Shown here: positions 1 through 37,038 of the stretch, in pieces | How the letters are laid out: the number at the start of each line of letters is the position of its first letter | Position numbering within the stretch: position 1 is the first letter of the stretch | NCBI GenBank assembly: GCA_028290705.1 | Contig: JAQGJH010000094.1 | Span: forward strand, 1 to 37,038 | Source: Hyphomicrobiales bacterium | GTDB lineage: Bacteria; Pseudomonadota; Alphaproteobacteria; Rhizobiales; Beijerinckiaceae | DNA: 37,038 bases | Reading direction: 5' to 3' | The notes under the pieces: generated by a model | What the model saw: the letters and a program-made list of their open reading frames with translations, nothing else | Database searches by the model: none | Told to the model about the DNA's origin: nothing | Translations under genes and position numbers: made by a program

Positions 1-566
1 TGTTCGGGAAGACGAAAGCCGATGCGCTGCTCGGCGTTGCGCAATCCGTTCAGGGGCGCATCCACGGTGACGACGAGTGCCGAGTAGCCGGCGCTTTCAG
101 CACGGCGAACGAGATCGAGCGTGAGGTCGCGCTCCGGCTGGATGTAAAGCTGGAACCAGCGCGAAACGTCGGGTGCTGCGTTCGAGACGGTTTCCATGTC
201 GACGCTGGACAGGGTTGCGACGACCAAGGGCGTGTGCAGGGCGGCGGCCGCCTGGGCGGTGGCGCATTCACCCTCGGGATGAAAGAGCTTCTGATAGGCG
301 ACAGGGCCGAGGACGATCGGATGAGCGAGACGCATGCCGAGCAACTCGCTTTCGAGACTGCCGCCCGCAAGGCTCCGCATCGTGCGCGGCATCAGGCGCG
401 TGTCGTCGAAGGCCTGTCGATTCCACCGTAGCGTCAACCCGTCGCCCGCGCCGCTCGCCAGATAGGTCCAGGCATTGTCGTCCAGCCGCTCCCGCGCCAA
501 CGGCTCGTAGTCCCGCAAGGCGACGACGTGTGGCGGAATGGCGTCGAGCGGCGGCGGGCGCGTCAT
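1..566 (-). CDS. FMN-dependent alpha-hydroxy-acid oxidase/dehydrogenase, C-terminus outside window
   Basis: Reading the minus strand from an ATG at 566 gives 188 codons open to the window edge. They match the N-terminal half of the LldD/glycolate oxidase/lactate monooxygenase family: a WTYLASGAGDG block near residue 40, a PVAYQKLFHPEGE segment, a VATLSS strand, and WFQLYIQPERD followed by ALVVTVDAP, the FMN-barrel strands of the family. Family members oxidise 2-hydroxy acids to 2-oxo acids with FMN. The usual GRRERD-type motif is diverged to GLRNAEQR, so the substrate cannot be told. The ATG overlaps the TonB stop as ATGA, so translation is probably coupled to the iron-uptake operon. Catalytic His/Arg residues lie outside the window. 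Family call is firm, substrate unknown. Confidence 0.88.
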   Translation of the reverse strand, partial: MTRPPPLDAIPPHVVALRDYEPLARERLDDNAWTYLASGAGDGLTLRWNRQAFDDTRLMPRTMRSLAGGSLESELLGMRLAHPIVLGPVAYQKLFHPEGECATAQAAAALHTPLVVATLSSVDMETVSNAAPDVSRWFQLYIQPERDLTLDLVRRAESAGYSALVVTVDAPLNGLRNAEQRIGFRLPE

Positions 567-1459
567 CTCAGGCGGAACCTCAAGGGAACGACGATCTCCA
601 CCTGGGCCGCCTGGACCGAGGCCGGGAGGCCGGGCAGGGGCGTGGCGCGCGCGACCATGTCGAGCGCCGCGGCATCGATCGCGGGCTTGCCCGAGGTCTG
701 CACCACTTGCGACGTCACGACCTTGCCGGAGCGATCGAGGACGATGCGCAGCTTGACGTCGCCCTGGAGATTTCGTGAGCGCGCATCTTTCGGATAGCTC
801 TTGTAGCGCCCGAGATGCGCCATCAGCGCGCGCTGCCACGAGGCCGGTGTCTGCACCGCCTGGGCGACGCTGCCCTGCGAGGGAGCGACTTCCGCATCGC
901 CCTCCAGGGCCGCGAGCGATCCCGCGGCGGTGGAATCGACCGCCGCCTCACTCGGAGGACGCTGGGCTTCGACCTTCATCTCTTCGGTCGCCTGGGATTC
1001 CGTCTCGGGCGTTTCCGTCTGCTTCAGTGTCTTCTGCTCGGCGAGTTGCAGGTCCGGCGGCGCTTCATAGGGCGACGATTCCGTCGTCGGCAGATCGACG
1101 TCCGTCTTGGCCGAAAGCTTTTCGTCGACGTCGGTCGCCGGCGGCGCGAAATCGGCGGCGGTGGAATCGGCGGTGTCGCCCTCCTGCGAGTCGATCGACA
1201 TCGGCAATTCGGCGAACTCGATCGCCATGGCGCCGCCGACGTCTTCCGATGCCTGCAATTCCGCAGGCTCCACGTGCAGCAATGCGTATGCGCCTCCGGC
1301 GAGGTGGAAGAAGATCGCGGCCATGCAGGCGATCGTCCATGTGGCGCGCAATCCAGTCGACATGCGGAAGGGGTCCGCCATGGGAGTCATCGGACCCGAT
1401 GGCCCGGACGTGTCGGCATCGTCATGCGCGATCGTCGTCATGGCGGCCCCTGCGTTCAT
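563..1459 (-). CDS. tonB: TonB family energy transducer (set 1)
   Basis: 298 residues. An N-terminal cytoplasmic stretch of about 40 residues precedes one membrane helix (about 41-62). A long acidic, Pro/Glu/Thr-rich periplasmic spacer follows (about 65-205), then a C-terminal TonB domain (about 210-298) with YPKDARSRNLQGDVKLRI, a repeated-strand pattern and a pseudo-symmetric ATPLPGLP segment. TonB carries energy from ExbB/ExbD to outer-membrane receptors, here most likely the siderophore receptor at the head of the operon. The start ATG overlaps the exbD stop (ATGA) and the stop overlaps the next gene (ATGA). The spacer is richer in Glu/Asp than the usual Pro-Lys spacer. Confidence 0.93.
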   Translation of the reverse strand: MNAGAAMTTIAHDDADTSGPSGPMTPMADPFRMSTGLRATWTIACMAAIFFHLAGGAYALLHVEPAELQASEDVGGAMAIEFAELPMSIDSQEGDTADSTAADFAPPATDVDEKLSAKTDVDLPTTESSPYEAPPDLQLAEQKTLKQTETPETESQATEEMKVEAQRPPSEAAVDSTAAGSLAALEGDAEVAPSQGSVAQAVQTPASWQRALMAHLGRYKSYPKDARSRNLQGDVKLRIVLDRSGKVVTSQVVQTSGKPAIDAAALDMVARATPLPGLPASVQAAQVEIVVPLRFRLR

Positions 1460-1908
1460 GGTTGCGCCTGTGCGGCTTCGGGCGCGGACGTGCTCGAGCC
1501 GCCCTCGAGCCCGACGAGCGCGAGCCTGATGTAGCCGGCGGCGCGCAAGGCGTTCATCAGCCGCGTGAGTTCGCCGTAAGATGTCGTCTGGTCGGCGCGG
1601 ATGAAGACGCGCTGCTCGCGATCGAGCTGCGTCTCCATGTCGAGCGTCATTCCCAGGCGATCGATCGGCACGGAATTTTCACCGACGGCGATCGTCAGGT
1701 CTTTCTTCAGCGTGACGAAGATGGGCTTCTGCGGCTTGGGCTTGGGGGCGGCGTTGGAGACGGGGAGATCGACCGGGATGTCGACGGTCGAGAGTGGCGC
1801 CGCCACCATGAAGATGATGAGCAGCACCAGCATCACGTCGATGAACGGCGTGACGTTGATCTCGCTGTTTTCCGGGAAGTCGTCGCCGTCGTTCAGTCTA
1901 GCGGCCAT
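1456..1908 (-). CDS. exbD: Biopolymer transport protein ExbD (set 1)
   Basis: 150 residues. A short cytoplasmic N-terminus leads into the diagnostic INVTPFIDVMLVLLIIFMV membrane helix (about 17-36) with the proton-pathway Asp in FIDVML. A periplasmic ExbD domain ends in LMNALRAAGYIRLALVGLEG. ExbD works with ExbB as the proton channel that powers TonB. The start codon lies 11 bases inside the exbB end and the stop overlaps tonB as ATGA. It is closely similar to the second ExbD at 24997. Confidence 0.96.
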   Translation of the reverse strand: MAARLNDGDDFPENSEINVTPFIDVMLVLLIIFMVAAPLSTVDIPVDLPVSNAAPKPKPQKPIFVTLKKDLTIAVGENSVPIDRLGMTLDMETQLDREQRVFIRADQTTSYGELTRLMNALRAAGYIRLALVGLEGGSSTSAPEAAQAQP

Positions 1909-2698
1909 TGACGCTTCTCCCGAGTTGCGACGGCCGGCCGGACAGCCGGTCGAGATCGCGCGACGTCATGCGCATGACCTCTTCCGACGCATCGCCCACG
2001 AGCGCACGGTAGGCCGAGATTCCGCGACTGAAGTGATTGTAGATCACGACGGCCGGAATGGCGGCCACGAGTCCGATGGCGGTGGCGAGAAGCGCTTCCG
2101 CAATCCCGGGCGCCACGATGGCGAGATTGGTGGTTTGCGATCTTGCAATGCCCACGAAGCTGTTCATGATGCCCCAGACGGTGCCGAACAGGCCGACGAA
2201 GGGAGCGATGGCGCCGATGGTCGCCAGCAGCCCGGTGCCGCGCGACACGCTGCGGCCGGCTGCGAGTTCGAGCCTCGAGAGACGCGACCGCACGCGTTCC
2301 TTCACGCCTTCCTTGTCGGGCGCGAGTTCGGAGAGGCGCACCTCCTCCATGGCGGATTCGACGAAGGCGCGGCCGACGCGGAACTTCGAATCCAGCCGCT
2401 CGCAGGCGGACGCCAGGGATGTCATGCGCGACAGTTCGCCCATGACGCGCTGGACGCGCGAGCGCGCGAAGCGGAGCTCGAGCGTCTTGGCGAAGAAGAT
2501 CGTCCAGGTGAGGACGGATGCCAGAAGCAGCGAGACGATGACGCTCTTCACCACGAGATCCGCCTGCATGAACATGCCGAGCGGCGAGAGATCGGAAGGA
2601 AGATGCGGTGTGGCAGCGCCCTGCGCGTGCGCGCTGGCGGTCAGCATCAAGAGTGCAGCGGCCGCGAGAGCGCTTGAGACCGACTTCGAATATGTCAT
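1898..2698 (-). CDS. exbB: MotA/TolQ/ExbB proton channel family protein ExbB (set 1)
   Basis: 266 residues from the ATG at 2698, chosen because a GAGG motif sits about 6 bases upstream; an in-frame ATG at 2722 would overlap the upstream gene. A signal-like segment ends in ASAHAQ, then comes LSPLGMFMQADLVVK and the first membrane helix. The ExbB/TolQ core follows, with the hallmark [26 protein letters not shown] and [24 protein letters not shown] helices. It forms the inner-membrane motor with ExbD. The extra N-terminal signal and linker is the long ExbB form and is shared with the second ExbB in this window. Confidence 0.95.
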   Translation of the reverse strand: MTYSKSVSSALAAAALLMLTASAHAQGAATPHLPSDLSPLGMFMQADLVVKSVIVSLLLASVLTWTIFFAKTLELRFARSRVQRVMGELSRMTSLASACERLDSKFRVGRAFVESAMEEVRLSELAPDKEGVKERVRSRLSRLELAAGRSVSRGTGLLATIGAIAPFVGLFGTVWGIMNSFVGIARSQTTNLAIVAPGIAEALLATAIGLVAAIPAVVIYNHFSRGISAYRALVGDASEEVMRMTSRDLDRLSGRPSQLGRSVNGR

Positions 2699-2706
2699 GG
2701 AGATCC

Positions 2707-3390
2707 TCACGTCTCGGCCCATTGGCGAATGAGATTGTGGTAGATGCCGGTGAGACGCACGCCGTTCTCGTCAGCCGGCCCGGTGCGGGCCTGCATGTCC
2801 TGGATGGTCTGGTCGAGGTCGAACAGGATGGTGCGGCGCTCGGCGCTGCGGATCATGCTCTGCACCCAGAAGAAGGACGAGATGCGTTCGCCGCGGGTCA
2901 CCGGGGTGACGAGATGCAGGCTCGTTGCGGGGTAGAGCACCATGTGGCCGGCTGGCAGCTTCACCGCCTGTGCGCCGCTGGACGTCTCGATGGTCAGTTC
3001 GCCGCCCTCGTAGCTTTCAGGATCGCTGAGAAACAGAGTCGCGGAGAGATCCGTGCGGATGGTGGCGTCGACGCCGCGCACGCGTCGGATGGCGTTGTCG
3101 ACATGCGCGCCGAACGTCTGGCCGACGCCATAGCGATTGAACATCGGCGGCAGGATGCGCAGTGGCAAGGCGGCCGAGAGGAACAGCTGGTTGGCCAGCA
3201 GCGCGCGCGACACCGTCTCGGACAGAGCCGCGCCGGCGGGCGACTCCAGCGGAAGCTGCCGATTTGTTTTGACGGATGCGGATTGCGGGCCTGCGGTGGC
3301 GCGCCCATCCTCCCAATCGGCCGCGAGCGTCGCCTCGCGGCAGCGCTTCGCCTCCTGCGCATTCAGGACGTCCGGTATGCAAAGCAACAT
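2707..3390 (-). CDS. PiuC/YbiX-type Fe(II)/2-oxoglutarate dioxygenase (PKHD-type hydroxylase)
   Basis: 227 residues from the ATG at 3390, preceded by GGAG 8 bases upstream; a GTG at 3399 is the alternative. The protein opens LLCIPDVLNAQEA, as PiuC proteins do. It has the facial triad of Fe(II)/2OG enzymes: HVD (His96, Asp98), a distal His159 in SLHLVTPVTRGER, and Arg169 for 2-oxoglutarate. PiuC homologues are encoded beside catecholate siderophore receptors (PiuA/Fiu); their substrate is not settled. Here it sits 49 bases after the receptor gene and directly before exbB, the same pairing. Confidence 0.93.
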   Translation of the reverse strand: MLLCIPDVLNAQEAKRCREATLAADWEDGRATAGPQSASVKTNRQLPLESPAGAALSETVSRALLANQLFLSAALPLRILPPMFNRYGVGQTFGAHVDNAIRRVRGVDATIRTDLSATLFLSDPESYEGGELTIETSSGAQAVKLPAGHMVLYPATSLHLVTPVTRGERISSFFWVQSMIRSAERRTILFDLDQTIQDMQARTGPADENGVRLTGIYHNLIRQWAET

Positions 3391-3439
3391 GAGCAACACT
3401 CCGCTCCGGCGCGGCTGCGTCCAGCCGCGCCGGGCTTGG

Positions 3440-5902
3440 TCAATATTTGAAGTTCAACGACACGGTCGCCGAACGCCCGGGCGCGACATAGACGTAGGGC
3501 GCGGTCGAGCGATAGAAGGCGTCGTAGATGACCGCGTTGGTGATGTTCTGGATGTTGATCTTGCCGGTGACGTTCCTGGAGAAGCGGTATTCGCCGAACA
3601 GATCGAAGCGCCAGCTTTCCGGCAGCACGTTTTCATTGGCCGCGAGCGTGCCGCCGAAGATGCGGCTCTTGTATGTCGCCTGGCCGCCGATGGTGAATTT
3701 CTCCGTCAGGTCATACTTGGTGAGGATGTTGAACGACGTGTGGGCAATGTTGGCGAGTTGCCTGCCGACGTTGGCTGCGTTCAGCGAGCGCGTCACCTCA
3801 CTGTCCATGAAGACCGCGCCGCCGAAGACGCTCCATCGATCGTCGATCTTGCCGCCGAGGCCGATCTCGATTCCGCGCACTTCATATTCGCCGCCGCCCA
3901 CGACGGTGGCGGCCGCGCCGGCTCCCTGCGTTTCGCGGGCATTTTCCTTGGTGGTCTGGAACAGCGCCACGGTGGCGAGTAGCCGGCGATCGAAGAACTC
4001 CGCCTTCATGCCGACTTCCGCCGATGTGTTGCGCTCCGGGCCTGCGGCGACGTTCTGGGCGCTCAATCCGCCGTAATCGTTACCACCGCCGTCGATCTCG
4101 GCGCCAACCGGGTTCGACGAAGTGCCATAGGCGGCATAGACGGCCCATGTCGGCCGGATCTTGTAGGTTGCGCCGACGTTCCAGTTGAAGAGAAGGTCGT
4201 CGCGCTTGAGGTAGGTCGTCGTGGCGGCTCCGACCGAGGTCGTGTCGATGGCATAGTCGTCGAGCCGCACGCCGCCGGTGAGGAAAAGCTTCTCGCCGAA
4301 GTTCAGCGTATCGAGAATGTACGCGCTCTTGGTGTCGATGTTGATCGACGTGGGCAGGCCAGCCAATTGCAGCCTGTCGTTCCAGCCGATCGAGCCGACC
4401 TGCGGGTTGAACAGGTTGAGCGGAATGCCCGGAATGGCGCCGATGACGTTGGTCTCGGTGTCGAGTGCGCGATAGGAATCTCGCGTCGACTTCTCGCTGC
4501 TGAACTCGACGCCGGCCACCAGCGTGTGCAAAACCCCGAACGTCGGGAACTTCATCGTCACGTCGGTCTGGTTGACCAGGACGTCGGTCTTCTGGCGACG
4601 GCTCTTGGCCGTCGAATTGACGGTCCATTGCGATGGATCCGGATTGGTCAGGTTCGGGGTGCCGGGCGCTCCCACGACGTAGTCCAGCAGCGAGGTGCCG
4701 TAGCGAAGCTTGTTGCTGACCGTCATCCAGTCGTTTGGCTTCAACTCGGCATTCGCCGTCCAGATATCCTGCTTGGCGCGTTGGAAGTCGCGCGAGGGGA
4801 TGCCGTAGTAAGCGCGGCGCGACAGGCCGGATTCGGTGAAGGGACGGCGCGTGCGCACGTCGAAGGGGACCCCCCAGTCGGGCAGCTGGTCGATGTCGAC
4901 GTGGACGTAGTCGAGCGTCATGGAGAAGCGCTCGCTCGGCTTCCAGGTGACGCCGAAGGCGCCGCCCCAGCGATTGTCGAAGACGTAGTCGCGGCCCGCC
5001 ACGCCGGCTTCCTGCCACATGCCGTTGGCGCGCACGGCGATCTCGGGGGTGACGACCTTGTTGACGTCGAAGGTGACACGCTTGGTGCGATCGGTGCCGA
5101 AGGTGATTCCGGCTTCGTGGAAGTCGACGAAGGCCGGCTTCTTGGTGACGACGTTCACGGCGCCGCCGGTCGTGCCGCGTCCGCCGACGACGGAGCTCGG
5201 ACCCTTCAGGATTTCCACCTGCTCCGTGTAGAAGTTCTCGCGGATGTTGACGCCCGGATCGCGCACGCCGTCGACATACATGTCGTTTCGCGCATCGAAG
5301 CCGCGGATGAAGACGCGATCGCCATAGGCGTTGCCGCCTTCGCCGGTGCCCAGCGTCAGGCCCGGCATGGTGCGCACGAGTTCGCGGAACGAGGTCGCGC
5401 CCTTGTCCTCGATGACTTCCTTGGGGATCGTGGTGACCGAGCGCGCCGTGTCGAGAAGCGGCTGCGTCAGCTTGTTGGACGACGAACGGTTCACCTTGTA
5501 GGGCGCGGCTGCGTCCGCATAGGGATTGGGAGCGCCGGCTGCGCCCGTGCCCTGTGTGCCCGAGGCATTGGCGGGTGCCTGAGGAGCAGTTGCCGGCGCT
5601 GCGGCGACTGCGGGCCGGCGTTGCGCCGGTCGCGCGGCGGTGCGTGGCCGCGCCTGCCGCGGCGCCGGACGGGCGCGGGCGGGGCGCGCTTCGCGAGGCG
5701 CCTCCACGGTCATGGCCGGGAGTTCGTTGGCAGCCTGGGCGAATGCGTCCGAGGCCGGACCGAGCACGCTCATGCACGACACGGCGATGATGCCAGCCCT
5801 GATGGCGCTGCTGTCGACCGGCTGTTTGAGTTCGCGCGACGGTGAGACGATCGAGGATGCGGGCTGACGAAGGCTTGTCGGCCTCTTGATGTTATTGTCC
5901 AT
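3440..5902 (-). CDS. TonB-dependent siderophore receptor (Fiu/PiuA-like)
   Basis: 820 residues. A long positively charged N-terminus precedes a signal peptide ending near AFAQA (about 57). A likely TonB box (ELPAMTVEAP, about 60-69) is followed by an Ala/Pro/Arg-rich linker (about 70-112). The plug domain starts at LTQPLLDTARSVTTIPKEVIEDKG and contains FIRGFDARNDMYVDGVRDPG and the EQVEILKGPSSVVGGRGTTGGAVNVVTKKP motif. A 22-strand-type barrel ends in SLNFKY with a C-terminal aromatic residue. Plug features resemble catecholate receptors, but the ligand is inferred. The start ATG has AGGGGA upstream. It heads the operon with its own PiuC, ExbBD and TonB. Confidence 0.95.
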   Translation of the reverse strand: MDNNIKRPTSLRQPASSIVSPSRELKQPVDSSAIRAGIIAVSCMSVLGPASDAFAQAANELPAMTVEAPREARPARARPAPRQARPRTAARPAQRRPAVAAAPATAPQAPANASGTQGTGAAGAPNPYADAAAPYKVNRSSSNKLTQPLLDTARSVTTIPKEVIEDKGATSFRELVRTMPGLTLGTGEGGNAYGDRVFIRGFDARNDMYVDGVRDPGVNIRENFYTEQVEILKGPSSVVGGRGTTGGAVNVVTKKPAFVDFHEAGITFGTDRTKRVTFDVNKVVTPEIAVRANGMWQEAGVAGRDYVFDNRWGGAFGVTWKPSERFSMTLDYVHVDIDQLPDWGVPFDVRTRRPFTESGLSRRAYYGIPSRDFQRAKQDIWTANAELKPNDWMTVSNKLRYGTSLLDYVVGAPGTPNLTNPDPSQWTVNSTAKSRRQKTDVLVNQTDVTMKFPTFGVLHTLVAGVEFSSEKSTRDSYRALDTETNVIGAIPGIPLNLFNPQVGSIGWNDRLQLAGLPTSINIDTKSAYILDTLNFGEKLFLTGGVRLDDYAIDTTSVGAATTTYLKRDDLLFNWNVGATYKIRPTWAVYAAYGTSSNPVGAEIDGGGNDYGGLSAQNVAAGPERNTSAEVGMKAEFFDRRLLATVALFQTTKENARETQGAGAAATVVGGGEYEVRGIEIGLGGKIDDRWSVFGGAVFMDSEVTRSLNAANVGRQLANIAHTSFNILTKYDLTEKFTIGGQATYKSRIFGGTLAANENVLPESWRFDLFGEYRFSRNVTGKINIQNITNAVIYDAFYRSTAPYVYVAPGRSATVSLNFKY

Positions 5903-5978
5903 GATTCATCCCCTGCGCCGAACTCGCGCCATCGCTGATTGATTTTCGCGGGAAATTTGAACGTTCCTGCAGAACGGC

Positions 5979-6007
5979 TTTAATCAGCGCGTGAGGAAAT
6001 GAGTCAA
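5979..6007 (-). promoter_or_regulatory. Possible sigma-70-type promoter for the siderophore receptor operon
   Basis: On the minus strand a TTGACT box (6007-6002) is separated by 17 bases from ATTAAA (5984-5979), about 75 bases upstream of the receptor ATG. A GAACGTTC palindrome (5959-5966) lies just downstream and could be an operator. The -10 box is weak (3 of 6) and no convincing Fur, Irr or RirA site was recognised, so this is a suggestion only. Confidence 0.3.
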
Positions 6008-6215
6008 CGAAGTGGCCGAAGCTTGTATTTCGAGTAATTCAAAACTGCGTTGTTTTCAGCCGTTTCTTCGGCTCGCTCTCGGGCGCACCCGTCCTGGGTC
6101 CCTCGGAGAAAGCCGCTCGACAGGTTGATGGGGCTGCTCATGCGGCTGGCGCATGTCAGCCATGCGCTAGACGCTTCGGGTGTTCTTCAATGCTTCAGGA
6201 CGGCTCAGGTTCGGC
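6008..6215. other. Intergenic stretch between terC and the siderophore receptor promoter
   Basis: Together with 5903-6007 this makes a 313-base gap between terC and the receptor gene. I see no supported gene, hairpin terminator or repeat in it. An 80-codon plus-strand reading frame starting at 6050 lacks a ribosome site and runs into terC antisense. Confidence 0.5.
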
Positions 6216-7202
6216 TTATGCGGCGTGGTCTTGCGGTCGGCGCGTCTTCCAGAGCGAGTACAGGATACCGCCGGCAATCATCGCCACGGTGACCAAAAGG
6301 CTGATGGCAGGGTCGAGCTTGCCGAAATAATAGTTCCAGAAGATCTTGCCACCGATGAAGACCAGGATTCCCGCCAGCGCATATTTCAGATAGGCGAAGC
6401 GGTGCACCATGGCGGCGAGCGCAAAGTACAGCGCGCGCAGGCCGAGGATCGCCATGATGTTGGCGGTGAACACGATGTAAGTGTCGGTGGTAATGGCGAA
6501 GATCGCCGGCACCGAGTCGACCGCGAAGACCAGGTCGGCGATGTTGATCACCACGAGCGCGAGGAAGAGCGGCGTGGCGTAGAGCATCATGCGCCCCGTC
6601 GCCGCATCGGGCTTTCGGACGAAGAAGCTTTGGCCGTGCAGTTCCGGCGTGACCCGCATGTGTCTGGAGATGAACTTGACGGCGATGTTTTGTGAAATGT
6701 CGGTCTCGCCCTCGTGGGTGAACATCATCTTGATGCCGGTGGCGATCAGGAAGGCGCCGAAGATCAGCAGGATCCAGTCGTATTCCTGCACGAGCGCCGC
6801 GCCGATGCCGATCATCAGGCCGCGCAGCACCAGCACCGCGATGATGCCCCAGACGAGTGCGCGATACTGATATTTTCGCGGAATGGCGAAATAGCCGAAG
6901 ATCAGCGAAATGACGAAGACGTTGTCGATCGAAAGCGCCTTCTCAATCGCGTAGCCGGTGAAATACTGCATCCCGGACTCGGCGCCTTGCTGAAACCAGA
7001 TCCAGCCTCCGAACATCAGCGCGACCACGATGTAAAAGGCCGACAGCTTCAGGCTCTCGCTGATCCCGAGTTCATGGTCTTCCTTGTGCAGAACGCCGAG
7101 ATCGAAGGCGAGCAGCGCGAAAACGATGGCGAGAAAACTGATCCAGAGCCATGCGGGTTTGCCGATAAAATCGGCCTGGAGCAGTGCGAGCAGGGTGTCC
7201 AT
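6216..7202 (-). CDS. terC: TerC/Alx family integral membrane protein
   Basis: 328 residues with about nine hydrophobic helices. It carries the TerC hallmarks: ALSIDNVFVISLIF near residue 90 and the matching IADLVFAVDSVPAIFAIT near residue 225, each with the acidic residue inside a membrane helix. TerC/Alx proteins are linked to metal export, especially Mn2+, and in Alx to alkaline pH. The substrate here is inferred. The gene lies 114 bases downstream of the ydcH-like gene and probably shares its transcript; the gap holds three hairpins. The nearby OxyR-type site hints at oxidative stress or metal control. Confidence 0.94.
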   Translation of the reverse strand: MDTLLALLQADFIGKPAWLWISFLAIVFALLAFDLGVLHKEDHELGISESLKLSAFYIVVALMFGGWIWFQQGAESGMQYFTGYAIEKALSIDNVFVISLIFGYFAIPRKYQYRALVWGIIAVLVLRGLMIGIGAALVQEYDWILLIFGAFLIATGIKMMFTHEGETDISQNIAVKFISRHMRVTPELHGQSFFVRKPDAATGRMMLYATPLFLALVVINIADLVFAVDSVPAIFAITTDTYIVFTANIMAILGLRALYFALAAMVHRFAYLKYALAGILVFIGGKIFWNYYFGKLDPAISLLVTVAMIAGGILYSLWKTRRPQDHAA

Positions 7203-7230
7203 GATGGGTCGGGCCTTCGGGAGTTGAGAC

Positions 7231-7304
7231 GCAGGTTTCCTGCCCGGACGCCTGTGGCGTCCGGGTCATGCATGCGCGGGTTGTCGAGAAACGCCGTATG
7301 GCGT
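7231..7304 (-). other. Three consecutive hairpins in the leader of terC
   Basis: Between the ydcH-like stop and the terC start, three perfect inverted repeats follow one another. They are ACGCC/GGCGT with a 4-base loop (7291-7304), a 10-bp stem with 3-base loop (7243-7265), and GCAGG/CCTGC with a TTT loop (7231-7243). None is followed by a T-run on either strand, so they are not simple terminators. They could set relative expression of the two genes or form part of a metal-responsive leader. The yybP-ykoY signature was not found. Confidence 0.5.
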
Positions 7305-7316
7305 GGGGCTAAGGCA

Positions 7317-7547
7317 TCAGGCGGTGTGCGGCCGCGGCTCCAGGGCCAGAGCTCGCCGGGAGGGCGAGGCGCGGCGCGTCTGGTTCAGGTCGCGCTTTAC
7401 GCATTCGAGCTGGTCGCGAAGTTGCAGCCTGCGGATCTTCAGATTGAGGATCCGTTCCGCATCGGGATGCGGGCGCGACTGCTCCTTGGTGATTTCCTCA
7501 TCGAGCAGCCGATGCCTGACTGTCAGCGCTTTCAGAAACGAGTCCAA
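7317..7547 (-). CDS. YdcH/DUF465 family small protein
   Basis: A 76-residue reading from a TTG at 7547. The core LTVRHRLLDEEI, then RPHPDAERILNLKIRRLQLRDQLE is the DUF465 pattern: two helices, coiled-coil-like, with the LKxxKLxLKDxI-type second helix. The TTG is preferred because a near-perfect AAGGAGGA stands 5 bases upstream. The in-frame ATG at 7592 would add 15 residues and has only weak ribosome-site sequence. The TTG start also places the OxyR-like site at a normal activator distance. DUF465 proteins have no settled function. It precedes terC on the same strand. Confidence 0.8.
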   Translation of the reverse strand: MDSFLKALTVRHRLLDEEITKEQSRPHPDAERILNLKIRRLQLRDQLECVKRDLNQTRRASPSRRALALEPRPHTA

Positions 7548-7599
7548 GGCTTCCTCCTTTGTCTGATCACAAGGTAGGCTTGGCAATCTCATAGTTCCA

Positions 7600-7636
7600 A
7601 TTTATTGTTGCTATTCTCATGATAGCTACAGGCTAT
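7600..7636 (+). promoter_or_regulatory. OxyR-type operator between ydcH-terC and the OxyR-like gene
   Basis: The OxyR consensus is four tetranucleotides at 11-base steps: ATAG, CTAT, ATAG, CTAT. Here the four positions read ATTT (7600), CTAT (7611), ATAG (7622) and CTAT (7633), three exact and one half-matched, with exact spacing. The 3' pair also fits the LysR T-N11-A rule. The last element ends 5 bases before the regulator's ATG, so occupancy should affect its own expression. The site is upstream of the divergent ydcH-terC unit. Confidence 0.75.
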
Positions 7637-7641
7637 GACCC

Positions 7642-8577
7642 ATGGCGTACCGGCCCTCACATCGACAACTCGAATATGCCGTAGCGCTGGCCGAAACCGG
7701 ACATTTCGGCGGGGCGGCCCGCCGCTGCCATGTCTCCCAGCCGACCCTGTCGGTCCAGATCGCGCTGCTGGAAAAGCAGTTCGGCACCCCCTTGTTCGAT
7801 CGTGCGCCCGGGCGCGTGACGCCCACGGCCGTCGGCGCGCAGGTCATCGCCACGGCGCGCGGCATTCTGGCGTCGCTCGACGACATGGTGGCGATGGCCA
7901 AGACGGGAGCCAACAATCTCGGCGGATTGATCAGGCTCGGCGTCGCGCCCACGTTCGGGCCCTACTTCCTGCCGTTCATGCTGCCGGCGCTGCACGCTCG
8001 CTATCCGGGGCTAGAAATCTACATCCGCGAGGAGCGGCCCACTCTGCTCGAGCGGGACGTCGTCGAAGGCGCGCTGGATTGCGGACTTGGCCCGATGCCG
8101 GCGTCGGGCCATGCGCTCACGTTTAGGGCGCTGTGCCACGAGACGATCTTTCTCGGCGCGCCGAAGGATCATCGGCTCGCACAGGGAGGAGCGATCAAAC
8201 CCGGGCAATTGCGCGGCGAGCGCCTGCTGACGCTCGGCAAGGGACACCAATTGTTCGACACCGTGCGTAAACTCGCGATCATGTCGGGCGCGGATCTGCG
8301 CGAGGATTACGAGGGCACGAGTCTCGATGCCCTGCGTCAGATGGTGTTCATGGGCATGGGCCTGTCGCTGTTTCCCGAACTCTACGCGCGCTCCGAGTTT
8401 CGCGTGGAGGACGACATTGCCCTGCTGACGGTCGAGGGCTGGGAGGCCATTCGCACCGTCGGCTACTTCTGGCGCGCCAGCAATGGCCGCGCGCCGCAGT
8501 TCGAGCAGCTCGCGCGCGAAAGCGAGGAGACATGTGCGAAACTCGGCCTGCGGGCGGGCGCGCCGAAGCGTCGTTGA
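7642..8577 (+). CDS. oxyR: OxyR-like LysR-family regulator lacking the redox cysteines
   Basis: 311 residues. The N-terminal winged helix is RQLEYAVALAETGHFGGAARRCHVSQPTLSVQI; the linker and effector domain start near residue 90. The C-terminal part aligns with OxyR: LLTLGKGHQLFD against the E. coli GHCLRD segment, then EGTSLDALRQMVFMGMGLSLFP. At the peroxidatic Cys199 position there is Gln203, and at the Cys208 position Ala212. Cys residues at 29, 147, 165 and 298 remain but do not occupy the redox positions. It is therefore OxyR by family and by operator, but should not sense peroxide by the known disulfide. It may use another ligand or be constitutive. Confidence 0.88.
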   Translation: MAYRPSHRQLEYAVALAETGHFGGAARRCHVSQPTLSVQIALLEKQFGTPLFDRAPGRVTPTAVGAQVIATARGILASLDDMVAMAKTGANNLGGLIRLGVAPTFGPYFLPFMLPALHARYPGLEIYIREERPTLLERDVVEGALDCGLGPMPASGHALTFRALCHETIFLGAPKDHRLAQGGAIKPGQLRGERLLTLGKGHQLFDTVRKLAIMSGADLREDYEGTSLDALRQMVFMGMGLSLFPELYARSEFRVEDDIALLTVEGWEAIRTVGYFWRASNGRAPQFEQLARESEETCAKLGLRAGAPKRR

Positions 8578-8580
8578 TCG

Positions 8581-9735
8581 TCAGGTCCGCTTGGCGACGC
8601 GCGCGAACAGGGCCGAGATCGTCAGCCCGGTGACGAGCATGACGGCGGCGTCGAGCGACAGTGTCGCGCGCGCGCCGATGCCCGAGAGACCTGCGCCGAA
8701 CAAAGCAGGGCCGATCGCCTGGCCGGTGAAGAACGAAAAGGCGTGGAGCGAATAGGCCGACTGGCGCGCCTCGGGCGCGAGTTCGACCACTTCGGTCTGG
8801 ATCGAATTGTGCAGCAGCATGAAGCCGAAGCCTGCGACACACATGCAGGCGGCCATGATGGGCCACGATGGCGCGATCGCCAGGCCCAGGGGGCCGAAGG
8901 TCATGAGAACGCCGCCCGCCGCCATGAAGTGCGGACGTGAGAAGCAGCGCAGCAGCAGCGACAGAATGGATGTGTAGGCAATGCCGCCGACTCCGAGCGC
9001 GCCGATGATCATGCCCGCCTGACGCGGCCCGCCGAGACCGTCGTCGGCCAGAATCTGGGCGATGTAAGGCAGCATTCCGTAAAGCGCGACGCCTTCGAGA
9101 AACACGGTCGTGTAGCAGAGCAGGGCCTTGGGGTTTCGGAACACCGCGGCGTAATTGGCCGCCGCCACCTGCAGGCTGAACAATTTGCGTGGGGCTGCGG
9201 GCGTTCGCAACACGAGCGTCGCCATCAGCGCGCCCACGATTGCGAGCGACGAGGAGGCGACCATGACGCTGCGCCAGCCGAAGGTTTCGGCAAGCGCGCC
9301 GGAAATGCTAGCGCTGAAGATCTGGGCAAGCAGCCCGACGGTGACGAACTTCGAAATGGCGAGCTGACGTTTGTGGGGTGGATACGTGTCGCCGATCGTC
9401 GCCATGCAGGCCGGGATGATGCCGCCTGCCACGAGGCCGGCGCAGAAGCGCGCCACGAAGAGCAGGTCGAGGCTCGGCGCCAGTGCGGCCGCCAGCAGGA
9501 AAGCAGCCAGTAGCCAGAGGCAGGCCTTCAACATGCGGGGGCGGCCGTAGACGTCGCCGAGCGGGCCGAGCACCGGCTGGCCGAGCGCGAACGGCAGGGT
9601 ATAGGCCGAGACGATCAATGCCGCTGACGCCACCGCGACGGAGAAGTCGGCCGCCAGGACGGTGACGAGCGGATCCATGGTGCGGGCCGAGACGCTGGCC
9701 GCCAATCCGCACAGACACAAGGCAAAAAGCAGCAA
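8581..9735 (-). CDS. Major facilitator superfamily (MFS) transporter
   Basis: 384 residues with about 12 membrane helices. The loop 2-3 motif GPLGDVYGRPRMLK is the MFS motif A, and SISGALAETFGWRSVM matches helix 5 of drug:H+ antiporter-type members. The substrate is unknown; an exporter of small molecules is most likely. The stop is 3 bases from the convergent OxyR-like gene stop. There is no ATG at the start. The frame is open upstream without ATG, GTG or TTG before the TTG at 9735, while an ATG with a plausible leader (9794) is in another frame. The first residues, or a base in this region, deserve checking. Confidence 0.88.
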   Translation of the reverse strand: MLLFALCLCGLAASVSARTMDPLVTVLAADFSVAVASAALIVSAYTLPFALGQPVLGPLGDVYGRPRMLKACLWLLAAFLLAAALAPSLDLLFVARFCAGLVAGGIIPACMATIGDTYPPHKRQLAISKFVTVGLLAQIFSASISGALAETFGWRSVMVASSSLAIVGALMATLVLRTPAAPRKLFSLQVAAANYAAVFRNPKALLCYTTVFLEGVALYGMLPYIAQILADDGLGGPRQAGMIIGALGVGGIAYTSILSLLLRCFSRPHFMAAGGVLMTFGPLGLAIAPSWPIMAACMCVAGFGFMLLHNSIQTEVVELAPEARQSAYSLHAFSFFTGQAIGPALFGAGLSGIGARATLSLDAAVMLVTGLTISALFARVAKRT

Positions 9736-9849
9736 GAAGATCGACCTCGCGCACAGGCTCGAGCGCGGCCGTCGTGGCCGGCGCGCGGTTTCATCCGTTC
9801 GCCATCCATGACGGATCGCCGGCGCGCTGTCGATTGAAGATGCGCGGCG

Positions 9850-10641
9850 TCACACAACGACACGGCGATAGAGATGCCACGTGGCATGGCCGAGCACGGG
9901 AAGCACGAGCGGGAGGCCGAGGAAGGCCGGCGCACAGGCGGCGAGCACGCAGAGCGTCACGAAGATCCCCCATCCGAGCATGACGACCGGACTGGCGAGA
10001 ACTGCCCGCACACTGACGATCATCGCCGTGACCGCATCGTAGTCGCGATCGAGCAGCAGGGGCATCGAAACCACCGTGACCGAGAAAAGGATCAGGGCCA
10101 GCACGCCGCCGACCAGATGGCCGATCGCGAGGAACAGCCATCCGTCGGGCGTGGTGAAGACGACGGAAAAGAAGCTCTCCCATGTGGCGAAGGACATGCG
10201 GCCCAGGAACAGGGCGATCAACAGGCGCACCTGATACATCCAGACCCAGAGCACGAAGAGGATCACGAAGGCCATCCAGGATAATTCGCGGCGGCGCTGC
10301 GCCCAGACGACAGACAGGACGCCGCTCCAGGCCAGCGCGGTTCCGGATTCCACGCGGCGGCTGATTTCGTAAAGTCCGACGGCCGCGAAGGGACCGATGA
10401 GCGGAAACGCGATGGCGAAGGGATAGATCAGCCAGGACATGTCGCGCGTGGAGAGCGCCAGCAGGATGACGTTGCCGATGAGCGCGAAAACCCCGCCGAA
10501 AAACAGGCCGAAGAGGGGCGCATGCAGGAAGTCGCCGATGCCGAGCCTGAGGCATTGGCGCAGGTCGCCGATCGTCAGCGCCCGCACGTCAGGCATTGCA
10601 GCGGCGGGCGCATCGGGTGCGTGCTCCTGCAGGTCGCTCAT
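9850..10641 (-). CDS. DUF2189 domain integral membrane protein
   Basis: 263 residues from the ATG at 10641, chosen for a GGGAGG 7-8 bases upstream; the longer frame to 10701 adds an unlikely Arg-rich lead. About six membrane helices begin with LRLGIGDFLHAPLFGLFFGGVFALIG and continue with SWLIYPFAIAFPLIGPFAAVGLYEISRR, the typical DUF2189 opening. The function of this family is unknown; some members sit near respiratory genes. It lies 87 bases downstream of the secretion adaptor gene on the same strand and may be cotranscribed. Confidence 0.88.
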   Translation of the reverse strand: MSDLQEHAPDAPAAAMPDVRALTIGDLRQCLRLGIGDFLHAPLFGLFFGGVFALIGNVILLALSTRDMSWLIYPFAIAFPLIGPFAAVGLYEISRRVESGTALAWSGVLSVVWAQRRRELSWMAFVILFVLWVWMYQVRLLIALFLGRMSFATWESFFSVVFTTPDGWLFLAIGHLVGGVLALILFSVTVVSMPLLLDRDYDAVTAMIVSVRAVLASPVVMLGWGIFVTLCVLAACAPAFLGLPLVLPVLGHATWHLYRRVVV

Positions 10642-10728
10642 TCGTCTTCGCCTCCCGGATCCGCCGCATCTCACGGCGACGGATCGGGAGAGTCTGGGCA
10701 TTGCGGCCCAGCTTTGCCTTGACGCGGA

Positions 10729-12162
10729 TCAATCCTCGCGGAAGGCGCGCGACATGCTGTCGGTGAAGGGCTGCGCCAGATAGGCCAGCAAGGTGCGTTC
10801 GCCGGTGACGATTGCGACTTCGACGGGCATGCCGGGGTAGAGCCTGACGTGGGGCGCGCGGGCGAGCTGATCGGCCGTCACTTCGACAGTCGCGGTGAAA
10901 TGCGGGGCTCCGGTTCGCTCATCCACCACGGCGTCGGGCGAGACGCGGGTGACGTGTCCGGTAAGGACCGGCGTGCTGCGCTGCTTGTAGGCCACCAGTC
11001 TGACGGACGCCTGGAGATCGGGCCGGACCACGTCGATGTCGACCGGCTGGAGGCGCACTTCGACCACGAGTTTCTCGCCGATGGGCACGATGTCGAGCAG
11101 CGGGCCGCCCGCCTGCACCACGCCGCCCGTGGTGAAATGGCGAATGTTCATGACGATGCCGTCCACCGGAGCGGTGATTTCGCGCCGACCGAGCTTCGCA
11201 ACGTTCTTGCGAAGCAAATCCTGGATCTCGGCCTTCTTCGCCTGCACGTCCTGCCATTCCTCGGCGACAGCACGTGCATGGGCCGAGGTGATGGTCAGCA
11301 CCTGCGCGTCGGCCTCCGACAATTGTTCGTTCAGGCTGGCGATCTTGCCTTCGTCGGTCGCGATCTCGCCCTTGATGGATTCGAGCTGGCGCTCGAGGCC
11401 GAGGACGCGCGGCTTCAGGCCGTAGCCTTTCGAGAGCATGCTGCGCGCATCGTTGAGTTCTTCTTCGAGCAGCGGGCGTTGTGCATTGAGGGACGCCATG
11501 TGTGACTGGGTGGCGCGGATCTGTGCGGTGAACTGGTCCTTGCGCCTCTGCCAGACCTCGACCTGTCGCGACAGGGCGGCGTGCTGTTCCTCGAGAATCG
11601 ATTGCTGGGCCTCGAGCGCCGCACTGAACCGCGGCCCGGTCCGTTCGCCGACCGGCGTCGAAGCGTTGATCTTCTGCGAGAGGTCACGCTGGGCGCGCAG
11701 CCGCAACTCACGCGCCGCCAGGACGTCATGCTGTCCTTGAACGGAGTCGCGGTCCGCATCGGCATCGATGCTGTCGAGGCGGTACAGCAGATCGCCCTGG
11801 CGAACGCGCTGGCCTTCGCGCACGAGAATATCACGCACGATGCCGCCCTCGAGATGCTGGACGATTTTGCGGTTCGTATCGACCTTGATGGTCCCGTTGC
11901 CCAGCGCGGCGCTGGAGATGGGCGCGAGCGCGGCCCACAAAATCGTGCCGCCGAACAGGCCGACGAGTGCGAAGCTGCCGAAGCGAATCCAGCCCGAGAC
12001 GTCGAGCGCGGGAAGGGCCGAGGGCGCCGGCGGCGCGCCGCTCGCGCGCTCGATCCGGGCATCCAGCGCGGCGCGCATCCTCGTCTGCAGATCGCCGGCC
12101 CGCGCCAGAACCGCGCCGGTCACGTGTTGCAGCCGAGGGGACGAAGGAAGACGCGGCAGCAT
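10729..12162 (-). CDS. HlyD family type I secretion periplasmic adaptor
   Basis: 477 residues. A cytoplasmic N-terminus of about 55 residues precedes one membrane helix (FALVGLFGGTILWAAL, about 63-80). The lipoyl-like segment GTIKVDTNRKIVQHLEGGIVRDILVREGQRVRQGD follows, then long coiled coils (about 150-320). A beta-barrel domain starts REITAPVDGIVMNIRHFTTGGVVQAGGPLLDIVP and the end is LYPGMPVEVAIVTGERT. This is the PrtE/HlyD fusion protein that joins the ABC ATPase to a TolC-type outer-membrane channel. The start is 2 bases after the ATPase stop. No TolC or RTX substrate gene is next to it. Confidence 0.95.
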   Translation of the reverse strand: MLPRLPSSPRLQHVTGAVLARAGDLQTRMRAALDARIERASGAPPAPSALPALDVSGWIRFGSFALVGLFGGTILWAALAPISSAALGNGTIKVDTNRKIVQHLEGGIVRDILVREGQRVRQGDLLYRLDSIDADADRDSVQGQHDVLAARELRLRAQRDLSQKINASTPVGERTGPRFSAALEAQQSILEEQHAALSRQVEVWQRRKDQFTAQIRATQSHMASLNAQRPLLEEELNDARSMLSKGYGLKPRVLGLERQLESIKGEIATDEGKIASLNEQLSEADAQVLTITSAHARAVAEEWQDVQAKKAEIQDLLRKNVAKLGRREITAPVDGIVMNIRHFTTGGVVQAGGPLLDIVPIGEKLVVEVRLQPVDIDVVRPDLQASVRLVAYKQRSTPVLTGHVTRVSPDAVVDERTGAPHFTATVEVTADQLARAPHVRLYPGMPVEVAIVTGERTLLAYLAQPFTDSMSRAFRED

Positions 12163-12164
12163 CG

Positions 12165-13874
12165 TCAGCTCGCTTTCGCGGTGGGGATTTCGGAAACGCG
12201 CTGCACGGCGCCCAGAACTTTCGCCTTGGGGCCGAACATATGAAGCCCGCCTTCATTGAGGATCGCGACCTTGTCGACGTGACGCATGAGCGATGGCCGG
12301 TGCGCCACGATGACCACGGTCGAGCCGAGTTGCTTGGCCGAGTGAATCGCCTGGTTGAGGGCTTCGTCCCCGACCGAATCGAGATTTGAATTCGGCTCGT
12401 CCAGCACCACCAGAGCGGGATTGCCAAAAAGCGCGCGGGCGAGGCCGATGCGCTGCTTCTGACCGCCGGAAAGATTGGCGGCTTCGCCGACGATCTGCGT
12501 CTCGTAACCTTCCGGGAGACGGAGGATGAGTTCATGCACGCCGGCCACCTTGGCGGCCTCGATGACACGCGCGGGATCGGCGTCTTCCTGCATGCGCGCG
12601 ATATTGTCCTTGATGGTGCCGGGCAGCAATTCCACGGTCTGGGGCAGATAGCCGATGTGCTGGCCGAGGTCGGAGCGATCCCAGAGGAACAGGTCCGCAT
12701 CGTCGAGGCGGACGCAGCCCCGGGTCGGGGCGGCGATGCCGACCATCAGCTTGACGAGCGTCGACTTGCCCGCGCCCGAGGGACCGACGATCGCCAGCAC
12801 TTCGCCGGGAAGGATTTCCATGTTGATGCCCAGCAGCGCGGGACGTGCGGCGCCGTCGGGAACATGCGTGACGTTTTCGACGTGCAGACGGCCCTTGGGC
12901 TGGGGCAGGCGAATGGTGCCTGCATGCAGCTTGCCGCGGCGCAGAAGCTCGCCGAGATTTCTCCAGGCTGTCGCGGCCGAGCAGATCTGCTTCCAGGACG
13001 CCACCGTGGCTTCGACGGGCGCGAGTGCACGCGCCATGATGATCGAGGCCGCGGTCATTCCGCCGGCCGACAATTGATGATCGATGACCAGCCAAGCGCC
13101 GATCGCCAGAACGACCACCTGCAGCGCGCTGCGAAAGAATTTCGTCGCCGCCGTCACGAGCCCCATGCGATCGCTGGCGGCCTGCTGGCCGCCCAGCACC
13201 AAGGCGTTCCCTTCGCGCCAGCGGCGGACGAGTGCGCCGAGCATGCCCATCGAATCCGCCAGCGCGGCATTTCGGTAGGCGGCATGGACGAGAAGGTTGT
13301 TGGCGCGCGCGGTCTCGTCGCTGGCTCGAAGCTGACGCGTGTTGACGACATGCGCCAGCACGGCGGTGCTGAACAAGATGAGGACGGCCAGCGTGGTGAC
13401 GAGGCCGATCAGCGGATGCAGCATGAAGGTGACAAGCAGATAGATCGGCACCCAGGGGGCATCCAGCAGTGCGACGAGGCCGGGACCCGAAATGAAGCTC
13501 CGAAGGCTGGAGAGATCGTGCAGTCCGCCGTGCGTATTCTGCTGTCCGGAGACGCAGCTTTCGAGCCCGCGCGAAAAAACCAGCGGAGAGAGGAACTGAT
13601 CGAGCCATGTGGCGAGACGCACGAGAATGCGCGACCGGGCCAGCTCGAGCAGTCCATAGATGGTGAGGAAGAACAGGGCCAGAAGCGTGAGGAACAGAAG
13701 CGTCGACTTGCTCTGGCCGGTGAGCACGCGGTCGAAGATCTGCATCATGTAGACGGAGCCCGTCAGGATGAGCAGATTGATCCCGGCGCTGAAGGCCGCG
13801 ACGGCGATCAGGGCCGTCCGCGAGCGCAGGAGAACGTTGGAAAGAGGATGCTGCCGAAGCGCCTGGCTGACCAT
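12165..13874 (-). CDS. Type I secretion system permease/ATPase (PrtD family)
   Basis: 569 residues from the ATG at 13874, chosen because MVSQALRQHPLSNVLLRSR aligns with PrtD-type N-termini; an ATG at 13931 would add 19 atypical residues. A six-helix ABC membrane domain occupies about 20-300. The nucleotide-binding domain has Walker A GPSGAGKST (364-372), signature LSGGQ (468-472), Walker B LVVLDEP (488-494) and a switch His in VAHRPS. It exports unfolded proteins with C-terminal signals through the HlyD partner. A 21-codon reading frame with a good ribosome site ends 7 bases before this start. Confidence 0.93.
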   Translation of the reverse strand: MVSQALRQHPLSNVLLRSRTALIAVAAFSAGINLLILTGSVYMMQIFDRVLTGQSKSTLLFLTLLALFFLTIYGLLELARSRILVRLATWLDQFLSPLVFSRGLESCVSGQQNTHGGLHDLSSLRSFISGPGLVALLDAPWVPIYLLVTFMLHPLIGLVTTLAVLILFSTAVLAHVVNTRQLRASDETARANNLLVHAAYRNAALADSMGMLGALVRRWREGNALVLGGQQAASDRMGLVTAATKFFRSALQVVVLAIGAWLVIDHQLSAGGMTAASIIMARALAPVEATVASWKQICSAATAWRNLGELLRRGKLHAGTIRLPQPKGRLHVENVTHVPDGAARPALLGINMEILPGEVLAIVGPSGAGKSTLVKLMVGIAAPTRGCVRLDDADLFLWDRSDLGQHIGYLPQTVELLPGTIKDNIARMQEDADPARVIEAAKVAGVHELILRLPEGYETQIVGEAANLSGGQKQRIGLARALFGNPALVVLDEPNSNLDSVGDEALNQAIHSAKQLGSTVVIVAHRPSLMRHVDKVAILNEGGLHMFGPKAKVLGAVQRVSEIPTAKAS

Positions 13875-13881
13875 GGGGCGT

Positions 13882-13947
13882 TCAGACTGCGCCGTGGAGC
13901 AGAGTCTGACGGAGGCCGGTGGCGGGAGCATCGGTCGGCTGAAGCAT
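13882..13947 (-). CDS. Candidate 21-residue leader peptide ahead of the type I secretion ATPase
   Basis: A minus-strand ATG at 13947 follows GAGAGGATGACGAGA, a good ribosome site. The frame encodes MLQPTDAPATGLRQTLLHGA plus one Val, then TGA at 13882, 7 bases before the ATPase ATG. The ATPase start itself lacks a clear Shine-Dalgarno sequence, so reinitiation after this peptide is plausible. Such a short frame could also be chance. No similarity is claimed. Confidence 0.4.
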   Translation of the reverse strand: MLQPTDAPATGLRQTLLHGAV

Positions 13948-14204
13948 TCTCGTCATCCTCTCGCAAGGCGCTGTCGAATACGGCGACATGCAGCCGAATG
14001 CACGGCTCCGCTGAGCGCATGCACGCACGTGTGTGGCCCACGGCCGAGCCACATTCATGAGACCTGAAATGCGCCGCCCGAATGAACGTCAGGCGTTGCA
14101 GTGAGGCCCTATCAGCGATTTGATTTGTGTTCTTATGTGGGCCACAAATGGCTGCACCGGTGGCGCTGTGGAAAACTTTTCCGGCTGCCGACGCTCTCCG
14201 AGAC
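13948..14204. other. Intergenic stretch between the sensor operon and the secretion operon
   Basis: About 257 bases. It contains inverted copies of a 10-base word (TGTGGCCCAC at 14032-14041 and GTGGGCCACA at 14137-14146) and a 13-base near-palindrome GGAAAACTTTTCC (14170-14182). No terminator with a T-run or clear promoter was found. Any of these could be regulatory sites for the secretion genes. Confidence 0.4.
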
Positions 14205-15209
14205 TCAGGCCAGCTGGCGAATACGCTCGGCCATCCTTTCGAGCTCCGGATCCGCCATGGCTCTCTCGGCGAATGGCTGGAGAGCCTGCGCGAAGGCCTC
14301 GCGATCGAAATCCTGGATGATTTCGGCTCCTTCCGCCGCGGCTTGCAGTCTGGCGATCTCGGTCCATTCCTGCATGCGCATGCGGGCGAAAGAGCGCGAC
14401 GCCAAGGCTGCGTCCCGGATCAGTTCGCGGTCGGCCGGTGCGAGGGCGTCCCAGCTTTTCCGCGAGATGAGCAGCACTTCTGGCGGCCGGGCATGTTCGG
14501 TCAGGGTGTAAAAGCGCGCGGCGCGATGATGATCGGTGGTTACGTAGGACGGCCAATTGTTTTCCGCGCCGTCGATCAGACGCGCCTGCAGCGCAGGCAG
14601 AAGCTGGCTGTAGGACAGAGCAACGGGCGTCGTGCCCAACGCGCGCATGAGGTCGGTCATGAAATCGGATCGCTGCACCCTGATGCGCAGGCCCCGCAGG
14701 TCCGCGGGCGTTCGCACCGGACGGATGCTGTTGTAGATGGATCGCGCCCCGGCTTCGTAGAAGGCGAGGCCAACAAGCCCGCGCTGTTCGAAACTGCGCA
14801 GGATTTCCTCCCCGACGTCGCCATCGATCACGCGGCGCAGATGCTCGTCGGAGCGGATGAGAAAGGGCAGGCAGAAGGCATTGCAAGCCGGGATGAACCG
14901 GCCCATCGGCGCGAGATTGACGCGCGTGAGGTCGATCGCGCCGATGCGGGTCTGCTCGATCGTCTCGTCTTCCTCGCCCAATTGCCCGCCAGGAAACACC
15001 TGGATCGAGAGACGGTTTCCGCTGCGCTCGCGCATGTAGCGGTCCATGTAGAGCAAGGCCTGGACGGTCGGGAAATCATCGTCCTGATTGTCCGCCGCTC
15101 TCAGACGCCGCCGGTCCTGTGCGCTGACCCGTACGCCAGGCGCCGCCGTGGCGGCCAGTGCCGCGCCCGCGCCGAGCAGGCGGCGACGCGTCCAGGGGAG
15201 GCCACTCAC
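14205..15209 (-). CDS. TRAP-type (DctP family) periplasmic substrate-binding protein, no TRAP permease nearby
   Basis: 334 residues. A twin-arginine-type signal (TRRRLLGAGAALAATAAPG) is cut near VSAQD. DctP-family blocks follow: VFPGGQLGEEDETIEQTRIGAIDLTRVN, the PADLRGLRIRVQRSDF segment with the substrate carboxylate-binding Arg, and LQARLIDGAENNWPSY. Family members bind carboxylic acids for DctQM permeases, which are absent here. The start is GTG, overlapping the upstream stop as GTGA. It is the last gene of a five-gene signalling operon, so a role as a ligand-presenting partner of the sensor kinase is inferred. Confidence 0.92.
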   Translation of the reverse strand: MSGLPWTRRRLLGAGAALAATAAPGVRVSAQDRRRLRAADNQDDDFPTVQALLYMDRYMRERSGNRLSIQVFPGGQLGEEDETIEQTRIGAIDLTRVNLAPMGRFIPACNAFCLPFLIRSDEHLRRVIDGDVGEEILRSFEQRGLVGLAFYEAGARSIYNSIRPVRTPADLRGLRIRVQRSDFMTDLMRALGTTPVALSYSQLLPALQARLIDGAENNWPSYVTTDHHRAARFYTLTEHARPPEVLLISRKSWDALAPADRELIRDAALASRSFARMRMQEWTEIARLQAAAEGAEIIQDFDREAFAQALQPFAERAMADPELERMAERIRQLA

Positions 15210-16540
15210 GTCGCGCGCCTTTCGAAGGCGCGCAAGATCTGATTGCCGAGCCGGACCGCCTCGTCCAGCGCGTCCGAGGCCGACTTGCGTCCCGACAGCG
15301 CGAGTTCGATCTGTTCCGCCCAGACGTCGCGCAGTTGCACCATGTCGCCGAGTCGCAGGCCACGCGAGTTGTCGGTCGGAGGCTTGCGGATCAGTTCCAT
15401 GATCGGCACCTGCAGCAGTGGCGTTCGATCGTAGAAGCCGGACGCCCTGGTTTTCTCGTAAGCGGCGCGCGTGACCGGCAGATAACCGAGGCCCTGATGC
15501 AGGGCAGCCTGGCGGTCGGTTTCCGACAGGAAGGCAAAGAAACGCGCCACGCCGCGATATTCATACGGCGTCTTGCCGCGCAGCACCCAGAGGGAGGCGC
15601 CGCCGATGAGTGAGTTCTGGGGCGCATTCTCGACGTCGGGATAGTAGGGCATGGGCAGCGCATCGTGGACGAACTTCGCCTCGGCGCGGATCCGGCCGTA
15701 GAGCCCGGAGGAACTGAGAAAGATCGGGCATTCGCCGGAAATGAAGCGGTGCTCGCCCGAGTCGTTGCGACCCGAATAGTCGAAGACGCGCGTCTTTTGC
15801 AGATCGACCAAAGCCTCGAGATGCCTGACGTGCAGCGGCGAATTGATCTTCAACTCGGCGTCGAATCCCTCAAGTCCGTTCTTCCGCGTGGCGATGGGAA
15901 CGTCGTGCCAGGCTGAAAACTGCTCGATCATTGCCCAGGTGAACCACGCAGTCGAGAAACCGCAGGTGGGCGAATTCGCCCGTTGCAGGCGACGCGCGGC
16001 GTCGAACACGTCGGGCCAGGTGCGCAATCGTGCATCGCCCAGGCCTGCGGCGCGGAGCTTGTCGCGATTGATCCACATGACCATGGAGGACGAGTTGAAC
16101 GGGAACGACAGCATCTCGCCGGTGGCCGTCGAGTAATAGCCGGTGATGGCCGGCAGATAGGCGCGGGGGTCGAAATACTGGCGTGCATCGCGCATGACTT
16201 CATGGATCGGCTTGATCACGCCCGGCTGGCTCATCATCGTGGCGGTGCCGACTTCCACCACCTGCAGGATGTGGGGCGCGCGTCCCTCCATGAAGCCCGC
16301 GAGGCCCGCCGCCATGGTGGCGCCATACGTGCCCTTGTACTCGGGCACGATGACGTATTGATCCTGCACGGCGTTGAAATCACGCGCCAGCGACTCGACG
16401 GCTGCGCGGTTGGCGTCGCTCAGCGCATGCCACCAGCGGATTTCGACCGCGGCATCGCCGCGCGCCGGCGCGATCGCGAGCAGGCAGCACAGCGCGAGGG
16501 ATCGCAGACGGAAGCGTCGTGGAGCGAGCCGGTCGCGCAT
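15206..16540 (-). CDS. UgpB-like extracellular solute-binding protein, no ABC permease nearby
   Basis: 444 residues from the ATG at 16540, which shares a base with the upstream stop (TGATG). A signal peptide (RSLALCCLLAIAPARGDA) is followed by EIRWWHALSDANRAAVESLARDFN. Then come ILQVVEVGTATMMSQPGVIKP, YYPDVENAPQNSLIGGASLW and GYLPVTRAAYEKTRASGFY, close matches to the glycerol-3-phosphate-binding protein UgpB. UgpA/E/C partners are missing. Every neighbour in the operon is a signalling protein or another binding protein. The ligand is possibly a phosphodiester or related compound, by family only. A sensing role is inferred from context. Confidence 0.92.
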   Translation of the reverse strand: MRDRLAPRRFRLRSLALCCLLAIAPARGDAAVEIRWWHALSDANRAAVESLARDFNAVQDQYVIVPEYKGTYGATMAAGLAGFMEGRAPHILQVVEVGTATMMSQPGVIKPIHEVMRDARQYFDPRAYLPAITGYYSTATGEMLSFPFNSSSMVMWINRDKLRAAGLGDARLRTWPDVFDAARRLQRANSPTCGFSTAWFTWAMIEQFSAWHDVPIATRKNGLEGFDAELKINSPLHVRHLEALVDLQKTRVFDYSGRNDSGEHRFISGECPIFLSSSGLYGRIRAEAKFVHDALPMPYYPDVENAPQNSLIGGASLWVLRGKTPYEYRGVARFFAFLSETDRQAALHQGLGYLPVTRAAYEKTRASGFYDRTPLLQVPIMELIRKPPTDNSRGLRLGDMVQLRDVWAEQIELALSGRKSASDALDEAVRLGNQILRAFERRAT

Positions 16541-17451
16541 CAGCCTGCCTCCTGGCCGTCCCAGACCCAGATGTGCATCGGCGTCGCGATTCCTTTCAGG
16601 ACGCGCATGCCGCCGTCGACGAAGCGCGCCGAGGTCTTGCCGCGGATGAGCTGGTAGGCCTGGTCGGACAGCGCCACGCCGCCGGGCTCCGCGCATTCCT
16701 GCACGCGGACCGCGAGTGTGACGCCTTCTCCGACCCGGTCCGTCTGGTTGACGATCACGTCGCCGACCGCGACGCCGACGCGAAAGACGAGACGGCCGGC
16801 CGACAATCGCGTGCGTGGATGGGGCCGGAGCTTGTTCTGCAATTCGACCGCCCAGGCGGCGGCGTCGACGACGCTGAGGAATTCGACGAGCGCGCCGTCA
16901 CCCAGCATCTTGAACAGCGTTCCGTGCGCCTGCAGGAGGCTCGGCGAGATGACTTCGCCAAACAGCGCGTCGAGCGCCCCGAGCGTGCCCGGCTCGTCCT
17001 CCTGGATGAAGCGGCTGAAACTCACGATGTCGAACGAGACGATGGCGGCGAGCCGCCTGTCGGGCATGCGCGCGGGTGAGAACTTGAGCCGCCGCAGGAC
17101 CGAGCGCACGCGGGCGAGCAACTCGCGCAACTCGCAGGGCTTGGCGAGATAATCGTCCGCGCCAAGCTCCAGGCCGACGACGCGATCTATGGTGCTGGCG
17201 CTGGCGGTGAGCATGATCACCGGCACGGGGCACTCGTCCTTGAGGAAGCGGATGACCGAAAGTCCATCTTCCTGCGGCATGTTCAGGTCGAGCAGCACCA
17301 GATCGGGCGTGGCGTGGCGAAGCGCACTGCGCAGCGAGTCGCCGCCGTCGCACAGGGTCACGTCGAAGCCGTGCATGGTGAGGTAATCGCCGACCATGTC
17401 GCGGGCGTCCTGCTCGTCGTCGACGACGAAAATGTGGTTCTTCTTCGTCAT
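16540..17451 (-). CDS. Response regulator with class III adenylate cyclase output domain
   Basis: 303 residues from the ATG at 17451, which overlaps the upstream kinase stop (ATGA); the frame stays open far upstream but that part is antisense coding shadow. The REC domain (5-120) has Asp11/Asp12, phospho-acceptor Asp55, Thr82 and Lys104. The cyclase domain (about 133-300) has both metal aspartates, Asp141 and Asp185, 44 residues apart. It also has the adenine-selecting pair Lys181/Asp238 and the transition-state Arg249. The partner Asn is replaced by Thr245 (GVTLAVR where GVNxAxR is usual). It should make cAMP under phosphorylation control, but activity may be reduced. Confidence 0.9.
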   Translation of the reverse strand: MTKKNHIFVVDDEQDARDMVGDYLTMHGFDVTLCDGGDSLRSALRHATPDLVLLDLNMPQEDGLSVIRFLKDECPVPVIMLTASASTIDRVVGLELGADDYLAKPCELRELLARVRSVLRRLKFSPARMPDRRLAAIVSFDIVSFSRFIQEDEPGTLGALDALFGEVISPSLLQAHGTLFKMLGDGALVEFLSVVDAAAWAVELQNKLRPHPRTRLSAGRLVFRVGVAVGDVIVNQTDRVGEGVTLAVRVQECAEPGGVALSDQAYQLIRGKTSARFVDGGMRVLKGIATPMHIWVWDGQEAG

Positions 17452-19193
17452 GGCCGGGCATTCCCTTCGAGGGGCAGCTGGATCACGAAGGTGCTGCCAC
17501 GGCCTGCGCCATCGGATTCGGCGAAGATCTCGCCGTCGTGGAGATCGACGATCTTCTTTGCAATCGAGAGGCCGAGCCCGGTCGAGGCCTCGCCGCCCGT
17601 GGGCTTGGCGGAGAGGCGCTGGAAGCGGCCGAACAGCCGGCGCGTATCTTCCGGGCGCAGGCCCGGGCCGTTGTCGCGCACGCGCAGAACGGCCTGTCCA
17701 TCGGCTTCTCCAACGCTCACGTCGATGCGTCCGCCCGTCGGCGTGTATTTGATGGCGTTGCTGATGAGATTGTCGACGGCCTCGCGCAGGCGGTCCGGGT
17801 CCGAATGGACGCGGGCAGGGGACGCGCCGTCGATCTCGATCAGCTGCCCCTTGCGCTGGGCAAGCGGGAGATTGGCATCGAGCACGTCGCGCACCAGCGA
17901 GACGAAGTCGATGCTTTCGCGGCGCAAGGTGATGTCCATGGCGTCGGCGAGCGCTTCGGTGATGAGGGCGTCGACCATGTCGCTCAGGCGCGACGCGGCA
18001 TTGCGCACATGCTCGAGCTGCAGGTTCATCTTTTCGGTCGGAACGTTTGGCTCTTGCAAGAACTCCTTCATCATCTCGGCTCGTCCGAGGATGACGCTCA
18101 GAGGGTTGCGGATGTCGTGCGCGACCGTGCCGAGAATTTCGCTCTGGAACGCATTGGTGCGGCGGGCGCGGATCCATTGGGCGCGCAGTCTCGCGTTGGC
18201 GGCGGTGAGTTCGCGTGTGCGCTCCACGACGCGCTTCTCGAGTCTGGCATTGGCCTGCTGCAACTGATCGTAGAGCACGACATTGTCGAATGCGACGGTG
18301 AGGCGGGAACAGAAGATCTCCACCAGGGCGCGGTCCGTGTCGGACAGATGCTTGCCGGCTTCGAGCAGCACCACCACCTCGGTTCCGCTGGCCGTGCTCA
18401 GATAGAGCACGGAGCGGTCTTCCAGAAATTCGGTCTGGCGACGCGTGAATGCGTTTTGGATGAAGGCGCGCAGCTGTGCCGTGAGCTTTCCGGGTTCTTC
18501 GAGGCCCGAGAGTTCGCGATAGCAGCCGGATCCGGCCAGAACGAAGAAATCCTCGTGGTCGTTCTCCCGCAGCACCAGAATGCCGGCGCAATCCACGTCG
18601 AGCAGGGACGAGAGCTGCGTCAGCACGCCCTCGGCCAGCTTCTGCATCGATTTGAAATCGAACAGCGCCGAGGCTGCTTCGAGGATGATCTCGAGTCCTC
18701 GGCGGGTCTCCGAGACCCGGACGAGTTGCTGGTGACTGCGCAACGCCGCCGTCACGCAGGTGAAGAGCTTGTCGGCCGTCAGCTCGGTCTTGGCCTTGTA
18801 GTCGTTGATGTCATAGTCGACGATCACGTTGCGCTCGGGGGCCTGTCCGGGCTGCCCGGTCCGCAGGATGATGCGGACGATCTCGTTGCCGAGTTCCTGG
18901 CGGATGTAGCCCACGAGACTGAGGCCAGCGGTCTCGGTTTCCATGACCACGTCGAGCAAGATGACGGCGATGTCCTTTTCGCGCGCGAGCAGGTCCCGGC
19001 CTTCCTGCGCCGAATGAGCCGACAGCAGCGTCAGCCCATAGCCGTTGAGCTGATAATCCGAGAGCGCGTAGCGCGTGCCCTCGTGGACGGCCGGATCATC
19101 GTCGATGATCGCGACCTTCCATCGGCGCAGGGGGGCGGCATCGCGAGCGTCTTCGACCAGTTCGATGAGGTCGTCGTCTTTTTCTTCGTTCAT
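17448..19193 (-). CDS. REC-DUF3369-histidine kinase hybrid
   Basis: 581 residues, no membrane helix. An N-terminal receiver (26-150) has phospho-acceptor Asp81 and the RTGQPGQAPERNVIVDYDINDYKAK block typical of DUF3369 proteins. A GAF-like DUF3369 domain spans about 160-305 and a coiled coil about 308-345. HisKA has His359 in VAHDIRNPLSVILG, and HATPase_c has N, G1 (DNGPGL) and G2 (STGLGLSIAKK) boxes. It could receive phosphate from the upstream membrane kinase and pass it to the cyclase regulator. The start has AGGAG about 8 bases upstream, 22 bases after the membrane kinase stop. Confidence 0.93.
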   Translation of the reverse strand: MNEEKDDDLIELVEDARDAAPLRRWKVAIIDDDPAVHEGTRYALSDYQLNGYGLTLLSAHSAQEGRDLLAREKDIAVILLDVVMETETAGLSLVGYIRQELGNEIVRIILRTGQPGQAPERNVIVDYDINDYKAKTELTADKLFTCVTAALRSHQQLVRVSETRRGLEIILEAASALFDFKSMQKLAEGVLTQLSSLLDVDCAGILVLRENDHEDFFVLAGSGCYRELSGLEEPGKLTAQLRAFIQNAFTRRQTEFLEDRSVLYLSTASGTEVVVLLEAGKHLSDTDRALVEIFCSRLTVAFDNVVLYDQLQQANARLEKRVVERTRELTAANARLRAQWIRARRTNAFQSEILGTVAHDIRNPLSVILGRAEMMKEFLQEPNVPTEKMNLQLEHVRNAASRLSDMVDALITEALADAMDITLRRESIDFVSLVRDVLDANLPLAQRKGQLIEIDGASPARVHSDPDRLREAVDNLISNAIKYTPTGGRIDVSVGEADGQAVLRVRDNGPGLRPEDTRRLFGRFQRLSAKPTGGEASTGLGLSIAKKIVDLHDGEIFAESDGAGRGSTFVIQLPLEGNARP

Positions 19194-19215
19194 CGGCAGG
19201 ACTCCTGATCTCGCA

Positions 19216-21186
19216 TCATTCGGCCGCCAGCGCGCGCGGCGCCGTGCGCGGAAGCACCATGGTGAAGCGCGAGCCGCCGCCCGGGCTCGTCTTCAGGGTG
19301 AGTTGTCCGCCGAGCTGGCGCGTGACGACGCTGTAGACGATGTGCAATCCGAGGCCGGTGCCGCCACGGCCCCGCATGGTGGTGAAGAACGGTTCGAAGG
19401 CGCGACGGCTCGTGGTTTCGTCCATGCCGCGGCCGTCGTCGGTGAAGTCGATGCGCACCGTTCCGGCGTCGACTTCCGAGATGTCGATGGTGATCGAGCC
19501 CGGCTTTCCAGGCTCGAAGGCATGCGTCATGGCGTTGAGGAACAGATTGGTCAGCACCTGTCCGAAGGGACCGGGATAGGAGTCCATGGCGATGCCGGGC
19601 CGTCCCGTGACATGCAGGGTGAGCTGCGGACGGCTGAGGCCGGGCCTCAGGCTGGCGACGATCTGCTCCGTGGCCTGCAACAGGTCGAAGGTTCGGCGGT
19701 CGGCATGGCTGCGGTCGACCGCGACCTGCTTGAATGACTGGATGAGTTCTCCGGCGCGCGTCAGGTTGGTGACGAGTTGCTGGGCGGCTTCGTGGCTCGT
19801 CGTGGCGAACTCATTGAGCTTCGAGCGCCGCAACTCGCCGCGCTCGATTTCGGCGGCGAAGTCGGCGCTGCGACGGGCCAGGGTCGACGCGACCGTGATG
19901 CTGATGCCCACGGGATTGTTCACCTCGTGGGCGACGCCGGCCACGAGGCCACCAAGTGCGGCGAGCTTTTCGGCTTCGATGAGGCTGCGCTGCGCGTTGC
20001 GGAGGTCCGCGTAGGCGGCTTCGATGCGATCCCGCGAGGCGCGCAATTCCTGTTCGGCTTCCGTCTTGGCGATGGCGTTTTGCCGGAACACCTCGATGGC
20101 GCGGGCCATGACGCCGAGTTCGTCGCGTGCATCGACGCCGTGCACTTTGTCGTTGAGCCGGCCCTGCACGATCGAGTCCATGGACGCGATGAGGGTGTCG
20201 AGCGGCTTGTTGATGCTGCGCGCGATGGCCGTGCCGAAAAGGGCGATCAGCAGCAAGGCCGCGATCGATAGGGCGGCGATCTGCCAGTAGACCTGATTCA
20301 GCGTGTAGCCGAGGCGGTTTTGTACACTGCTCTCGCGGCTGCGGATCGCATCGATGAGCGTCGCGGTCGCGGCGGTCATTTCATCCTGGCTTCGGTCCAC
20401 CGCATCTCGGAGCAGGTCGGCCTGCTGGTCGAAGGCCGATGAGAGGCGAAGCAGGCCGTCGCGCAGGCTCGCGAGCCGTTCGCGGAGGGCCGTCAGGCTC
20501 GTGCGCTGCAAGTCGCTTTCGGCGAGATCGATGATGATGGGCAAGGTCCGGTCGATCGTGTCGAGACCGCTGAAGGCTTCCTGGGCCGAATTCGCCGAGA
20601 AGGTGAGGTAATAGCCGTTGGCCGCCACGAGCACGCGGGAGAAAACCTCTCGCGATTTGGCCAGCGCAGGGACGATAAGCCCGTCATTGCCGCGCAGTGT
20701 GCTTTCGAGAATGGCATAGAGACCCGAGACGTCGCTGGCCGAACGCAGCACTTCATTCTCGTAGATGCGAGAAATGTCGAGCCGCACGGCACGCAACTTG
20801 TCGAAGCCTGCGACGAGGCGTTCAGTGATTTGGGCAAGATCGCGCGTCGGGTCGTTCAGCGCCGTCCGCAGTCTGGAGCCAGCGGCGAGATCGTCGGTCA
20901 AGGAAGCGCGGGTCCTTTCGATCTGCGCCAGTACTTCCGGGTTGGGCTGCGTGAAATAGCGATGGATCAGGCTTTGTAGCCGACTGGCTTCGGTTTCGAC
21001 CGAAGCGAGAATGCGGTCGGTGCGCCGGACTTCGAGAAGATCCGCCCAGGCATTGTTGAGGAGCTTGGCGCCGTCCAGAACCAGCAAGGTCAGCAGAAAG
21101 ACGACCGCAGTATTGAGGCCGGCGACCGAAAGGATGCGGCCGCGGATGGGCAGGCGCCGGAGAAGCCCCTCCATCCCGAAACCCAT
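19216..21186 (-). CDS. Membrane sensor histidine kinase with long helical periplasmic domain and HAMP
   Basis: 656 residues from the ATG at 21186 (GGGGG upstream); the frame extends to 21246. TM1 is about 18-38, a mostly helical periplasmic region about 39-300, and TM2 about 301-321, followed by HAMP (about 322-375) and a coiled coil. The H-box is HEVNNPVG (His420), the N-box LTNLFLNAMTHAF, with DDGRGM and GTGLGLHIVYSV. The sensor size and helical content recall TorS and other kinases that read a periplasmic binding protein. No receiver domain is attached, so partners are probably the two REC proteins downstream. Confidence 0.93.
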   Translation of the reverse strand: MGFGMEGLLRRLPIRGRILSVAGLNTAVVFLLTLLVLDGAKLLNNAWADLLEVRRTDRILASVETEASRLQSLIHRYFTQPNPEVLAQIERTRASLTDDLAAGSRLRTALNDPTRDLAQITERLVAGFDKLRAVRLDISRIYENEVLRSASDVSGLYAILESTLRGNDGLIVPALAKSREVFSRVLVAANGYYLTFSANSAQEAFSGLDTIDRTLPIIIDLAESDLQRTSLTALRERLASLRDGLLRLSSAFDQQADLLRDAVDRSQDEMTAATATLIDAIRSRESSVQNRLGYTLNQVYWQIAALSIAALLLIALFGTAIARSINKPLDTLIASMDSIVQGRLNDKVHGVDARDELGVMARAIEVFRQNAIAKTEAEQELRASRDRIEAAYADLRNAQRSLIEAEKLAALGGLVAGVAHEVNNPVGISITVASTLARRSADFAAEIERGELRRSKLNEFATTSHEAAQQLVTNLTRAGELIQSFKQVAVDRSHADRRTFDLLQATEQIVASLRPGLSRPQLTLHVTGRPGIAMDSYPGPFGQVLTNLFLNAMTHAFEPGKPGSITIDISEVDAGTVRIDFTDDGRGMDETTSRRAFEPFFTTMRGRGGTGLGLHIVYSVVTRQLGGQLTLKTSPGGGSRFTMVLPRTAPRALAAE

Positions 21187-21528
21187 GGTCAGCCCCCGGG
21201 AGATCGGCCTTCGGCCGGATGCACAGCATGGTATCCGGCGATACACGCAGGACCGCGGGCCTCGAGGACCATGCGGGCCGGGCTAAGGTCGGCCATGGGG
21301 CGGCAAGTTAATGAAGCAACAAGATGAGTGTCAAGAATGGCTTAGGCTTTGATTGGCCGAGATCGCACGCGGCCTTGGCCGAGGGCCTCCGGTGAGATCG
21401 TGGGACCCATGGGGTTAATGAAACCTCGCACGAGTGGCGAAGATGCAATTGTTTCGCCTCAGCAGTTCTCAAATTCTACTGTGTAAGTTCCTCACATGCC
21501 CTGCGGGTCGCATGTGTTGGAGAGTTTC
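21187..21528. other. Intergenic region between the sensor operon and the small membrane protein gene
   Basis: About 340 bases between divergent units. A hairpin CACATGC/GCATGTG (21493-21516) stands just before the ribosome site of the small gene at 21529. No convincing -35/-10 pair could be assigned for either direction. A 121-codon plus-strand frame beginning at 21434 has unlikely composition and overlaps both the short gene and the dioxygenase gene. Confidence 0.45.
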
Positions 21529-21645
21529 ATGCCGTTCTGGCTCGAAGTATACATCCTGGTCGACGCAATCTGTATTTGCGGTTCGCTGCTGCTCGTCTGC
21601 AACGCCAGGGAACTTGTGGGCCAGGAAGAATTTGCGGCCGAATGA
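21529..21645 (+). CDS. Predicted 38-residue membrane protein
   Basis: An ATG at 21529 has GGAGAG 4-5 bases upstream and encodes 38 residues. The N-terminal two thirds (PFWLEVYILVDAICICGSLL onward to about residue 24) form one hydrophobic helix with three cysteines, followed by a charged tail ARELVGQEEFAAE. Composition and ribosome site favour a real small gene over a random frame. A 7-bp hairpin lies directly upstream and another (21670-21691) just downstream. No family is recognised. It stands between the sensor kinase operon (divergent) and the dioxygenase-like gene. Confidence 0.55.
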   Translation: MPFWLEVYILVDAICICGSLLLVCNARELVGQEEFAAE

Positions 21646-21669
21646 GAGCGGACGCGGCAGGCAACGTCC

Positions 21670-21691
21670 TTGGGGAGTTAAGCATCCCCAA
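21670..21691 (+). other. Hairpin downstream of the small membrane protein gene
   Basis: TTGGGGA (21670-21676) and TCCCCAA (21685-21691) form a 7-bp stem with an 8-base loop, followed by AAGGTTTAGCTTC. The missing clean T-run makes it a weak terminator. It may instead belong to the leader of the following gene. Confidence 0.35.
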
Positions 21692-21752
21692 AGGTTTAGC
21701 TTCTATTCAGCCACGTTTGAGCTAAGGTCTGCGTACTCTACGGAGGCTGCGC

Positions 21753-22457
21753 ATGTACCAGCAAACTCTCCAGTTGCCCGACATCGAGCGCCTGATTGAA
21801 GACATCGAGGCGGAGGGCTTTGCACGGATCCCCGGCTTCGTCTCGCGGGAAGAACTCAGTCGGGCCCAGGATGCCGTCCGGCAACGCATCTCAGGCAATG
21901 GCGGCGAGAGCGTCATGGTGGCGGGGGAGGAGCCCACCGCCTCGGTATTGCCGGCGATGAAGAGGGCCGAGCAGATCGGGCGCGACATCTGCAGCCGCGT
22001 CGCCATCGCGTCGGTCGAGCCGCAGTCGAGCCATCCCGTCATCCGCTGTCTCGGCGGACGCAGCATTGGCGCTCACTCACTGCTCTTTCACTACGATTCC
22101 AACGTCGTGACGGCGTTGATCCCGGTGATCATGCCTGCGCAGGGCCGCACAGGAGACCTGATCCTGCTGCCCAACAGGCGGCCCCTGCGTTCTCATTATG
22201 CGCGCAATCTGGTCGACAAGTTCACGGTCGACAATCCGCTTTCCCAATGGCTGCTGCGACGCCTCTACACCCGCCGGTCTTCACGGCTCAGAAGACTTCG
22301 CCTCGCGCCCGGCGACCTCTATCTCTTCTGGGGCTACCGTTCGTTGCACACCAACGAGGCGGTCGACGAAGGGGAAGTTCGGTCAACCGCCATCGTGCAT
22401 TGCGGCTACGTGCATCGGAACAGCCGCCTCCGCAGGATGTTGGGCCGGCAAGCCTGA
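21753..22457 (+). CDS. Phytanoyl-CoA dioxygenase-like Fe(II)/2OG family protein
   Basis: 234 residues, start ATG preceded by CGGAGG. The N-terminal helix IERLIEDIEAEGFARIPGFVSREELSRAQDAV is the usual opening of PhyH-like proteins. An HxD pair is visible in LLFHYDSNVV, and a distal His is likely in RSLHTNEAVDEGEVRSTAIVH with an Arg eight to nine residues later. These suggest a non-heme iron oxygenase or hydroxylase of unknown substrate. No operon partner is evident; it converges on the YaiI-like gene with a 9-base gap. Confidence 0.8.
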   Translation: MYQQTLQLPDIERLIEDIEAEGFARIPGFVSREELSRAQDAVRQRISGNGGESVMVAGEEPTASVLPAMKRAEQIGRDICSRVAIASVEPQSSHPVIRCLGGRSIGAHSLLFHYDSNVVTALIPVIMPAQGRTGDLILLPNRRPLRSHYARNLVDKFTVDNPLSQWLLRRLYTRRSSRLRRLRLAPGDLYLFWGYRSLHTNEAVDEGEVRSTAIVHCGYVHRNSRLRRMLGRQA

Positions 22458-22466
22458 GCAGGTCGT

Positions 22467-22937
22467 CTAGACCTGTCCGTAACCGGCGCGTTTCAGCCGC
22501 ACCATCGCCAGATCCAGTGCAGAGAGGAAGTTCGACCTGTCGCGTGGGCCGAACGGTTTTGGGCCGCGGGTGGTTTCGCCCTGCGACCGCAGATCATCCA
22601 TCAGATTCCGCGTGGCAAGCGCCATTCCGATCGAGTCCGGCGTAAAGGCTTTTCCATTGGGAGCGATCACGTCGGCCCCGGCCTTGACGCCGCGAGCCGC
22701 CAGCGGCACGTCCGCCGTGACGACGACGTCGCCCCGCCCGGCCCGATCGGCGATCCAGTCGTCGGCGACGTCCGGACCGGCCGGCACGATCACTCTTTCG
22801 ATGAAGTCGGCGCGCGGGACGACCATGAAACTGTTGGCGACGACGAACACATGCGCCTTGTGACGCTCCGCAACCTTGTAGATTTCGGACTTCACCGGAC
22901 ATGCGTCGGCGTCGACGTAGATTTCGATGCGCTTCAT
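22467..22937 (-). CDS. YaiI/YqxD family protein (UPF0178, DUF188)
   Basis: 156 residues from the ATG at 22937. The start [26 protein letters not shown] gives the family's VDADACPV motif. [30 protein letters not shown] and [20 protein letters not shown] complete the fingerprint. The fold is PIN-like, but the biochemical role is not established. In-frame ATGs at 22949 and 22967 are alternatives. All three start codons lie in or beside a 26-bp perfect palindrome, which may act on transcription or hide the ribosome site. Confidence 0.92.
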
Positions 22938-22961
22938 CCGTTCGCTCATGAGCGAACGGAT
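22936..22961. repeat. 26-bp perfect palindrome over the start of the YaiI-like gene
   Basis: The sequence from 22936 to 22961 equals its own reverse complement without a mismatch, centred on CATG, with arms ATCCGTTCGCT. It covers two candidate start codons (22937 and 22949). It may be a dimeric regulator's operator or an mRNA hairpin that controls translation. Confidence 0.7.
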
Positions 22962-22994
22962 TAGCATGGCTGCGCCGAACCGTCAGCTGTCGCG

Positions 22995-23273
22995 TCAGTC
23001 GCAGTCGCGCTTGGTGATCTCGTAGCTGGCCGGGCTGAGCTCGAGATCGCAGGACTCGCGTCGGCCTTCCGAATTGGCGGCGCGCATGGCGTCGTCGATT
23101 TCCCAGACATTGTCGTCGAGTTCGATGTCGTCCCAGCTCACGAAGCCGTTGGTGCGAAGCGTCTGCTCGATGCGCGTGCGTTCCTCTGCGGTGGGCTCGC
23201 GGGCCGCAACGGTCGTCGTCAAAGCGGCCGTCGACAGGGTGGCGATGGCGGCGCCGAGGATGAGCATGCGCAT
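22995..23273 (-). CDS. Small exported protein, PepSY-like
   Basis: 92 residues with an excellent AAGGAGA ribosome site. A signal peptide (ILGAAIATLSTAALTTTVAA) is cut near residue 24. The mature part contains PTAEERTRIEQTLRTNGFVSWDDIELDDNVWEIDDA, then a two-cysteine tail (SCDLELSPASYEITKRDCD). The GFVSWDDIEL...VWEID pattern resembles short periplasmic PepSY-type domains. The two cysteines could form a disulfide. Function unknown. Confidence 0.8.
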   Translation of the reverse strand: MRMLILGAAIATLSTAALTTTVAAREPTAEERTRIEQTLRTNGFVSWDDIELDDNVWEIDDAMRAANSEGRRESCDLELSPASYEITKRDCD

Positions 23274-23414
23274 GTCTGTCTCCTTCGTTGTGAATGCCTC
23301 ATAACAGGGTGGATGCGCCGAGGTTCCGATGCTTCAACGTCCGGTGAACGGCGTTGGTGCGTCGATGTCCCGGTGATAAGAGCGAAGCATGTCGTTTCCG
23401 GCCGGAGCGCCGCC

Positions 23415-24008
23415 ATGAGTCCCGCGATCGCCAAGACGTCCGAGACCGAGATCCTCGCTGCAGCCCGGCAGCTGGTGCGGCAGAACGGCGTCGATGGGCT
23501 GTCGATGCGCGACGTTGCGGAAGCCGTCGGAATCCGGGCCCCGTCGCTATACAAGCGGTTCGACGATCGCGAGGCGCTGTTGCGCGCCGTGCGTGCGCAG
23601 GTGCAGGAGGAGTTCGAGGCGGTTCTGGTGAAAGCCGCGGAGGGTCATCCGCCCGCGCAGGCGCTAACCAAAATCGCCCATGCGTATCGCGCATTCGCCC
23701 GGGGCAAGCCGCGCATGTACCGGATTTTGCATCGTCCCGAGCTGGCCCCGCGCGGCGGCGATGCGCCGAGCGTCACGCGCAATGTGGTTTCGTCTCTCGT
23801 CGGGGAGTCGCATGCCGCACAGGCGGCGGATTGCATCTGCGCCTTCCTGCACGGGTTCGTGACGCTGGAGCTGGACGGCTCATTCACGCGTGCGGACTCG
23901 AAGTCTCCCGACGAAGCCTTCGCGTTTTCGGTTTATGTGGTGTTGCAGGGTCTGGTGAACAGCGCCGATGCGCCTTCGGGCGCGGGCCGGGCCACGCAGG
24001 TCGTTTAG
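23415..24008 (+). CDS. TetR/AcrR family transcriptional regulator
   Basis: 197 residues from the ATG at 23415; the open frame to 23313 lacks family similarity. The DNA-binding domain is ILAAARQLVRQNGVDGLSMRDVAEAVGIRAPSLYKRFDDREALLRAV, a textbook TetR helix-turn-helix. A C-terminal TetR_C-type ligand domain includes RGKPRMYRILHRPEL. It precedes the second exbB-exbD-tonB set by 128 bases on the same strand and may control it, though the target could also be itself. Confidence 0.92.
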   Translation: MSPAIAKTSETEILAAARQLVRQNGVDGLSMRDVAEAVGIRAPSLYKRFDDREALLRAVRAQVQEEFEAVLVKAAEGHPPAQALTKIAHAYRAFARGKPRMYRILHRPELAPRGGDAPSVTRNVVSSLVGESHAAQAADCICAFLHGFVTLELDGSFTRADSKSPDEAFAFSVYVVLQGLVNSADAPSGAGRATQVV

Positions 24009-24136
24009 GACGATTCCAGAACACGCGCAGCCTGTTGATGCGAGCCGTCGTGGCTGGTATCGAGAGGCTCACTTCGGAACGTCGACGTTTCGTCGGCAGA
24101 CCACGACCTTCTGATCGCCAGTAGCGGAGAGTGCGC

Positions 24137-24994
<858 letters not shown>

Positions 24995-24996
24995 CC

Positions 24997-25437
24997 ATGG
25001 GAGTTTCGCTCAAACAGCCCCAGGACGGCGAACTGGCCGAAGTCTCGGACATCAACGTGACGCCGTTCATCGACGTCATTCTCGTGCTGCTGATCATCTT
25101 CATGGTGGCGGCCCCGTTGTCGACCGTGGACGTCGCTGTCGACCTGCCGGTCTCCAATGCGCAACCGCAGCCGAGGCCCGACAAGCCGATTTATCTCAGC
25201 GTCAAGCCTGATCTCACGCTGACGCTCGGCGAAGAGCAGGTGGCGCGCGAGCAGTTGCAGGCGTTGCTCGACGCGCAGACCTCCGGCGACCGGACGCAGC
25301 GCATCTTTCTCCGTGCCGACCAGTCGGTGGGCTATGGAGAGGTCATGAAGGTGATGAACCTGCTGCGCGGGGCCGGTTACCTCAAGGTGGCTCTGGTCGG
25401 GCTCGAAGATGCAGCCGGGAGCGCGACGGCCCCATGA
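24997..25437 (+). CDS. exbD: Biopolymer transport protein ExbD (set 2)
   Basis: 146 residues, start ATG 2 bases after the exbB stop and without a strong ribosome site, so translation is probably coupled. SDINVTPFIDVILVLLIIFMVAA gives the membrane helix with the proton-pathway Asp. The C-terminal NLLRGAGYLKVALVGLEDA matches ExbD of set 1 closely. The two sets probably arose by duplication. The stop overlaps tonB as ATGA. Confidence 0.96.
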   Translation: MGVSLKQPQDGELAEVSDINVTPFIDVILVLLIIFMVAAPLSTVDVAVDLPVSNAQPQPRPDKPIYLSVKPDLTLTLGEEQVAREQLQALLDAQTSGDRTQRIFLRADQSVGYGEVMKVMNLLRGAGYLKVALVGLEDAAGSATAP

Positions 25438-26279
25438 TCGCGCTGCAGCCCATCGGAGCCACAGGGAGCGGACGTCTCGGGTCAATGACGCGGTGGAGCC
25501 TGGCTGCCGCCTGTGTGGGGGCCCTGCATGCGGGCGCGGTCTGGGCGGCGCTTGCACTGGCTCCTCCAGCACCGCCGGCGGGCGCTCCGGACGCGACCAT
25601 CATGCTCGAACTCGAGCCCATCTCGCTGCCGGCCGATCCGTCCCCGGAGGCGCTCGCGCCGGGTCCCGAGGTCCAGGAGGCCGAGGCCGAGCCGCCGCCG
25701 GAACCGGAAAGCGAAACCGCCGCGCCCGAGCCGGCGCCTGCCGAAACCGCAGCTTTGCCGGACATGCCAGATGCCGAGGCGGTCTTGCCGCCGCCGGCCC
25801 GGGAGACTCCGCGCGAAGCGGAGCCGAAGCCACGGCTGCAAAAGGCGGAACCGAAGCCCAAGCCCAAACCGAAGCCTCGTCCAGAGCCGAGAGCGGTCAC
25901 TAGGCCCGAACGCAAAGTCGTGGCCCAGCGGCCGAGCGCTCCCGCGCGGGCGGCGCGCGCAGGTGAGACGAGCCAGGCGACCGTCGGGTCGAGCCTGGTG
26001 TCGCCGGCGGCGCGGTCGAGCTGGCAATCGCAGGTCGTGGCTCATCTCAATCGCAACAAGAGGTCGCTGCCCAATGGAGCGACCGGGGCGGCGCGCGTCG
26101 CCTTCAGGCTCGGGCAGGGCGGGCAGGTTCTTTCGGCGAGCGTCGCCGGGAGTTCGGGCGACCCCGTGCTCGATCAGGAGGCTTTGGCGCTCGTGCGCCG
26201 CGCGAGCCCGATGCCGCCCCCGCCGCCCGGAATGGGGGGCGTCATCGCGCTGGCGGTGCCGATCCGATTCACCCGATGA
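25434..26279 (+). CDS. tonB: TonB family energy transducer (set 2)
   Basis: 281 residues. One membrane helix (about 20-44) is followed by a long Pro/Glu-rich then Lys-Pro-rich spacer (EPKPKPKPKPRPEP near 140-155), and a TonB C-terminal domain from about 195 (SSWQSQVVAHLNRNKRSLPNGATGAARVAFRL). The Lys-Pro repeat spacer is classic, unlike the acidic spacer of TonB 1. This suggests the two transducers serve different receptors. The start overlaps the exbD stop (ATGA). Confidence 0.93.
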   Translation: MIALQPIGATGSGRLGSMTRWSLAAACVGALHAGAVWAALALAPPAPPAGAPDATIMLELEPISLPADPSPEALAPGPEVQEAEAEPPPEPESETAAPEPAPAETAALPDMPDAEAVLPPPARETPREAEPKPRLQKAEPKPKPKPKPRPEPRAVTRPERKVVAQRPSAPARAARAGETSQATVGSSLVSPAARSSWQSQVVAHLNRNKRSLPNGATGAARVAFRLGQGGQVLSASVAGSSGDPVLDQEALALVRRASPMPPPPPGMGGVIALAVPIRFTR

Positions 26280-26304
26280 GCGCGGCCACGGGGCGCGTCC
26301 TTCC

Positions 26305-26320
26305 GCCTCTTCGAGGCTTT
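26305..26320 (+). terminator. Weak hairpin after the second tonB
   Basis: GCCTC-TTC-GAGGC followed by TTT, 26 bases after the tonB stop. The stem is 5 bp and the T-run short, so termination here is uncertain. Confidence 0.25.
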
Positions 26321-26477
26321 GGGACCCGATGCGGCGCCGCGAGTTGCCCCTCGTTCAGCCCGCCGGGGCGCACACCGGTTCGCGCTCCGGGCCGCGCCTT
26401 GCCGAGGCAGGCGCAGAGGGCTTATGGGGTCGTGCACGAATGTGCCCTATAGTGAGCGCCGCGAGTCAGAGGAGCGG

Positions 26478-26681
26478 ATGATGCCGACGTTCGATTTCGA
26501 CAGATCCTGGCGGGAGGCCGCAGCCCTGATCGAGCAGGTCAAGGCGAAGGTCGGCCAGATCGAGGAGGAGCAGTCGACCCTCGACGTGAAGCGGGATCTG
26601 GCGCGCTGGCTCGAGCGCTTCGAGTCGCTCAGTACCGAACTGTCGGAGATGCGCGAGGAGGCGAATCGCGGCGGCGGCTAG
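26478..26681 (+). CDS. Small helical protein of unknown function
   Basis: 67 residues from the ATG at 26478, preceded by GAGGAG 3-4 bases upstream; the longer frame to 26319 has Arg-rich shadow composition. The whole sequence is predicted helical and coiled-coil-like: WREAAALIEQVKAKVGQIEEE, then LARWLERFESLSTELSEMREEA. No family is recognised. It stands alone between the tonB set and the bicupin gene. Confidence 0.65.
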   Translation: MMPTFDFDRSWREAAALIEQVKAKVGQIEEEQSTLDVKRDLARWLERFESLSTELSEMREEANRGGG

Positions 26682-26837
26682 CCGAAGCACAGCGGATCGG
26701 GCGGGCCGCGCGCCGGATGGCTTGGAAGTCTCACGGTGGTCTGGTACTTGATCTTAGGCCATCAGCCGAAAGTAGCGGGCCCAAGCTGCATCGTCTAAGA
26801 ACAGCGGGTCAGATCAACAAAATCAGCGAGGATCCCC

Positions 26838-28058
26838 ATGCCGCATGACGCACCCTCCCACTGGCACGAACCCAAGGCGGGCGAGAATGCTGGCCTCGGA
26901 AAGTTCGCCCGTCCGAAAATGCCCTATGACAAGTTCATGGAGGCGGAAGGCATTCCCTGCTACCGCAACATCGGCGTCCGGACGGTTCTCGACCTGCCGC
27001 TCCAGCCGTGGAAGCGCCTTGGCGGCCGCGGCAGCTACATCCAGCTTTTCGGCACCGAAGGCCTCTGGGGCTCCTATGTGGTCGAGGTGCCGGCCGGCGG
27101 GGCGCTGAACGTCGACAAGCACATGTACGAGAAGGTCGTGTTCGTGGTCGACGGACGCGGCTCGACCGAAGTCTGGAGCGACCCGGCCAGGAAGCAGACG
27201 TTCGAATGGCAGAAGGGGTCTTGCTTCTCGATCCCGCTGAACGCCAGCCATCGCTTCGTCAACGCGACCAACACGCCGGCGCTGCTCTATTGCGGCACGA
27301 CGGCTCCCAACGTCATGAACCTGTTCGACAACACGAATTTCATCTTCAACAACGATTTCAACTTCTCGGACCGTTACGCGGGCAACGACGACTTCTTCAA
27401 GTCCGTCGAGGACGTGGAGCCGGATCCGGTGCGCGGTCTCGCGATGCGCCGCACCAACTTCATCCCCGATCTCGTGAATTGCGAGCTGCCGCTGGATAAC
27501 CGCCGTTCGCCGGGCTATCGCCGCGTCGAGCCGCACATGGCGGGCAACCGGTTCTATTTCTGGATCGGCCAGCACGAGACCGGCCGCTATTCCAAGGCCC
27601 ACAAGCACATGTCGGCGGCGGTGCTGCTCTGCCTGAAGGGCAAGGGCTACACCTATACCTGGCCGGCCGAACTCGGCATGACGCCCTGGAAGGACGGTTT
27701 CGCGGATCGCGTGAAGCAGCAGAACTACGAGTATGGCGGACTGGTCTCGGCCGCGCCGATGTCGGGCGACTGGTTCCACCAGCACTTCGGCATCAGCAAG
27801 GATCCGCTGCGCGTCAGCGCCTGGCATGGACCGAACAACCAGCGTTCGCGCAAGGCCGGCCTGCCGGGCGAAGCGCTGATGGATTACGGCGCGATCGATC
27901 TGAAGAAGGGCGGCAGCGCCATTCCCTATTGCGACGAGGATCCGTTCCTGCGTCAGGAATTCGCCCGCCGCCTCGGTGAGGAAGGTGTGCAGTCGCGCAT
28001 GAAGGAAGAGTTCTACAAGGACGAAGCGGCAGGCGACGCCGTCGGCAACATCATGTGA
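26838..28058 (+). CDS. Bicupin domain protein
   Basis: 406 residues, start ATG behind CGAGGATCCCC. Two cupin barrels can be seen. The first (about 65-155) has VEVPAGGALNVDKHMYEKVVFVVDGRGSTEVW. The second (about 230-340) has WIGQHETGRYSKAHKHMSAAVLLCLKGKGYTYTWP, with a HKH metal-ligand pair; the first barrel keeps His/Glu in KHMYEKVV. This layout resembles gentisate-dioxygenase-like bicupins, but the substrate cannot be read. Its transcript ends at a strong terminator. The aldolase and TctC genes downstream may act in the same catabolic route. Confidence 0.85.
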   Translation: MPHDAPSHWHEPKAGENAGLGKFARPKMPYDKFMEAEGIPCYRNIGVRTVLDLPLQPWKRLGGRGSYIQLFGTEGLWGSYVVEVPAGGALNVDKHMYEKVVFVVDGRGSTEVWSDPARKQTFEWQKGSCFSIPLNASHRFVNATNTPALLYCGTTAPNVMNLFDNTNFIFNNDFNFSDRYAGNDDFFKSVEDVEPDPVRGLAMRRTNFIPDLVNCELPLDNRRSPGYRRVEPHMAGNRFYFWIGQHETGRYSKAHKHMSAAVLLCLKGKGYTYTWPAELGMTPWKDGFADRVKQQNYEYGGLVSAAPMSGDWFHQHFGISKDPLRVSAWHGPNNQRSRKAGLPGEALMDYGAIDLKKGGSAIPYCDEDPFLRQEFARRLGEEGVQSRMKEEFYKDEAAGDAVGNIM

Positions 28059-28082
28059 CGTTCGGCGCATTCGCGCCCAGGA

Positions 28083-28119
28083 GCCCGGCGGCGCTGATGC
28101 GTCGCCGGGCTTTTTTTTT
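28083..28119 (+). terminator. Intrinsic terminator of the bicupin gene
   Basis: GCCCGGCG (28083-28090) pairs with CGCCGGGC (28103-28110), a perfect 8-bp stem with a 12-base loop, followed by nine T residues (28111-28119). It lies 25 bases after the stop codon. Confidence 0.95.
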
Positions 28120-28125
28120 GCCGCA

Positions 28126-28419
28126 TCAGGACTGCAGCTGAAAGCTTTTCGTCCGTGCGGAGAGATGGCGACGCATCGGCTCTTCCCACTGCTCGCCCAG
28201 GCCTTGGGGTTGAGCGGCCGGATTTTCGAAGGCCAGCGCCTTGGCGGCCGAAAAGCTGATGCGGAAGTCGTCGCAGCTCCGGTCGGGCTCCGTCGCCGTC
28301 AGGGACGCGACTCCACGCGGATACGTGCAACGCATGTTGCGGTCCGGCGCGAGGCTCTGGTACCGGCAATTGGCGCAGGTTCTGGCCGCGTGAGGATTGG
28401 TTGGGGGCATGGAACGCAT
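28126..28419 (-). CDS. Hypothetical protein with four-cysteine metal-binding pattern
   Basis: 97 residues from the ATG at 28419; ATG at 28410 is equally possible. The N-terminal half carries CANC, then MRCTYPRG and DRSCDDF, a C-x2-C...C...C pattern that could bind zinc or an iron-sulfur cluster. The C-terminal half is unremarkable. Such short proteins occur near nitrate or aldolase genes in alphaproteobacteria, but I recognise no family. The ribosome site is weak, so the gene is likely but not certain. Confidence 0.55.
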   Translation of the reverse strand: MRSMPPTNPHAARTCANCRYQSLAPDRNMRCTYPRGVASLTATEPDRSCDDFRISFSAAKALAFENPAAQPQGLGEQWEEPMRRHLSARTKSFQLQS

Positions 28420-28640
28420 CCGGGTACAAAGTTCATTGCGAACTCTGTCACAGCCGGATTGCCGTACCGTTCGGGCCGATAACCAAATCGGCGGGAATTT
28501 CGTAAGCATTCGTTAGAGCTTGGGGCGGCGGTCACGCGGTCCCGTCAAGCCCGCGGGTTTGCGCGGTCCGGAAGGCCTCTGCTAGTCTGGGCCGATCAAT
28601 GGTTCGCGCCCGAACACAAGGGCGGCAAAGGGAGGCTCGC

Positions 28641-29426
28641 ATGCAAGTCGTCGCACCGGGATTTACCGCCGACAGGTCCAAGCCGCAAATGAGCGACGCC
28701 GAATGGGCGACGCGCTGCGATCTGGCCGCCGCATTTCGCATGGCTCATCACCTGGGATGGAACGACCGCGTCACCAACCACATCACGGCGCGGCTGCCCG
28801 ACAATCCGCACCATTTTCTGATGAACCCGCGCGGTCTCGGCTGGCATGAAGTGACGGCTTCGAGCCTCGTCAAGGCGGATCTCGATGGAAACATCCTGAG
28901 CGACCTCGGTGAATATTCGCTCGGGCCGGCGGGTTTCAACTTCCACAGCGCGATCCTGCGCGCCAATCCGCATCTGAATTGCTCGATCCACGTTCACGCG
29001 CGCCCAGGCGTCGTGATCGCGGCGACGCGTGACGGCCTGATGATCGTCGACCAGACCGGCTGCCACCTGCATGGCGAAGTGGCCTATCACCAGTTCGAAG
29101 GCTTTGCCGAAGAGAAGGACGAGGCACCGCGCATCGTCAGCGACCTCGGCAAGAAGATGACGATGATCATGTGGAACCACGGTCTGCTGTCCGTCGGCCG
29201 CACGATCGGCGAAGCGGTTCTCTACATGCGCCGGCTCGTCGACGCCTGCGAGGTGCAGGTGCAACTGATGTCGACCGGCGCAGAAATCCGCCGGATTCCG
29301 GAAGACGTCCTCGATTTCACCCGGAGCCAGATCGACAAGAAGCGGCAGAGCCCGGCCTACTCGACCGAAGAATGGAAGATGTATCTGCGTGTCGTGGAAG
29401 GGCTCGATCCGTCCTACCGCACCTGA
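28641..29426 (+). CDS. Class II aldolase/adducin family protein
   Basis: 261 residues from the ATG at 28641, chosen for AGGGAGG 6 bases upstream. The family signatures are visible: GWNDRVTNHITARLPD near the N-terminus, LMNPRGLGWHEVTASSLVKADLDG, the zinc HVH of CSIHVHARPGVVIA, and the third ligand in WNHGLLSVGRT. Members cleave or epimerise phosphorylated sugars or decarboxylate hydroxy acids; the substrate here is unknown. A long hairpin terminator follows. Together with the bicupin and TctC-type genes it may form a small-acid catabolic cluster. Confidence 0.92.
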   Translation: MQVVAPGFTADRSKPQMSDAEWATRCDLAAAFRMAHHLGWNDRVTNHITARLPDNPHHFLMNPRGLGWHEVTASSLVKADLDGNILSDLGEYSLGPAGFNFHSAILRANPHLNCSIHVHARPGVVIAATRDGLMIVDQTGCHLHGEVAYHQFEGFAEEKDEAPRIVSDLGKKMTMIMWNHGLLSVGRTIGEAVLYMRRLVDACEVQVQLMSTGAEIRRIPEDVLDFTRSQIDKKRQSPAYSTEEWKMYLRVVEGLDPSYRT

Positions 29427-29444
29427 TGCAACGAGTATCCAGGG

Positions 29445-29475
29445 GGGCCGCAATCCAGCCGGATTGCGGCCCTTT
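29445..29475 (+). terminator. Hairpin terminator between the aldolase and TctC genes
   Basis: A perfect 12-bp stem (29445-29456 with 29461-29472, 4-base loop) is followed by TTTCCTCATTT on the plus strand. It lies between two convergent genes and can stop transcription from the plus side; on the minus strand it lacks a T-run. Confidence 0.8.
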
Positions 29476-29477
29476 CC

Positions 29478-30539
29478 TCATTTGCCGGCGTCGATGGCGA
29501 TCTGCACGATGTCTTTGGGCGTGGCGATGATGTCGTCGCTGATCTTCTGAACCTCGACACCCGGCGTCGGGTCGAGTTCCGCCGAGGCGCGCTCGGCATC
29601 GGCGATGAAAGCCGGATCCTTGACCATTTCGTCGAAGGCCTTGCGAAGCGCCGCGAGCCGCTCCGGTGGAATGTCCTTGGGCACCAGCAAGGCCCGGCCG
29701 ATGGCCGAGCCGCTGCTCAAGAATTCCGCGACCTTCTTGTGCTTCGGATCGTCGAGGAGATCCTGCATCAGCGGAACGTCCTTGAGGTCTTTGTGGCGGA
29801 CGAGGCCCGACTGGATGACCGGACGCAGGCTGCCGTCGATGACTTCGGCACGACGGCTCCACGTGTTCCAGGCGCTGGAAATCAGATCGACCTCGCCGCG
29901 TGCGAGAGCCATGGGATAGTCGTTCGATCCCGGATAGCCGCAAATGATTTCGAACTTGAAGCCTCCGAAGGCCTTGAGCATGGCGGGATTGATGTAACTC
30001 TGTCCGATGCGGCCGCTGCAGCCGACGTTGGTCTTCACCTTGCGCAAGTCCTCGAGAGTCTGGGCGGGCGAGCCCTTGCGCATCATGAAGACGGCGTTGA
30101 CGTTGGCGAAGGAGCCGATATAGGCGAAATCCTGGACGTTCCACTTGCCGATGGCCGGATCGGTCAATTGCGTATGCGCGATGGTCTCGGGAAAGAGGCC
30201 CATCATGGCGCCGTCTTTCGGGGCGTTCGTGTAAAAGAACGCCACGCCCACGACGCCGCTGCCGCCGGGCTTGGATTGCACGATGATGTTGGGCTTGCCG
30301 GGGATGTATTTCGGCATGTGCGCCGCCGCCAGCCGGGCGTAGAGATCGTAGGATCCGCCGGGCGGGTGGCCGATCAGAATGACCAGCGTCTTGCCCTTGT
30401 AGAAGCTCTCGACCGCAGCCTCCGCATCGGCTGACGTGCCCTGCGCCAGCGAAGGCGTCGTCGGGAATGCGATGAGGGCTGCCGCAGCGACGGCCAGTGC
30501 CGTTCGACGCGCGATTCCACCTTGCTTGACCTTGAGCAC
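29478..30539 (-). CDS. TctC/Bug-type tripartite tricarboxylate transporter substrate-binding protein, orphan
   Basis: 353 residues. The start is a GTG at 30539, supported by GGGAGG 5 bases upstream; the overlapping ATG at 30541 is out of frame. A signal peptide (RRTALAVAAAALIAFPTTPSLAQ) is followed by the Bug-family IGHPPGGSYDLYARLAAAHMPKYIPGKPNIIVQSKPGGSG and IPPERLAALRKAFDEMVKDPAFIADA. TctA and TctB permease genes are not adjacent, as is common for Bug proteins. Ligands are usually carboxylates. It may supply or sense a substrate of the aldolase/bicupin genes. Confidence 0.93.
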   Translation of the reverse strand: MLKVKQGGIARRTALAVAAAALIAFPTTPSLAQGTSADAEAAVESFYKGKTLVILIGHPPGGSYDLYARLAAAHMPKYIPGKPNIIVQSKPGGSGVVGVAFFYTNAPKDGAMMGLFPETIAHTQLTDPAIGKWNVQDFAYIGSFANVNAVFMMRKGSPAQTLEDLRKVKTNVGCSGRIGQSYINPAMLKAFGGFKFEIICGYPGSNDYPMALARGEVDLISSAWNTWSRRAEVIDGSLRPVIQSGLVRHKDLKDVPLMQDLLDDPKHKKVAEFLSSGSAIGRALLVPKDIPPERLAALRKAFDEMVKDPAFIADAERASAELDPTPGVEVQKISDDIIATPKDIVQIAIDAGK

Positions 30540-30657
30540 ATAAACCTCCCGGGATTGTTGCGAGGCGATCCGGTCGTTGCCGGCCTCTTCCCGAAAGGTG
30601 CACCACGGCCGCGTTCGGCGTCAAACGCCGAACTGCCGATGCCTCTTCACGTTTGGC

Positions 30658-31164
30658 TCAGCGATCCATCGCCATCAGCTGGCGGCGCTGGTTCTGGCTG
30701 ATCAGCCTCGACTTGGAGACGTCGATGAAGTCGTCGGCAGCGTGTGGAGCCCGGCTTCCCACGAAGGTGCGCATACCTTCGGGCGTCATCACCACGTCGC
30801 CTGCAACGAGCGTCGTGTCCAGCATCAGCGCCTTCATGGGATCTTCGCCGTTCTTGCAGCAGATGGCCTCGACCTTGGCGGGAGGCGCTTCCTTGCGGGG
30901 TTTGGCGGCCTGCGCGCCGCGCCGACGCTGGCGCGGCTCGCCGTACGGGCTGCTGTAATGATCGTAGCCGTAATTGTCGTAGGAGGGTCCGGGGCTGTTG
31001 TAAGCCGGTCCGGACCTCTGCCCACCGAAAAGCGAGTCGAGAAAGCCCGCCTGCACGGCGCCGGCGGTCCCCGTGAGCAGACCGAGGCCGAGCGTGAATG
31101 CGATTCCGGTGCGCAAGGCAATCCCGGTGCGGTGCGCGCGCAGGCTCTCGATGGCGATCGACAT
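30658..31164 (-). CDS. Exported hypothetical protein
   Basis: 168 residues from the ATG at 31164, chosen for AGGAGA 5-6 bases upstream; the frame to 31221 is longer. A signal peptide-like segment (GIAFTLGLGLLTGTAGAVQA) precedes a Ser/Tyr/Pro/Gly-rich stretch (SGPAYNSPGPSYDNYGYD). A basic linker and a compact C-terminal domain follow, with ICCKNGEDPMKALMLDTTLVAGDVVMTPEGMRTFVG and DDFIDVSKSRLIS. The family is not recognised. It is divergent to nasT; the 204-base gap shows no clear shared operator. Confidence 0.75.
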   Translation of the reverse strand: MSIAIESLRAHRTGIALRTGIAFTLGLGLLTGTAGAVQAGFLDSLFGGQRSGPAYNSPGPSYDNYGYDHYSSPYGEPRQRRRGAQAAKPRKEAPPAKVEAICCKNGEDPMKALMLDTTLVAGDVVMTPEGMRTFVGSRAPHAADDFIDVSKSRLISQNQRRQLMAMDR

Positions 31165-31368
31165 GGTCGTCTCCTGGATCGTTTCCGAAGGTGTTCGTCT
31201 GGTGTCGGCAAGGGAACGCACCAGATCTGGAAACGTGGGTCAGCTTACGCTTGACATGGGTTCGGCCATGTGTGCCACGACACGTGCCTGCATCGGCCGT
31301 CCGGCGGCACACATCCTGCTTCGCCGACCGGTGTCGTCCCATCCCCGAGAGTCCAGACGCCGTCGATT

Positions 31369-31953
31369 ATGGATACGCCCCTCAAAGCCCTCGTGGTCGA
31401 CGAAAGCCCGATCCGCGCCGCCATCATCGAGGCGGGATTGAGGGAAGCTGGGTTCTCGGAGGTCGTGCGGCTCGACACGACCGTGAGGCTGATCGCCCGC
31501 ATCGGCGAGATCGATCCCGACATCGTGGTGATCGACCTCGCCAATCCGCAGCGCGACACGCTCGAGCAGATGTTTCTCGTCAGCCGTCTCGTCAAACGGC
31601 CCATCACGATGTTCGTCGACCAGTCCGACGCCGAGCAGACGAAGGCGGCGATCGAGGCCGGGGTCTCGGCTTACGTCGTCGACGGGCTGCGGCGCGATCG
31701 GGTGAAGAACATCGTCGAAATGTGCGTCACCCGATTCCGCGCCTATTCACGGCTCGAAGGCGATCTGTCGCGGGCCCAGGGCGCGCTCGAAGACCGCAAG
31801 ACGATCGACCGCGCCAAGGCCTTGGTGATGAAGGCGCGCGGCATCGATGAGGACACGGCATATGCGCTCCTGCGCACCACCGCGATGAACAAGAAGAAGC
31901 GCATCGTGGAGATTGCGCGTTCCATTCTCACCGCCTCGGAGTTGCTCGGATGA
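31369..31953 (+). CDS. nasT: NasT: ANTAR-domain transcription antiterminator
   Basis: 194 residues from the ATG at 31369, the first start compatible with family length. A receiver-like domain (about 5-120) has DESPIRAAI and DPDIVVIDLANP. The C-terminal ANTAR RNA-binding domain (about 135-194) has TIDRAKALVMKARGIDEDTAYALLRTTAMNKKKRIVEIARSIL. NasT binds paired-hairpin leaders of nitrate genes and prevents termination when NasS releases it in nitrate. The target leader is visible at 33128-33215, upstream of nrtA. The stop overlaps nasS as ATGA. Confidence 0.94.
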   Translation: MDTPLKALVVDESPIRAAIIEAGLREAGFSEVVRLDTTVRLIARIGEIDPDIVVIDLANPQRDTLEQMFLVSRLVKRPITMFVDQSDAEQTKAAIEAGVSAYVVDGLRRDRVKNIVEMCVTRFRAYSRLEGDLSRAQGALEDRKTIDRAKALVMKARGIDEDTAYALLRTTAMNKKKRIVEIARSILTASELLG

Positions 31954-32996
31954 TCGAGGTCAGGGTCGGATATCTGCCGTTGACGGACGCCGCGAGTTTG
32001 ATCGTGGCGGCCGATTTCGGCTTCGCCGAGCGCGAAGGCTTGAAGATTGATCTCCAGCGCGACGTTTCCTGGGCCAATCTCCGGGACAAGCTGATCGTCG
32101 GTCACATCGAGGCCGCGCATCTGCTGGCGCCGCTCGCCATTGCGACGACGCTCGGCGTGGGGCAGTTGCGCAGTTCGCTTCGCGCGATCTACGTGCTGAA
32201 TGCCAACGGAACCGCCATCACGCTTTCCACGGCCCTCGCGGCCGAACTCGCGGCCATGCGGCCGGGCGCTCTCGCATCCTATTCCGAAACGGCGCTGGCG
32301 CTGGGCGAACTCGTCGAGCGGCGTCGCAAGGCCGGTGAGCGAAGTCTCTCTTTCGCATCGGTTTTTCCCTTCTCGTCGCACACCTATCTGCTGCGACGGT
32401 TCTTCGCGCTGGGCGGCATCGATCCTGCGGCCGACGTCGAGATCGTGGTCGTGCCGCCGCCCTACATGGTCGACTGCATCGACAAAGGCCTGATCGATGG
32501 TTTCTGCGTCGGCAGCCCCTGGAACTCGCTGGCGGTCGACCAGGGCAAGGGCGTCATCGCCGCATTGGGGTGCGAACTCGCGCCGGACGGCGTCGAGAAG
32601 GTTTTGGCCGTTCCCGAGGGCTCGCCACTGATCAACGGCCCGGCCGGCTCGAAACTCCTGCGAGCCCTGGGGGCCGCGTCGCATTATATTTCGCAGCCGG
32701 AAAACATCGCGCGTGTCTCGCGGGCGCTTGCGGCGCCGGAGAGGTTCGACATGTCCGAAGAGGTGATCGCCCGGACGCTGTCGGGCGATATCGTGCTGGA
32801 CCCGGCCGGGCGGCGCCGACGCGCGGAGGGCTTTATTCGTTTCGAAGGACGCGGGCTCAACCGGCCGGATCCTGCGACCGGGAGCCTCGTGTTCGGCGAA
32901 ATGGTCGCGGCGGGCCAGATCAAGGCGACGGCCGAGGGTGCGAAACTGGCTTCGCGGGTGTTCACCCCGGACGTCTACGACCGCGCCTTCAGGTAA
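31950..32996 (+). CDS. nasS: NasS: cytoplasmic nitrate-sensing CmpA/NrtA-like protein
   Basis: 348 residues beginning directly with VRVGYLPLTDAASLIVAADFGFAEREGLKIDL, without a signal peptide. This separates sensor NasS from transporter NrtA. VPPPYMVDCIDKGLIDGFCVGSPWN matches the NrtA equivalent at 33251 residue for residue in its core. NasS holds NasT inactive without nitrate or nitrite. Translation is coupled to nasT by an ATGA overlap. Confidence 0.93.
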   Translation: MIEVRVGYLPLTDAASLIVAADFGFAEREGLKIDLQRDVSWANLRDKLIVGHIEAAHLLAPLAIATTLGVGQLRSSLRAIYVLNANGTAITLSTALAAELAAMRPGALASYSETALALGELVERRRKAGERSLSFASVFPFSSHTYLLRRFFALGGIDPAADVEIVVVPPPYMVDCIDKGLIDGFCVGSPWNSLAVDQGKGVIAALGCELAPDGVEKVLAVPEGSPLINGPAGSKLLRALGAASHYISQPENIARVSRALAAPERFDMSEEVIARTLSGDIVLDPAGRRRRAEGFIRFEGRGLNRPDPATGSLVFGEMVAAGQIKATAEGAKLASRVFTPDVYDRAFR

Positions 32997-33102
32997 GTGC
33001 TGCATTGCACAAAAACTAGCCACTCGCCGCTAAACTCATCCTCGGGTGCGGAATCGCGCGTCAACCGAGGGCGGACGTCCGGTCGATGCCGAGGCCTTCG
33101 GG

Positions 33103-33119
33103 TTGGCACGGGTCTTGAA
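33103..33119 (+). promoter_or_regulatory. Sigma-54-like promoter of the nitrate transport operon
   Basis: TTGGCACG, 4 bases, TTGAA fits the sigma-54 consensus TTGGCACG-N4-TTGCA with one mismatch, an A for the C of the -12 GC. The expected start near 33130 lies at the foot of the first ANTAR hairpin, which is where a leader for NasT should begin. The mismatch is at an important base, so the call is moderate. No upstream NtrC site was identified. Confidence 0.5.
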
Positions 33120-33127
33120 TGTATTCA

Positions 33128-33148
33128 GGACCGGCAACGAGGCCGTCC
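33128..33148 (+). promoter_or_regulatory. ANTAR-target hairpin P1 in the nrtA leader
   Basis: CGGC (33132-33135) and GCCG (33142-33145) enclose the hexaloop AACGAG. A one-base bulge (33131) allows GGA/TCC to extend the stem. The loop has A at position 1 and G at position 4, the two bases required in ANTAR-binding hairpins. Confidence 0.75.
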
Positions 33149-33162
33149 AAATTCCGACATTC

Positions 33163-33180
33163 GACAGCAACGCCGCTGTC
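33163..33180 (+). promoter_or_regulatory. ANTAR-target hairpin P2 overlapping the terminator
   Basis: GACAGC (33163-33168) and GCTGTC (33175-33180) form a perfect 6-bp stem around the hexaloop AACGCC, again A at 1 and G at 4. Its loop and 3' arm (33171-33180) are part of the terminator's left arm, so P2 and terminator cannot form together. Confidence 0.85.
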
Positions 33181-33215
33181 TCCGCGCCCAACGGCGCGGA
33201 GCGCGGCGTTTTTTT
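33171..33215 (+). terminator. Regulated intrinsic terminator in the nrtA leader
   Basis: CTCCGCGCC (33180-33188) pairs with GGCGCGGAG (33193-33201) around CAAC. CGCCGC (33171-33176) pairs with GCGGCG (33203-33208) to extend the stem, and seven T residues follow (33209-33215). It ends 35 bases before the nrtA start and should stop transcription unless NasT stabilises P2. Confidence 0.93.
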
Positions 33216-33250
33216 ATTCGGCCACGACTTTTGCACACGAGGGGACAGAC

Positions 33251-34573
33251 ATGAGCAGCAGCAAATCGACGGGCGGGGCATGGATCACCACGGACGCCAC
33301 TCGCAGGACTCTGCTGCGCGGCGCGGGCGCCACGGCCGCCTTGCTGGCTGCGGCCCGCGTGCAGCTTCCCGGCGGGGCCTTCGCGCAAGGCGCGGGTCCG
33401 GAGGTGAAGGGCGCCAAGCTCGGCTACATCGCGCTGACGGATGCGGCGGCCCTCGTGGTCGCCAAGGAGAAGGGGATTTTCGCCAAGCATGGCCTGCCCG
33501 ACATGGAGATCCTGAAACAGGCCTCCTGGGCGGCGACGCGCGACAATCTGGTGCTGGGCGGAGCCAGCAACGGCATCGACGGCGCGCATATCCTGACGCC
33601 GATGCCTTATCTGATCTCGGCCGGAAAAGTAACGCAGAACAGCGTTCCGACCCCGATGGTGATCCTCGCGCGCCTGAACCTGGACGCGCAGGCGATTTCC
33701 GTGGCGCAAGAATATGCCGACACGAAAGTCGGGCTCGATTCCTCGGCCTTGAAGGCGGTGTTCGCGAAGAAGAAGGCCGAAGGCAAGGAGGTCAAGATCG
33801 CCATGACGTTCCCGGGCGGAACGCATGACCTCTGGATTCGCTACTGGATGGCGGCCGGCGGCATCGACCCCGACAAGGACGTGTCGACCATCGTGGTTCC
33901 GCCGCCCCAGATGGTGGCCAACATGAAGGTCGGCAACATGGACGCCTTCTGCGTCGGCGAGCCCTGGAACGAACAACTCGTCAACCAGAAGATCGGCTTC
34001 ACGGCCTGCACGACCGGCGAGATCTGGAAGAAGCATCCGGAAAAGGCGCTCGGCATGCGCGCCGACTGGGTCGAGAAAAATCCGCGCGCCGCCAAGGCGA
34101 TGCTGATGGCCGTGCTGGAAGCCCAGCAATGGTGCGACGACATGAAGAACAAGGAGGAGATGGCCGGCATTCTCGGTCGTCGCCAGTGGTTCAACGTGCC
34201 GCCGGTGGACATTCTCGGCCGCCTCAAGGGCGACATCAATTACGGCAATGGCCGCGCCGCGACGGCCACGGGCCTGCAGATGAAGTTCTGGCAGGACCAC
34301 GCGTCCTTCCCGTTCAAGAGCCATGACGCATGGTTCCTGGCCGAGGACATCCGCTGGGGCAAGTTCGAGCCCACGACGGACATCAACGCCATGGTGGCCA
34401 AGGTCAACCGCTCGGACATCTGGCGCGAGGCCGCGAAGGACCTTGGTGTCGCGGCGGCGGACATTCCGGCCAGCGATTCCCGCGGTCCCGAGACCTTCTT
34501 CGACGGCAAGATCTTCGATCCGGCGGATCCGTCCGCCTATCTGAAATCGCTCGCCATCAAACGCGTCGCCTGA
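33251..34573 (+). CDS. nrtA: NrtA: periplasmic nitrate-binding protein of the nitrate ABC transporter
   Basis: 440 residues, ATG behind GAGGGGA. A twin-arginine signal (TRRTLLRGAGATAALLAAARV) is cut near GAFAQ. The CmpA/NrtA fold follows: KLGYIALTDAAALVVAKEKGIFAKHGL, GIDGAHILTPMPYLIS, TFPGGTHDLWIRYWMAAGGIDPDKDV and VPPPQMVANMKVGNMDAFCVGEPWNEQLV. It captures nitrate for the permease and ATPase downstream. Expression is predicted to depend on the NasT-responsive leader. Confidence 0.95.
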   Translation: MSSSKSTGGAWITTDATRRTLLRGAGATAALLAAARVQLPGGAFAQGAGPEVKGAKLGYIALTDAAALVVAKEKGIFAKHGLPDMEILKQASWAATRDNLVLGGASNGIDGAHILTPMPYLISAGKVTQNSVPTPMVILARLNLDAQAISVAQEYADTKVGLDSSALKAVFAKKKAEGKEVKIAMTFPGGTHDLWIRYWMAAGGIDPDKDVSTIVVPPPQMVANMKVGNMDAFCVGEPWNEQLVNQKIGFTACTTGEIWKKHPEKALGMRADWVEKNPRAAKAMLMAVLEAQQWCDDMKNKEEMAGILGRRQWFNVPPVDILGRLKGDINYGNGRAATATGLQMKFWQDHASFPFKSHDAWFLAEDIRWGKFEPTTDINAMVAKVNRSDIWREAAKDLGVAAADIPASDSRGPETFFDGKIFDPADPSAYLKSLAIKRVA

Positions 34574-34640
34574 CGCCCGACACGCGTCCCGGCCGCTGCG
34601 TCGGCCGGGACTTTCATTCTCCTGATTTCGCGAGCCCAAC

Positions 34641-35540
34641 ATGACCCTCGCCGTTGTGAAATCCCAAGAGCCGGTGACGCCTCCCGCGCCCGCTGAGGCG
34701 AAGGTGATCGCGCTGCCGACGTCGCAGAAATCGTCTTTCGCCGAGATGCTGCCGCGCTACGCCAGCAGCTTTGCCAGCAACGTCGTCCCGCCGCTGATCA
34801 CGGCCGCGCTGATCCTGCTGGTCTGGCAGATCGCTTTCGGAAATCCCGGCGCGACATTGCCGTCCCCCGTGCAGGTCTGGAAGGATGCGTCCGACCTCAT
34901 CGTCGATCCGTTCTTCGTCACCGGTCCGCAGGATATCGGGCTCGGCTGGAGAACGCTCACCTCGCTGCAGCGTGTCGGCATCGGCTTCGGGCTGGCGGCC
35001 GTCGTGGGCGTGATGGTGGGCGCGCTGGTCGGCCAGTCGGTCTGGGCGATGCGCGGGCTCGACCCGATCTTCCAGATCCTGCGCACCGTGCCGCCGCTCG
35101 CCTGGCTGCCGATTTCGCTGGCGGCGTTTCGCGACTCGTCGCCCTCGGCCATTTTCGTGATCTTCATCACGTCGATTTGGCCGATCCTGATCAACACCGC
35201 GGTGGGTGTCCGCAACATTCCGCAGGATTATCGCAACGTCGCGCAGGTGCTGCGGCTCAACACGTTCGAGTTCTTCTGGAAGATCATGCTGCCGTCGGCG
35301 GCGCCCTACATCTTCACGGGATTGAGGATCGGCATCGGGCTGGCGTGGCTCGCCATCGTGGCGGCCGAAATGCTCACGGGCGGCGTCGGCATCGGCTTCT
35401 TCATCTGGGACGCCTGGAACTCATCGCGTCTGTCCGACATCGTCGTGGCGCTGTTCTACATCGGCCTCGTCGGCTTCGTGCTCGACCGCATCGTGGGTGC
35501 GCTGGGCTCCCTGGTGACACGCGGCACGGCAGCCGCCTGA
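34641..35540 (+). CDS. nrtB: Nitrate ABC transporter permease (NrtB)
   Basis: 299 residues with an N-terminal cytoplasmic stretch of about 45 residues and about six membrane helices. LRTVPPLAWLPISLAAFRDSSPSAIFVIFITSIWPILINTAVGVRNIPQDYRNVAQVL contains the EAA-type loop that contacts the ATPase and is the NrtB signature. It forms the channel of the NrtABC importer. It follows nrtA by 67 bases and precedes the ATPase gene by 11. Confidence 0.95.
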   Translation: MTLAVVKSQEPVTPPAPAEAKVIALPTSQKSSFAEMLPRYASSFASNVVPPLITAALILLVWQIAFGNPGATLPSPVQVWKDASDLIVDPFFVTGPQDIGLGWRTLTSLQRVGIGFGLAAVVGVMVGALVGQSVWAMRGLDPIFQILRTVPPLAWLPISLAAFRDSSPSAIFVIFITSIWPILINTAVGVRNIPQDYRNVAQVLRLNTFEFFWKIMLPSAAPYIFTGLRIGIGLAWLAIVAAEMLTGGVGIGFFIWDAWNSSRLSDIVVALFYIGLVGFVLDRIVGALGSLVTRGTAAA

Positions 35541-35551
35541 GGAGATCATCC

Positions 35552-36346
35552 ATGTCCGCTTATCTCAAGCTCGATCACATCAGCAAAAGCTTCCGTCGCG
35601 GGTCGTCGGAAACCGAAGTGCTGCGCGACATCAACCTCACGATCCACAAGGGCGAGATCGTTTCGATCATCGGCCATTCGGGTTGCGGGAAGTCGACGCT
35701 GCTCAATCTGATCGCCGGGCTGACGCCGGTGACCACGGGCGGCGTCCTGCTCGAGGACCGCGAAGTCAATGCGCCGGGACCCGAGCGTGCCGTCGTGTTC
35801 CAGAACCATTCGCTGCTGCCGTGGCTCACCGTCTACGACAATGTCGCGCTGGCGGTCGACAAGGTGTTCGGCAACAGCAAGTCGCGTGCGGAGCGTCGCT
35901 CGTGGATCCTGCATAATCTGGACCTCGTGCAGATGACGCACGCCAAGGACAAGCGCCCTTCGGAAATCTCCGGCGGCATGAAACAGCGTGTCGGCATTGC
36001 GCGGGCGCTCGCCATCGAACCCAAGATCCTGCTGCTCGACGAGCCCTTCGGCGCGCTGGACGCGTTGACGCGCGCGCATCTGCAAGACTCGGTGATGCAG
36101 ATTCACGCCAGCCTGAAGAACACCATGATCATGATCACACACGACGTGGACGAGGCCGTGCTGTTGTCCGACCGCATCGTGATGATGACCAACGGTCCCT
36201 CGGCCACCATCGGCGAAGTTCTCGACGTGAAGCTGGCGCGGCCGCGCAAGCGGCTCGACCTCGTGGCCGACCGATCCTACATCGCGGCCCGCGAGGCGGT
36301 GCTGAAGTTCCTCTACGAGCGGCATCGTTTCGTCGAGGCGGCCTGA
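35552..36346 (+). CDS. nrtC: Nitrate ABC transporter ATP-binding protein (NrtC/NasD-like)
   Basis: 264 residues from the ATG at 35552, with TGAGGAGAT upstream overlapping the permease stop. Walker A is GHSGCGKST (residues 42-50), the signature ISGGMKQRVGIARAL, Walker B ILLLDEPFGALDALTRA, and the switch His in ITHDVDEAVLLSDRI. It is a stand-alone ATPase without the C-terminal NrtA-like domain of cyanobacterial NrtC. It powers nitrate import with NrtB. Confidence 0.95.
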   Translation: MSAYLKLDHISKSFRRGSSETEVLRDINLTIHKGEIVSIIGHSGCGKSTLLNLIAGLTPVTTGGVLLEDREVNAPGPERAVVFQNHSLLPWLTVYDNVALAVDKVFGNSKSRAERRSWILHNLDLVQMTHAKDKRPSEISGGMKQRVGIARALAIEPKILLLDEPFGALDALTRAHLQDSVMQIHASLKNTMIMITHDVDEAVLLSDRIVMMTNGPSATIGEVLDVKLARPRKRLDLVADRSYIAAREAVLKFLYERHRFVEAA

Positions 36347-36370
36347 CGATCCGCGACCCGGAGAAGCGGC

Positions 36371-37038
36371 ATGTCCGAGCAACTCGTCATCGTGGGCATG
36401 GGAATGGCGGCCGCGCGCCTCGTCGAGGAATTGGCGAAGCGCGGACTCGGCCGGCATGCGATTGCGGTCGTGGGCGCCGAGCCGCGCCGCGCCTATAATC
36501 GCGTGCTGCTCTCGTCGCTGCTGGCCAACGAAGTGGCGGAAGACGACATCGAGTTGAAGCCCGCGGGATGGTGGGCGCGCATGGGCGTCACGACGATGTT
36601 TGGACGTCGCGTCGTGGCTATCGATCGCGCGGGTTCACGCATCCTGCTGGAAGACGGCAGCTCGCTACCCTACGGGCGGCTCGTGCTCGCCACGGGATCC
36701 GAGGCCGTGCGTCTGCCTCTGCCGGGTGCGGATCTTCCCGGCGTCCTGACGTTCCGGGACCATGCCGACGTCGCACGCATCCGCGAGGCGACGAGGGGCG
36801 GCGGTCGCGCCGTCGTCATTGGAGGCGGGTTGCTCGGCCTCGAGGCGGCTTCGGGACTTGCCAAGGCGGGTGTGAAGACGAGCGTCGTGCATCTCATGGA
36901 TCGCCTGATGGAACGGCAGCTCGATGCTGCTGCCGCGTCGATCCTGAAAGCCGAGATGGAGATGCGCGGGATCGACGTGCATCTCGGCGCGCAGACCAGG
37001 GCCATCGAGGGAACCGCCCGCGTCGAGGGCGTGCGGCT
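36371..37038 (+). CDS. NirB-type nitrite reductase large subunit or related FAD/NAD(P) oxidoreductase, 3' end outside window
   Basis: The ATG at 36371 (GGAG upstream) opens a frame of 222 codons running off the window. The start LVIVGMGMAAARLVEELAKRG is an FAD dinucleotide fold. ILLEDGSSLPYGRLVLATGSEAVRLPLPG and the second nucleotide-binding fold VVIGGGLLGLEAASGLAKAGVKTSVVH match the N-terminus of NirB. Location right after the nitrate transporter supports an assimilatory nitrite reductase. NasB-type nitrate reductase subunits share this N-terminus, so the exact enzyme depends on the missing siroheme part. Confidence 0.85.
   Translation, partial: MSEQLVIVGMGMAAARLVEELAKRGLGRHAIAVVGAEPRRAYNRVLLSSLLANEVAEDDIELKPAGWWARMGVTTMFGRRVVAIDRAGSRILLEDGSSLPYGRLVLATGSEAVRLPLPGADLPGVLTFRDHADVARIREATRGGGRAVVIGGGLLGLEAASGLAKAGVKTSVVHLMDRLMERQLDAAAASILKAEMEMRGIDVHLGAQTRAIEGTARVEGVR

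Follow-up and report, generated by a model that had tools for sequence, protein, structure and literature searches.

A permease-less operon in a Hyphomicrobiales bacterium that combines UgpB- and DctP-type binding proteins with a membrane kinase and a putative adenylyl cyclase

What do two binding proteins of unrelated transporter families do in an operon that encodes two kinases and a cyclase and no permease? The question is raised by a stretch of 37,038 nucleotides from a Hyphomicrobiales bacterium of the Beijerinckiaceae (contig JAQGJH010000094.1, positions 1 to 37,038; in the following, the window). A sequence-only reading had described five genes at 14205-21186, encoding a membrane kinase, a REC-DUF3369-kinase, a REC-cyclase, a UgpB-like and a DctP-like protein and separated by tiny gaps or overlaps. 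We confirmed this run, which lies on the minus strand (Table 1). In operon order, the genes are translationally coupled, first across a 22-base gap and then through the overlaps ATGA (4 shared bases), TGATG (1) and GTGA (4). The longest open frame of the kinase begins further upstream, at 21246. A search for the five-gene order in other genomes had been suggested, and the order is kept in all four relatives having both the cyclase and UgpB, but these carry an additional DctP gene in front (DctP-kinase-REC/kinase-REC/cyclase-UgpB-DctP). The window lacks this front gene; no DctP match at E 1e-6 was detected in the corresponding upstream stretch. A frameshift or assembly-edge artefact was rejected, because the five frames are open, lie mid-contig and share their order with the four relatives. 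A chance neighbourhood was likewise rejected by synteny.

Table 1. Positions of the operon genes and of the adjacent upstream stretch in the window
Feature	Position	Strand	Basis or remark
Membrane sensor histidine kinase	19216..21186	-	ATG at 21186, stop at 19216
REC-DUF3369-HisKA-HATPase_c intermediate kinase	17448..19193	-	Pfam
Response regulator, REC fused to a class III nucleotide cyclase domain	16540..17451	-	Pfam, aligned residues
UgpB, glycerol-3-phosphate binding protein without permease	15206..16540	-	NF008211, ligand contacts
DctP, TRAP-type binding protein, no adjoining DctQM	14205..15209	-	PF03480
Intergenic stretch upstream of the operon	21187..21752	.	relatives carry the front DctP gene at this place

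The operon had been said to contain no cognate permease, and our searches agree with this. A Pfam scan of 20 of the window's ORFs detected no BPD_transp_1 importer permease near the operon; the sole one among these ORFs is NrtB-like (34641-35540), unrelated and about 13 kb away. Leftward of the operon, positions 8581-9735 encode an MFS protein and positions 12165-13931 an ABC exporter of type I secretion. DctM gave no match on the window contig, and UgpA had none at E 0.001 in the window's genome, which is 74% complete. The genome-wide search for the UgpBAEC permease used a UgpA query alone. With it, all 9 comparison genomes yielded a cognate permease (60-100% identity), whereas none of the five operon genomes, four of them 93-100% complete, had a match above 28% identity. 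In one of the five (G013, 96% complete) there was no match whatever at E 0.001. All 25 ordinary ugpB loci have UgpA next to UgpB. The genes ugpAEC or dctQM inside homologous operons, named by the sequence-only reading as evidence against a sensor, are missing from all five operon loci. DctM had no match on the operon contig in four of the five genomes; in the exception, G003, a full TRAP operon with its own DctP and DctQM lies separately, about 4 kb away on the opposite strand. These results support the view that UgpB and DctP are not subunits of a neighbouring transporter.

UgpB of the window passes the equivalog model NF008211 (453.2 bits, cut-off 411) and carries a signal peptide, read by eye. 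Nine residues contacting glycerol phosphate have been published (PMC12718374), and all nine are kept in the window, in the four operon relatives (4/4) and in 9/9 divergent copies. In another family, f36, a second permease-less UgpB adjoins the same kinase in all nine loci examined. Since all nine contacts are kept and the UgpA search was negative in the operon genomes, UgpB seems to be a functional binder that lacks a transporter. In the tree, the kinase-linked UgpBs form two clades (support 100/100 each) within separate UgpB lineages, and because the f36 UgpB sits in a different branch, UgpB probably joined the kinase lineage twice. Each of these orphan groups has lost 11 of 120 canonical-invariant columns, 4 of them in common (hypergeometric P 0.009). 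We treat this loss as a weak mark of orphan UgpBs, since control canonical sub-clades lost 0-8 such columns.

DctP matches PF03480 (1.8e-71) and has a twin-arginine-like leader, read by eye. Its neighbours in the PDB are 4n8y, 4x8r, 4mhf/4mij, 4ovr and 4n15/4n17, whose ligands we take to be of the hexuronate type. For this reason, a hexuronate-like sugar acid is the predicted ligand of DctP. In the second DctP of the relatives, the conserved ENNWPSY motif is altered in every sequence in which it was readable (3 of 4), and the arginine motif is gone in two of four. Therefore, some binding proteins of this type need not bind a ligand. The kinase-linked DctPs, that of the window among them, form a clade (support 95/99) apart from the nine other DctP paralogues compared, which were retained only with more than 200 aligned residues and if not already present (n=9). 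All five operon genomes encode TRAP permeases at other sites, and DctP might therefore work with a remote one. Ordinary transport by both proteins through distant permeases, with the operon merely sensing uptake, would also fit the presence of DctM genes in all six genomes searched (seven matches in the window's genome, six over the cut-off) and the only 74% completeness of the latter. However, the absence of UgpA, down to G013 without any match, and the separate clade of kinase-linked DctPs make this explanation very unlikely.

The membrane kinase consists of a hydrophobic helix, a helical region of about 260 residues, taken as periplasmic, a second hydrophobic helix, HAMP and the transmitter (helices assigned by eye). 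Pfam detected HAMP and HATPase_c; HisKA was weak (19.8 bits, under its cut-off), and an H-box VAHEVNNP was read by eye. The binding-protein genes share an operon with a periplasmic-sensor kinase, the arrangement by which binding-protein-activated two-component systems are recognized. The intermediate kinase matches DUF3369 (1.6e-40), and related loci carry homologues of it, 48-63% identical, close to the kinase or to the response regulator.

The sensor had been compared to TorS, and this holds in part. An AlphaFold model (pLDDT 86, pTM 0.58) resembles TorS among others in Foldseek, but the best matches are McpS 2yfb/2yfa (E 1e-4 to 3.4e-4, TM 0.57-0.59 by target length), a direct binder of small acids. 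TorS ranks below with E 5e-3 to 7e-3. Of the TorS entries listed, only 3i9y (0.65) and 3o1j (0.56) exceed a TM of 0.5 by target length; values for 3o1h, 3o1i and E. coli 3i9w are 0.48, 0.39 and 0.24. A PDB search with the alignment of 27 sensors yielded mainly HAMP or chemoreceptor helices. The rank of McpS would agree with a kinase sensing small ligands directly via a helical bimodular domain, while the binding proteins concentrate these ligands or are leftovers of transport. We regard this as unlikely, since TorS, which works through TorT, also matches the model, at least with its two better entries, and since the sister kinase group changes the binding-protein family along with the sensor type: there, 13 of the 17 loci read combine SBP_bac_5 with a different sensor.

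The five genes had been regarded as one module. Their order is real and recurrent, but they are not one fixed unit, as the companions of the core vary. Among 37 genomes of the genus that were tested for the REC-cyclase and for a close UgpB, both occur in the same five. The core of kinase, REC-DUF3369-kinase and response regulator was found with DctP only, with UgpB only, with both, or with SBP_bac_5 and another sensor. Locus anatomy covers 9 of 15 matching f36 genomes, 8 of 12 matching f20 genomes and 2 of 4 f28 genomes with a type-A-like sensor match; locus L232 was left out of the comparison. The three homologue searches scored the best 2, 5 and 3 candidates per genome (the best 2 in the search that matched f36 and f20), and weaker second copies may be missed. 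Kinases of the same lineage in f20 have no adjoining UgpB in 8 of 8 loci, so UgpB is dispensable for the kinase as such.

This variation bears on whether only one binding protein partners the kinase, with DctP as the original one and UgpB as a co-transcribed buffer or scavenger or acting on another receptor. Of 27 type-A loci, 20 have DctP immediately upstream of the kinase and 14 have UgpB beside the kinase. Convergent sensor residues of the two UgpB-linked kinase groups amounted to one column, compared to 0-11 in other group pairs, and residues marking UgpB docking were rejected as a candidate, nothing exceeding background. Both results would suit a single partner. On the other hand, UgpB without a DctP match accompanies the kinase in three f36 loci (L182, L184, L191), UgpB probably became linked to the kinase on two occasions, and its full binding site is kept in genomes without UgpA. 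A single partner therefore seems somewhat unlikely. UgpB and DctP are likely signalling binding proteins.

The cyclase domain is a marginal Pfam match (Guanylate_cyc, 22.3 bits, barely over the cut-off of 21.9) beside Response_reg. With positions assigned by eye, the metal-binding aspartates, the ATP-specifying lysine and aspartate and the transition-state arginine are kept in 8/8 aligned cyclases. The transition-state asparagine is missing in all eight, being replaced by threonine in seven, including the window's, and by alanine in one. According to PMC4215837, Ma1120 is an active adenylyl cyclase also without this asparagine, with alanine in its place. Because the lysine and aspartate specific for adenylyl cyclases are kept in 8/8, cAMP is the likely product of the REC-cyclase, in line with the output claimed before. 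Phospho-residues are present in the cyclase REC by alignment and in the kinases by eye. Regulators outside the window's group (L175 and L188 scanned) end in an OmpR DNA-binding domain instead of a cyclase.

We consider it fairly probable that UgpB and DctP act on the kinase in a binding-protein-fed phosphorelay with cAMP as output. UgpB, with glycerol phosphate as predicted ligand, and DctP, with the predicted sugar acid, would capture periplasmic solutes. They would not deliver them to a permease but bind to the helical, TorS-like sensor domain of the kinase and alter kinase activity; phosphate would then be passed on to the REC-DUF3369-kinase, the REC-cyclase or both, and cAMP would change through the cyclase. 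At the sequence level, the operon, the absent cognate permeases, the intact UgpB pocket, the two UgpB-kinase associations, the cyclase residues and the phospho-residues favour this phosphorelay; we infer the docking, the DctP ligand, the order of phosphotransfer, cAMP as the product and the action of both proteins on the same kinase. Tentatively, the system might be a plug-in receptor, a conserved kinase platform with exchangeable binding proteins (DctP, UgpB, perhaps a TctC protein in one relative). A new binding-protein gene would change what is sensed, and replacing the regulator's DNA-binding domain by a cyclase would change the response.

The operon resembles the TorT-TorS-TorR system for TMAO sensing, in which a kinase with an extended helical sensor is fed by a periplasmic binding protein that has no permease. 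TorT comes from a different binding-protein family and is the only known binding protein of its system, TorS is itself a hybrid kinase, and the output is a DNA-binding regulator. Salmonella PgtA-PgtB-PgtC joins an ABC-type binding protein to a kinase, for a phosphorylated three-carbon solute; PgtC is not a UgpB, the system is not known to have a cyclase or a second binding protein, and it regulates PgtP. The NCBIfam PgtB model gave a weak match (68.9 bits, cut-off 1000). With canonical UgpBAEC the operon shares the UgpB family and the intact glycerol-phosphate site, but its genomes are those in which no UgpA was found and its ugpB overlaps the cyclase-regulator gene. In BctC-BctDE of Bordetella (citrate), a TctC-family transporter-type binding protein activates a sensor kinase as well; unlike the proteins studied here, whose genes have no adjoining cognate permease, BctC also serves its own BctCBA transporter (PMC9602780). 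Kinases acted on by a single binding protein have been described before, but only about ten cases are characterized according to the same paper. Among the papers listed in searches of the open-licence PMC literature, none describes this operon in its title or displayed abstract.

Soil bacteria appear to have diverted a UgpB and a TRAP-type protein from uptake to a kinase with cAMP as its likely output, and the system would then be a plug-in sensor rather than a transporter. If this is true, a kinase with at least two binding proteins of unrelated families, including a working-looking UgpB without permease, would be a natural test of multi-solute integration, and glycerol phosphate would act as a signal in Hyphomicrobiales of the soil. 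Since UgpB is repeatedly associated with one lineage of kinases and the regulator output is swapped, a few genomes would suffice to test how receptor specificity evolves.

The tight five-gene operon claimed by the sequence-only reading was confirmed by ORFs, junctions and domain searches (see table). The window is contig G000:C64 in its entirety (37038 bases), from a draft genome of 3.02 Mb (74% complete). All five genes are on the minus strand; a 22-base gap separates the first two, and the next three junctions overlap as ATGA, TGATG and GTGA. They encode, by domain search, a HAMP/HATPase kinase, a REC-DUF3369-HisKA-HATPase protein, a REC protein with class III cyclase, a UgpB scoring over the UgpB equivalog cut-off and a DctP. 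No TctAB accompanying the weak TctC-family protein was found among the window ORFs scanned with Pfam. We take the right end of the window to be a nitrate assimilation cluster with NrtA-like second NMT1_2 protein, NrtB-like permease and NirB-like oxidoreductase; its first NMT1_2 protein may be NasS, a binding protein serving as regulator.

Features of the window and of one related locus
Feature	Position	Strand or side	Evidence or remark
tRNA call within TonB-dependent receptor gene	5569-5660	+	ARAGORN, no clear anticodon; probably false
Type I secretion ABC protein and HlyD-type adaptor	10729-13931	left of operon	domain search
Five-gene operon	14205-21186	-	ORFs, junctions, domain searches
ORF	from 21753	right of operon, other strand	no Pfam match at E 0.01
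Weak TctC-family binding protein	29478-30539	-	34 bits, cut-off 27
Two NMT1_2 proteins, permease, ABC ATPase, oxidoreductase start	31950-37038	+	Pfam
APH-family phosphotransferase gene (locus L188, family f36)	2382-3341	after divergent UgpB	

The cognate permease of UgpB, said to be missing, was indeed not found: a UgpA query gave no match above 28% identity in the five operon genomes, i.e. the window's (none) and its relatives G013 (none), G020 (19%), G003 (20-26%) and G031 (25-28%), where the best match (27%) adjoins a distant UgpB-like gene of its own. The same query matched at 60-100% identity in all nine comparison genomes. At ordinary ugpB loci, ugpA adjoins ugpB in 25 of 25 cases, and ugpE (24/25) and ugpC (23/25) are missing only where they fall past the end of the fetched stretch or contig. 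A 2025 structure paper (PMC12718374) gives as UgpB contacts Tyr64, Glu88, Ser143, Trp188, Trp191, Ser266, Gly303, Tyr342 and Arg393. All nine are retained in the window, the four operon relatives, nine permease-less UgpBs divergent from kinase operons of family f36 and 25 ordinary UgpBs, so that the pocket is intact while the permease is missing. UgpB is here not a subunit of a known kind of transporter, and it probably works in signalling rather than uptake.

The gene order was found again in all four relatives, which carry a close UgpB (66-69%; search of 61 genomes), though with an additional DctP in front: DctP-kinase-REC/DUF3369/kinase-REC/cyclase-UgpB-DctP. In G020 the contig edge cuts the last gene, and in G031 a TctC-family gene follows the second DctP. 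Within locus L114 of G031 (10586-10891 and 1421-2416), a short fragment 90-93% identical to this TctC gene lies at the operon's opposite end. A REC-cyclase query against genome contigs gave, among the best 80 of 589 confirmed loci, whole-protein matches only in L031-L035, the rest being mainly REC. L031 and L032 belong to G013 and G031, both also reached via UgpB; L033, at a contig edge, has kinase-kinase-cyclase, and in L034, which lacks a UgpB match, the order is DctP-kinase-kinase-cyclase. The REC-cyclase occurs in 5 of 51 genomes of the genus. Of the 37 genomes in which both genes were searched for, the five with REC-cyclase are also the five with close UgpB, and 32 have neither (Fisher P 2e-6, shared descent ignored); three of the 32 (G005, G016, G023) show only a distant UgpB-like match (23-27%). 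When 397 evenly sampled genomes of the order were searched at 1e-60, the REC-cyclase was confined to the window's genome; the kinase matched in 61 of them at 1e-40, many through the transmitter half only, and at 1e-100 in 2 of 385 genomes of the class, both within the order.

UgpB adjoins kinases of the window's lineage (type A) in 14 of 27 loci, and in none of the eight loci of family f20. In f36 (genomes of 5.5-8.8 Mb), the kinase operon encodes a REC/DUF3369/kinase and a regulator, of OmpR type where scanned (L188). Next to it, in 9/9 loci examined, a second UgpB (49-53% identical to that of the window) is encoded in the opposite direction, and ordinary ugpBAEC is present elsewhere in these genomes. 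Three of these loci (L182, L184, L191) have no DctP match beside the kinase, leaving UgpB as the sole adjacent binding protein of these kinds. In a tree of 39 UgpBs, with the window's row flagged for its long branch and unusual composition, operon and divergent groups each form one clade (100/100) with starred branches between, the operon group falling among ordinary UgpBs of f20 and f36. The most economical reading is that UgpB joined the kinase twice. A gene similar in size to the APH-family gene of L188 (293-331 residues) occupies the equivalent place in six of the eight other f36 loci, and may be connected with a ligand that is phosphorylated or of choline type.

DctP lies directly upstream of the type-A kinase in 20 of 27 loci, is truncated in one and absent in six; of these six, one is cut short by a contig edge and another is the window's locus, whose copy sits at the opposite end of the operon. 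The kinase-linked DctPs group in a single clade (95/99) that excludes nine other DctP paralogues. The window's DctP retains the RVQ and ENNWPSY motifs common to upstream DctPs (variants RIQ in one, ENNWPSF in six) and solved proteins. The relatives' second DctP has ENNWPSY altered in 3/3 readable copies and has also lost the Arg of RVQ in 2/4. By identity the window's copy is nearer the relatives' upstream type (47-50%) than the second type (41-45%), in conflict with the tree, where it groups with the latter (98/95, but flagged for a long branch). Among solved structures, those nearest to it are TRAP binding proteins that we take to be hexuronate binders. For DctP, too, a role in signalling rather than uptake is likely.

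Among 27 sensor domains, invariant positions concentrate in IHR, SRE and LV..N..YL stretches. The sensor model is all-helical (pLDDT 86, pTM 0.58), and Foldseek matched it to McpS (2yfb/2yfa, E 1e-4 to 3.4e-4), PilJ (8wdf, E 2.6e-3) and TorS (3o1j, 3o1h, 3o1i and 3i9y, E 5e-3 to 7e-3). Target-length TM scores of these TorS entries are 0.65 (3i9y), 0.56 (3o1j), 0.48 (3o1h) and 0.39 (3o1i); TorS of E. coli (3i9w) reaches 0.24. Since PDB titles show malate and succinate as direct ligands of McpS and TorS was solved together with TorT, the fold alone is compatible with both direct and binding-protein sensing. The sensor comparison found no residues, above background, common only to the two UgpB-linked kinase groups.

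A related transmitter adjoins an SBP_bac_5 protein, directly beside the kinase, in 13 of 17 further loci read (L215-L224, L228-L230), these proteins being 50-73% identical to that of L035. A REC/DUF3369/kinase lies in the fetched stretch of eight of the 13, and a REC regulator at least 69% identical to the window's REC in eight, with a ninth at 35%. L035 differs in having its own permease, with oppBCDF followed by REC/kinase-REC/cyclase and, on the other strand, the related kinase and SBP_bac_5 protein. Its OppB/OppC (E 1e-6) matched nothing in the 17 loci, and an unrelated or divergent importer may lie nearby, as ABC-ATPase-like matches occur in four of the 13 (L217, L218, L221, L223). The window's sensor region (E 1e-6) matched none of these 13 loci, which argues that sensor and binding-protein family vary together.

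The operon regulator's REC is 66-76% identical to that of same-position f20 and f36 regulators, which combine Response_reg with Trans_reg_C where scanned (L175, L188) and are otherwise of similar length (233-247 residues). Judged from these sequences, the window's group has a cyclase in place of the regulator's DNA-binding domain. The metal Asps, Lys, Asp and Arg are retained in 8/8 cyclases, and the Asn position carries Thr in seven and Ala in one. Ma1120 (PMC4215837) has Ala there and is an active adenylyl cyclase, and replacing this Ala by Asn costs it its activity. Retained catalytic residues and this precedent make cAMP a fairly likely output.

Ligand-loaded UgpB and DctP would dock on the membrane kinase, and phosphate would pass to the REC-DUF3369-kinase and on to the REC-cyclase, or from the kinase to both, changing the cAMP level. 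The parts of this scheme that the sequences show are the operon, the absence of cognate permeases, the intact pocket of UgpB and the cyclase residues; phospho-residues of the two kinases and signal peptides were read by eye. That both binding proteins act on this kinase is an even prospect or slightly better. Binding-protein-fed kinases such as those of TorT, BctC and others are described in PMC9602780, and no published description of the present system was found in open-licence papers. The present system differs from those known kinases in that several binding proteins of unrelated families would serve one kinase, that the UgpB association appears to have recurred and that the output appears swapped to a cyclase.
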